In this document: positions 1 through 64,000 of the stretch, piece by piece
Layout: every line of letters begins with the position of its first letter
How positions within the stretch are numbered: the stretch's first letter is position 1
Origin: Chondrilla cf. caribensis
Taxonomy: Eukaryota > Porifera > Demospongiae > Chondrillida > Chondrillidae
Assembly: GCA_964020155.1 (NCBI GenBank)
Contig: OZ026568.1
Location: 1,800,320 to 1,864,319, forward strand
DNA: 64,000 nucleotides
Direction: 5' to 3'
Notes under the pieces: model-generated
Told to the model about the DNA's origin: nothing
Databases searched by the model: none
Seen by the model: only the letters and a program-made list of their open reading frames with translations
Translations under genes and position numbers: made by a program

Positions 1-26
1 AACATATTGTGTTTCTCATTCTGCAG

Positions 27-1777
27 TGTTTGGTGAGGAAGATGACATTGGAGAACTCGAGCAGCAGTTAGACCAGTTAACATTGTCAGAGAAGCTGAAC
101 GTGTCAACTAGTAAGTGAAGAACTTGTAGCTTAATTTTACCTATGTACATGCTCACACTTTGCAGATATGTATGTACATATGTACATGCTCACAGTTTGT
201 ACATGTGTACATATGTACATGTTCACACTTTACATGTACATATGTACACATACGGGACGTGTTTCCGCAAATTAATTGCAAATATTTGAGGAAAACCCTG
301 CGGAAAACTGTACTTTATCTATGATGTGTACCATACATGCTCACAATTGCATGTGTGTATTATGTACATGCTTACAAGTTTGTACATACATATGTACGTA
401 CTTGCAGTTTTCATGTATGTACATTCATGTGTACAGATTGTACGTATGTATGTACGTACATGTTCACAGTTTGGACCACCAAGAGTCATTGGCCTTAGTA
501 ATAAAAGCTGAAGTAACTACATATTATCGCTGTTTGTTTGGGATTGTGTGCCCAGAAGAATTAGGTGATAGTACAAAATAAATAACATTGCTATGTGAAC
601 CATGTAATTGTGAGTCTGTGTTGAGAAGTGTTATTGTTGAATTACTAGACTGCCCTGTAGTAGTCTCATGCCCAGGGGTAGTATTCACATTCACATGTAA
701 ACGCAGGAGCTCAAAATCATCCGTGTGAATGGTATTGTTGTTACCATAATTTGCACTTGTTATTATACGTGTATAGTTGACTTTGCACTTTGTACCCATC
801 CATCTGCCTGTCATGACGGATTAGGTGCCATTTTCATTCACCATGCCTATGACAGCATTGTGTCATCTTCAACAGGGAAAACCTAATATTAGAGATACTT
901 TCTAGGCCAGCCTTATTTGTGAGATGGTCTCAATGCTAAAAGTTGAATGAGTTTGAAGTGCAGCACAGGATGGTGTGGAACTGGAGATTGTGGTCCTCTC
1001 ACTGGTGTGGTCTTTTAGTGGGGATCTGCTATCAGTGATATGTACGTAAACTTCCTGTGGCCTGTAGGTTTGTATGATTGTGTTTTTGTGGAGATTTGGG
1101 ACGTGTAAACCATTATGTCTGACTTGTGAACTGCTCCTGTCCAGGTGAAAGACCACCGCCTACTGTGCTTGCAGCATCCACTACAGAAGACCGCTCATCA
1201 GAACCAGAAGTAGTTCCAGGTCATTCCGAGAAGAGTTCTATTAAGCAGCTGTCTGAGGTTGGTCTCCCTTTTAGTGTATACATACATGTATGCGTGTGCA
1301 ATTCATGGATACATGTGCCTATATACCAACATTTTGCACTCTGCACTTTTGTACTTCAAACTTTGCACTTGTAAGTATTTTACCATATCCCATTGTGCAT
1401 ACATACATATTTATAGGACCCTAATGTCACACATATCAGGCAGTCAACTACATCTATCAAATAGTGTAAAATCCATGGTTGTATCATGGATCCGTCTATT
1501 GCAGATGTATACATAATCTTGTCTAATTTTGAGTTTGCGGCACCCAATAGTCTGTGATAGGTGATTCGTACAGGCCTAGCAAGCCTCTCTCGCTTACGGT
1601 GTTGTGTAAGCACCTTTCTTCCAATAGCGGCCCCTTATTTGTCTGGTACGGGTTGCTGGGTTTGTATACATGTGTCTCACTCCCTCTGTTTGCTGTCAGA
1701 CCCTTATAGAACTGCCAGAAGTGCCAAAGAACAGTCCAAACTGTTATCATAAGCCAAATATTGAAGAATGTTTGTGA
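27..1777 (+). CDS. 3' end of an unrecognised gene (three exons, 5' truncated by window)
   Basis: Three exons join in one open frame: 27-110 (phase 1 at both ends, donor GTAAGT), 1145-1257 (phase 1 in, phase 0 out, donor GTTGGT) and 1700-1777 (pyrimidine-rich acceptor ending TGCTGTCAG, stop TGA at 1775-1777). The product is acidic and Glu/Ser/Pro-rich: it begins FGEEDDIGELEQQLDQLTL, continues with a Ser/Pro/Glu-rich stretch and ends with a short Leu-Pro-Glu-Val segment and two cysteines. I see no known domain; it looks like a flexible C-terminal tail. An AATAAA lies 133 bases after the stop, which supports this as the gene end. The middle donor is the weakest choice, because exon 2 could read on to a GTAAGT near 1369 through low-complexity sequence. 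The first visible exon depends on an upstream exon outside the window. Confidence 0.55.
131..470. repeat. Degenerate GTACATATGTACATG repeat
   Basis: The first intron of the partial gene holds many imperfect copies of a short self-complementary motif (GTACATATGTACATG and variants such as TATGTACGTA). It is low-complexity sequence, and the 101-aa open frame over it is Cys/Tyr/Val-rich translated repeat, not a gene. Confidence 0.6.
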
Positions 1778-3353
1778 AAGATTGTTATATCTAAGTGCAT
1801 TGTATGTATGTTGTTGTATGGATATATTGTATGTAATTGACATGTGTACGAATGTGTGTGTGTGTGTTTGTTTGTGTGTGTGTTTCTTTTACTCTCATAA
1901 GTGTATGCCAATAAACCACCACATTCAGCAGTGTAGCTACACACAGAAGGTCATGCCTGTGCTAAGTTATGTGGCAAATCACTTTTATACAATCATATTA
2001 ATAATTTGCATTTCTCTATATCAGCATAATATGTTATTGTTGTTACAGTATCCCTCTACACGTATGTATGTATGCACAGATCGGAACTGTTACAATAGAC
2101 TTATATACTGATGCTCTAGGGAGATGAGGCTTATGTGAATATGACCATACACCTTATGCCTTATAATAGACACCCAGCTTTATGTATCAGCTTCCACGGT
2201 CTACCTATAATATTGCTATACTACCATCGTATCTACATACATACATGTATCAGATATAGCTAGAGGTATAATTATTGACAACAATGCATGTTATCTGTTG
2301 CATACATGTATAAGATGGTGATCATGGCTGATCATGTGAGCATATGAAAATTAAATACATGTGTGTTCTATGCGGGATTATTGATATTATCATTAAATTT
2401 TATTGACATTAAAACAAAATTGCCATAATGATAAATGAATAATAATATCGAATAAGATAGTAATAAATGAAATACATGAGAATACAATACATTATTGTAT
2501 ATGGCCATGGATAATACGATGTAAAATCTATTATTTTTTTCTCAATAATGTTGTAGCGTTTTTAAATTATAATGTTGTGCGGAGAACCTGATTGATATTA
2601 TATTAATGTAGATACGTATAAGGTAGGTGGGGGTAATGTCCATACTGAACGAACTAGCTTAGCAGGCACACGTGAAACGTTCACTGCGCATGTGCAAATC
2701 ATGCAAGTGCGATAATTATATCGGCTTATTTCGATCATTATAATATAATATTATAATAGGTATCATATTCTGATCATTACAGTATAATTTCAACTTGTGA
2801 AATTTCGCTGACTTTTTGTACTGCGTGGCGTTCCATAATGTCGAACAGTCGTTGATTCCGAACATGTCGATTTTCTACCTAATCCGGTCAATAATGAGCA
2901 GACCAAAGAATGCTGTGTCTTATATATCTGGTGTGTAAGGATTGAGAATATGAACTATAAATGATATAGTTTCTTAAGAATAATACGGTGAGAGACGAAC
3001 TGCATGTTCGGAATTAGGCATTGTGCGAAATAAGGTGCCTTATACCTTATTCGTATAATACCTGCCCCCGATCGATATCGGTTATGAATCATCGTCAACG
3101 TATGCATAATACGATTCGCTATAGTACGTATAGCACTGGGAGCCTTTGTAGTAGCCCTCTGGGCCGATGGCCTCTTCAGTATGAGTAATGAAACCTGAAC
3201 CTAGTGCTGTATGCGGGATTCCGTTAACCTTCGTACCGAACATTACAGTACTGGCATCAACCAGTCGCTACCGCTTTTCGATCTAGTCATGGCTAGTCGC
3301 GGTAAGCCCACGGTTATAGCCATTCAATACCGTGTTATTCAGCGGGTAACGGG
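1778..3353. other. Intergenic region and UNC-93-like gene 1 upstream sequence
   Basis: No gene found. The first part is AT-rich with the 3' UTR of the preceding gene. A short inverted repeat (AATAAGGT...ACCTTATT) lies near 3031-3054. From about 3060 the sequence becomes richer in CpG. The stretch 3258-3353 is clearly similar to 8484-8579 upstream of the second UNC-93-like gene, so it probably carries the 5' UTR and promoter. Confidence 0.5.
1910..1915 (+). terminator. Polyadenylation signal AATAAA
   Basis: A canonical AATAAA sits 133 bases downstream of the TGA that ends the first partial gene, after a short TG-rich stretch (1850-1882). Confidence 0.5.
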
Positions 3354-6300
3354 ATGGAGAACAGGACGGATTGTGAAAACTCTCAATCGAGATCAATCGA
3401 CGAGGGGATCGAAGACAGTGAACCCACGAAAGTCGAGTCAAATGCAGTCACCCCGGAGACGGAGGGACAAGGCCTCGAGATATCAGCTGCAAAGGCTTAT
3501 GTTCAAATGGCCGTGGTATTTTCTTGCCTCTATTTCGGTAATCTTCCGTATTCTATGTTATATAGCCTCCAGACCTCCTTAATAAGCAGAGAACTTGGGT
3601 CAGTGACAACGGGAGTCTCCCTGATACTGTGGGCTATTGGGTCGATCCTTAGCTCTAGCATCGTGTCCTTGCTGGGACTGAAGGTTACACTAGTACTCAG
3701 CCAGTGGTTACTAAGTGCACACATACTGGCATTTCTTTATCCCACCTGGTACACACTCCTACCTGGAGGGATCATTTCTGGAGTTGCCATAGGCCCAGAA
3801 GTGTGTGTGGGTTCAATATACATTAACATTATTGCTTACAGCCTAGCTAGGACGAAAGGCAAGCATCCGGAACACTACATAAGCATAACGCAAGGTTTCC
3901 TGTCGTTTGGTGCATTCGCATTTGCCAGTTTAAGTGGGAACTGTCTATCCTCTCTAATTATTTTACTGAGTGAACCTGAGAGTATTAGTCAGGGCAATCA
4001 AACTGTAGTGGTTAACACCACAACTAATTACAGTGATTTGTCTGTTGACAATGTCAAAGATCAGTCGACGTGTCAGTCAGAATCAACCATCCAGCCTATT
4101 TCCAGTCAAACCTACTACATTTTGATATCAGTTGCATTGTTGACATCATTGTTAGGCAATTTTTCCTCCTTTGGAGTACTAAGCATACCAGGAAGAACGT
4201 TTGCATGTTTCAGCCTCTCAGACGTGTGGACGCACACTAAGTCATCTTTTGCTGTTGTTTTGAAAACTTTGTCGTCGCTCAAGTACACTCTAGTGCTCGT
4301 GATGAGCTTCTTCTGCGGTCTGGAAAAATTCTACATGTTCAGCATCTTCAACAAGGTAATATGCATTACAGACACAAGTGCATACATACTTCTATGAATC
4401 TTTTCCAATATGTGCACAAGATGAGTAGAATTTAGTCACGAGTGTAATTTGATTATAATATTACATAATTGATATGGACATGCTTTTGTTTTTTTCCGTA
4501 TTATTTGCAATTATTTTTGTGTATATGTATTAGGTAAAAAAAATTCACTGACATGATGATGAATGTGAACGACTTGGAAATGGCAGTTGAGTAGTAGGGT
4601 CAATATCTGTGATCATGAGTAAATTAAATTAATTTAATTTACTCACTGTTGCACAGTCTCGTACTAGGTACACATGTATGGGTCTTTCAACCTCTGCATT
4701 TTGAATTTCTAATTCCAATTGCATAGAAGTGGTAATTGGGCTGCATAATTGTGTTTCAAAGTGGAATTTGTTGGAAGACCCATGCAGACTTTTTGTATCT
4801 GTACTATCAATATTTTTGTTAACTGTAAATTGGGGAATTTTCATTATTATAAGGGTTGAACATGTAACCCTAATGAACACAGTATGTAAGTACAACGAAG
4901 TGACCATTGCATTAATTCCATCAAATCTCACAGTAAATGTGGCATTTATGAAGTTAATGCAACAGGGCTTAATTATCACTTTCCCAGGTTATTTTCTTAT
5001 TGATGTGTTGTCACAGCTAAAACAGTATTATGTCACAGACTGTATAACATTGCGTATAGGAAACATTTAGAATACTTCACAAACAAAAAAATTACATAGA
5101 TAACACTGAAATGTTGAAACATGGAAATATCCCAATTTACAGTTACTGTGAATTATTCGAATGCCAACCAAGAAGTACTACTGCAACAGTTTCTGTTGGT
5201 CTGGATGCTAATAGCTATGCTATTCAATTATAACTGTATACAGTACCTCAGATCTAGATTCACATGATGGACGTCTGGAGTTGTATGACGAGATGTCTGC
5301 TCAATCAGACAAACTGTATGGTGGAACCTTAATTAGTCAGAGGAAATTGAAATAATAATTAAAAATCCTCATAGATCCTCATGCATGTGGTATTATTAAT
5401 ATGAAAGTTCTGTATAGAGCTTAGATTTGCCAATTTTTCAGACCTGTATATATGTGTAATATCTCAGTGTGCTACCAGGTTTGCTATGGTAGCTTTGGAT
5501 TTTCATATTCAGGTTCAAGGGGGTGATGTACAGAAGTGACCATTTCATATATATACCAAGCCATACTTCCTTAGCATCATACAATGATGTTAATTACGTA
5601 TCAAATGGAAGGAAAATGCTCTCTTTCCAAAACATTGAGCTCGAGGGAGATTTGCGTTCTCCCTAAGAATGTGATAGACACGTGGTCTAAGACATAGTCT
5701 GTTAAAGCAAATATAAATTACATTCTGTCTATGCCATTAAAATTTGAGAATGTACTGCAGTAGTATTCTGCATCCATTGAATATTTTCGCAGTTAATAGG
5801 TTCTGGAATGATGGAGAGTCTATTAGATACAATTTTAACTATTGGGCTGACCTGGCCAGTCCACTTCCATGAAGTGGACCAGGCCCAGTCGGCCTATAGC
5901 TAGCCCACTTGTGGTTGGCCCGGCCAGTTCCTGTATACATTTCCTAAATTCACCTGGGCCGATTGGTCATAACTGGGCCGGCCAACTTAAACTGGGCTAG
6001 TTTAAACAAGGTATAAAACTCAGTCTTAATTGGCTTAATTATTATTGTTACAGTATTGTTGATGTAACCTTTCTTGCAGTACTTTGTCACGGACTGTATT
6101 GGATATGGATTCATAGGAGTGGTTACAGCAGCTTTCGCGCTCTCAAATACACTGTCCATTGCTGCTACCGGGAGGATAACCGTCCGCACTTCACGAACAG
6201 CATTCAGCTGGTTTGCCGTGATATTGACTGTGTTTCTTCTTCTAGTCATGCTAGTTTGGGAGAGAACACCGAGTTATCCCATCATCTTTCTACTAGCAGT

Positions 6301-7151
6301 TGGAGTTGGTGCGTCGAATGGAATGTCTCTGAGTTTGTTGGCAAGTATGTGCTCTGTAGCATTAATACCAGGCAGTTGAGTGAATTCAATATCATCTTTT
6401 CAGATAATTGCATAAATCAAAAACTTTATCCTCAAATTTTAATTTTGATATGACAGAATCTCATTCAAGCCTCACAGATGTGATTTAGGAAATTATAGGT
6501 ATTTGTGTTGTGTAATTAGTAATTAGCTGGAGAACTTGTATAGTGGATTTTGTTTTTCTGCTATTATTTGGTCTGCCACACCATTGCATTCACAATCAGC
6601 ACCAAGCAGGAATTGAATTGGGCACATTTTAATGCTTTGGGCATCAATCTACCACATTTACCTTGAAATTCATGCATTACCATGAATTAATTTTTTTAAT
6701 GGAAATTCACTGTACAATATCATAATATTGGTTACAACTCCAAAATGAATATGTATAATTATGCATACATACTCTGCACATTTGTTGCTACAATTGTCAT
6801 AATTATGCTTTATATATATATATATATATAATATATGTATATGTTATACCTGATCCGGTATTCACATGGTTGACCGGTGTTGAATATTTCTACCATGCAG
6901 CATATGTAGGTGTTGTTGGTCAGAAGAAACCTGAGACAGTGTTTGGGGTATTCTGGATGGCCACTGCGCTTGGAGCATCTGCTGTATTCTTCATTTCGAG
7001 CTTTGGAGGAGTAATGCATGCTGTCATTGTTTTGCTGGTCTTGCTAGTTCTCAGCTACACTTGCTACCTCACTGCTGAGTTATTGTATGGGGAACGGAGG
7101 TTTAAAAGCTGTTCAACGCTCACCGATACCCTACCAGTAGTTGACCAGTGA
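3354..7151 (+). CDS. UNC-93-like major facilitator protein, copy 1
   Basis: Three exons, 3354-4355 (donor GTAATA, phase 0), 6080-6344 (acceptor CTTGCAG, donor GTATGT, phase 1) and 6901-7151, encode 505 aa with stop TGA at 7149-7151. A hydrophilic N-terminus of about 45 residues is followed by repeated hydrophobic segments typical of a 12-helix MFS protein. The first helix block (CLYFGNLPYSMLYSLQTSL), the even spacing of helices and a large polar loop at about residues 205-245 with N-glycosylation sequons (NQT, NTT, NYS) fit the UNC-93/UNC93A family. Family knowledge: UNC-93 proteins regulate a two-pore potassium channel in nematodes, and UNC93B1 escorts Toll-like receptors in vertebrates. The start is the ATG shared in position with copy 2. 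Substrate or partner cannot be told from sequence. Confidence 0.82.
4617..4644. repeat. Perfect 28-bp palindrome in intron 1
   Basis: GAGTAAATTAAATT followed directly by its exact reverse complement. A related copy with a 2-base centre (CA) occurs near 10745-10772 in intron 1 of the second UNC-93-like gene, in otherwise similar intron sequence. Confidence 0.85.
5836..6005. repeat. GC-rich GGCC/GGCCGG motif island in intron 1
   Basis: This island has several imperfect inverted and direct copies of TGGGCCGGCCA-like motifs, including a hairpin GTCCACTT-CCATG-AAGTGGAC near 5857-5880. I do not see it in intron 1 of copy 2, so it is probably a small inserted repeat. Confidence 0.45.
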
Positions 7152-7619
7152 TATCTGCACAAGCATGCTTTGTTATGTATACAATATGTAGACTGTGTTG
7201 TATTTTGGCAGTTACTATGCATGATGTTTGCTACTATCGGACTGATTATCAATTTTAGGCCAATAGTACAAAATTATTCTTTTCATTTGTTGTTGAATCT
7301 AATTCACCGTGATTGAATCGTTTACCCCTTTTTGTGTAGCTTTCTTTGTAAAATCACACTTCAATCTTGATGTGCCATTAAATGTGCCACCACTGTGTCC
7401 TTGTACGGATTTATTTCATTGATTTTATTCAATTAAAATTCATATTATGTTCACATAGTCCACTCAGTAAGTGTGATATTGTTGTTATTGAATTTCATGT
7501 AAAAGAAAGTGTAACTGTTAATTATGTGTATACAAGATTTAAAGTGGAACGAGTTAAATCAATCTTAGATTCTAATATTGTGATGAAATATTATATCTAA
7601 TTAGAAAAGAGAAACAAAG

Positions 7620-8060
7620 AGTATATGACCAACGCATTCGAGAGGTTGAGAGGGGCACCTTTACGCCATTGGTGTTTCAGCCACAGGAGGAATGGGACTG
7701 TCATACGAAAAGTGGTCCTAGGACTTTTTGGCACCATATTTGGTCTCCCTGGGACTCAATATGCCATCAAAAATGGTTCGGTTTAGGGTTAGGCACGAGC
7801 GGACCATTCAGGACGTCAGAAACCTGTCTGCACGGACTGGTTTTGCCGCTATTTCCAGTCCTGGGGACTGTTTTTGGCAGCAGACCATATTTTTCATGAC
7901 AGGACCACCCGCATTGTTTTTTTTCCAAAAAATTTAAGCTGGCAGCTTTAATTGCTGTAGAAAGCGGCCTTACTTATCAAAAGGTAATCTTATGGATTAG
8001 GCAAAGGCTAACCTTCGGCCTTTTGAGGTCTGCAATCAGTGCAACCAGATTTCACCCACA
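7620..8060 (+). pseudogene. Decayed 3' end of a reverse-transcriptase retroelement
   Basis: One frame from about 7623 reads YDQRIREVERGTFTPLVF. A later frame, near 7992-8055, reads LWIRQRLTFGLLRSAISATR. These resemble the conserved tail following the reverse transcriptase domain of non-LTR type elements (the 'EV-x-G-x-FTPLVF' and 'W-I-R-x-RL-x-F-x-LLRSA' blocks, from memory of the family). Between them the sequence is not collinear, with stop codons and a segment that does not fit, so the copy is dead. It lies between the two tandem UNC-93-like genes, near where the duplicated units should join. Confidence 0.6.
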
Positions 8061-8290
8061 CCCCCCACACACCAGATTCTACCATGATTTCCATCATCAC
8101 TAGGTGGTAATTTGATAGACATCACGGCTGAGGAAACTGTTCTGTATGTCTAAAAATATTTTATATTATTATTGTTGTGTGTAATTGTAAAATCTATTAT
8201 TATTATTATATTGTATACTCTATTAAAGGACACTTCAAAATTATAATCATGGTAATGTAATACTAATACCTATAAAATTCATCATTGCAA

Positions 8291-8449
8291 TGATGATGGA
8301 ACATTGGTAATGTACAATATGACAGGTATGACAATGCTATTAATTGCACTCTCCGCCCGTAGGCGACGATGATGGAACATTGGTTACGTATGTACAATAT
8401 GACAGGTACGTATGACAATGCTATTAAATTTACACTCTCCGCCCGTAGG
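8291..8449. repeat. Two-copy direct repeat just upstream of UNC-93-like copy 2
   Basis: Units 8291-8363 and 8368-8449 share GATGATGGAACATTGGT, GTACAATATGACAGGTA, TGACAATGCTATTAA and CTCTCCGCCCGTAGG in that order; the second copy has small CGTA-containing insertions. It lies within 300 bases of the start codon of copy 2 and is absent at the matching place in copy 1. Confidence 0.75.
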
Positions 8450-8579
8450 GCGTGTGCGGGACGGTCCAGCTAGCTAGACTAATCAACCAGTCGCTACCGC
8501 TTTTCGATCCAGTCATGTCTAGTTGGCGTAACGACGGGGTCATAACCATTGTGTACGGTGTTATTCGGCGGGTGACAGG

Positions 8580-11500
8580 ATGGACAGCGGTCTGCGACGG
8601 GAGGAATGTGAGAACTCTCAATCGAGATCAATCGACGAGGGAATCGAAGACAGTGAACCCATAGTTAAATCAAATTCTCTAACGCCGGAGACGGAGGGAC
8701 AAAGCCTCGAGATATCACCGGCAAGGGCTTATGTTCAAATGGCCGTGATATTTTCTTGCCTCTATTTCGGTAATCTTCCGTATTTCATGTTATATAGCCT
8801 CCAGACCTCTGTAAGCGGAGAACTTGGGTCAGTGACAACGGGAGTATCCCTGATACTGTGGGCTATTGGGTCGATCCTTAGCTCTAGCATCGTGTCCTTG
8901 CTGGGACTGAAGGTTACACTAGTACTCAGCCAGTGGTTACTAAGTGCACACATACTGGCATTTCTTTATCCCACCTGGTACACACTCCTACCTGGAGGGA
9001 TCATTTCTGGAGTTGCCATTGGAACAGAAGTATGTGCAGGGTCAATATACATTAACATTATTGCTTACAGTTTAGCTAAGATAAAAGATAAGCGTCCCGA
9101 ACACTACATAAGCATATTACAAGGCATCCTATCGTCCGGTTCTATGTCATTTGCAAGTTTAAGTGGGAACTGTCTGTCCACTCTAATTATTTCGCTGAGT
9201 GAACCTGAGACTATTAGTCAAGTTGCTGTAGTGGTTAATACCACTACTAATTACAGTAATTTGTCTGTTGACAATGTCAAAGATCAAGTGTGTCAGTCAG
9301 AATCAACCATCCAGCATATTTCCGATCAAACCTACTACATTTTAATCTCAGTTGCAGTTTTATCATCGTTAGTAGGTATTTTCTTCTCGTTTGGAGTACT
9401 GAGCATACCTGGAAGGACTTTCACATGTTTCGGCCTCTCAGACGTGTGGACACGCACAAAGTCATCACTTACCATCATTGTAAACACTTTGTCATCGCTC
9501 AAGTACACTCTAGTGCTCGTGATGAGCTTCTTCTGCGGTCTGGAAAAATTCTACATGTTCAGCATCTTCAGCAAGGTAATATGCATTACAGACATATGAC
9601 ATTGTGTGTACATGCATACATGTCTTCCACATTACACACATACACACCTTAAATGAGTAGAATGTAATCATGAGTGTAATTTGATTATTTATAATTAATA
9701 GACATGCTGTTGTTTGTGTATTATTTGCAATGATCTATGCATGCACAAATACAGTACATGCCAAAGACTATGTACACATTTCCGCGTATGCCTGCAGAAT
9801 GCATTTTACAACTTTATGCGGAAGTTGTTACAGATGTCCGCGGAAGTCATTACAGATGTCCACGGAATTACAGGTGTCCGCGGATATCAGCGTGTACGGA
9901 TACATATTATTGCAAGTGTGAATGTATGTGGTTTGTACTATGATACGTGCTTATGTACGTAACTCTTCAAACTACTTCGCGATCGTCAACATAATGAGTG
10001 AGAAAGCTTTTATTCAGACAACAAGCTAAGATATTAATAATAAGTCTTAATATTGTATGCAGACCAAAGGTAAATATAATAAATAATTAGGTAAAATAAG
10101 AAGTACGTCAAACGTAGATAAAAAAATACTCATTGAAAAGGCTGTTTGGCTCTAATCTTGCAGCAAACTTCGTACATTGTATGTCTAATTTCTCTATCTG
10201 CATTAATTATACACCTTGAATCCTTATTCTTATTTATTACTAAAGATCTGATTTTTCCTTCAGTGAATTATGAGCGAAATATACAGCATTATTCTCTTGT
10301 AAGATAACTTCAGTGATTGCTGTATAATAATTAAACTTCGACCTTTATTCTTTAATGTTTACATACGTACGTATAATATACAAGAATCATCCGTGGAAAA
10401 TATATCTGCATACTTTACTGCGGACTTGTGCGGAAAAATAATGTGGATAATCTGCAGCTGGAAGCAATAATTATTGCAGAAATGCATAACATAGTCTAGG
10501 CATGCACATATACATCTGTTCCGTATCAATCCACACATGAATAGAGTTTAATTTTGTCATGAGTGCAATGTAATTATAATTTTTTGATAATAGTATATTA
10601 GCATGCAATTGTTTTAGTATTTTTACCAAATGTAATTCTAATTTTGTGTATATGCATTGTATCTGGTAGATTTTTTCCAATGACATCATGATGAGTGTGA
10701 ACAGCTGGAAATGGCAGTTGAGTATTAGGGTCAATCTCTTTGATGAGTAAATTAAATCAATTTAATTTACTCACTGTTACACAGTCTTGTACTAAGGTGC
10801 ACATGTATGGGTCTTTCAACTTCCACGTTTTGAATTCCAATTCCAATTACATAGAAATTGGGATTGGACCATAATATACAATATAATTGCCCACCCTACG
10901 AGTGATAACCCTCATCACGCTTTGCATGATAATATCATGCAGCCTTTCACTCATGCATAGAAACTGTAAGCATGAGTTTTATTGAAACGCCATTGTCTAG
11001 AGTACAGCATGGTACGGTTTTGTTTGTATTCTTGAATAATGTCCAAAATGGAATGGCGTTTGGTGAATTTGCCAATTGATCGATCATGTGAACAAAGGAT
11101 ATGTTTATGAGTAAAACAATCAGGGAATCAAGGGAAAACCAGGATTGATCGTGATCAAAGTTTGAATTTCTTGATGAAAGACCCATGCAGGCATTCTGTT
11201 ATGGTAACAATTACCATTGACTGTAAATCGGAAACTTTTCATGTACACAGAATGTTTATGATGCAAAACTACAATTTTATCATTAATTCCCTTTCCCGTA
11301 TTGTGTACCAATTCGCTAACTCAGCCTACAGTGTATATCACAGTATTGTGATGTAGGCTACAATGTCATGACGTTGTGTGTATGTGAACCATGAAAACTT
11401 TTGCACATATCCACAGACTATGAATTTGTTCTCACACACATAGAAAAGAAAAAAATGTAACATGGAAATATTCCGATTTACAATCACTTATAAACCATTC

Positions 11501-13596
11501 AAATACCAACCAGAAACCACTAGAGCAACAGTTACAGCATCAGATGTTGCAGTGCAATTTCTGCTTACAACAAATCACCTATATGCAGATCATATATGAG
11601 TCTTTCCTGTGAAGTTTTTTGTAGATCCCCACCATATACTAGTATACGCTTGGAATCCCCACCATATACCAGTATATATATGCTTAGAATAAAATTACTA
11701 TGTGTTCAAAGGATTTACCAGATCTCTGTACGTACAATGTCTCAATGTACTGTCAACTGCTATGGCAGCTTGGAAGAGTGGGTAGCTAACAAGCAGTTAG
11801 TTGTCATTTTCATCTATGGGCTTAAAGGAATGAGGCCCAGATTTGGCCATTTCACATCCATTTCAATGAATTATACTTTTTAGCATCATGCATTGATGTT
11901 GCTGCTGAAACAGATGGAAGAAAGCATCCACATACGTATGTATTTTTCCCACGTACACAATTAGCCCCTCAGACATATTCTGTCCATACAATTAAAAGAG
12001 CCTGTGTAGCTGAAAATAGCACGTTGGCCTCCAATCACTCCTATGAGTAGGCAAACCCCCTGTAGTGATGTTTAAACCCTCCATTCTTGCCTTGAACGGG
12101 AGAAATTTGCCAGTTTTGCTCCTAAAGTTCAGCCATTTTGGAATAGGTTCACAGACAAGTTTTCATGTTACGGACTCTTCAAATTACATCCCGTCCATTA
12201 TATTAATGAAAATGAGAACAACAGTTTTAGAATTCTGCATCCATTGAATATTTTTGCAGTTCATAGGTCCTTAAATCATGGCTGATATAAATTTAACTGA
12301 TATAACTTCTTTTATATCCTAGTCTAAATTGCTACAGATTGGATTATTGTTACAGTATTGTTAATTTAATCTTTTTGCAGTACTTTGTCACATACTGTAT
12401 TGGATATGGATTCATAGGAGTGGTTACAGCAGTGTATGAGTCCTCAAATACACTGTCCATTGCTGCTACCGGGAGGATAACCGTCCACACTTCACGAACA
12501 GCATTCAGCTGGTTTGCTGTGATATTGACTGTGTTTCTTCTTCTAGTCATGCTAGTTTGGGAGAGAACACCGAGTTATCCCATCATCTTTCTACTAGCAG
12601 TTGGAGTTGGTGCGTCGAACGGAATGTTTCTCAGTTTGTCAGCAAGTATGTTTGCACTACTTTATATTAATAATAGTATATATGTACGTATATTATACTA
12701 TATTGCAATTATTGGGAATTAGTATGTTAGCATTAAAACATACCATTGGTTTTATTTTCTTGAGAATTGCATACATAGGAGTGGGGCCATGTCAACCTGA
12801 TATTTTTGCCAGACCTAGCTGCTATCGATGTGAACTAAGCTGTGAAATAATTCTCATCTTTGTTAGTGGCCCGTAACCCTAGCTACATCAGGAGGTACTT
12901 AATATTTTTAAATGAGTGAATACTCTCCTGCTATTTCAATGTTGATATAACATGATGAGCTGTACATTGTCAAAACAAGTATGAAATATACCTCTTAACA
13001 TGGCAACTAGTGGACTAAATACTGTACAGTGAATTTGTTAATCTACCATTGTTCACGTGTATATGACAGTGTTGCACCATTATTCACAACCAATTCTGGA
13101 GACAAATTCATTTATGTATGATGTTGGGTATTGTTTTGACACATTTTAAAGTTCATGAATTTATATAAATAGACGAGAATACACAGTATCAGATATCTAC
13201 TCTGTTTTTATAATATTAATTTCAGTTGTATATATTTGCATACTTACATACTCACATACAATTGTACTACTACAATTACCTTATATTAATTGTACTTGAT
13301 CCCTATTCACATGGTTGACCGGTGTTGAATATTTCTACCATGCAGCATATGTAGGTGTTGTTGGTCAGAAAAAACCTGAGACAGTGTTTGGGGTATTCTG
13401 GATGGCCACTGCGCTTGGAGCATCTGCTGCATTCTTCATTTCGAGCTTTGGAGGAGTAATGCATGCTGTCATTGTTTTGCTGGTCTTGCTAGTTTTTAGT
13501 TACACTTGCTACCTCACTGCTGAGTTATTGTATGGGGAACGGAGGTTTAAAAGCTGTTCGAAGCTCACCGATACCCTACCAATAGTTGACCAGTGA
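8580..13596 (+). CDS. UNC-93-like major facilitator protein, copy 2
   Basis: This is a tandem paralogue of the gene at 3354-7151 with the same three-exon structure and phases: 8580-9575 (phase 0), 12381-12645 (phase 1) and 13346-13596, 503 aa. Exons 2 and 3 have the same lengths as in copy 1 (265 and 251 nt), and the last exon differs by only a few residues. The greatest divergence is in the N-terminal tail and the glycosylated loop (sequons NTT, NYS, NLS). Exon 2 has VYESS where copy 1 has AFALS. Both copies look intact, so both are probably functional. Intron 1 has grown to 2.8 kb. The family role is as for copy 1: a membrane protein of the MFS fold, probably trafficking-related, substrate unknown. 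Confidence 0.82.
9819..9884. repeat. Short tandem repeat (TTACAGATGTCCGCGGAA)
   Basis: Three imperfect copies of an approximately 19-bp unit centred on ATGTCCGCGG lie inside intron 1 of UNC-93-like copy 2. Confidence 0.6.
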
Positions 13597-14616
13597 CATC
13601 TCCTCAAACGTTCATAACTGTGACTGGCGATGGCTGCAGTATAATCTCTATAATTTGCTGTGTCACTATATATGACATAATATTATTATTATTATGCAGG
13701 ATATATTATTTCCAACCGACTGGTGATCATGCATATGGTAGCAAAATTACATGTCATCATTTGGTATTGTGTCCAATTATGAATTACTGTAATTTCCTTT
13801 TTGTCTGTTTTGCATCAATCACATTTAATGTTTCAGTTGTAACATGTTCCTCGGCCTCCTTATATGGCTTAGCCTTTTTGTTTACTGAGTTTATTGAATT
13901 TGTATAACTGCTAAAAATATTGCAAACAATGTACGTAAGTATTTTTCATGCATGCAGGTCAAAATGTAGAATATGGCTCAATATTATTACTCATAAATGA
14001 TTAAAAATAATGCATCCATCCATACAAGCTATAAATGTATGTATCCACTGTATGATGTATTTCAATAGTATAATAATTGATAATAATTATGTACAAAATA
14101 TTATATGAACTGAATTGCCCCTTGAGAAGAAATGGACTGCAGTTGAAGAACTAAGATCTTTTCTCATGTACATGATTCCTGCCTTAATTTATAATTACTA
14201 CATTAACATCTTGATGCCATTGAAGTACATCACAAACAACTAATAATAGCATCTCCGTACATGCAGCATGGAAAATGAAAAAAAAACAATGACTCAGCAA
14301 AGATATCAATATTTGTATGACAATGTGAGAATTGTAATCGCTATAATGGGTGTCCTATGGAAACCCACCATTAATTGCAGAATAAAAGTTATTACAAAAA
14401 GTAGTTAGAAACATTCATAAATGACAGAAGGATGCTAGGATGACACATTCTAGAAGGGTTGAAGAACAATTATTTGGGTTAACCTGGGCCAGGCCATGCC
14501 ATATACTGTCACACTGCTACACCATTCCAACCATATTATAGCTTGTGTATTCCATGGATTTCCACTGCTACATCCTGCTGATGTGTGTGTGTGTTGTGTT
14601 GTGTGTGTGTGTTGTG

Positions 14617-14667
<51 letters not shown>

Positions 14668-16061
14668 TATGTGTGTGTGAATATCAGATTCTGCGTAAGC
14701 CTGTGTGCAACTATACATTTTGTAGTACAGGCCATGCATAGATGTGATGATTGTCATAATTTTGTTTAGGCTCTGGCCCGAACTAGGCCTTGAACACATC
14801 ACTCAACCACTCCCCCTCTCTGACATGCTACTAATTTCATATAATATAATGAATCTTATTAACTGTATCCTCAGAATGCCACAATTATGCAGAAAACAGA
14901 TAGTCTTTATGGCAATATGGGAGAATTGCAGGTCAATTTTAAAGTGCTAGAGATCCATAAACTCCTACAATAAAATTAACAGTTTAGCTTTGCACCTTGA
15001 ACCATAGCAGCAGAACCACATGTTTGTATTTCACATCTTTACTCTATGGGATACCCAAAAGGTGCATGGTTTACCCAACTGTACTCTACTTCAAATTTTG
15101 ACCATGTTGCTATACATAATATATTGTACCCAATTTTAACCTGTATAATCCACAGTTTTCAGTGAGTACATATTATGTACATCTTCTGAAGATAAGTAAA
15201 ATTTGGTTTAGGGTGACCAGCAATGAGAAAAGTAAATATGCCTTTGAAATTTAGTAAGTAGTAGGTATGATTACAAGGGTAACTTGTCTGATACCCAAGA
15301 ACAACATCTATAGTAGTTGCATTGCCGTCGTACATGGGTGGCCAGGGCTCATATGTGATTTAAACAAGCAAATTACTACAAGGCTGACGTTTGACGCTTT
15401 ATTTTGAGTTGAGTAAGAAAATTCTACATTAAATTAAACGAGTCTTACTGACTGTGGTGCCTCACGATATTCACTGATCTGACATTGCATGAGAATTTGC
15501 GGAACATACGGTGTTCCATAAATAAGTGAACAAAACTGTCTTAGTATTATGGTCAAAAACATGCTTACACATATTTGCTTATTGTGTTGTGAATGATGAA
15601 ATATCAATATTTGTACTGGTGTTGTATTTGAAGCATAACCACACAATGGAATTGCATAGACTGTATCGAATTAAAAATCAGAGAACTCAAACCGTGCCAT
15701 TCAGCAGACCTCCGACAAGCCTATATATGGAGCAAAAAAGTATTGCTATGAGCATGACAACCTCAAATAATTTCCCTGTTTTTATAGTGTCTTGCAGCAC
15801 CAAACTGAAACCTTGGAATTGTGTACATTTGACAGTTCAAAGTTTGTGGGATATAGTCTATTACATGTACCATAATATTATACTGTCAAATTTTCAAGGC
15901 CCTTTAGTTTCACGTTTTTCATTGATGAGATTTCAACTCGAAAATTGCATCTGGAACATTCCGTAGATTATCTGCGAGGAACATTGCCTGGGAGATCTAG
16001 ATCAATGAAATTAATTCTCCCAAGTTTAAAATGCCTGTAGCTTAATCAAGATCATTGACAA
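13597..16061. other. Intergenic region before the peptide-gene array
   Basis: No gene found. It holds a (TG)n tract at 14581-14678. From about 14960 there is sequence repeated in the array: a block with AACCATAGCAGCAGAACCACATG at about 15000 recurs near 25520, 31627 and 37765, and a block with TACTACAAGGCTGA near 15375 recurs near 19224. Confidence 0.5.
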
Positions 16062-16745
16062 CATGAAACGATATTAATTGATCTCTTTTTAACTATTATC
16101 ATTGTAGATTGTCATAGGTGAACTAATTAAGTGACCTAAAATTTTGATACTAAGGAGATATCAATTCATTCCATCTTACTTACTTCACACTATCCTCTAT
16201 CTCGAGTCTGATAAAAGTCGCTAAAGGAGAAGAAAGAACTACTTCAATTTACTGAGTACTTGCTGAATCCAGTGTTGTAAACTCTGAATTAAATGTGTAT
16301 GTAATTTGTAAACATGCTATTCAGTGATTGTTAGATATTGAGGTTATCCACGTGTATACATTTGGGCTTGAAACTGTTTCACTGTTATTGAAAGGAGTGA
16401 AGTATTCCAAGTAGTATAGTGGGCTTGCTGCCAACACTTATTTGTATTCATTGACAAGGAAAATTCATCATGTGTAGCCAAGCTCATGTAGTACAACCCT
16501 CATTTTGGCTCTACAATATTCATGTGGTTGGGTATAATGGGGAGTTCATGGATGCAGGAATTGTTGGAATTGGTAGTTTTGGCTGGAGGCAGTCACAAGG
16601 TGAAGTATAGCGGAGGCAACAGTAGAGGGGAGGTAGACTGACTAAGCAACTAGGAACACCAGCCAGGCACCAAGAAGATATCAGGAGCAGAGGTGGGTCC
16701 TTGACAACCTGTGAGTTGAATGCACTTCCCAATGACTACACTTCC

Positions 16746-17248
16746 CTAGCTACTGGTGAAATTGTGCCCGTGATCGATAAAAGCTATACAAGAATAGTAT
16801 AATACATGTACGTATGTGCATGCGACTGTAAATTTCTCACCATTTAACACAAACTCCACCTGATGCTTTTTTGCATGATTTAATAATTGTTTTTCCCCAC
16901 TCTGGACAATAAATATGAGCATTGTACATGGATCCTTTGCAATCGTCACATCCAAAGCATTTATCTGCAAATATATATATTATTATGATATCAATAATAA
17001 TTTTAACTTCTTGTGATCGATACCATTGGAACTAAACTTGAAGATAATTATTCGTACCAAGATTGCATTCCTATTATTGTAGTACATGATTCTTCACAAA
17101 TGTATGTATATGGCTGGTACTACTGCAAGAATAATGATAATATTCCAATAGCAATTATTATGTACTCACATTTGTCAGCCTGAACTAGATGGTAATGGAA
17201 TGCCATTCCAAGCACCACTAAAAACAGAAAGACTCCTTTCCCCCACAT
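16746..17248 (-). CDS. Secreted Cys-rich peptide gene A (unrecognised family)
   Basis: Exons on the minus strand are 17170-17248, 16841-16964 and 16746-16752, with GT-AG introns of 205 and 88 bases, in phases 1 and 2. Predicted product: 69 aa. Exon 1 is a signal peptide (Met-Trp-Gly-Lys, a Leu/Val-rich core, then VQA as the likely cleavage site). Exon 2 encodes the mature peptide, with cysteines in the order CFGCDDC, then C-x10-C and C-x7-C-x2-C. It has one extra cysteine relative to its paralogues. Exon 3 adds one residue before TAG, so the terminal C-x7-C loop found in copies B and F is missing. A TATA motif lies about 90 bases upstream of the ATG. No known family is recognised; a defence or signalling peptide is a guess from size, secretion and cysteines. 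Confidence 0.6.
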
Positions 17249-17334
17249 TCTCCATAGATACCAAATTGAATCAAATAGACAACTTCTCAAACAATACCTT
17301 GAGCAGTAAATGAGCTAACCCCGAACTACAGGCC

Positions 17335-17342
17335 TTTTTATA
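17335..17342 (-). promoter_or_regulatory. TATA box of peptide gene A
   Basis: The minus-strand TATAAAAA lies about 90 bases before the start codon, in a block (TATAAAAAGGCCTGTA) conserved at copies B, C and the relic at 29525. The constant distance to the ATG in four copies supports it as the core promoter. Confidence 0.65.
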
Positions 17343-17394
17343 ACCACTGCCAGCATGTGTAAATCATGTGCTGCATCACAGGTGTTGTGTCCAG

Positions 17395-18180
17395 CTTGTA
17401 GCTTTGTGTACCACAAGGCTGGAGTCACTATGTCTGGCACTTGGTAACGGTCAAGCTTCATTGAGTGTGTCCAAATGATTATACATATGCAATTGTTATA
17501 TTTCTAGTGATCACCAAGGCAGTACACAATGGAAGTGTATCCTAATCAAAATTAATGGTATCTATCAGATGCATTCTTGAATGCATAATGTAAAATTAAT
17601 TATTGTAATAATTATCGTTTCATATTAATTGTATTCACCAACTGAAGGTAAATTACTATTATGATGAAGGTTTGATGGAGTGCACGATATATGACGGATA
17701 TGTAGTTATGTACCAATGTCTTCCTGCCTATATATGGCCTGTTATTATACGGTATAGTTTCCGGAGGTGTCAATGTGGCCACCTTCAGCTATGTGTACCA
17801 CAAGGCTGGAGTCACTGTGTCTGGCACTTGGAAACGGTCAAGCTTCATTGAGTGTGTCAAAATGATTGTATGTAATTACTACATTTCTAATGATCACCAT
17901 GGTAACCAAAGTCTATATTGAAACTGTATCCAATCAAAATCAATGGTAGCTTTCAGAAGCATCTTCAAATGTACATATATTGTAACTCTTTAATATTAAT
18001 TTTACTGCATGTATTAACTAAGTTTAAGGTAAATTACAATAATATTATAGTGAAGGTTAAATGGGGTACATGATATCAGATATATGTGTAGTTATGTACT
18101 ATGGTCTTCCTGTATTCATATGCCCTGTAATTATCCTGTATAGTCCCAGACTGTGTCAGTGTGGTCATGTTCACTGTCTG
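17395..18180. repeat. Two tandem copies of an approximately 390-bp upstream block
   Basis: The stretch starting CTTTGTGTACCACAAGGCTG near 17400 recurs at about 17790. Both contain TGTCTGGCACTTGG, AACGGTCAAGCTTCATTGAG and a run with CAATCAAAAT, and both end near a TAGTTATGTAC block. The same doubled arrangement lies upstream of gene B (about 21375 and 21760). Confidence 0.7.
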
Positions 18181-18899
18181 ACCCCATAGTACTGACTGTT
18201 ACTTATTATTCTCATACTAGCCTCATCCTCATTCTTCCCCCGTGACAAAATGAGTAAGGCTGTGTAGGCTGTGTGCTCAGTTTGTTTTCACATTCAATAT
18301 AGCTTCATATTACATCAACTCAAAAACTAAGTCCTATGTTCTCTCTAATGTACATAGGTCTATTTCACTAGGGTCAACCCTTATACTGTGAACAACTTGC
18401 TTAGTAAATACCTTGAAGGACACACAACATCTGTACTTCTTATCAAAGGTACTTACTATCAGTACTGGTTTACACGGGACTTAGTGATCGAGGCATGCTC
18501 GTTAACCAGAAGTGTGCACCAACCCAGGCGCTTACTAAACAAGTTACACTCCCTATTATCATAATTATATCAGTGCGGTGGTCTCGTTACGTAGCATGGT
18601 GGTCTTTGTAGATTGATTTTGTACGTTAGTCTGTTCATGCATACAATTTTAATAAGTACTGTACATGATAGTCACATACAGTCCTCAAGATTTTGTTTTC
18701 TCTCTCGTGCATTGTCAACAATTAATTTTGGGAAGTTATTGTATGTAAATAATCTAATGAATGGAATCACCATGGTTACTGACCACAAAAGGGACATGCA
18801 ACTTGGCTACCAGGGTTGTTAGTGAAGCAAATATTGTATTCTATATATGTCCCATGCATCCGCCAATGAAATTGCCATGGTGTATGCACGTGTATATGT

Positions 18900-18904
18900 G
18901 TGTT

Positions 18905-18981
<77 letters not shown>

Positions 18982-19088
18982 ATGTGTGTTGTGTGCGTGT
19001 GCGTATGTGTGTGTGTGCTGTGTGTGTGTATTATGTGTGTTTGTGTGTGTGTGTATGTGGTGTGTGTGTACTGTGTGTGTTGTATGTA

Positions 19089-19128
<40 letters not shown>

Positions 19129-19132
19129 TGTG
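18900..19132. repeat. (TG)n microsatellite, interrupted
   Basis: A pure run of about 80 bases at 18909-18980 is followed by interrupted TG tracts to about 19132. It is in the same array position as tracts near 14590 and 30830. Confidence 0.9.
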
Positions 19133-19600
19133 TGGAGGTGTTGATTCACATACCCTAGAACAATATTAGATGTATTGTCTTTATAAATGGGTGATAACTA
19201 ACTTGTAATTTAAATAAACTAATTACTACAAGGCTGAAGTTTGACACTTTATTTTGAGTTAATTAAGAAAATTGTAAATAAAACCATTTTTAATTGACTG
19301 TGATGTCTCACAATACTCACTGATTTGACATTGCATGAATATTTTGTAAAACGTACAGTGTTCTATCAATAAGTGAATAAAAATAGGTTTAATATATTAT
19401 GGTCAAAGACATGTTTACACATATATTATGTTGTGAATGATGTAATATCAGATATTTGCACTAGCGTTGTCTTTGAAGAATAACCACACAATACAATATC
19501 ATTAATTTGCATGGACTGTATGGAATTTAACATCAGAAGAGCTGACTATCAACCAAGCGGAATCAATATAAAGTCGCTAAAGGAGAAGAAAGAATTATTC

Positions 19601-19760
19601 AATTTATATACTATTATATAATATAATATTATATAATATGTTTTCTCGCAGATTTTAATTTTAATTCAACTTTAATTTTATTTTTATTATATATATTTAG
19701 ATATCTTGGCAACTAAAGGCATGACTAATACTAAAAAAAAAAAAAAAATTTATATACTAT
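19601..19760 (+). mobile_element. Short retro-insert with poly-A tail and 14-bp target duplication
   Basis: AATTTATATACTAT at 19601-19614 is repeated exactly at 19747-19760. Between them lie 132 bases that end in an A-run (about 19733-19748). Matching array positions near 16255 and 32695 (CAATTTATACTATTTACCAG) lack this segment and represent the empty site. Poly-A plus target duplication is the signature of LINE-mediated insertion, so this is SINE-like or a small retro-transcript. Confidence 0.7.
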
Positions 19761-20203
19761 TTACTAGCCGAATACAGTGTTGTAAACTTTGAAATGTGCA
19801 TGTAATTTGTAAACATGTTGTTCATTAATGTCATAGAGGCTCATTGCAATGTTGTTAATATCAGGGTGAATTGTTCTTGAGCAGATATGTAGCACAAATT
19901 ATTGACAATTTGATGGCATGGCAGGACATGATGTGCGCATGATGAAGCATGAGTGGGCCTATGTGGGTCATTCATCCACTCACAACTCACCCACATATAT
20001 TGCCATATATATTGTATATATTACTATAATGAAGATTTAATGGAGTATTGGATGTATAATATTATTTAGTTATGTACTATGGTCACCCAATCACACCTAA
20101 TCACACATGTCCTGTCCTGCCATCAAATTGTTAACAATTTGTGCTACACATTTATCTGCTCAAGAACAATCCGCCCGATGATATTCAGTAATTGTTAGAT
20201 ATT

Positions 20204-20383
20204 GAGACATAGGCGGAAGAATGGCTTGGCAAGTGGGGGGGGGGCTAAAAGCCATGGTACTGAACTCATGATTAATATTGCAATTGTGTCCATGTATGAC
20301 ATACTCTACATAGACATTCTTGGCCCCACCTTTGTGATGAGCCCCCCTGCCCCCCCCCCCCTTGTTCCCGCTGCCTATGTGAG
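20204..20383. mobile_element. MITE-like element with ACATAGGCGG ends and GAG target duplication
   Basis: Inverted ends ACATAGGC(G/A) occur at 20207 and, reverse-complemented, up to 20380, followed inward by G-run and C-run tracts (20226-20235, 20342-20361). GAG flanks both sides. Paralogous array positions at about 16345 and 26855 read straight through ATATTGAG(G) without the insert. Confidence 0.7.
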
Positions 20384-20675
20384 ATTATGCACATGTATAC
20401 ATTTGGGCTTGAAACTGTTTCACTGTTAATTGAGGCAATTAGGAACACCAGGCAGGCACCAAAGATATATTGGGAGCAGAGAATAGGGTCACACCATAGA
20501 CCCTATAAACTGTATGGTTTGTTAGATATAGGGTCAGACCATAGACCCTATAAACTGTATGGTTTGTTAGATATATGGTCAGAATGAGTGACACACAGAG
20601 GGAAGCCCAGAGCCAACTAGATAAGAGTATAGATCAATGACAGACCCATGAATTAAAATTTATGTACTTTCCTGA

Positions 20676-21207
20676 TCAGGCACACTTCCCAATGCCTGCA
20701 CTCCTACTGGTAAAAATTGAGAAATAAACCGTGCCCGTGATTGACAAAAGGTATATACGTAATAATAATTATTATAATAATTATTATTTACATGAACTGT
20801 TAATTTCTCACCATTTAAAACAGCTTCCATCTGGCCATTTTTTGCATGAATTATAATTATATTGTCCCACCCATGAACATGGAAGCTGCGCATTGTAATT
20901 GGACCCTAGGCCTGTGCAATCATCACTTTTGAAGCATTCATCTGCAAATGAATATAATGTCAATATTAAATTTAACTTCTTGTGATTGGTGCCATTGGTC
21001 TAAACTCAATGATACATATTTGTACCAAGATTACAGCTAATAATTTTTGCTGTACATTGGCTCTTCACAAATATAATATGGCTGGTACTACTGTAAGCAT
21101 AATTATATTATTCCAATAGCAATTATTATGTACTCACAAGTGCCAGCCTGAGCCAAATGGCACTGGTTTGCCATTCCAAGCACAACCAAGAGCATAAAGA
21201 CCCCCAT
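20676..21207 (-). CDS. Secreted Cys-rich peptide gene B (unrecognised family)
   Basis: Exons are 21138-21207, 20812-20941 and 20676-20706, with introns of 196 and 105 bases in phases 1 and 2; stop TGA at 20676-20678. The 76-aa product has a signal peptide (MGVFMLLVVLG, ending AQA) and a mature part with seven cysteines spaced C-x5-C-x12-C-x10-C-x7-C-x2-C-x7-C. The first two introns fall just after the signal peptide and before the sixth cysteine's last base, as in the other copies. It has lost the Trp-Gly-Lys start seen in A, C and D but keeps a good signal sequence. This copy and F are the most complete, since both have the terminal C-x7-C. Function unknown. Confidence 0.65.
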
Positions 21208-21295
21208 TCTCCAAAAGATACGAAATTGAATCAAATTAGACAACTTCTCAAACAAGACCTCGAGCGGTAAATGAGCTAACCCTGGAATACAGGCC

Positions 21296-21303
21296 TTTTT
21301 ATA
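21296..21303 (-). promoter_or_regulatory. TATA box of peptide gene B
   Basis: TATAAAAA on the minus strand, about 90 bases upstream of the start codon, is in the same conserved block as at gene A. Confidence 0.65.
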
Positions 21304-21992
21304 ACCAATGCCAGCATGTGTCAATCGTGCTGCATCACAGGTGTTGTGTCCTGCATGTGACCAGAGTAACTATGTGCCTCACAAGGCTGTGTCTGGCACT
21401 TGTTCACAGTCAAGTTCCTTTGAGTGTGTCAAAATGATTGTATGTAATTGCTAAATTTCTAGTGATCACCATGGCAACCACAGGTAGCTATGAAAGTGTA
21501 TCCTAATCAAAATTAATGGTACCTATCAGATGCATCCTTGAATGCATAATGTAAAATTAATTATTGTAATAATTATCGTTTCATATTAAATTTATTGTAT
21601 TCACCAACTGAAGGTAAATTACTATTATGATGAAGGTTTGATGGAGTGCACAATATATGACGGATATGTAGTTATGTACCAATGTCTTCCTGCCTATATG
21701 GCCTGTAATTATACTGTATAGTTTCCGGAGGTGTCAATGTGGCCACCTTTAGCTATGTGTACCACAAGGCTGGAGTCACTGTGTCTGGCACTTGGAAACG
21801 GTCAAGCTTCATTGAGTGTGTCAAAATGATTGTATGTAATTGCTACATTTCTAATGATCACCATGGCAACCAAAGTCTATATTGAAACTGTATCCAATCA
21901 AAATTAATGGTAGCTTTCAGAAGCATCTTCAAATGTACGTATATTGTAACTCTTTAATATAAACTTTATTGGATATATCAACTAAAGGTATA

Positions 21993-23936
21993 CAGTGGAG
22001 TCTGGATAAGTCGAAGTTGCAGGGAGTTAACCAAAATCTTCCACTTATCAGAAATTCACCTTAAGCAAACTACACTTTCATGGCTAGTACTGTACTCCAT
22101 AATTACTTCTGAATCAGCAACATACAGTAGTAATAGATCTCTAGTGATACAACAGTTATACAGTAATATGCATAATAGAATAAAGTACTGTATGTTTATA
22201 CAAAAATCATGAACTTGGTCCAAAATAATGAAGAATGTTTTTCTGTACTGCATTATCAGCAATACACTTCTCAACTAATGTCTGCAAACCATTGAGTGTA
22301 CGGTCACACTTGTCTGCATCACATTGCTTTTGCATAAAAAAGGTCCTCAACGTTGCAACTGCCTTGAAAGCTGATGTAGATGTGACAGGATCTACAGGCT
22401 CCCCACAATCATCATCTTGATTATCTTCATCATCTTCATCATTTTCATCTGTAACGTCACCTGATACAGCCAAGTTGGAGTCAACATTCACTAGATCACT
22501 GAATGACAGAGATGAAGCAACAATGCTGTTTTCCTGTAGGGTGGCCAGTTCATCTGGAGTGTCATCCTGGTCCTCTGTCTCTGTACTTTCTGTTGCAAAT
22601 CCTGCCTTTCGGAAGCAGTTACTGATTGTCTGTTGTGTAACGGACTGCCAAGCTGTACGCAAAGTGGACATGGCCTCTAGCAATGTGATGGAAAATTCCT
22701 TCATTTCACCCCCAGCATCGATATGACTCAATAAAATTTTCATTATAACTCGACGATAGTGGCACTTGAGATTATAAATTATGCCTAAATCACAGGGCTG
22801 TAGTTTAGCAGTTGTATTCGGTGGCAGAAAAACGAGGTTGGTAGCTTTGAGGTTGGTAACCCGAGGATGTGCTGGACAGTTATCAACGAGTAGTAAAACT
22901 TTCCTTTGCTGTCGATGCATCTTCTGATCAAACTTCCGAACCCAAGATGCAAAAATTTCTCCAGTCATCCAGGCCTTCTGATTTGCTTCATATTCAGTTG
23001 GTAAATGCTTTATCCCCTTGAAGCACCTTGGCTTTTTAAATTTACCGATAATCAAAAGGGGCAACTTCTCACTTCCATCACTATTTGCACATACCAATCC
23101 AGTAATGCGTTCTTTGGACCTTTTGCCGCCACTACAGGTTTCCCCTCTAAAAGCCATGGTTTTGTCAGGAAGTAACCTCCAGAATATCCCAGTTTCATCA
23201 GCGTTGAAAATATCTCTTGGGTGGTAGTTCTGCACTAACTTGGGTAGAACATCTGTGGTCCATTGGTTTACGACTGTTGGGTCAACAGACATACTCTCAC
23301 CACAAATGCTCTTAAAAACAATATTGTGGCGCTTTTTAAATCGATCTAACCATCCTGCACTGCAATGCCATCCCTCTATACCCAGTCCTTCAGCCAGCGA
23401 TTCAGCTTTTGCCATCAAAATAGGACCATTAACCGGAGCGTTGCTCGAACAAACACATGAAAACCAATGTAGCAAAGCCTTGTCAACTTCTTCGTATTGA
23501 GCGGGTCTCTGTCGTTTTTTATCCACATTTACCGTTCCTCCATAAAAAGCGTCGAGATACTTATCCTTATTCTTGAGGATTGACGATAAGGTATTAGGTG
23601 GGATGTGGAAATCTTCTGCAATTTCTTTCTTCTTCTTACCAGGAGGCTTATTTTCAGTAGCTTCAATCAGCTCTACTTTTCTCTTTAAAGGCAAGGTGTT
23701 CAACTTCTTAGTGGCCATAACTAGGAGCAAGCAGGTGTAAACTTCGCGATAACCAGACTATTTTCTGGCGGGGTCCGGATATTATCCTTGAGTTATCCGG
23801 AATTTCGTGTTATGCGAACTCGAGTTATCCAGATTATAATGTACAGAAAGTATGGAGCTTTGGATGGGGACAATAAAATACTTCGAGATATGCAGAAATT
23901 CGAGACAACCGAGTTCGACTTATGTGGACTCCACTG
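21993..23936 (-). mobile_element. Complete Tigger/pogo-type DNA transposon
   Basis: A 1944-bp element. Its ends begin CAGTGGAGTC and have inverted repeats of about 23 bases with a few mismatches (left CAGTGGAGTCTGGATAAGTC, right CAGTGGAGTCCACATAAGTC when reverse-complemented). TA lies on both sides, the expected Tc1/mariner-pogo target duplication. It interrupts the array block that continues unbroken near 18005-18040. Subterminal motifs of the type GAGTTATCCGGA / GAGTTATCCAGA occur near 23792 and 23822. One long open frame fills most of the interior. Confidence 0.92.
22207..23718 (-). CDS. Tigger-like DDE transposase, apparently intact
   Basis: One uninterrupted frame of 503 aa, starting at the MATKK methionine at 23718, which has a better start context than the upstream ATG at 23730. 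Domains in order: an N-terminal helix-turn-helix of psq/CENP-B type (about residues 5-60, with IAEDFHIPPNTLSSILKNK), a second CENP-B-like DNA-binding HTH (about 70-140, ending GWLDRFKKRHNI), then a DDE_1 catalytic core. The three catalytic aspartates are in NADETG (D174), LLLVDNCPAH (D279) and LQPCDLG (D310), a DD30D spacing typical of pogo/Tigger. The C-terminus is Asp/Glu-rich and ends YFGPSS. The intact frame, near-matching ends and TA flanks suggest a young, possibly active copy. Confidence 0.93.
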   Translation of the reverse strand: MATKKLNTLPLKRKVELIEATENKPPGKKKKEIAEDFHIPPNTLSSILKNKDKYLDAFYGGTVNVDKKRQRPAQYEEVDKALLHWFSCVCSSNAPVNGPILMAKAESLAEGLGIEGWHCSAGWLDRFKKRHNIVFKSICGESMSVDPTVVNQWTTDVLPKLVQNYHPRDIFNADETGIFWRLLPDKTMAFRGETCSGGKRSKERITGLVCANSDGSEKLPLLIIGKFKKPRCFKGIKHLPTEYEANQKAWMTGEIFASWVRKFDQKMHRQQRKVLLLVDNCPAHPRVTNLKATNLVFLPPNTTAKLQPCDLGIIYNLKCHYRRVIMKILLSHIDAGGEMKEFSITLLEAMSTLRTAWQSVTQQTISNCFRKAGFATESTETEDQDDTPDELATLQENSIVASSLSFSDLVNVDSNLAVSGDVTDENDEDDEDNQDDDCGEPVDPVTSTSAFKAVATLRTFFMQKQCDADKCDRTLNGLQTLVEKCIADNAVQKNILHYFGPSS

Positions 23937-26900
23937 TATTACTATTATAATGAAGGTTTAAAGGAGTACATGATATCAGATGTATGTGTAGTTATGTACC
24001 ATGGTCTTCTTGCATTCGTATTGCTTGTAATTATCCCGTATAGCCCCAGACTGTGTCAGTGTGGTCATGTTCACTGTCTGACCCCATGATACTGATTGTT
24101 ATTTATTATTCTCAGACTAGCCTCATCCTCATTCTTCCCCCATGATGAAACAAGTAAGACTGTGTTGACTGTGTGTTCAGTTTGTTTTCACATTCAATAG
24201 CTCCATATTATGTAAATTAACCTATACTCTAAGTCCTATGTTCTCCCATCTAGGTCTGTTTCACTAGGGCCAATTTACATACTGTAAACATCTATTACAT
24301 ACTGGACATGCAGAAAGGATATTGACATTATAATATGTACTGTGGTATTAGTAAGCGTTTGTAGCAAAGAATCCCATCCTCAGAGAATGTGAGCACAGTA
24401 TCCTCAAGCTCATCTTTGAAAAACAAGTCTGGTACTGTTTTGTGTTTCTACGCTATAGGTTGTTGTCATGCAAATGGTATGTTACTTAGTTTCATTATCT
24501 TGTGTCATCTTTCCTTCTGATTACAAAAGCATATCACACAGTCTTGGTGTACTTTACCCAAAACTATGTATTCTTGTAATCTTCTGATACTTTGTAAAAA
24601 TATGGCAGGACAAAAAGAAAATATGTGTAGTAAAGGAATTCCATACATACCTGGAACTTTCACTATCATGGTATTATGGCTATCATCAGTACTAGTGTTG
24701 TGTTCTCGTTAGTAAGAGGGCCTTTTGTAGTAGATTGATCTTGTATTTTAGTCTGTACATGCATACATAATTTCACTAAGTAATGAACTGACGGTCACAG
24801 ACCACATGAATATGATCTCTCTCGTGCATTGTCAACAATTAATATAGGGAAATTATTGTACGTATGTAAATACATAATTAATGGAATCACCATGGTTACT
24901 AACCACAAGTTGTTTTATTATTTAGTGGGACATGCAACCTGGCTACCTGATCAAGTGGGTTGTGAAACAAATATTGTATATTTATATATGTTCCATGCAT
25001 CCAGCAATAAAATTTAGGTTTAATTGCTAATAAATATAATATTATAGTTAAAATAGTGGTATTCCATCATGACATGTGTGTATGTGTGGGTGTGGGTGTG
25101 TGGGTATAGGTGTGATTTTGGGTGTGTGCATTCCTGTGTGTGGAGGTATTGCCTCACATCCGCTGTTATTAAGTGTGTGTGTATGTATTTTAATTATATT
25201 GATTAAAAATAATGTGCACGTTTTTTACATGCGGCCAATGTATACCGTCTGCATATGGACATGTGGAAGGGCAAGTGTTTGATATTGTACGTATGTCCTC
25301 ATACAATATCCCAACAAGTGTAAATGGAGTGCATAAACAGATTACAATGCCAGCCAGACTGTAGGTTCAAGCTGGCAGTTAGCATTAGCATAACAAATAT
25401 AACGTTGATAGTCAACTTTAGTTTATAATAATTTAAGTGTCACCTTAAACCATGAAACTATTCAAGTGCTTGAGTGATGCATAAACTCCTCCAATTATTT
25501 GTTCAGCTTTTGCACTTTGAACCATAGTGGTAGAACCACATGTTTGTATTTCACAGGATACCCAAAAGTGCAAAGTTAACCCATCTTCTGATCATGTTGC
25601 TGTACATAATATATCCAATATACATAAAGAGTATACATATTAATGTTGTTGGCCAGAAACCTTAACCACCAAACATGTCAGATCTACAATTAATGTCACT
25701 ACATTCATGTCTGTGATGTAGAGAAAGGCAAGTATACAGATAGCAATGTTCACTTTAATATCAATCTGAATGTGGTATTCTTGGGAGGAAGGTGGTGCTA
25801 TAGTAGCTGTAGACAATCACATGCACCTTATTTGTACTCTTGTGTACAGTTTGTAAGATATGACTACACGTAGCACTATTGTTTCTTGGTGCATTACTTA
25901 ATATGCCTATTACATATCACTCCATTACATGGTGCATACTGCATATATTATACATCTGACCTCATTACAGATGGTGACATGTTTGCTGGCCCTATCAAAC
26001 AGGAAGTAACAAAATTACCGATAACTATAATAGAATTTTTAAAGCAGCCTTCAATGGATAAGTGAATATAATAAAATTATTGTTGCATATAGACAACTTC
26101 ATTCCTATTAGCATATAAAGCAAAAGAAAAACTAGGGACTTTTGATTAGTGCTATGGGACGTATGACATCCTCCAAAAACTTCCTGGTTGTATAGTTTCT
26201 GGCAACACCAACCAAAAACTTGCAATTGTGTACATTCAACAGTTCAAGGATACAGTCTATATAACATGTACCATAATAAGTGTTACATTCAACTTCATTA
26301 ACATGCTAAAGTTTTACATTTTTTCCCCGATGAGACTTCAACTGAGGATTTTGTTTGGAAGATTCCACAGATTTACAGTGAGCAACATTGCATGGGAGAT
26401 CCAGAATTATTTCTGCCAAACTTGGGACAGGTTGTATAGCTCATGCATGCTCAAAGTGATATGTAAGTAATTATCAAATAGGGATTTCAGACTGACAGTC
26501 AGATGTAAATAATTATTAGTTTTGTTTTTATTACTACATTATTGTGGTAATATCAAAATTAACCAATATTAATTGATCCTAATTAATTGATATTATTGTA
26601 GATTGTTTTAGCTTTAATTTTAAAGTAATTATGTGGCCTAAATATTGATGCCATAAAAGTTCTAATCTATGATTTTCTCCATCTTTCTTGCCTAACACTA
26701 GCCATCACCATCTTCACTCCAAGAGTAGTCACTGAAGGGGATGTAGGAATTCCTTTAATTTATTATATACTAACGCTGAATCCAGTGTTGTGAACGCTGA
26801 AATGTCATGTAATTTGTAAACATGCTATTCAGTGATTGTTAGATATTGAGGTCATGCACATGTATACATTTGGATTTGAATCTGTTTCACTGTTGTAACT

Positions 26901-28030
26901 GGGACCTTGCAATTGTGTACATTCAACAGTTCAAGAATATAGTCATTAATGAACATGCATAAGTTTTACAGTTTTCATAGATGAGACTTCACCTGAGGAT
27001 TTTGTTTGGAAGATTACACAGATTCACTGTGAGCAACATTGCATGGGAGATCCAGGATTATTTCTGCCAAACTTGGGGCAGGTTGTATAGCTCATGCATG
27101 ATCAAAGTGATATGTTAGTAATTATCAAATGGGGATTTCGGAGTGACAGTCAGATGCAAATAATAATTATTATTTGTTTTCAATGCTATACTATTGTTGT
27201 AATTTAATGGTCTTAAGAAATCAAAATTAACCAATATTAATTGATCCTATCTTAACTGATATTATTGTAGATTGTTTCAGCTTTAGTTTTAAAGTAATTA
27301 TGTGGTGTAAATATTGATACTATAAAATTCTTATATTATTGTGATTTTCTTGATCTTTCTTGCCTAACACTAGCCTTTGTCATCATCATGAATCCAAGAG
27401 TAGTCACTGAAAGGATGAAGGAATTTCTTCAATTTACTAATAATACTAGCTGAATCCAGCGTTGTAATGAAATGTGTATGTAATTTGTAAACATGCTATT
27501 CAGTGATTGTTAGATAATTATTATTGAGGTTATGCACATGTATAGATTTGGGCTCAAACTGTTTCACCGTTGAGACTCTATGATATAATATTAGATATAT
27601 ATGAGGAGTCATTAATCATTGAAAGGAGTGTAGTATTCAAGGTAGTATAGGGGGTTGCTACCATTAAACCAACACTTATTTGTAGTCATTGAAAAGGAAA
27701 ATTTCATCATGTAGAGTGCAAGCCCATGTAGTCCAACCCTCATGTTGGCTCTTCAATTTTTGCGCAGTTGGGTGGAATAGAGGTTATTTTGCAGGAAGTG
27801 TTGGAATTGGTATTCATTGTAATATGGCTGAGGGGCGGACAGGTGAACTAAAGCAGAGGCACCAATAGAGAGAAGGTAGACCGACTATGCATGAGGAACA
27901 CCAGGCATGGTCAGAATGAGTAACACACAGAGGGAAGACCAGAGCCAGTAGGAGTATAGATCAATGACAGACCCATGAATTAAAGGCACTTTCCTGATCA
28001 GGAACACTTACCCAATGCCTGCATTTTTCT
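23937..28030. other. Array spacer between Tigger and peptide gene C
   Basis: No gene seen. It resumes the block interrupted by Tigger, then has a weak TG-rich tract (25074-25175), the AACCATAGTGGTAGAACCACATG block near 25520 and two nearly adjacent copies of a block with TTTGTTTGGAAGATT (about 26340 and 27000), each followed by TTGGTTAGATATTGAG-like sequence. The last shows a local duplication of about 660 bp. Confidence 0.5.
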
Positions 28031-28530
28031 TCTGGTAAAAATTAAGAAATCATCTCTGCCCATGATTGACAAAAGGTGCATATACATGCATACTGTGTAT
28101 GTGTAGACTGCTATTTCTCACCATTCAACACAGTTTCCACCTGGCCATTTTTTGCATGAATTGAAAACATATCTTCCCTTCCATGGACAAGAAAACTGCT
28201 CAGTGTAATGGAATCCTGTGCAATCATTACTTTTGAAGCAATTATCTGCAAATATATAAAATATGATTATCAAATATCACTTCTTGTGATTGGTGCCATT
28301 GATCTAATCTCAAGGTTAGGTATTAATTTTGTATGAAGATTACAGCTAATTGTATGCAGTGCATAGATATCCTTCACCGATGTATATGGCTGGTACAACT
28401 GTAAGCATAATTATAGTATTATTCTAATAACAATAATTTTCATGTACTTACAGTGGTCAGCCTGAACCAGATGGTACTGGATTTCTATTCCGAGCACAAC
28501 CAAAAGCAGAAAGACTCCTTTCCCCCACAT
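28031..28530 (-). CDS. Secreted Cys-rich peptide gene C (short C-terminus)
   Basis: Exons are 28452-28530, 28122-28245 and a third from 28031, with introns of 206 and 90 bases and the same phases as the family. Exon 1 is a signal peptide (MWGKGVFLLLVVLG, ending VQA). Exon 2 has five cysteines, C-x5-C-x10-C-x10-C-x7-C. With the conserved splice sites the stop codon is split across intron 2: TG at the end of exon 2 plus A from exon 3. The product is then 67 aa and lacks the last two cysteines of B and F. It could be a shortened working peptide, a decaying gene, or use another acceptor. Confidence 0.55.
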
Positions 28531-28619
28531 TCTCTCAAAAGATACCAAATTGAATCAAATTAGACAACTTCTCAAACAAGACCTCGAGCAGTGAATGAGC
28601 TAACCCTGGACTACAGGCC

Positions 28620-28627
28620 TTTTTATA
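28620..28627 (-). promoter_or_regulatory. TATA box of peptide gene C
   Basis: TATAAAAA on the minus strand is about 90 bases before the start codon, in the conserved promoter block. Confidence 0.65.
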
Positions 28628-29165
28628 ACCGCTGCCAGCATGTGTCAATCATGTGCTGGATCACAGGTGTTGTGTCCAACATGTGACCAGAGTAGCTATG
28701 TGTACCACAAGGCTGGAGTCACTGTGTCTGGCACTTGGTAACGGTCAAGCTTCATTGAGTGTGTCAAAATGATTATATTATGCAAATGTTACATTTCTAG
28801 TGATCACCAAGGCAACCACAGTCCACAATGGAAGTGTATCCTAATCAAAATTAATGGTAGTTATCAGATGCATCCTTGAATGAATAATATTATTGTAATT
28901 GTTTCATATCAAAATTTTATTGTGTTTACCAACTGAAGGTAATTACTATTATAATGAAGGTTTGATGGTTTGAGTGTACGATAAATGACAGATATGTAGT
29001 ACGTACCAATGTCTTCCTGCCTTCATATGGCCTGTTGATATACTCTATAGTCCCAGGATGTGTCAATATGCCACCTTCAGCTATGTGCCCCACAATATTA
29101 TACATAGTATTCAAAACACTAGTTAAATTGCAAGCCTTTCATCAATTCATCAATTTATACAAGAA

Positions 29166-29220
29166 CAAGTAATTTGAGTCCAAAAACTCATGGGGCTGCC
29201 GCCCCCGCACTCAAATTACT
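29166..29220. repeat. Hairpin insert (AAGTAATTTGAGT arms)
   Basis: AAGTAATTTGAGT near 29168 is matched by its reverse complement ACTCAAATTACTT near 29208, around a GC-rich loop. It is part of a segment (about 29140-29455) with no match in the parallel block near 30040, so an inserted, probably mobile, sequence is likely. The element family is not recognised. Confidence 0.55.
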
Positions 29221-29454
29221 TGGGCATCTTTCTTAGTTTCAAAAGAACCTTCGCTGAAGTTAATACGCTTGACAGAGGCTTCAGCACACAATAACGAGGC
29301 CAATTTCTCATTGTCAGCGTTCAAAATCGCCCATCTTTTGTCACGCAATATCAATTCATTGTTGCGGCAACGCGTAGGAGCACATACAAATAATATATAG
29401 TATATTTATTCATATTATATATTATATCGGATAAGCGTTACATATCAGAAGGCA

Positions 29455-30040
29455 GACAGCCAAATTGGACAACTTCTCGAACAAGACCTTGAGCAGTGAA
29501 TGAGCTAGCCCTGGAATACAGGCCTTTTTATAACCACTGCCAGCATGTGTCAATCATGTGCTGCATCACAGGTGTTGTGTCCAGCATGTGACCAGAGTAG
29601 CCTTGTGTTCCACAAGGCTGGAGTCACTGTGTCTGGCACTTGGTAACGGTCAAGCTTCATTGAGTGTGTCAAAATGATTATATGCAAATGTTACATTTCT
29701 AGTGATCACCAAGGCAACCACAGTCCACAATGGAAGTGTATCCTAATCAAAATTAATGGTAGTTATCAGATGCATCCTTGAATGAATAATATTATTGTAA
29801 TTGTTTCATATCAATTTTATTGTGTTTACCAACTGAAGGTAATTACTATTATAATGAAGGTTTGATGGTTTGAGTGTACGATATATGACGGATAAGTAGT
29901 ACGTACCAATGTCTTCCTGCCTTCATATGGCCTGTTGATATACTATATAGTCCCAGGAGGTGTCAATATGCCACCTTCAGCTATGTGCCCCACAATATAA
30001 TACATAGTATTCAAAACACTAGTTAAATTGCAAGCCTCAT
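29455..30040 (-). pseudogene. Promoter-only relic of a peptide gene
   Basis: This stretch duplicates 28560-29117, the 5' flank of gene C, with about nine in ten bases matching by eye. It includes the TATA block at 29525-29532. The coding exons that should lie at lower coordinates are replaced by unrelated sequence (about 29140-29455). It is therefore a decapitated unit: promoter kept, gene lost. Confidence 0.7.
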
Positions 30041-30821
30041 GGGCTAAACTGTGTGAGTTTCAGAGATGGTGTTAATAGCCGGAGTAAAAGAAGAAGCTCC
30101 TCAGAGAATTTGAGCACAGTATCCTCAAGCTCACAAGTTACTTAGTTTCCGATGATATCATCTTGTGTCATCTTTCCTTCTGATTACAATAAGCATATCG
30201 TACAGTCTCAGTGTACTTTGCCAAAATTTAGCATTTTGTTAGTATTGTAATAGTTAATATATAAAACTATGGCAGGGCAAGAAGGGCTATATGTATAGCA
30301 AAGGAATTCCATATACATACCTGGAACTAGAAATCTTAGATTTACATTGTACAATTTGCTAGTAAATACCTTGAAGGACACACAACATCTGTTCTTCTTA
30401 TCAAAGGTACTTACTATCAGTACTGATTGACACGGGACTTAGTGAGGTGTGCTCGTTAACCACAAGTGTGCACCAACCCAGGTACTTACTAAACAAGTTG
30501 CACTCTATATTATCATAGTCATATCAGTGAAGTGGTCTCGTTACATAGTGAGATGGACTTATGATGGTCACAGTCCAGAGGAATATGTTCTCTCTCTCGT
30601 GCATTGCCAACAAGTAATTTTGGGAAATTCTTGTATGTAAATATATAATTAGTGGAATCACCATGGTTACTGACCACAAAAGGGACATGCAACTTGGCTA
30701 CCTGATTTGTTTGTGAAGCAAATATTGTGTTTCATATATGTTCCATGTATTCACCAATAAAATTCATCAATTTCCATAGTGTATGCTCATGTGTGCATGT
30801 GTGCGTGCATGTGTGCATGTG

Positions 30822-30825
<4 letters not shown>

Positions 30826-30888
<63 letters not shown>

Positions 30889-31171
30889 CTGTGTGGGGTT
30901 TTGATTCACATACCCAATAACGATATAAGATGCATTGTCTTATAAATGGATGATAACTGACTTGTAATTTAAATAAACTGATGACTACTAGGCTGAAGTT
31001 TGACACTTTATTCTGAAGTACCTAGAAGGACATTTAGCCTGAAAGGAGACAGTATGACAAAGTGTCTGGAAAGTCTGTGCACAAAAATTTGTGAAGCAAG
31101 AATAATTGTATTTTTGTATATGTTCCATGCATCCACCAATGGAAATATTTTAGTGGTATCCATTATTACAT

Positions 31172-31240
<69 letters not shown>
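30826..31240. repeat. Two (TG)n microsatellites
   Basis: Pure TG runs at about 30828-30888 and 31171-31240 flank a repeated block with a TATATGTTCCATG motif, which suggests local duplication of the microsatellite with its flank. Confidence 0.9.
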
Positions 31241-31242
<2 letters not shown>

Positions 31243-33186
31243 CTTGTGTGTATACATGCATTTGTGCCTGTTTTGACTCACATCCCAGACTGTTGTTATT
31301 AAGTGTGTATGTGTCTAACAGTATTGAACTAAAGATGATGTACATGTTTCTTAGTGGCAGCTATACTGTCTGTGATGGACATGTTGAAGGGCAAGTGTTT
31401 AGCATTGTCCTCACATAATATCCCAACAGGGTGCACAGAATGTATAAACAGAGTACAATGCCAGCCAGACCACAGGTAAAAATGGCAGTTAGCATTTGTT
31501 GTAATAATATCGTGATGGGTAACTGGAGATAGTAATGATTTGAGTGTCGTCTCGTGTCATGATACCATTCAAGTGCTTAAGTGATGTATGAACTCATCCA
31601 ATAAATGGTTTACCTTTGGCACTTTGAACCATAGCAGCAGAACCACATGTTTGTATTTCACAGCTTTACTCTATGGGATACCCAAAAGGTGCATGGTTTA
31701 CCCAACTGTACTTACTTTACTTATTGACCATGTTGCTATACATAATATTCCAGTATACCACCCAACATGTCAGATCACTTACACCTCAATTGTACTTTTG
31801 TGTACTGCTTGTACAGATGTGACTGCATTGAACATTATTACTTTCTTGGTGCATAGCTTAATATGTGCGTATCACTCCATTACATGGTGCATACTGCATA
31901 TACAGTATACATACATCTGACCTCATTACAGCTGGTAATCTGCATACTAGCCCTATCAAACAGGGAAGTATCAAAGTTACTGATAACTCTAGAAGTTGCA
32001 AAGCAGCCTTCAATGGATAAGTGAATAGAATATTGTTGTATGATATAGACAACCTCATGTGTCTATAAGCCTATAAAGCAAAAAAAAAAAAAAAACTGGG
32101 GAGTTTGGAATAGTGCTATGGGCATGACATCCTCCAATAATTTCCTGGTTGTATAGTTTCTGGCAACACCAACCAAAAACTTGCAATTGTGTGCATTCAA
32201 CAGTTCAAGGATAATATAGTCGTAGTATAGCATGTATCATAATAAGTTTTACATTCAACTTAGGAATTTAATAAAATACTAATAAAAACTTAGAATTGTG
32301 TTCGGAAGAGTCCACAGATTTGCTGTGAGTAACATTGCATCGGAGATCAAGCATTATTTCTGCTAAGCTTGCATTGGGAAGGCTGTTTGGCTCATGCATG
32401 CACAAAGTGGTATATAATTATTATTATTATTTGCTTTGTAATGTAATATTATTATTGTAATTATAATGATTATGAGAATCAAAATTAACCAATATCAATG
32501 ATCTTATCTTTAAGTTAACTGATATTGTTGTAGATTGTCTTAGCTTTACTTTTAAAGTAATTACGTGGCCTAAATATTGATACTATTAAAGTTTTTATCT
32601 GTGATTTTCAGGAGCTTTCTTGCCTAACACTACCCTCTATCTTCTTAACTCTCAGGGTAGTCACTGAAGGAGATGAAATAATAATTATTACTTCAATTTA
32701 TACTATTTACCAGCTGAATTCAATGTTGTAAACTCTAAAATGTGCATGTAATATTTGGTAAACATGTTTTTCATTGATTGGTAGATAATGAGTTCAAACA
32801 CCTGTATACATTTGGGCCAGAAACTGTTTCACTGTAGTGACTACATATAAAGTATATATTCATCAAAAGAAGTGTTGTATTCAAAGTAGTATACCATTAA
32901 ACCAACACTTATTTGAATACATTGACAAGAAAAAATCATCATGTAGAGTCAAGCTCATGTAGTCCAACCCTCATTTTGGCTCTACAATTTTCACATGGTT
33001 GGATGCAATGGAGAGGTTATGGATGCAGGAATTGTTGGAATTAGTATTCAATGTAAAGTGGTCAAGGGGCGGAGACAGCAGTAGAGGGATAGTAGACGGA
33101 CTAAGCATGAGGAACACCAGGCATGGTCAGAATGAGTAACACACAGAGGGATGCCCAGAGCCCACTAGATACAGTAAGAGTACAGG

Positions 33187-33771
33187 TCAAGGATGGACCC
33201 ATGAATTAAATGGACTTTCCTGATCAGTCACACTTCCCAATGCCTGCATTTTCTTACTGGCAAAAATTAAGAAATAAGCTTTGTCCATGATTGACAAAAG
33301 TATTCGAATTATTATATTATAACATGTGAGGTGACTGATAATTTCTCACCAGACAACACAGTCTCGAGCTCCTTCTGAATATTCTCTGCATGATTTAAAG
33401 ACATGCTTTCCCCACCATGGACAAGAAGACGGCTCGTTGTAATTGACTCCTGTGCAATCATCACTTTTGAAGCATTCATCTGCAAATAGATAAAATGTCA
33501 ATATTAAATTTATAATATTAACTGCTTGTGATTGGTGCCATTGGTCTAAACTCAAAGATAATTATATCAATTTTGTACGAAAATACACCTAATTTACTGT
33601 AGTACATGGATTCTTTACAAATGTATATGGCTGGTAATACTGTAAGGATAATTATAGTAAATATTCTAATAACATAATTATTATGTACTCACATGTGGCA
33701 GCCTCAACCAGATGGTACTGGATTGCCATTCCAAGCACCACCAAGAGCATGAAGACTCCTTTCCCCCACAT
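33187..33771 (-). CDS. Secreted Cys-rich peptide gene D (extended, frame-shifted C-terminus)
   Basis: Exons are 33693-33771, 33350-33479 and 33187-33256, with introns of 213 and 93 bases in phases 1 and 2; predicted product 92 aa. The signal peptide begins MWGKGVFMLLVVLG and ends VEA. The mature part has C-x5-C-x10-C-x10-C-x9-C-x2-C. Exon 3 is homologous to that of gene B but carries a one-base length difference near its start, so it is read in another frame. The final cysteine is lost and translation runs on to a later TGA, ending about 22 residues after the sixth cysteine. The TATA region reads TATATATA (33861-33868), shifted from the TATAAAAA of A-C but at the same distance. Confidence 0.58.
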
Positions 33772-33860
33772 TCTCTCAAAAGATACCAAATTGTATCAAA
33801 TTAGACAACTTCTCAAACAAGACCTTGAGCAGTGAATGAGCTAACCCTGGACTACAGACC

Positions 33861-33868
33861 TATATATA
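33861..33868 (-). promoter_or_regulatory. TATA-like element of peptide gene D
   Basis: TATATATA lies about 90 bases before the start codon, at the position of TATAAAAA in copies A, B and C. Confidence 0.55.
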
Positions 33869-34682
33869 ACCACTGCCAGCATGTGTCAATCATGTGCTGC
33901 ATCACAGGTGTTGTGTCCAGCATGTGACTATAACAGCCTTGTGTACCACAAGGCTGTGTCTGGCACTTGTTCACAGTCAAGTTCCTTTGAGTGTGCCAAA
34001 ATGATTGTATGTAATTGCTACATTTCTAGCGATCACCATGGCAACCACAGTATACAATGAAAGTATATCCTAATCAAAATTCATGGTAGCTATCAGATAC
34101 ATCCTTGAATGTGTATTGTAATCATTTCATATTAATTTATTGTATTTACTAACTGAAGGTGTATTAATATAATGAAGATATAATGGAGTGCATGATATCT
34201 GATGTATAATATTATGTAGTTACATACCACTGTCTGCCTGCTTTCATATCATGGCCTGCAATTATACTGTATAGTCCCAGACCGTATCAGTGTGGCCATC
34301 TTTACTGTCTGATTCAATGTTACGAACAGTAATTTATTCTATACTTAGGGTAGCCTCATTCCCATTGTACATAAAGGAATTCCATATTTGGAATCAGAAG
34401 TTTCAGATTCACACAGTTGAGTTGAGCTTGCTTAGTAAGTACCTTCAAGGACAGACCACATCAGTACTTTTTGTTGGTGATATATACTTGCTATCAGTAC
34501 TGGTGGATGTGTACTTGAGCTAGGGACTGGGTTGTGTGCTCATAAACCCAGGAGTATGTACCAACCCAGGTACTTCCTAACAAGCTACACTGTTTATTAT
34601 GGTCATATCAATGAGGTGGTCTTGTTGCTGAGGGGGTCTATTAGATACATAGTGTTCTTCTAGACTAAGTACTGTACATGTA

Positions 34683-34861
34683 TACAGTGAGACCTCTCTA
34701 TAAAGGACACTTTGAGACCTCAATTCTAGTCATTATAATAGAGGTTTCCTCAATTCAGAGGTCACTTAATACACTACCTTACTAGACTCGGACACAGAAT
34801 GGTGTCCTTGTTATAGAGGTTTCCACACTTTGGAGGTTTGTAATATAGAGGTCGCGCTGTA
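34683..34861. mobile_element. MITE-like element (TACAGTGAGACCTCTCTATAA ends)
   Basis: The left end TACAGTGAGACCTCTCTATA is mirrored by AATATAGAGGTCGCGCTGTA at the right end. TA at each tip fits a Tc1/mariner-pogo type target. Internal copies of AGAGGTTTCC and TAGAGGTC repeat. It has no coding capacity. Confidence 0.65.
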
Positions 34862-35100
34862 ATTTGTACATGATGTATACGTATACGTAGATTAATTGTG
34901 TATGTTGGGCTGTGTGCACACATAAGTATAATTACAGGGTAATGTACATACACAGGAATATTATGCTTTCTCTCTCATTCATTCGTAAGATTCAGCCTGA
35001 AAGGAGACAGTGTGACTAGGTATCCGGAAAATCGGATTTCTTCAATGTCTGGTTAATAATTCTATTTACATTTGTCATGTATAGCATGTAATAATTAAGT

Positions 35101-35102
<2 letters not shown>

Positions 35103-35198
<96 letters not shown>

Positions 35199-35211
35199 CC
35201 ACACCCACACA

Positions 35212-35248
<37 letters not shown>
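35103..35248. repeat. (CA)n microsatellite
   Basis: Near-pure CA for about 145 bases, with a few CC interruptions around 35199-35216. Confidence 0.9.
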
Positions 35249-35250
<2 letters not shown>

Positions 35251-36061
35251 TACCTACATTGTTAGTATTTAATTTCAAATTTTTTTGAATGTAAATATGT
35301 AATCAACGGAATCACCAAGGTTACCAGCCAAATGCCACAAATCTCATCATTCTTAATTAAGTGGAACATGCAACTTGACTACCTGAGTGGCATGTGAAGC
35401 AAACATTATATGGCTCCATACATCCACCAATCAAAATCATTAGTGGTATTATGCATATACTATGTCATTGAGTAAGGCTTTCGGATTGCGATAATAATAT
35501 TATAATTTCAACTGTTTTCAGGTAAATCTGTTTGGATTCAGAAGTGTTGGGTAACGCAGTCTGGAGAAAAGATTTCTACATCTGGACGTTTCAATCCTAC
35601 ATGTGAATCATCTTGAGCAGTCAAAGTGCCTTGGGGTTACCATCCTTAAATAGTGTTTGGGCCTACCACCAAGACACTTCCTATCACATGACACCTGCTC
35701 CTTGGGTGGGGTCTATGATCAATCTAAAAGCTAGACCTTATATGTCTGCTCAGTTCAAAAATCAAAATTATTATCTACAGATCTAAAATTTGTAAATATT
35801 TGCTTCTGTTTTCAATATTATTATATCAATATTAATATAATTAAAATATATTTATGAATGTAGTGAATATTTTGAAACCACATATAATGGTTTCTCACTA
35901 AAGATTACAAAGTTCACTGTTAATGTAAATCATTTTAAGGCTTGTATCTCTACATTCTCTCGTGATTTGGGCTGGAAGAAATAAGCAAATGAAACAAAAA
36001 TATAATATTATATGTCAGAGTTAGAAGATGCGAAATAAAAATGCAACATTCAAGAAGTGGT

Positions 36062-36242
36062 TCAGCACCAGGTGGCTCCCAGGTAAGAACTGTACTTTGT
36101 ACATGATATAATATGCATGTACGTACCTGTGTGCAATTTTGTGTGTGGGGTAGGCAGATGTGGGTTTGTATCTGTGCGTATGTATGTGTGTGTGTGGGTG
36201 GGTGTGTTTTGTGTTTGGGTGTGTGTGTATGTCTCTCTCTGT

Positions 36243-36328
<86 letters not shown>

Positions 36329-36419
36329 GTGTGATTCTATGTGTTTGTGTGGATATAAGTGTGTGTTTGTGTATATGTAGGTATCTGTGTGTGTTGTGTG
36401 TGTGTTGTGTGTGTGTGTG

Positions 36420-36477
<58 letters not shown>

Positions 36478-36864
36478 ATGGAATGTGCATGAACTACATA
36501 ACATTGTGTAAATATGTGTATGTGTAAGTATGAGTGATTTGTGTGTACGTAAAAGTGCATACATGCGTATGTATGTGTTTTATGCTGGCATGTGTGTTGA
36601 TTATGTGTCTGTGTATGTATATGTGTGTATGATGTTTGTACATTGTATTCTGTGTCAGGGTTTGACAAAATGAATATGTCTGTCTTTATGATTTAAGTAT
36701 GCATGTGTTATATTTTGTATGCGAGAATTATTGTATGTCTATGTGTTGGTGTGTAGGTTCACATGTACATGTGTACGTAAAGTATGAATGTACATTTGTT
36801 TTTGGTATAAACTTAATTGTGTCTGCCTGTGTTTGTGTGTTTGTGTTTGCACGATAATGTGTGC

Positions 36865-36930
<66 letters not shown>

Positions 36931-37419
36931 ATGTGCGTGTGGATGCATATGTGCGTCTGTGTGATTGAACACGTGTGGCTATGTGTCTGTGAGTGTATAT
37001 ATATGTGTGGTAAATTATAAGATCTGGTGTACACATTATCTTACCAAATATTGCATTCTCCGGTAGAAACATCTTTGCAAGCAGCATAATGACTTTGTAG
37101 ACATGGAACTGGCTCGGGTATGAAGCCTCCACCACAGACCACATCGTAATAGCAGTTAACTGTAAGAGTACCAAAAAACAGCATTATCAATGATGTTTCC
37201 AATCTTCACGCCATATTGGGGAAGTCAAAATGCCAAACGTGTACAAACCTAGACTCCTAGAGGTGTGTGTTCATGGAACTCCCAGCACCACACCTTACTG
37301 GTGGCCTAACCTCAAGATCAGTTGGTCAACTTACAATTGCTATCTTCTGCTTCAGTCTGTTGGAGTATGGCTCCAAGGACAGCAAATAGCAAGATCACAC
37401 CAAATCCTTTCGCAAACAT
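36062..37419 (-). CDS. Secreted Cys-rich peptide gene F (diverged member, long intron 2)
   Basis: Exons are 37335-37419, 37045-37159 and 36062-36089, with phases 1 and 2 as in the family. Intron 1 is 175 bases. Intron 2 is 955 bases, swollen by three TG-rich tracts. Predicted product: 75 aa. The signal peptide begins MFAKGFGVILLFAVLG and ends TEA. The mature part has seven cysteines, C-x5-C-x10-C-x7-C-x7-C-x2-C-x7-C. Apart from the cysteines it shares little sequence with A-D, yet the small third exon restores the same terminal C-x7-C as gene B, followed directly by TGA. That agreement is the main support for choosing the acceptor at 36090-36091. A TATAAATT motif is at 37469-37476, 50-57 bases before the ATG. 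Confidence 0.58.
36236..36928. repeat. Three (TG)n tracts inside intron 2 of peptide gene F
   Basis: TG runs at about 36248-36326, 36420-36474 and 36867-36929 with TG-rich sequence between. Long open frames here (Thr/His on minus, Cys/Val on plus) are microsatellite translations. Confidence 0.9.
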
Positions 37420-37468
37420 TTCTTGAATCTTTTAAGTCCGATTGTGGAGGCAAATACGTCTTGCAGTT

Positions 37469-37476
37469 AATTTATA
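37469..37476 (-). promoter_or_regulatory. TATA-like element of peptide gene F
   Basis: TATAAATT on the minus strand, 50-57 bases upstream of the start codon. Confidence 0.4.
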
Positions 37477-38036
37477 GTGTTTGATTTCGTTTTCAACCTT
37501 ACACAATATCCTCACAGGTGTACACAGACTGCTTTGATAGGACACGACCCTTGCTAGAAAGGTACAGAATGGTATTGTGTTTCTAGTATAATAGTGCTAT
37601 TGTGAATAGGTAACTTTATGTAGTAATAATTGGCGTATCAGCTCGTGTCGTGATACCTTACAAGAGCCAGACTAATGCTCAAATTTCTCCAATTGATGAT
37701 TTAGCTGTGGCACCTAGAACCATAAAAGCAAAACCATGATGATTTAGCAGCTGTGGCACCTAGAACCATAAAAGCAAAACCACATGTTTTTATTTCACAC
37801 CTTTAATCCATGGGATACACAGAACAATGGGAGGCATAAAGATGTGTATAATAGAATAAATACTCCAATTCTTCACTGTGTTGGAATTAGCATACAGTAC
37901 ATGTCTACACACTTCTAACTTGGTCATCCTCAATTATTTGGTGATTCAAACATTCCCTGAGAGCATATTATTACTTAATGAAGCAAGAAGTGATTGGCAT
38001 GTTGGGTTAAGGACTTATGATATTCTCTGTATGGTG

Positions 38037-38236
38037 CAGTGAAAACTCCTTAATCTGCCGCAATTCGTTTCCAAAGAATATGGTGGATAAACTACTTTGG
38101 CAGTTTAACTGGATATTCGTCGGATATTATAATATTATATCATTGGTTGGTACGTTATATTGGTACTGGGAAATTGTGGCAGATTAAAAGTTTTGACAGA
38201 TAAAGCAGTAGCGGATTAACAAGAATTCACTGTATG
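38037..38236. mobile_element. Possible pogo-type MITE
   Basis: CAGTGAAAACTCCTTAATCTGCC at the left (first 20 bases at 38037-38056) is partly mirrored by GCGGATTAACAAGAATTCACTG at the right. Motifs of the type TGGCAG / CAGATTAA recur inside. The ends resemble the CAGTGGA-type ends of the Tigger element at 21993. Confidence 0.5.
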
Positions 38237-39064
38237 GTGAAGCAAATAGTAATGGTGGTTTTTTATATTAATCACAATGCGCTCAAATACATAGGCATAC
38301 ACATGGCAATATGGTGGTACACACAGGCACAGCATGCGCATATGTAAATACACTTTGTATTATTGTTTGTAGACAAACATGACTGTGACATAATATGCAT
38401 GTAAACTATATTATATATACCTTCTACTCATCACTCCATGGCATGGTGTGTGCTCTTAATATAAATCATTCACCAATTCATCTGCCCGCAATGGACATTT
38501 TGCCTAAACATGACATGAAAGGACCAATTGCAAATGATGAAATATGTACCAATGGAAATTATTGTTGGTGACAGCATGCATACTCATGTAGGAAAAATGT
38601 TGGAACAGTACTGAGGAATGAAAATCTGCCTTTCACCCTCAATAATCAAAGCCATGGCTTTGAATGGTTATGTATAATCCCGAGTACTGAGCTCGAGGCT
38701 CTAACGGGATTGATCCTAACCTGGTCAGCCCCCTGTCTATATGAACCAAAGAGATACTATTGTACAAGAATAAATTTGATGATAACCATGTACATTGTGT
38801 GCATGCATACATTTGACCATTGAGTTGTATCAGTTAATATAACAATACACACACAAGCACGCGCACACACAAACATGCACACACACACACACACCAAAAC
38901 CACCCAAATGAAATTTAAACCCGTGTGAAAGTGATTTTATGCATGTATGTATTCATAACAATGCAATGTCCATTGTCCCTTACAAGTATCCATACATTTT
39001 GCACAGACTAAAATGAGTACGTTATAACATGAAACTAGTGTTCATCCATTTAAGCACCTTAGTA

Positions 39065-39710
39065 TGTAGCTAGGACTACGGTTATCATACAGAGGTTGGG
39101 ATTGTTTCATAACTTAGTTCACGTCCCCAGTTAGGTCTGATGTAAATATCAACTTGATGTGCCTTCTCTCCCATGAGCTATTCAAAAAGGTGCTTAGCAT
39201 TTTTCTCACCTATACTTTCCCATACATTGAAAACTCTTCAGCACCTCCTAATGTAGCATTTGTCTTATATGGAATTAGTTCATATCATCAGGTAGGTCGA
39301 TCTGGTAAGAATGTCAGGTTTATATGCCCCCTCTTCCAAGAGTTATGCAAGAAGGTAATAGGGTCTATTCTCCTATTCTCTCCCATACATAGAAAAAATG
39401 TTAAGCACCTCTGAAGGTAGCCAAGGTTATGGAGGTGGGAATTGCTTCAGAATTTAGTTCATTCCATCAGCTAGGTCTGGTAAAAATATCAGGATGACAT
39501 GCCCCCTCACCCATGAGATATGGAAGAAGGTGCTTAGCATTTTTTTCTCCTATTCTCTCCCATACATTGGAAAAATATTAAGCACCTCCGAATGTACCTA
39601 GGGTTACGGGCAACATACAGAGATGGGAATTGTTTCAGAATTTAGTTCATGTCTCCATCTAGGTCTGGTGAAAATATCAAGTTGACACGCCCTCTTTTCC
39701 ATGGCCATTG
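39065..39710. repeat. Tandem repeat of about 165-185 bp, about 3.6 copies
   Basis: Approximate units are 39065-39250, 39251-39418, 39419-39600 and a partial 39601-39710. Each contains, in order, GGGAATTG-TTCA-AATTTAGTTCA, a C/T-rich TAGGTCTGGTAA motif, ATGCCCCCTC-CCATGAG, an AAGGTGCTTAGCATTTTTCTC motif and CTCTCCCATACATTG-AAA with AGCACCTC. Copy 2 is the most diverged. It ends about 280 bases before the membrane-protein gene. Confidence 0.75.
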
Positions 39711-39991
39711 AATACATCGCATACACCAAGTTAGTGTGTGTCCATAGGCACTCTATCATACTACGTAGTATAGAGTATATGGCATGTCTAATCGGCGCCG
39801 AGGTCAGATCATTGACATTATTGTATAGAGGTGCATCTGATCATTATTGAGTAGAATTGCATCTGCTCGATCCCATTCCGAATTCAGTTCGAGCACAATA
39901 ATAATTTGTAACTTGAACATGTGGCGTATATACACCTACGTACGTATTCTTCTTTTGATTTGCTGTATGATCCTCCGTCGCAGCATATAAG

Positions 39992-41923
39992 ATGAAGATG
40001 ACAGGGTACAAGTGTTTAGTTGTTTTTAGTTTTGTTACCTGTGCGTGCTCCATCAGTGTTCATTGTAACGGCTGCGGTTTGAATAAAGCCGAACTACACC
40101 GCCCGGGACTGGGATCGTGTTGCTCTCCTGGCTACTTGTACGTGCGCGAGGAAGACTGCGTGTGTGGATCAGCTCAAGACAACCTCCAGATTCCCAGATG
40201 TGACGACAATAACACCAGAGCTTACATCAGAGGAGGTACGTGGGTCGGGTACGTTTCTTCTACTGACTATCCTGGTGAATGTACTGGGAGTAATACTAGC
40301 TTCTACGTTGGTACCTGTCCGAATGGATACTGCGTCAACGAAGGACTAGATCAGCTCCTACTGCCACACAATAGATCAAAAGAGGAATTGGACAGGCTCA
40401 TTTGTGGGAAAACGAGAACTGGTATATTGTGCGGGAAATGTCGCGGTGGATTTGGTCCTGGCGTTAACCTGTTCCTGGCACCTTGTGTGGACTGTAAGAA
40501 CGACCCACTGAGTCAGTATGGCTGGCTTCTTTGGATATTTTTAGAGTTTGTCCCACTGTGCGTCATGCTTTTCGTTGTTCTTTACTTCAACATTGATTTT
40601 CTATCTGGGCCATTCATCTCATATTGGTTCTATGCTCAGGTTATAAATGCTTCTTTCCCTATCTCTACAACTGGTCCAATTGATATTAGCAATGACCCCA
40701 TTAGTATCCTTGAACGCTTGCTATTTATCATATTCTTTGGAATCTTTAATTTGCAGTTCTTCTCTTTTCTATTTCCACCTTTCTGTCTCTCAGCAAGTGG
40801 AAGTAACATGGAAGTCCTTGATATCATGGCATTCAAGTCAACAACCAGAATTTTTGCATTGGTTGTTATTGGGATCATTCTCTTGTACCATAAGTGCAAA
40901 GGAGGTGCTTACCTACACCACAAAAATGCTCAAAACCGTAAGCAGACTCTATGCCATTGTACATGTAATTGGCTGTTACAACGCTTTTCTTTCTCCTCTG
41001 CCTTGCATGGCCTAGCAGCATTTTTTATTCTGGTTTATTCACGTTTCCTTAGTTACTGTGGAAATATTTTTGGTCGCAGTGGTATTATCTTCAGTGATCC
41101 CAAGGCACCTTCCATAGAAGTGGTTCGTTTACAGGGTAACTTGATGTACTTTGATGATACTAAACACATCATCTACAGTACCTTCACTCTGTTATTCATC
41201 CTTTTCATAATCCTACCTCCCGTTATCCTCCTATTGCTGTATCCATCACTTCATCAGATACAACAGCTTGCAATCAACTCTCGATATAAAGTCCTAAAAT
41301 GGGTATTCAAATATAAGGTGTTTGGGATGTTCAACACTCCTCGAGTACAGCTGTTTGCCGATCTGTTCCAAAGTAGCTACAAGTACAGGTACCGTTTCTT
41401 TGCTGGCATTCTTTTACTTGCAAGAATAGGCATACTGATGGTGTGGAATTTAGTCGGCAGTCGTGCAGCAGGTTTTGCTGTGCTCTCAGCCCTATGCCTT
41501 TTCATACTAACGCTCCACTCCTGTCTCCAACCCAATATTAAGAACTGGATCAATGTTCTGGACACAATGATCTACTCACACATGACTGCCATCACCTTAC
41601 TGGCTGTTTATATATCCTCTAATTCAGTTGATCCTAACTTGAAATCGCTTAATTTGCTATATCTAGTGCTCATTTATTTGCCAGCTATATATCCCATATT
41701 GTACTTGAGTAGAAAATTTTACTATCGGATAAGAGCATGTAGAAACAAAAGTATATCATGTTACAAGAGGCAGGACGATGACGAATCAGGTGCGAACAAC
41801 CCCAGACATCCCATAGCTGGTTCACCTGGAGACAGACACAATGATGGTTCTTTGCATAACTCTCTACAGGATTCAACATACATTGATATAGATCAGCACC
41901 AGGAACTGTGGTGGAGTACGTAG
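39992..41923 (+). CDS. Multi-pass membrane protein with Cys-rich ectodomain (single exon)
   Basis: 643 aa with no introns. Residues 1-20 form a signal peptide (the MKMTGYKCLVVFSFVTCACS region). Residues 23-170 are a cysteine-rich, N-glycosylated ectodomain (NNT, NTS, NRS), ending in an EGF-like CGKTRTGILCGKCRGGFG motif and PCVDCKN. About nine hydrophobic helices follow, near 177-198, 240-264, 285-299, 336-354, 396-418, 469-487, 493-510, 527-543 and 553-574. A polar tail of about 65 residues, rich in Asp, Asn and Ser, is probably cytoplasmic. The block LFQSSYKYRYRFFAGILLLAR resembles one I recall from large sponge and cnidarian families of uncharacterised receptor-like membrane proteins; ligand and signalling are unknown. 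ATG at 39992 is chosen because it gives the signal peptide; a second ATG follows two codons later. AATAAA is at 42061. Confidence 0.85.
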   Translation: MKMTGYKCLVVFSFVTCACSISVHCNGCGLNKAELHRPGLGSCCSPGYLYVREEDCVCGSAQDNLQIPRCDDNNTRAYIRGGTWVGYVSSTDYPGECTGSNTSFYVGTCPNGYCVNEGLDQLLLPHNRSKEELDRLICGKTRTGILCGKCRGGFGPGVNLFLAPCVDCKNDPLSQYGWLLWIFLEFVPLCVMLFVVLYFNIDFLSGPFISYWFYAQVINASFPISTTGPIDISNDPISILERLLFIIFFGIFNLQFFSFLFPPFCLSASGSNMEVLDIMAFKSTTRIFALVVIGIILLYHKCKGGAYLHHKNAQNRKQTLCHCTCNWLLQRFSFSSALHGLAAFFILVYSRFLSYCGNIFGRSGIIFSDPKAPSIEVVRLQGNLMYFDDTKHIIYSTFTLLFILFIILPPVILLLLYPSLHQIQQLAINSRYKVLKWVFKYKVFGMFNTPRVQLFADLFQSSYKYRYRFFAGILLLARIGILMVWNLVGSRAAGFAVLSALCLFILTLHSCLQPNIKNWINVLDTMIYSHMTAITLLAVYISSNSVDPNLKSLNLLYLVLIYLPAIYPILYLSRKFYYRIRACRNKSISCYKRQDDDESGANNPRHPIAGSPGDRHNDGSLHNSLQDSTYIDIDQHQELWWST

Positions 41924-42060
41924 TTTACTACAGACAGCAGAGTGCATTTTAAAATTATTACAAAGTTCCCTTGTAATACTACATACATGCAAGCGTATGT
42001 TGTGAAGTCAACCAGTCCCTTTCGTGGAGCATATTAATTTTTATTCATTGTTTCAGTTGT

Positions 42061-42066
42061 AATAAA
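42061..42066 (+). terminator. Polyadenylation signal AATAAA
   Basis: Canonical hexamer 138 bases after the stop of the single-exon membrane-protein gene. Confidence 0.5.
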
Positions 42067-43624
42067 TGGATGAGTGTAGGCTCATCTGTAATTTGATTTT
42101 GTTTATCAGTGGACTCTAGGATTTTAATTTGTGAATGAAATGTGTGTCCATTATAATAACAATATCATAGTGAAATTGAATTTTATAAATATGTACAATT
42201 GTTACATTATCGATAATGCAGTTGTTATAATTATTCAATAGTTGTGCATGTGAATGTAGCACTGAACATTTACCAGAATAATATAGGATAAATTGCATAA
42301 TGATGTCATCAATTATATAATTAACTACAGCAATATTGGATGTGATCTATTTATGATTAGTAAATTCAATAACTGCATGAATGCACACACATGTATGTGT
42401 GCGTGTATAGAATTATTTATATTACACACATGCAAATGTTACAAATATATTATACGTACATACAAATCCAGTGTGGTACCTGAAAAAACTGTATGTATGC
42501 ATGCAATGGGAGGGTCAGGTATAATAAAAATAATATGTACACTTATAGTTATTCGTCAATTCCATAAATAATTTTTAATGTAATATAATATACAGATGAT
42601 GCATATATACAGCTATATGTTATAAACGGAATGCTTAATAAAATTAATGTACATTATTGTAATCTTAATATTATTGTTATTTGCAAATCTAGCTAAGAGT
42701 AAAATAGGCTTCATATATAAAATTATATTACAAATTTTGAAGCTTAAGTAGAAATAAAAAGGATACCATACATGATTACAACGATGATTACATGAGTAAT
42801 TAAGCTTGATAGTTGGACTATGTGAGAATCAAAAAAATGGTTTAAAAGGTCCATGTCCACCCAGGCGTTTTCAAACTTATCGAAAACCTCTAAAGTCCAC
42901 ATCCTTAAGCATGGTATCTGGGTAACGTGCCAGACCTAGTCTATACCTTTGGAAGAAATGATTTCAAGTTCAACGGACGAAAACTGTATGAATGTGAGTG
43001 GATGAATAGTAATAGCAGCATCACTACATCTCGCACAATTGTGTAATGTGATTGATAGCAGGAGTCGACAAAGGCAATTATCAACAACATGTGACATTCA
43101 TGAGCACAGGCTATCCAAGACACCAAGACTTACAATGTAAAAATCCATCAGTGCCAGTACACCAGTACATCACTTAAATCCACTTTGAGAGGCCTGGTGC
43201 ATACATTCTAACTCCTAGACATTTATACTGGTATATGGTGTGTGTACAAAATAAAATTGTATACCCTAGTTATCAATACTATATGTACGTACATATTACA
43301 GTTCACAACCGTATCATGACAATAGCGAATCCCAGCAGGCTGTATAGCTACATAGGTGGGTTGAAGATCTGTTGTGTGTAGACAGTGTGCATGTCTGTCA
43401 TTCATCATCATTAGGTATGGCTGTACCTCTGCCTATATTGCAACTGTATGAAGCCGAAACCTTGTTGATTCTCATAACAGCCTCTACACAATTATAGAAG
43501 TACACACATGCCTGGTTTACTGTATATCTTATGAATGTACGGGAAATATTGAATATAAGTTTGACACTTCACATTCAACTTAAAGTATGATTATTCAGAT
43601 TACAACCAATAATAGGCATGGCAT

Positions 43625-43628
<4 letters not shown>

Positions 43629-43700
<72 letters not shown>
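43629..43700. repeat. (CA)n microsatellite
   Basis: Pure CA run of about 70 bases with an interrupted CA-rich extension to about 43910. Confidence 0.9.
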
Positions 43701-44770
43701 GAGAACAATACCCACACCCATGAAGACATGTACACACAAGCGCAGCACATAAGCATACTTGCACACATGAACACATACACACACACATACATACATGCTC
43801 ATATGCATGCACACATGCAGCCAGAAACACACACGCACACACATGTACACATGCAACCACATACAAATACACAAATACAAATATGCACATACACACCCAT
43901 CACACATCCCACACAAACAAATCACTTGTGTGTTTTATATTAATTTAATGTTCAGATCAATAGTATGATTTCTATGTTAATGTACTGATTCACATTATTG
44001 TACATCACTGTGGATAGTCAACTACTAATATTTTGGAATCAGATCACAACTGCTCACCAGGGGTGGATCAGTTACCGGGCATAGCCTATGTCCTCAAACA
44101 GGGAGAAAATACCAGATTCACAAGGAGGAAATGTACCACCAATACCATACCATATTTATAGAAGGGAAGATGTAAGGTATACCGACTGGAGACAATAAGT
44201 GCTCGAGTATCATACAATTTCCGTGGAATACACCTTACTGTACTGTTAACTGGGTTATTCCGGTCATAGCTGGTGAATAAACAGTTTTCCACTTCAAAAT
44301 GCTACTGTAATGAGGATAAATACATTGTTAAGTTTCACTGGTAATTAAAGGTAAAATTTTGATACAATATGTACCTGACAGTAAAGTTAGCCACTAGTTT
44401 AGTAGCTCAAGTTAGAGTGTCTATGTTTTAAGCTTGCCATGATTTACTGGTAATGATAACAACCATTTAAGTTACCAGAGATCGGAATCACCACATTTAC
44501 CTTATTGCTTAAAGTACTGGGCCATCCATTCCGTGCACATTATCCTTGACGTCCGAAACGTTCAGCATTAAAAACTCGCTGCAATAAAGGTAGCCATATT
44601 TTAGTAGCGCCATCTTATAAATACCGGCACTTACGTCATGCTATTTCTGGGAATTAGGAGGGGGATGAACCTGGCGGTTTCTCAGAAACGACTGCTTACA
44701 ACTTCCTGGAACTCCTCATAGTGCTCTTACTTCACCGAACTGATACAGCAACTGATTCTCGCGATCTTCA

Positions 44771-47700
44771 ATGGCGAGCGGTGAGAAGACAACGGACGAT
44801 ATTACTCTACAGAAGGTCGGTGTCGGTGAAAAACAACCCCGTAGTAAAAGGCATGAAGATAAACTGAGAACGGATTCCAAATTAGAAGCTACTTCAAAGG
44901 TACAAATTTGTTCCTCAGTGCTGAATATTTAACAAGGGTTGTATGAATTGATGCAACTGTGCTTGTTCCAGTAGTAGGTGTACTATGAAATTATTTTATC
45001 TGGTGTGTTTTTCTAATGGTATAGGGCGAAGAGGTGAACTGTGAAAGAAGTAGCCTTTTTCTTGTCAAAGATAGCAGAGAATACTCAAAGTCTGTTTATC
45101 AGGATTTATTCCGCAAAGGGAAGTTCAAAGTGGAGGTTGTAGGAATCAGAAAACCTGCAAATGAGAGTTCTAAGGATGTCATTGTGGAAGTGGAGACTAG
45201 ATCACAGGAAGAAGGTGACTAAATAACTATCCTTGAGCATTTGAAGATGGTAATTGTTCATTGCTTCTAGCATAATGCAATGTCTTATCAACACAACACC
45301 CTACATGTGTCCATGCATATTCTACTATTTTCTTTCCTAATTTGTATTCAGTGGACATGGCCAAAGACTTGAAGTCAAAGGCTTCCATAATGGTATGTAA
45401 ATTTGTATGTGCAACAGGTGAACACCATTACTCTCCTGGTGAAAGTACAAATTAGAAAGTTTTCACATACCATAAATTGTGTCAAACCCAAGTTAATTGA
45501 ACCCCTGTTCAACCAACTTTCCAATCTAAATCACATGACTGAACATTATTCGTATTTTCTACGCATGACACATTTTGTTAAATAGCATTTGAAAATGGTG
45601 GTTGTAATTTTCATTCATTCTTTCCCTTTTCTGGCATTAACTGTGATGCCAACATCTGAAGCGACCATTAAGTCCAGTGTTATTGTAAAATCTGTGTTTA
45701 TCAGCAACTGTTACAGTTCTAGAATTTACTGCACTGTGTACAGCTATATATGTACATAGCCCATTTTTCAATGTAGATGAGTGACACAACCACAATAACA
45801 TTGAGTGGACCATATTTGCAAGAAATCCTGGAAATTATATCATACTTCATGGAGAACGATCCTTTTCTGATGGAACGTGGACTACATGTTGATGATTCTG
45901 CAATGAACATGATAACAGAAATAGATAATATAGAGGATGAACAGGAACAGAAATCAGTGAAAGTGAGCGGTCCTTTTCGACTGGTCGGGTATTTGAGGAA
46001 GCGTATACGCCAAACTCTGGTGCGGTATATTGACGTAGTGGATGGTCCACAAAGAAAATCAATTCCTGAAATAGCGGAAACAGTGGCTGAAGAATCTGAC
46101 GATCCAGATGGAGGTAGTGATTCTGATCAACCTGAGCTTGATAAGGAAATGGATTCCAATTCAACATCTTCTTCAAAACGTGAGTCCCTAGGGAAATGTA
46201 ATGATCTGTGGTTCCACAACTTCTATGCTGAAACTCATTATAATATTGCCATAAATGTCTGTTAACAAAGTAATGCAAATTAAATATTGTATGAATTTTT
46301 AAAGAATTATTTTTAACAGCAATAAACACCTCATCTGAAACTGTTGTTTCAGCCAATTATTAAAACATGACCACTCTTGATTGGTAGTCAATAATAGGCA
46401 TTACTAGAGGAATACAGAGCATTATAGGGCAGGCCTGAACATGATAGGATGTAGTACAATGTGTAGAAATGACTTACAATGCATAAAGTGGTAGTTACAG
46501 TCACAATAAAATTATTGTCAATCGAGTACTTTGAAATTACAGTTTAGCAGCCTAAATATTAAATTAAATCATCTACTATAAGCCCAATACTATGCTAATG
46601 TTATGCATACTGAATGCTATTCACTCCATCAAGAGTCGATAGTTATGCAGTTGATGTATACCCAGCAAAACCTAGTGCTAGGTTGTTTCCTCAACAAATA
46701 CAGCATGATTTTCTCTTATTTTGACAAACTGGTGGCATTATCACCACCCTCAATCAGCTTATACACTGCATATCCATACCAGTAGACTGGTGATTGATTA
46801 CATATTTTGTGCTCGGTACAACAGTAGGTAGTTAACCTTAGTGTTCACTGACAACTGAAGACCACACGACAAGATGTAGTGTATACATCTATAATATACA
46901 TTGAGATTGCAGTGATGAACTTGTATATGTGAGGGATCACTCAGGCTCGCGCAAATTACAAATATTCGAATGTGAAAGAGGATATACATTTTCACATATT
47001 CATTCGAGCAAAGAATCAAGGTTGCCTGACCAACTGCAATACACTTGTCCAGTACATACACTACATGTTACGGTGAACCTAGCAGCATAGAATAATGCTC
47101 TGGACCTGATATCACTAAATGTAGTGAGGTCTTCATGATTGCTAGACTAAAATTAATATGTACTTTAATACCTGATGTAGGGGAAGGTGAAGGCTTTCAT
47201 CACGGTGCAAATACTGACCGTCACAAATCGAACGCAGGAACAAGTGTAGATGACCAACCTCATGGCATATCAGTGGCAGTGCAAACAGATAGTACCACCC
47301 CAGAGGCTGCTGTAGTAACTGGAAATGAAGGTGTTAAGGGCAACATTCCGGAAACCATCCATGAAGGTGAATTGTAGTGCTGATGACAATTATATTAGAC
47401 CTGTTGTAAACAGTCAGAAATAGTACATATGATAGAATCATTGACCATTAACTAGTCAAAACAGAAAGAATACTTTTTGAAATATATCAATGAAAGCAAC
47501 CAACTAAAGAACAAATATTAACGCCCCCCCCAAGCACACCTTTGTGCACCTCTGTTCCTATAATACATATCTATACCTTTCCCTGCAAACAAAATGCTGG
47601 ATGTCTCCAATTCAAGAAGTAGTCTATTTAGATAATTTCTTGGTGCTTTTTTATTATGCAACAATCATCAATTAACCTAACGATTCCCTCAAGCGTGCCC

Positions 47701-50700
47701 TGTAAGGCTCTAGAGAGTTTCCTTCTTGCTGATTTTCTAGTTTATCAGCAATTACTGTTGTAGAGAAGTACCCTGCATGGGAAACAATGTATGTCAATGA
47801 TGTAGAATATCTGGATGGGAACAAATGCCATTGAAGCAAATGTGCTAATGGAATATTAATTAATTGGACATATGTTGGTGTGTACAGTACAAGTAGCAAG
47901 TTATTCTCATCCTATTGTGTGACCAAGTGCCTCCTTGCGTATGTGGGTATAAAGAAATGTACTTTTGAATAAACGATCTGTGAAGCGACTACGAGCTACG
48001 AAAACATTCATCAGCAAGGAATCAGAAGTTTAATAGATGACGTTTGTCCAGGAATATTGAAAAAAAACTGGTCCTAGTACTTTTTTAGTTTTACTCTTAT
48101 CGAATGTTTTATCTTAACTTACTTTTATTATCAAACATTTATTTTCTTATTTAAAATAGATAAAGCAAATCAGATTCCGAACTGAGTCTATAGCTACTAC
48201 AATGTAGTAAGTATTCAATGTAAGTACGTAGGATTATTACAGAGATAATGCGATCGTGCAAGACCTTGGGCGTTTGCATAATAATAGTTCACTATCACAC
48301 AGGATTACACGAAATGATGTTGAACATTCACAAGCAAAAGTGAGAATAACTTACAACTTGTACCATATGCTCGTGCATATACGTACATTGGAATATACTG
48401 GGTATACTATCACAATGGCAAAAACACCCACACAATGACCTACAAAGGAGACAAGGTCATGTAATATTTACTAAGTTAAACATGCAAGTGTTCCTTTATC
48501 CTGAGGAAAATGATAACGAAATAAACATGAATTAAGATAAAATTAATGTTGAGTTTACACATTACTAAGGATTGGTACCTGAATTTACAAGTCCTGCCAA
48601 GAAAAACAATTCCCACATCCTATAAGGGAGAACTATACCTACCACATGCACATCAATATTTCCTTCCATTTGTACCTCAGAACCAAATGTGGTGGAGATT
48701 CCTCTTGAGAAGCCTCATCGTAGGCTGGTTGTGAAGAAGGGTCGCTTTTTCTATGAGGACGCTGACATCAAAATTGTTGCCATCTGCAGTGAAATGGGAT
48801 TCACTAAAGGACTCAACAAGAACCTCAATGACCAGCTGAAGGGTCAACTCCAGCAAACAGTGGACAGAAGATACCAGAATGGTAAACCTGACAAGTTTGA
48901 TGTGTTCACTGTTCACTGTCCACCTTCAACCATTGGTTGTCGCTACCTTGTGGTTGCTAACATCCTGGATTGTACCCTCGGTAAGCAAAAAGACCATCAT
49001 AAGTTCCTCCAACAGATCTTACACAGTGTGTTCAAGGAAGCAGACACCTTGGAGATGCCTACTGCTGCCCTAGCAACACAGTCATTCACCTTTTGTGGAT
49101 TTCCTAATGATACCATCCTACCATCATTCGTTAGAACTCTCAATCAGTACCAGTTCACTAATGATGAGTTTTTCAGCGACGTTAGGGTCTTAGAAACATC
49201 TGCAGAGAACTTCAGTCATTCGATAGCTATCGCTGAACGCTTCCTGGGAAAAAGCCTGACAAGCCGTCATACCTCTAGTAAGAAGACTGCTAGTGATTTG
49301 CCAAACTCGGAACATGACAATGTTCACCTCACCTCCCAAGGAATGATAGGTTAGTATGCATTTGCATACTGTACACTTTGTAATACTCATTATAGCATTA
49401 TGTCAATGCACAACTGAATTATATACTCGGTAGTAGAACACACAGGTATGACATGTTGCTGCTATGCATGGCCACCAATAAAATTACCACCACAGATATT
49501 GGCCTAATAGGCCACCTAATATTTCAGCAGTAGACACTATTTTACCTTTACTCATTTGAGATTATGTTCTTGAATCCTCCATATTTACCTGAGAATATCA
49601 GCTTTCATCCAGGTATATAAACATTGCTATAGTTGAAAATGCAGACGCATAGGTAACCTTACAAGAAAATGATTTGTTGGCTTCAAATTAAATATTGTTT
49701 TTACTAGGTATCTTTCATCATGTAAACTCTCTACAGCTCCTGAACATATAACAGTTTAAAAAACAAATTTTCCTTTTTGAAATTATGGCATTGTTCTGAT
49801 ACATCTTTTAACTTAGGATTACCAGTGACTTTCTAGACTTCGTGTGGCAAAGAGCTGGCACTTTAACCAGTACAATAATAGTATTGTTGATCACATCATC
49901 TCTTCATGTTGTGAAATAACATTATTATCGTCAGGACACGCAACATCAAACAGTCTTGTGACTCTCCCCATTTTATATACAGTCTATGATCTATATATTG
50001 TTGACATAACATTGAAACCACAAGGTTATTGGTTTACACAATGGTGGCCGATATTGAAATCTCCATCCTGACAGTGTGCACTGCACTGTTACTCTTCTAA
50101 AAATTTTTCATGAATATGTGACATGTGCAGTGAGAAGATATCCTTAGGTGTTTATTTAAACGTTGTGAAATGGACAAAGCATCACTAACAATGATATGTA
50201 TTCAATGATTTCTTTTATATTCTGTAATCCAACTACCGTATATCTTCTAAAATTTCGTCCTTCTAAGGTTTCGTCGTCCTGATTTATGTGGTGGAACCGC
50301 TTCTAAAATTCGACGTTTCTCTGTTTTTCTAAGGTTTCGTCATAACTTCTAAGGTTTCGTCATCTCTGTTGGTAATGATGAAATTTAACATGGCCATTAG
50401 CCACAGGGTTCTATTGTTTGAGTATAGCGGACCGATCGTGCTCGTTTCCTGCTTCGTGTTCACAGCTGAACACTTCTCCAATAACGGGATTCCGCAATTC
50501 TTTGTATATGTGGTGACCACGAACAGAAGACACGATGGTGAATTCAAAGGCCGACGCCAGTTCAAAAGTAGCTACGTGGAAACGGTTAAATCATAATCGC
50601 AGTTCTTTTCTTCTATAGGTTCGTCGAGTCTTCTAAGGTTTCGTCGAGTCCTCTAAGGTTTCGTCGCTTTGTTTAGAAGGTAGTAAAACTCTTCTAACCC

Positions 50701-53700
50701 AACCAAATGACGAAATTTTAGAAGATATACGGTATTTATTTTCTGAAGAATGTTTCTTGTGAAATTTGTGTCCAAATATGTGAGCGTGCAAGCGAAAAGG
50801 GTCCTTAGCCCTTGTTATCAAAATGTTTGGAATGTATCGAAACAATCAAATAACACAAAATTTCCGGTTTTTGTGCTATTCCATCAAATTGCTTATATAT
50901 TAATAAAGAATAAGTTCTGAAAGCGTCGTGTCAATACAATTCGTACTTTTCGAGAATGAAGCTTTTTCATCAAACGTTCAAAGTCGCCATTTTAAATTAT
51001 ACGGAGTTATGTGGTTCCATCTTGAATGCAGATTCGCCTTGAATGGCGCCATGAATTTTCATTGGTTAGTATGGTATTACATCTTCAGTATACGGATCCA
51101 GTGCCAAAAACGGAAATAAGCCTGTTATCCATTATAACGTTGCGCAGAGAGACTCAAACAAAGACCTGTAGCGCATAAATAGTCGCTCCTATGATCTAAA
51201 TGATAGCACCATCGTTTGCAGTGTGGAATAGACTATCGAACAATACCAAAAACGCGCATTTGACAAAAAATTGCTCAGGGCCTTTCCACTTGCACATACA
51301 CATATGTACATGTATGTAACACGGAGGTTATCAAACATTCACACCAATTGATATTGAAGGAGTTTGGCGCATCTGTAAAGCCTTCTAGTATTGCATAGGA
51401 AATGTGATGGGATAATATTATATGAAAAAGAACTGAAATTTTCACTGCGCATGTACGATATTACATGCATGTGGTATTAATGTCTACAATGGTGCATCTT
51501 ACTTTAATGTATGCAATAAATGTGTATGATAATATAATAAAATAATTGTAATATTGTAGTAATATACACAGACTGAAACTGGTATGTCATTTTGTCCCAC
51601 AGATAAGAGTAAGCAAAGAGTTGTACAACCATTGGCTCATACCTCAGATCTGGAACCATCTGTGGTCAAGCTGATGGATAGATGTCAAATGATCGACAAG
51701 CAGTCCTTAAGGATTCATTCCGATTTCACAAGAGTGGATGCTATTAAAGGAGCTGAACAGAAACTGGAGGAGTTCAGCACATCATATTGGGACTTGTTCA
51801 AGGGGCAAAGAATAATCCAAGAAAGTCTCAGAGTGAGGGAGACATTACCCCACAACACTCTGACACTGCTAGTATCCGCACTGGAAGAACAGTTCCCGCA
51901 GACCGTATTCAATCCCAAAGTTGACAATGATACTCTTCACTTTCTATCACTGGACCAGTCAGTATGCCCAGCTGTGGACAAGGCTATGGAGGACTTTTTA
52001 TCCGAAAGAAAAGACACTCAAAGGCAGCCTCCCCACACTAAAGGGATCACAGTGCAACCTACTATTACTCTTCCAATGCCCCACAATCGCTCCTTGACTG
52101 TGAAGAAAGGAGACCTAGTAAAGGAAGAGGTGACGGCCATTGTGAATGCAGCTAATGAGAGGCTCAAGCATGGAGCAGGAGTGGCCCATGCTATCAATCA
52201 GGCCAGTCGTGGTCAGGTACAGAGGGAGTCTGACCAAGTGATGAGGCATAATTTGCAACATCCTATCCCAACTGGTCAAGTGGCTGTCACTGGAGCAGGT
52301 GGTGACCTTCGATGTAAGGCTGTCATCCATGCTGTAGGTCCAGATGCCAGTGTTATGAAAATGGATGCTTGTAAGCAGCGTCTGAAGCAAGCTTGTGAAA
52401 GTACACTTTCCTGTGCTGAAGGAGAAGGCATGTACTCCATAGCTCTTCCTCCTATCAGCTCGGGAATCTATGCCATGCCAAAGGATCTAGTAGCACAGAT
52501 CCTTATTGACACCATACTCCAGTATCCATACAGGCAAGACTCCTCTCTCAAAGACATCCGTATTGTCATCATTGATCAGCAGACTTTGATGCCATTCCTA
52601 CAGTATGCACAGCAGGTGGCAGATAGCTCTCCATCTGTATTACCCAAAGCTTCAACCACCCCATCCTCTTCAGCTCCAATTCCTTCAAGGATCACAGAGC
52701 AGCCTACTATCACTCTTCCAATGCCCTACAATCGCTCCTTGACTGTGAAAAAAGGAGACCTAGTAAAGGAAGAGGTGACGGCCATTGTGAATGCAGCTAA
52801 TGAGAGGCTCAAGCATGGAGCAGGAGTGGCCCATGCTATCAATCAGGCCAGTCGTGGTCAGGTACAGAGGGAGTCAGACCAACTGATAAGGGATAATAGG
52901 CAACGTCCTATCCCAACTGGTCAAGTGGCTGTCACTGGAGCAGGTGGTGACCTTCGATGTAAGGTTGTCATCCATGCTGTAGGTCCAGATGCCAGTGCTA
53001 TGAAAGTGGATGATTGTAAGCAGCTTTTAAAGCAAGCTTGTGAGAATACACTTCGCTGTGCTGAAGATAAAGGCATGCACTCTATAGCTCTTCCTCCTAT
53101 CAGCTCGGGGATCTATGCCATGCCAAAGGATCTGGTAGCACAGATCCTCATTGACACCATACTCCAGTATCCATACAGGCAAGACTCCTCTCTCACGGAC
53201 ATCCGTATTGTCATCATTGATCAGCAGACTTTGGTGCCATTCCTACAGTATGCACAGCAGGTGGCAGATAGCTCTCAATTTGTATCACCCAAAGCTTCAA
53301 CCACCTCACCCTCTTCAGCTTTGGTTCCTTCAACACCTCAACAGCTGTCATTTTCACCTCCTCCCTCAGTGCCAGATACACTGGAGATTCCTCTTGAAAA
53401 GACACATCGTAAGCTGGTATTGAAGAAGGGTCACTTCCTTTATGAAGATGCCGACATCAAGATTGCTGCCATCTGCAGTGAATTGCAGTTCGCTAGGGGA
53501 CTTAATAAAGACCTCAATGACCAACTGAAGGGCCAACTCCGGGAAACAGTGGACAGAAGATACCAGAATGGTAAACCTGACAAGTTTGATGTGTTCACTG
53601 TTCACTGTCCACCTTCAACCATTGGTTGTCGCTACCTTGTGGTTGCTAACATCCTGGATAATACCCTCGGAAAGCAAAAAGACCATCATAAGTTCCTCCA

Positions 53701-56011
53701 GCAGATCTTACACAGTGTATTCAAGGAAGCAGACACCTTGGAGATGCCTTCTATTGCTATAGTACCAACAACATTTGCCATTGGGGGATTCCCTAAGGAC
53801 TCCATCCTCCCCTCATTCATCAGGATGTTCAGTCAGTACCAGTTCACTAATGATGAGTTCCTCACTGATGTGAGGTTTATTGCGGCTAGTGATGATGATT
53901 TCTCCTATCTTATTGCCTCTGCCAAGAGAGCAATTGGGAAAATACCATCCCAACCAAGCCCCGTGAATCCCCCTGAAGGGCAAGCCCAGGAATCTTCTAA
54001 AGCAAATCAAGGATCCTGGACATGGTCGCTTGTGACCACAGTTACGAGTACGGTTGCAAGTACAGTCAAATCACTGAATCCTTTCAGCGCTGGAACAGAT
54101 CCTATACAAGACGAAAGCATGAAAGGTGATACTGTAATTGCCTTTGGAAAAAATAATATGCGTAGCTTGGTAATAAAGCTTGATGATCTGATTGACCAAG
54201 AGGTCACTGCTATTGTTAACCCTGCTAATTGCCACCTCAGGCACATTTCCGGTGTTGCTGCAGCCATCGATCGAGCAAGTAATGGTAATGTACAAAGGGA
54301 ATCGGATTATTTTATTAGTAGGATGGGAGGACCTCTAGCCACCGGGAGAGTAGCCATTACCAAGGCAGGAGGTAATCTTCGTTGTGAGCATGTCATTCAT
54401 GCCGTTGGACCAGATGCTCAGGCAATACCCATGGACAAATGTCAAGAACTACTGGAGCAAGTCTGCCAAAACATCCTTCAGTGTGCTGAACAGCATGATA
54501 TGAACTCAATTGCCCTCCCTGCCATCAGTTCTGGTTTTAATGCAATGCCAATGGCCCTTGTTGCACAGGTTCTCATTGACACCATACTCAGATATTCATA
54601 CAAGCCAGACTCTTCCCTCAAAGATATATATATTGTCATCAATGAAAGGGAGAAAATAGAGGCTTTTCTGAAGTATGCTCACCAAATTGAAGACAGCCGA
54701 ACCACCATGTCTGCTACAAATAGAACTGATCCTGATCCCCCCTCTTCAAGCCATCCACAGCCTTCTTTTACCAAGCAATCATCCCCTCCACCCAAATCAG
54801 AAATCACTGAAGTCATGGAGATTCCTCTTGAGAAGATTCATCGCAAGCTGGTGGTGAAGAAGGGTCACTTTCTCTATGAAGATACCGATATCAAGATTGC
54901 TGCCATCTGCAGTGAAATGAAATTCACTAAAGGACTCAACAAGAACCTCAATGATCAACTGAAGGGCCATCTCCAGCAGACAGTGGACAGAAGATACCAG
55001 AATGGTAAACCTGACAAGTTTGATGTGTTCACTGTTCACTGTCCACCTTCAACCATTGGTTGTCGCTACCTTGTGGTTGCCAACATCCTGGATCGTACCC
55101 TTGGTTCTCGTCAAGACCATCATAAGTTCCTCCAGCAGATCTTGCACAGTGTGTTCAAGGAAGCAGACACCTTGGAGATGCCTACTGTTGCCATACTACC
55201 TACAACATTTGCCATTGGGGGATTCCCTAAGGACTCCATCCTCCCCTCATTCATCAGGATGTTCAGTCAGTACCAGTTCACTAACGATGAGTTCCTCACT
55301 GATGTGAGGTTTTTGTCTGAAAGTGTAGAGGATTATTCCAATCTTTGTGCTACTGCTAGTCGTGTTGCCACTGTTCACACATCAAACAAATCCAAGCCAA
55401 AGCCTAATATTTCTTTGTCAGCCAATTTTAGAAATGTGGTCCAAGGAATTGTCCCTAATGCTGGTCGCACTCCATCTGTTGCAGTAGTAACGGGTGACAT
55501 TGTTCAGTTTGGTGCAGATGTCATAGTTGTACCCGTTAACATGTCACTTGACATGAAAGGAGCAACTTCCAAAGCTGTAAATGATACAAGTGGAGGTGAT
55601 GTATTGAAAAAAGTCTCACATTTAAGAGGACGACTTGCCGAGGGGAAGATTTATCCTGTAAAATGCGAGGCTCAGTGGAATATCCAAGCAGATTGGTTGT
55701 ATTTATTGTGCCGATTAAAATCTACAAAGACAGTTATTCTCAAACATGCCTGTAGGTTAGCTCTGGACACAGCAAAGAGTCATGGTTTGAAATCTATTGC
55801 TTTTCCACCTATTACTACACATAAGGGGAAAGAAGAACTTGCCAAGATAATGATGGAGGTTTTTGATACATTTCAGGAACGAAATCACAGTGATTTATCT
55901 GTAACTATCGTTATCAAAAAGGATGATATTAGTGTTCACAAAGCATTCATGAAGACACTGGAATGCAGCCTGCCACCCCTGGAGGAGGATGACCAAGGTA
56001 GTGTAGTATAG
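44771..56011 (+). CDS. Giant multi-macrodomain protein, PARP9/14-like but without a seen catalytic domain
   Basis: Seven exons with consistent phases: 44771-44899, 45025-45214, 45352-45392, 45777-46179, 47181-47366, 48681-49349 and 51603-56011 (stop TAG), about 2008 aa. The N-terminus (exons 2-4, residues 44-255) has small alpha/beta modules that may be RRM- or KH-like, including FLVKDSREYSKSVYQDLF and a repeated TLSGPYL / VSGPFRLVGYL motif. Exon 5 is a low-complexity linker. Exon 6 (about 320-520) is a divergent macro-type domain. Exon 7 has a possible KH-like segment (540-690), canonical macrodomains at about 698-880 and 915-1095 (AIVNAANERLKHGAGVAHAI; SIALPPISSGIYAMP), a divergent one (1132-1318), a third canonical-like (1391-1569; ISSGFN), a divergent one (1611-1793) and a last variant (1832-1995). 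Canonical macrodomains bind ADP-ribose. No WWE or PARP H-Y-E motif is visible. The large exon's true start is 51603, not the upstream ATG at 51584, because frame, acceptor and phase agree there. Confidence 0.85.
50234..50734. mobile_element. Non-autonomous DNA element with perfect 26-bp inverted ends, in intron 6 of the macrodomain gene
   Basis: TACCGTATATCTTCTAAAAT and six more bases at 50234 are exactly mirrored at 50709-50734. Just inside each end are several copies of CTTCTAAGGTTTCGTC, always in the same orientation. The interior holds a protein-like stretch on the minus strand (see 50392-50565). Length is 501 bp, with no transposase, so the element is non-autonomous or carries cargo. No clear target duplication was found. 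Confidence 0.88.
50392..50565 (-). pseudogene. HIRAN-like domain fragment carried inside the element
   Basis: A minus-strand frame reads SSVRGHHIYKELRNPVIGEV followed by FSCEHEAGNEHDRSAILK and then a stop. The order (basic/aromatic start, V-I-G-E, C-E-x-E-x-x-N-x-x-D-x-x-A-I) resembles the HIRAN-type domain repeatedly seen in element-borne proteins of invertebrate genomes (from memory). It has no clear start codon and ends early, so it is a fragment. Confidence 0.5.
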
Positions 56012-56925
56012 TGACGGAGGTCTGATACTGCTGCCGTAGTACTTTATCATGCATAATATAAACAGTAAATCAGTACGTATACGTAGTAGTTTTCTTGTGC
56101 CTTTTTGGAATATAATTACATAATATTACAGCACATATAACATGTAGTCTAATAATCGTATGTACATGTAAGCAAACCTTATTGTGTTACATCCAAAGTT
56201 TACTTTATAGTTAAGTTTGATTATTGTAGTGTGCATACTATTATGTAATAATAATTATTATACATTCAAATCTAATGATATCCATTATAAGAATAAATAT
56301 AATTGGAATTATATAAAAATATTATGGCAGTTGCATTGTATATATTATGCATATAATACACTATATACCATAAAATTAATATTCAATTCATTGCAGAGAA
56401 CAATTAAAATCCTGTTGAACCATGCATTCACATGCATATAAGCTTTTCATCATTCATGCAATGTTCTTTTGACACTCCTCTTGATTGATCAGGTCCTAAT
56501 AACAGTATCTGTGATGTTTAAATGTTTATATTATATGTAAAAAAAATTATATAATGCAACCGATTTTAAATTTCACAATGCATAATATTATATATGTACT
56601 GTATAATTATGCATACTGTGCGTACCTATATATAATATAATTAAATGTCATGTTGTATAATAATAATGCATAAAGTACGTACGTATGTGCTTGTGATGAC
56701 TTTATAAGAGAATATAAAATAAGGCTATAATATTTATAACAATGTCATTGTATTATACTGATATTATTACAAGTATCTATACAATATATTATTTTTTTAT
56801 TTGTTATTTCTCATTCACCACATATTTCCTACTGTATGTTCATTCATAATTAATTGTATTTTGATGTCATGCTTGTATATGAGGACTTATCTTATTATAG
56901 GCATAATACTTTATTACAGTATGTA
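56012..56925. other. Intergenic AT-rich sequence
   Basis: 3' UTR of the macrodomain gene and AT-rich sequence. No gene or element recognised. Confidence 0.5.
56292..56297 (+). terminator. Polyadenylation signal AATAAA
   Basis: First canonical AATAAA after the stop of the macrodomain gene, 280 bases downstream in AT-rich sequence. Confidence 0.35.
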
Positions 56926-57735
56926 CGGTACTGGTCACAAATTTACACAAAGACAAACATTACAATTACAAATACTTATGAATTTAATTACTCACGTACA
57001 GGAGGCGGTTCATTGGGTGAATGTAATGTAAATGCTGTACATACACCATAGTGCCATAACATAGCATATACGTACAGGTCACTATCCACCGGCTTAGGCA
57101 GAATTCTACCTGGTACTCTGTGAATATCTCCACATATAGATACTCAAACACCTTTGGTATCCCCAATCAGAAAAACCCTGTACAGTAAAACACTTGAAAA
57201 CTTCATACTTTACACTTGAAACCAACGGAACATCATTGGACCTAAAAAAGTTATTCTACTTGGCGTTTACTACTACGGATGTCTACGGACTGGAAGTTCT
57301 ATAATGTAAAAATAATCGAGTGAGTGGAACTGATTCAAATGGCCTCCAAAGGGTGGTGCTATCAAGTACATGCAATTAGGGCTAATGATGGCTGCTCATT
57401 TTGAAGTTGGCCAGAGGAACCTGATTGCCTAGTTCTCGAAGGAGAGAAGGGTCACAGTTCCCATGGACGTGTTTACATGGGAAAATTTGCCGGGAATCCC
57501 GTCACTAATCCCGTCACTGTTAAAGTAATTTATCCAATTATATTCCATGCACCTGGAAATGACAACCTCCTTCTGAGTATCGTTTCAAAGAAGAGTGCGA
57601 TAAACTGCAGTCGCTTGAACATGACCGCATAGTGAAACTCCTGGGAACCTTTTGGGATGATAGCTTCAGTCCTCTAGCTACTCGTTATGGCAGTGTTAGA
57701 TCAGAATTTGGAGAATTCACTGGTTCGTACTAACA
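56926..57735 (+). pseudogene. Broken copy of the kinase gene's upstream region and first exon
   Basis: 56926-57330 parallels 58618-59100, and 57339-57735 parallels 59116-59490 of the downstream kinase gene. The kinase part covers the lead segment, glycine loop (HSSHGRVYMGKF), ATP-lysine strand and the start of the helix C region. Defects: an in-frame TGA before the SWPEEP motif, a 12-base duplication (CCCGTCACTAATCCCGTCAC), 5- and 4-base insertions that shift frame, and loss of everything after the EFTGSY-like point. Because the copy includes 5' flanking sequence, it is a DNA-level tandem duplicate and not a retrocopy. Confidence 0.85.
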
Positions 57736-59080
57736 AGGTTACCAACTTCATTATGTAATATGTTTGCATTCACTCCTCCCTACATTTCATAATGGTTTTA
57801 AACATTACCACTTACCATCAAAGGAAGATTACTTACTACATTGGATTCCATAGATTCATTAAAATATATAACTGAGTGCTAACATATCTGAATGAAATAC
57901 ATAGTACAACCTATAAGTTGAATTGTAAAGCCAGTTCCTTTGGTATATGGTGGTCTTGACATCTATACCCTTCCCTGCAGCTTCTTATAGTTATGATATA
58001 CCTCTATAGGACCTGGTATGTATGCAAACCAGGAATAAAAGTATTCCAAATAAAGTAAGTTAAACACATGATTGTACCTGTATACATAATAATAGAGGAA
58101 AGATATCATCTCAATTATTCACACCTCAGTATAGCATACCCACTCCAAAACAAAGATTACTGATTACAAGATTATGACAGCTTAGTATGATACCAACCTT
58201 AACAGGACTAGGGGCCTAGCCAGGGTGGTTCACAGGGATTCCCGAAACCTCTTTCACAATTGCAGACGCAAGAAAAATACTAAATGAAATTACCATTATT
58301 GGAGCGAAATATGGATGCAATCAAATAATGATTATACTGTAGAAAAGGGCATACCCGGTATATGTGATACTGTAACTGACAATATTTAATTTAGTTTCAG
58401 ATGTGCAATAGGAGACACATCTTGATGGGTCATTTGTGTTGGCCATTTTACATCATTATCAGTCATGTACTAATATAGTGTCTTATCCAATCTGCTTCAC
58501 AAATGTTATATAGAATTAATTTTTATACTCTAGAAACCCCACAAAAATTCCTGGCTATACGCATTTGAGGACTTATATCCATGGTTTAATACACTATTGC
58601 GGTCTGCACGCTTGGAGCTGCATGGTCACAAATTTACATAAAGGCAAACAATTACAAATACCTATAATCCACTCACATAATTTATAACCTATCAAAAGGA
58701 GACGGTGAATGCCGCACAATGTCATACATCATAGTGCCACGACACGCATATATACGGATCATGATCACTATCTACCGGTTTAGGTAGAGGTTTCTCAGCT
58801 TTCACGGTCTATGTCTAAAGGCAGCTCAACATATGGGAACATGATATGGTACGGTGGTCGAGAGGTACGGTGGCCATCAATACCATACATCGCATGTAAA
58901 TACTTACTACTTACTAACTCCGCGATCATATCTTCAATCAGAAAGACGTTGTACAGTGAAACACCAGAAAACGTCGATCTTTACACTAGCTGAAAACGAA
59001 CAGAACTTCGTTCGACCTGCCTAGTAGATAGACGGACAAGAGAGGTCTACCTGGTCCTCCCAAGTGAGTGCAACCCTTCT
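57736..59080. other. Intergenic region and kinase-gene promoter
   Basis: No gene found in 57736-58617. From 58618 the sequence matches the upstream part of the pseudogene duplicate, so it is likely the promoter and 5' UTR. It includes a CTATCTACCGGTTTAGGTAG stretch also present, altered, near 57070. Confidence 0.5.
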
Positions 59081-62000
59081 ATGCTTCTACCTATATATGG
59101 TACAACTGATTCAAAATGGCCTCCAAAGGGTGGGGCAGAAGCGATCAAGTACATGCAATTAGGGTTAATGATCATGATGGCTGTTCATTTTAAAAGTTGG
59201 CCAGAGAAACCTGAAAGCCTAGTTCTCGAAGGGGAGAAGGATAACGGTTCCTATGGACGTGTTTACATGGGAAAATTTGCCGGGAATCCCGTCGCTGTTA
59301 AGGCAATTTATCCAATTTTGTTCAGCGCACCTGGAAACGACAACCTCCTTCTGAGTTTCAAAGAAGAGTGCGATAAACTGCGGTCGCTAAAACATGACCG
59401 CATAGTAAAACTCCTGGGAACCTTTTGGGATGAAAGCCTCGGTCCTCTCCTCGTTATGGAAGTGTTAGATCAGAATTTGGAAGAATTCCTTAGCGATCGC
59501 AGTGAGCAAGGACGGCTGCCATTGATCCAACAGTTAGAGATGGTCAAAGAGCTGACAGAAGGCTTGTGCTATCTTCACAGCCACAACATAGTCCATCGTG
59601 ATCTCAAGCCGGCGAACATATTGATTGGTAAGGATGGCCACCTTCGAATATGCGATCTGGGCCAGTCCAAGCTGTTGAAGCATCCTAGTGACATAATGAA
59701 GACCAGGAAGCCCGGTACAATATTGTACTTACCACCAGAAGCCTTGAGGTCGGACAGTGTATACACATCAAAGATAGATGTGTTCTCCCTTGGAGTGGTA
59801 TCATGGTGCATTGCCACCCAGTTGACACCCACCGAAGATATATCGCATATTGGTTCTGTACCAGAAGTCATCCGCCGAAAAAAAGATTTGGATCATTTGA
59901 AGGAGGACCATCCATTGAAAGAAGTTATTTTGGCTTGCCTGCAAGATGACCCAAATCAAAGGCCAAATGTTCACTTCATCAACCACCATCTTGGTGTATT
60001 GGTTAGTCCAACCACAGACTATGGTCCAACATCCATGCAATTATCATTCTGCACTTTTGAACCAATGGGTAGTGTTTCTATTCCAAGCGTAATATAACGT
60101 TATACAGTAGATAAGAATCATCTTCCAAATTCATATTGCATTTCTGCCAAATTATTATCAATTTTATTTTCAGGTAAGCAATGAGAAGTTTAATATAAAC
60201 ACCAATCAACTGGAAGAAGTCATAAGTGAACAGAGAGAAGAGTCCATGGTGTTAAACCAGCTCTGTAATGCCCAAATGAAGAAGCTTGAAGACAGTCAAT
60301 TAAAAATTGAGGTACACTGCACAATTTCTCATGCTGTGTAATTAATTCAGAGCAGGTTTATTAGCAGGACCAGTGTCCGTATAATATATGCAGCCATAAT
60401 TGGATTAAGGTTTCACTCTTCAACATACGGACACAGTGCCATACTGTACTTGAATGTCAAGATTTGCAGTCTTATACATTATCATACATGATAATAGGTT
60501 CAAGAGGAGTTACGTCAACGTCACATCCAAACAATTGAAAGACAAATGATGGAATTAAATGAACAAAAGCATGCTTTGGATGAAGAACGAAAAGCAAAGC
60601 AGCTTCAAAAGGAAGAAATGCTGAGGACAGTTCGCAATTTGGAAGCTAAATTGGAGGTATATTAAGTTGTCACATAATAATGTCATAACCTGTAAAAATA
60701 TAATGACATTGTATTTGTGCTATTAGTATACACTAAAGCAAGCTGCTTGACCATCAAAAAACTCTTTATTGTTGAGAACGAATTATATTCAATTTAATCC
60801 ATTAAGTGAACATAATACCAATTTAAATTGTCTGCTACTGCAGTTATAACATAATCACCATTAAATTTTCATTAACATCAATATAGGAGAGAGAATACGA
60901 GATGCAAACAAGAATTCGCTTGCTTCAGAAAACTGTCAAGGAGGAAAATGATGCAATAAAGAAAGAGCTACAGGTATATATCAGCACAGAGATTCGATCG
61001 AAACTGCTTAATATGTTGTGTATAGTATTTTGTTCCTTCATGAGATGATCTCTCATGGTCTTCAGTGTTGTCAATCTGACTTCTATATACTATGGTTAGA
61101 ACATCTATAATGTTTACTATATGATGTTGCAGACTTGGGAAGATAAATGTCAGCGTTACATCCAAACCATTGCAAGACAAACAAGAGAATTGAATGCACA
61201 CAAGAAGTCTTTGGGTGAAGAACGGGAGGCCAAACAGCTTCAGCAAAATGAAATGTTGAAGAGGACTTCCAACTTCGAAGCTATATTGAAGGTATGAATT
61301 CCTAAAGTCCTGCCCTCATTGTATCTTCATTATTGCATAATAGTCTCATGATTATTATTCTATTTCCTTTGAGCATCTGTCAGTATAGATATTCTTTCTT
61401 CATCCGTTTTTCACCCTCAGCTATATATAGCTTCCAATCACCATGAAGTGAAAACACTTCATAGTAATTTGGAAACATGCTTGTCAAAAAGAACTAAGAA
61501 TGATCGAGTGCCTAAAGTAAAAGCATGTGACTTAAGCAACTGTAGTAACTAACGTCCTAAATGGATGTGCTTTAAAATCAGTAATTATAACTTAACCACG
61601 CTACGCAAACAGAAGCCTCTCAAGTGTCATGAACATGCAATAACTTAAAGACTACATGCTAGCACATGAGCCATGTACATAGTCATAATCATACTGTTAC
61701 ACTGCTTGTAGTGTAGAAATGTCATATGTGCTGTTCAATTAATAATATTATAAATTTAATATAATTTTAAGGTGAAACATGACGAATATGAAAAAGGTGT
61801 GGTTTGCATCGAGGAGACCCTGGCTAATCAGACACAGGAGTTGGATGAACTTAGCAAGTTGTCCACTATTGCGTTCAACAGGAACACAGTATTGGAGCGG
61901 GAGGTACGAGAGCTAAGAAAGAGGCTCACGACTGCAAAGTCTGAACTGCAAGTATGTAATATTATGTAGACTAAGTATACTGTATAGCGGGAAACTTTGG

Positions 62001-63605
62001 CGAGGTTTTAATTTGGCAAATTGGCGATTTTACGGAAAATCGCCAAATTTAAAATCCACCATATTTTATTCTGACATAATCTGACGATTATTATTATGCG
62101 CATACGCACGCCCACGCTTCCTGGAATTTGTCATGCCGCCAAATTTAAAACTCGCCAATTCGTTCCGGGGACTGATTTGCCAAAATTAATGCTCGCCAAA
62201 GTTTCCCGCTATACAGTATGCTATTATGATTATGTCATGTGATGATGATAATGTGCATGTATTGTTGTACACTAGCATTTGTCAATACTATCCAGTATGA
62301 TGCAATCCCCAAGAGCTAGTCTATTACGTCTTTAATTGTGATAATATCTCGATCAGATGGTAAAGATTGGAGAAAGTATAGTTAATATACGTACATTATG
62401 TCATTAGCTGGATTCAGTCTGTAGAGTATACAGGACCTATGTCTAGTGATTAAATAAATCTCGTATGAGCTAGGTTACAGTAACTTACATACTTTCGATC
62501 ACATATTTAATTTTAAGCCCGCCTAATAGTATTTATCTACTGTATAGCGGGAAAGTTTCACGGACTAAAAGTTTCGCGAAAGTTTTATTTATGAACACCC
62601 GATGACGTAATCGTCTGACAGTTCATTAACGCTATATAACTTGTTGTTGTGAAATTCGCGAAATTGAGCGATTTTGTGAAAGTTTTGCCCTGCGAAACTT
62701 TCTGTCCGTACGGTATATAGCCAGAGTGGACATTGAAAAGTGCTAAGAAAATTACCTGTGAAATGAAATAAAATATTAATGGTTCGTTATAGTACCCTAC
62801 CTAATTCTGTACTATGGCTTCTAATCCATACCAGTTTCAACAGTACCTACCTCCAGAGTTAATTACATATGGACCAATATTGACTCATGTAGTTTTCTTG
62901 AATGGAAATTGTTAATATACGTATATAATATGGAAATATGATATAGAAATATAATATGGCACCTAATGTAATATAACCATTCTGAGAATGGGGCGCAGCG
63001 CTGAATTATGAAACTAAATTGGTAAACACAGATAGTAAACATTGATAATCATATTAATATAGATGAATCCTTTTCATATTACAGAATACGTGTATCATTT
63101 CAATCCATTCTTTATAGGCTGAGGTGATGGGACATGCAACGAAGATACAGCAGCTCCAAGACAGTGAGAGAGAACCATTTCACCAAAAAGCAGTCGCTGT
63201 ACGTGTTTATTCTGTGTGCTATGACATATGTAGTTCCATTCATTATTGATGTTGTGCTGATTATTATTACTAAAGGATGAAGAGCTGAACTGTGAAAGAA
63301 GTAGCCTTTTCCTAGTCAAAGACGGCAAAGAGTCCTCGAAATCTTATTATCAGGATTATTTCCGCAACAGGGGGGTCAAAGGGGAGGTTGTGCGAATCAG
63401 CAAACCAGCACATGAGAGTTCTAAGGATGTCATTGTTGAAGTCGAGACTAGATCAGAGGAAGAAGGTAACTTGATTATTAAATTTGTTTCTTGTTTCTAA
63501 CAAAATGCAGTGTCATTTTTACCCCAATACCCTATGAATATACAGTTTCTTAATTTCTATCCAGTTCACATGCCTGATGACTTGAAATCAAAGGCTTCCA
63601 TAATG
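59081..63605 (+). CDS. Protein kinase (TKL-like) with coiled coils and a macrodomain-gene N-terminal module, 3' end outside window
   Basis: Exons are 59081-60001, 60174-60311, 60498-60656, 60887-60973, 61133-61291, 61772-61951, 63118-63198 (all phase 0), 63276-63465 (phase 1 out) and 63565-63605: about 652 aa so far. Kinase motifs from the 59081 start: glycine loop GSYGRV (57-61), VAVK lysine 74, helix-C glutamates near 96-97, HRDLKPAN (172-179), DLG in place of DFG (192-194), PPE (218-220) and DVFSLGV. All catalytic residues are present. About 295 residues of Glu/Gln/Lys/Leu-rich coiled coil follow, built partly from duplicated 53-codon exons. The last two exons match exons 2-3 of the gene at 44771. 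The first intron donor (GTTAGT at 60002) is inferred; reading through would give a kinase of 338 aa. The start is uncertain: an ATG at 59116 in another frame encodes a segment conserved in the pseudogene, and in-frame ATGs at 59174 and 59177 are possible. Confidence 0.75.
61978..62218. mobile_element. MITE with perfect 27-bp inverted ends in the kinase gene intron
   Basis: TACTGTATAGCGGGAAACTT plus seven more bases at 61978 are exactly mirrored at 62192-62218. TA at both tips fits a TA target duplication. Inside, further inverted copies of GGCGA / TCGCC and AAATTTGGCGATTTT motifs occur. 241 bp, non-coding. Confidence 0.9.
62538..62715. mobile_element. Second, related MITE in the same intron (imperfect ends)
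   Basis: The left end TACTGTATAGCGGGAAAGTT is close to that of the MITE at 61978. The right end (GAAACTTTCTGTCCGTACGGTA) is a diverged mirror. The interior has TTCGCGAA palindromic motifs. 178 bp, non-coding. Confidence 0.7.
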
Positions 63606-64000
63606 GTACGTGAATTTATAATATTATATGTAAAAGTACACAACTTTACTATCGAGGTAAAAGAACGACGATATATAAGACAACAAATGATGCCAAACCC
63701 AAATTAAGTGACAAAGTGTTTCTCAACTATAATTCACATCACCAAGTAGTACATATAATATTATTATTTTCTAGGTGTAACGTATATTGTTGCATAACAT
63801 TTCAAAACAGTGTACTTCGAAGTTTTATTTGTTTTTTTTTTCCATTCCTGACATTATCTGAGATGCCAATATCTCAAGAGATCAATTGGTCCTGTGTAGT
63901 TGTACAAACATTGTGTATTAGCAACAGTTTCAGAAGGCAGCATGCTATGTGCTGCTACAAGCCCAAATGAATGTGACAACCTATATAGTACAGAGTTGTG

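Follow-up and report, generated by a model that had tools for sequence, protein, structure and literature searches.

What kind of gene lies behind five small, similar loci on the minus strand of one stretch of DNA, the 64,000-nucleotide window analysed here? A sequence-only reading had proposed five genes for secreted cysteine-rich peptides (A, B, C, D and F), each with a TATA box upstream of a signal-peptide exon that ends in phase 1, a cysteine exon and a very short last exon. The core of this observation holds, and the observation as a whole is partly confirmed. The loci may represent a lineage-specific gene family with five or more members, encoding secreted peptides that are stabilised by disulfides and act as fast-evolving effectors, likeliest in chemical defence; the case for this reading stands about evenly balanced.

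Architecture of the five loci

At all five loci (5/5), a signal-peptide exon is separated from a cysteine exon by a phase-1 GT..AG intron and preceded by a TATA-like box, as had been proposed. Their ATG-side starts on the minus strand lie at 17248 (A), 21207 (B), 28530 (C), 33771 (D) and 37419 (F). In A, the signal-peptide exon (17170–17248, 79 nt, ending in phase 1) is followed by a cysteine exon that extends to a TGG codon (16840–16964) and then to a TGA or possible donor, GTGAGA; the TATAAA box is at 17337–17342. Exon 1 of B (21138–21207, 70 nt) is 9 nt shorter with the reading frame preserved, its cysteine exon reaches TGG across 20811–20941, and TATAAA lies at 21298–21303. Copy C has a 79-nt signal-peptide exon (28452–28530) with a glutamate within the hydrophobic stretch, a cysteine exon to TGG at 28121–28245 and TATAAA at 28622–28627. 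The equivalent exons of D occupy 33693–33771 (79 nt) and 33349–33479 (again to TGG), and its TATATATA box, at 33861–33868, has the letters TATATA in place of TATAAA. In F, exon 1 (37335–37419) is 85 nt long, the cysteine exon to TGG (37044–37159) runs into a TAA or possible donor, GTAAGA, and TATAAA is found at 37471–37476. The distance from box to ATG is 94–97 bases in A–D and 57 in F. Each gene would be driven by its own TATA promoter.

The 20 kb around the loci had been described as gene-free. This does not quite hold, as a 516-aa ORF (22207–23757) within it contains DDE_1, HTH_Tnp_Tc5 and CENP-B_N domains and is a Tigger-like transposase. The array is also adjoined by a multi-membrane protein (39974–41923) that has a cysteine-rich N-terminal part and close relatives.

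The middle part of the leader is hydrophobic, with a GRAVY of 1.33–2.32 across the five copies. Signal-peptide cleavage follows a rule of small residues at positions -1 and -3. The five leaders end in VQA, AQA, VQA, VEA and TEA, and each combines small residues at these positions with the hydrophobic core; the signal peptide would be cut after the small -1 residue with which exon 1 closes. Mature N-termini are predicted as D, G, D, A and E, none of them tryptophan, and the first cysteine lies 4–6 residues past the assumed cleavage site. The predicted mature peptides are approximately 43–46 residues in length and about 5 kDa, with net charges ranging from +3.8 (A) to -5.1 (F). Such a short mature part with a conserved cysteine framework is characteristic of a secreted cysteine-rich family.

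The cysteine exon has the spacing C-x5-C-x10-12-C-x7-10-C-x7-9-C-x2-W at all five loci. A strict search pattern, C-x5-C-x9-14-C-x5-11-C-x6-11-C-x2-W-stop, matched five times in the window, at the loci themselves, with no match in the 200 kb flanks or in 60 simulated windows (first-order Markov; the script discarded matches with five or more CV/VC pairs). A looser cysteine pattern again gave five, none and none. Exon 2 encodes five cysteines in four of the copies (B, C, D and F) and six in A, whose additional cysteine has no counterpart in the others. The first five positions of the seven-cysteine spacing originally put forward are present at every locus, while the sixth and seventh lose their support along with the third exon. 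An AlphaFold2 model of exon 2 of D, built with the five sequences, was uninformative (mean pLDDT 45.4, pTM 0.16), with two low-confidence strands at 28–32 and 38–42.

The end of exon 2, TGG-TRA-G, can be read either as a stop or as a phase-2 donor. Of the three-exon model, the signal exon, the phase-1 intron and the cysteine exon stand, but the very short last exon is not supported, as the versions proposed for A–D disagree in frame. The acceptors in question were rejected on these grounds; they lead to CS* in A, to CRSAGIGKCA* in B and to CKKMQALGSVTDQESPFNSWVHP* in D, and in C they meet a stop at once, the last exon being a single base that completes TGA. For F, the proposed end at 36062 lies approximately 1 kb downstream, past CA repeats, and the acceptor filter listed no acceptor there, only another at 1,073 nt from the donor. 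An alternative acceptor, listed for A, C and D and not for B or F, lies 199, 237 and 249 nt beyond the donor, respectively. Its products (CQSTSPLLLPPLYFTL*, CRSTFSLLVPLL* and CPSTIPLLLSPPL..., in the same order) are more alike than those first proposed. No AATAAA, ATTAAA or AGTAAA was found within about 580 nt past the exon-2 stop in any copy, nor any polyadenylation signal in a 1.8-kb scan of F, a result that does not speak for a short gene ending at this stop. With an odd number of cysteines in four copies, the peptides may require a further exon or dimerisation. If TGG-TRA-G is a donor, a single scaffold would carry variable tails from different last exons.

Duplication and divergence of the copies

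By their sequence, A–D are tandem duplicates. They share repeated blocks of 1–2 kb, coding and non-coding alike, and tandem duplication of segments approximately 4–5 kb long may have built up the array. A partial duplicate absent from the earlier list, E (29461–30037, minus strand), is 96% identical to 28556–29137 in the upstream region of C. It has a promoter with TATAAA at 29532, and no exons were found in it. Apart from this promoter-only copy, sequence searches recovered no further copies in the 137-Mb genome. One weak match at C23:3378483 (E 0.58) was taken as chance; its surroundings, judged by eye, look like an intron of a dihydropteridine-reductase-like gene.

Copy F shares the architecture of A–D and hardly any of their DNA, and genome searches with DNA and with the D peptide did not recover it. 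Against the A–D profile it scores 27.6 bits, a value reached by none of 2000 full shuffles (maximum 11.3) and none of 2000 shuffles in which leader and mature part were treated separately (maximum 13.1). The mature part is weak by itself, at 9.9 bits, a score matched by 3 of 2000 shuffles, or 18 of 2000 with the cysteines fixed. On this profile evidence F is an old, distant member of the family.

The five cysteine codons are invariant in A–D, among 12 of 42 ungapped codons that are (chance 9e-4), and intron 1 retains its GT/AG sites in all five copies. A lack of constraint on cysteines and splice sites had been named in advance as evidence against the genes; it was not seen. Gaps among A–D are confined to 6-base runs in exon 2 and are of mixed lengths in the intron. 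The pN of exon 1 is 0.13 and that of exon 2 is 0.27. For the non-cysteine mature residues pN rises to 0.32, above the intron divergence of 0.21 (share of bootstrap replicates at or below zero, 0.0044) and close to their own pS of 0.30 (corresponding share, 0.35). Divergence of the upstream region is far lower than that of the intron, at 0.11. Comparison of the predicted genes demonstrates a shared architecture, kept frames, fixed cysteines and splice sites, a conserved leader and fast mature residues. The proposal of a duplicated secreted family with a diverged mature part gains support from the pN contrast, the cysteine pattern and the profile score of F.

As pN does not exceed pS and omega is near 1, relaxed constraint must be weighed, with one or two genes working and the others drifting towards pseudogenes. 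A codon-model grid (kappa fixed at 2) places the exon-2 omega peak near 1.0–1.3, not clearly above 1. An omega of 0.5 is worse by 3.4 log units over all of exon 2 and by 2.5 without cysteine and tryptophan codons. The glutamate in the signal peptide of C, the immediate stop of its proposed third exon and the loss of exons from E also fit such decay. It is, however, improbable, given that all four frames are open with all five cysteines kept in each and that exon-2 indels are in-frame. Neutral drift at intron-like divergence retained four open frames and five cysteines in a fraction of 0.0002 of the 20000 trials, a figure that assumes 10% change per branch and would be larger at a lower rate.

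Comparison with databases and known peptides

The statement that no family is recognised stands for Pfam, NCBIfam and PDB sequences as searched. None of the five exon-2 peptides matched Pfam at E<=10, NCBIfam returned two chance-level names for one member each (PRK14890, E 0.024; TopJ, E 0.11), and nothing in the PDB sequences fell below E 0.14. Searches with D alone (RelA-associated inhibitor, E 0.14; AMA1, 0.81) and F alone (best E 0.67) gave matches at chance level. The five-copy profile had a sole PDB match, 2kjx (E 0.34), the extracellular part of JTB, whose C-x10-C-x10-C run resembles it. Kinship with JTB was rejected, since this score is at chance level and none of the five is matched by Pfam JTB (PF05439) at E<=10. 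Elsewhere in the genome, a separate match scores above the JTB cut-off. A set of 5.8 billion proteins returned no match to the A–F family; it does return an intronless neighbour gene and its relatives. Among the titles and abstract openings listed by literature searches, no account was recognised as this family.

The inhibitor cystine knot, or knottin, has six cysteines paired I–IV, II–V and III–VI. Exon 2 differs in having five in B, C, D and F and an unshared sixth in A. Conotoxin-type families have a conserved leader. Their cysteines and cysteine codons are described as preserved while the intercysteine loops evolve fast (PMC3823881). The likeness to A–D, as far as that description goes, is in evolutionary mode only: duplication, a conserved leader, kept cysteine codons and fast loops. 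Unlike conotoxins, A–D have an omega near 1 and not clearly above it.

Several sponge peptides (barrettides, asteropsins, stryphnines, aculeines, recifin and neopetrosiamides) are small and disulfide-rich, as the A–F peptides are predicted to be. In the accounts cited, barrettides and stryphnines have a signal peptide and a segment between leader and core; barrettides also have introns, several variants and two disulfides (I–IV and II–III) in a beta-hairpin, and stryphnines are 3–4 kDa (PMC8713285, PMC13418204). Against these descriptions, A–F have five shared cysteines and only 4–6 residues from the assumed cleavage site to the first cysteine, which differs from barrettides, and about 5 kDa in contrast to the stryphnine mass. 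Aculeines are described as having 44 residues (PMC13418204), three disulfides and an N-terminal residue, derived from tryptophan, that carries a long-chain polyamine (PMC9655573). Compared by description only, their length is close to the 43–46 residues of A–F, which differ in having no tryptophan at the predicted N-terminus and five cysteines in four of five copies. The family is new as a sequence family and ordinary as a kind, that of secreted cysteine-rich peptides.

Probable role and meaning of the array

Chemical defence is the likeliest role, at about an even chance, and signalling or self-recognition is considerably less probable. In the defence reading, the cysteines would form their pairs during passage through the secretory pathway, and the peptides would act outside the cell on microbes, foulers, grazers or neighbours, with a common scaffold displaying a different surface in each copy. 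The spread of net charge counts against a simple cationic antimicrobial set. In the rival reading, the peptides would be secreted ligands or recognition factors, carrying signals among cells of the same animal or labelling self and diversifying together with a receptor. Their predicted secretion, cysteine stabilisation, own promoters and low upstream divergence are compatible with this, and the adjoining multi-membrane protein has a cysteine-rich N-terminal part, although a pairing with it is speculation. The fast change at most non-cysteine mature residues would be unusual for a conserved ligand, leaving a minor share of the probability to this role. That the loci are chance cysteine-rich frames in a repeated non-coding element is very improbable: A–D do share whole repeated blocks, coding or not, but the cysteine–tryptophan–stop pattern is absent from flanks and simulated windows, exon-2 indels keep frame, and F has the same architecture with hardly any common DNA.

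Building on the defence reading, it may tentatively be suggested, as a rather doubtful possibility, that this is an undescribed host-encoded defence family with its own C-x2-W-ending framework in a complete sponge tandem array, which would make it a conotoxin-style diversifying arsenal locus in an early animal lineage.

In a 2026 paper, the discovery of small cysteine-rich peptides in sponges is called surprisingly rare, with genetic data missing for several (PMC13418204). If expressed, the array would be a genomic locus for such peptides in a probable sponge, and would open the questions of which cells produce them, what their targets are and how the copies vary from one individual to another. 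As searches for A–F returned nothing from the 5.8-billion-protein set, although the intronless neighbour is found there, the array points to a class of genes that ORF-based protein databases may miss.

Gene architecture and the end of the cysteine exon

The five minus-strand loci for putative secreted cysteine-rich peptides share an ATG exon coding for a hydrophobic leader, a phase-1 GT..AG intron and a cysteine exon. These two exons lie at 17248-17170 and 16964-16840 in locus A, 21207-21138 and 20941-20811 in B, 28530-28452 and 28245-28121 in C, 33771-33693 and 33479-33349 in D, and 37419-37335 and 37159-37044 in F. A TATA-like box precedes the ATG by 94-97 bases in A-D and by 57 in F; the TATA box and phase-1 signal-peptide exon described in the sequence-only reading are present at all five minus-strand loci. 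Cleavage sites assigned by the -3/-1 rule give predicted mature peptides of 43-46 residues and 4.7-5.3 kDa, with net charges of +3.8 to -5.1. Five cysteines, two glycines and the final tryptophan are kept in every exon-2 peptide. The region upstream of A contains a tandem duplication (17380-17787 versus 17765-18173, 74% over 426 columns), which is also present upstream of B and is possibly a repeated regulatory unit.

In every copy exon 2 ends in TGG-TRA-G. This fits a stop and a splice site alike, because a phase-2 donor TG|GTRAG automatically reads as tryptophan-stop. Splicing is favored by the donor-like context in A-D and the distant F, the odd cysteine count in four copies and the lack of a poly(A) signal within ~580 nt of the exon-2 stop. 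The very short third exon proposed earlier fared poorly, giving discordant products: CS and a stop in A, CRSAGIGKCA and a stop in B, an immediate stop in C and a 23-residue tail in D. Tails more alike than these result in A, C and D from an alternative acceptor, which is absent from the candidate acceptors of B and F.

Duplication history and extent of the family

Repeated blocks of 1-2 kb, comprising promoter, exons, intron and flank, are common to A-D, and the repeats of the array span ~14.9-37.8 kb of the window. The ATG-to-ATG distances from A through B, C and D to F are 3959, 7323, 5241 and 3648 bases, the second step containing a ~2-kb transposon. This minus-strand Tigger/pogo-like element (~21986-23939; inverted ends CAGTGGAGTC / GACTCCACTG) sits in the upstream region of B and carries an open 516-aa transposase frame (22207-23757; DDE_1 E 2.7e-48). 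The paralogous A unit is uninterrupted at the corresponding site (18021|18040); the transposon was therefore inserted after the A/B duplication. B and D group together in the non-coding tree (support 0.96). Unit E (29461-30037), a recent duplicate of the upstream region of C (28556-29137), is 96% identical to its source and holds no exons.

F has only a ~70-bp flanking piece of DNA in common with the other units. Its whole protein scores 27.6 bits against the A-D profile, higher than all of 4000 shuffles. The mature part by itself scores a weak 9.9 bits, equalled or exceeded by 3 of 2000 plain and 18 of 2000 cysteine-fixed shuffles. The window occupies C23:1800320-1864319 of a 137-Mb assembly of 37 contigs. 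In a search of this assembly, A, B, C, D and E were all recovered with promoter plus exon-1 DNA, A-D and one chance match with the D peptide, and F with the F peptide; neither the DNA queries nor the D peptide reached F. Exon-2 DNA found D, C and B; its missing of A marks the limit of DNA searching, and all these copy counts are lower bounds.

Constraint on cysteines and divergence of loops

The strict cysteine pattern with terminal tryptophan-stop matches five times in the window, at A, B, C, D and F, and nowhere in 200 kb of flanking DNA or 60 Markov windows; loosening the pattern leaves these counts (5, 0 and 0) unchanged. Among A-D, 12 of the 42 ungapped exon-2 codons are invariant, including all five cysteine codons (chance 9e-4). 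Under neutral simulation (20000 trials; star tree, 10% change per branch, set for intron-like pairwise divergence), the four frames all stayed open in 0.8% of trials, the cysteines were all retained in 0.5%, and both occurred in 0.02%, percentages that would rise at upstream-like rates.

Pooled pairwise divergence is 0.11 upstream, 0.08 from TATA to ATG, 0.19 in exon 1, 0.20 in the intron, 0.27 in exon 2 and 0.31 downstream. Nonsynonymous divergence is 0.27 in exon 2 versus 0.13 in exon 1, which, with the common blocks, bears out the earlier view of array duplication with diverged mature parts. Excluding cysteine and tryptophan, exon 2 has pN 0.32 and pS 0.30, against 0.21 for the intron; pN lies above the intron value (bootstrap share <=0, 0.0044), but it does not exceed pS at these codons (0.35). 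With kappa held at 2, a codon-model grid has its maximum near omega 0.5 in exon 1 and at 1.0-1.3 in exon 2, and omega 1 is rejected for neither. The cysteines are thus fixed and the loops nearly free, and positive selection on the mature part is suggested solely by comparison with the intron. Relaxed, decaying duplicates remain an alternative account of the copies.

Identity and proposed role

Searches of Pfam, NCBIfam and PDB sequences gave no match to the array peptides above chance, in keeping with the earlier failure to recognize a family, and a structure model was uninformative. A large protein set returned no match. In the same set a control query, the intronless neighbor at 39974-41923, found 36 entries including the window's own, so related DNA is represented there; absence of the peptides is nonetheless weak evidence, because ORF calling likely misses small spliced genes. 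This plus-strand, single-exon frame is membrane-protein-like (650 aa, cysteine-rich N-terminus, many hydrophobic stretches) and has no Pfam match at 1e-3; its 36 entries (E<=1e-5) include two relatives at 65%, located on a contig that matches its own in length. Also on the plus strand are a 1482-aa frame with four macro-domain stretches (51563-56011; Pfam Macro E 1.1e-96), a protein kinase domain match (58994-60097) and two similar transporter-like membrane protein frames (3306-4397 and 8532-9599), by eye tandem paralogs, with no Pfam match at 1e-3.

Each gene would be transcribed from its TATA box, and its peptide would be secreted, oxidatively folded and active outside the cell. A tandem-duplicated constant scaffold with changing loops best fits defense peptides. 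Other sponge peptides are reported to act against barnacle settlement (PMC13418204), which is no more than a lead. Signaling or self-recognition factors remain as a further reading of the peptides. That the net charges vary so widely speaks against a simple set of cationic antimicrobials. Judged from its sequence, the array looks like a real gene family, small and unrecognized, of a general kind that is already well known.
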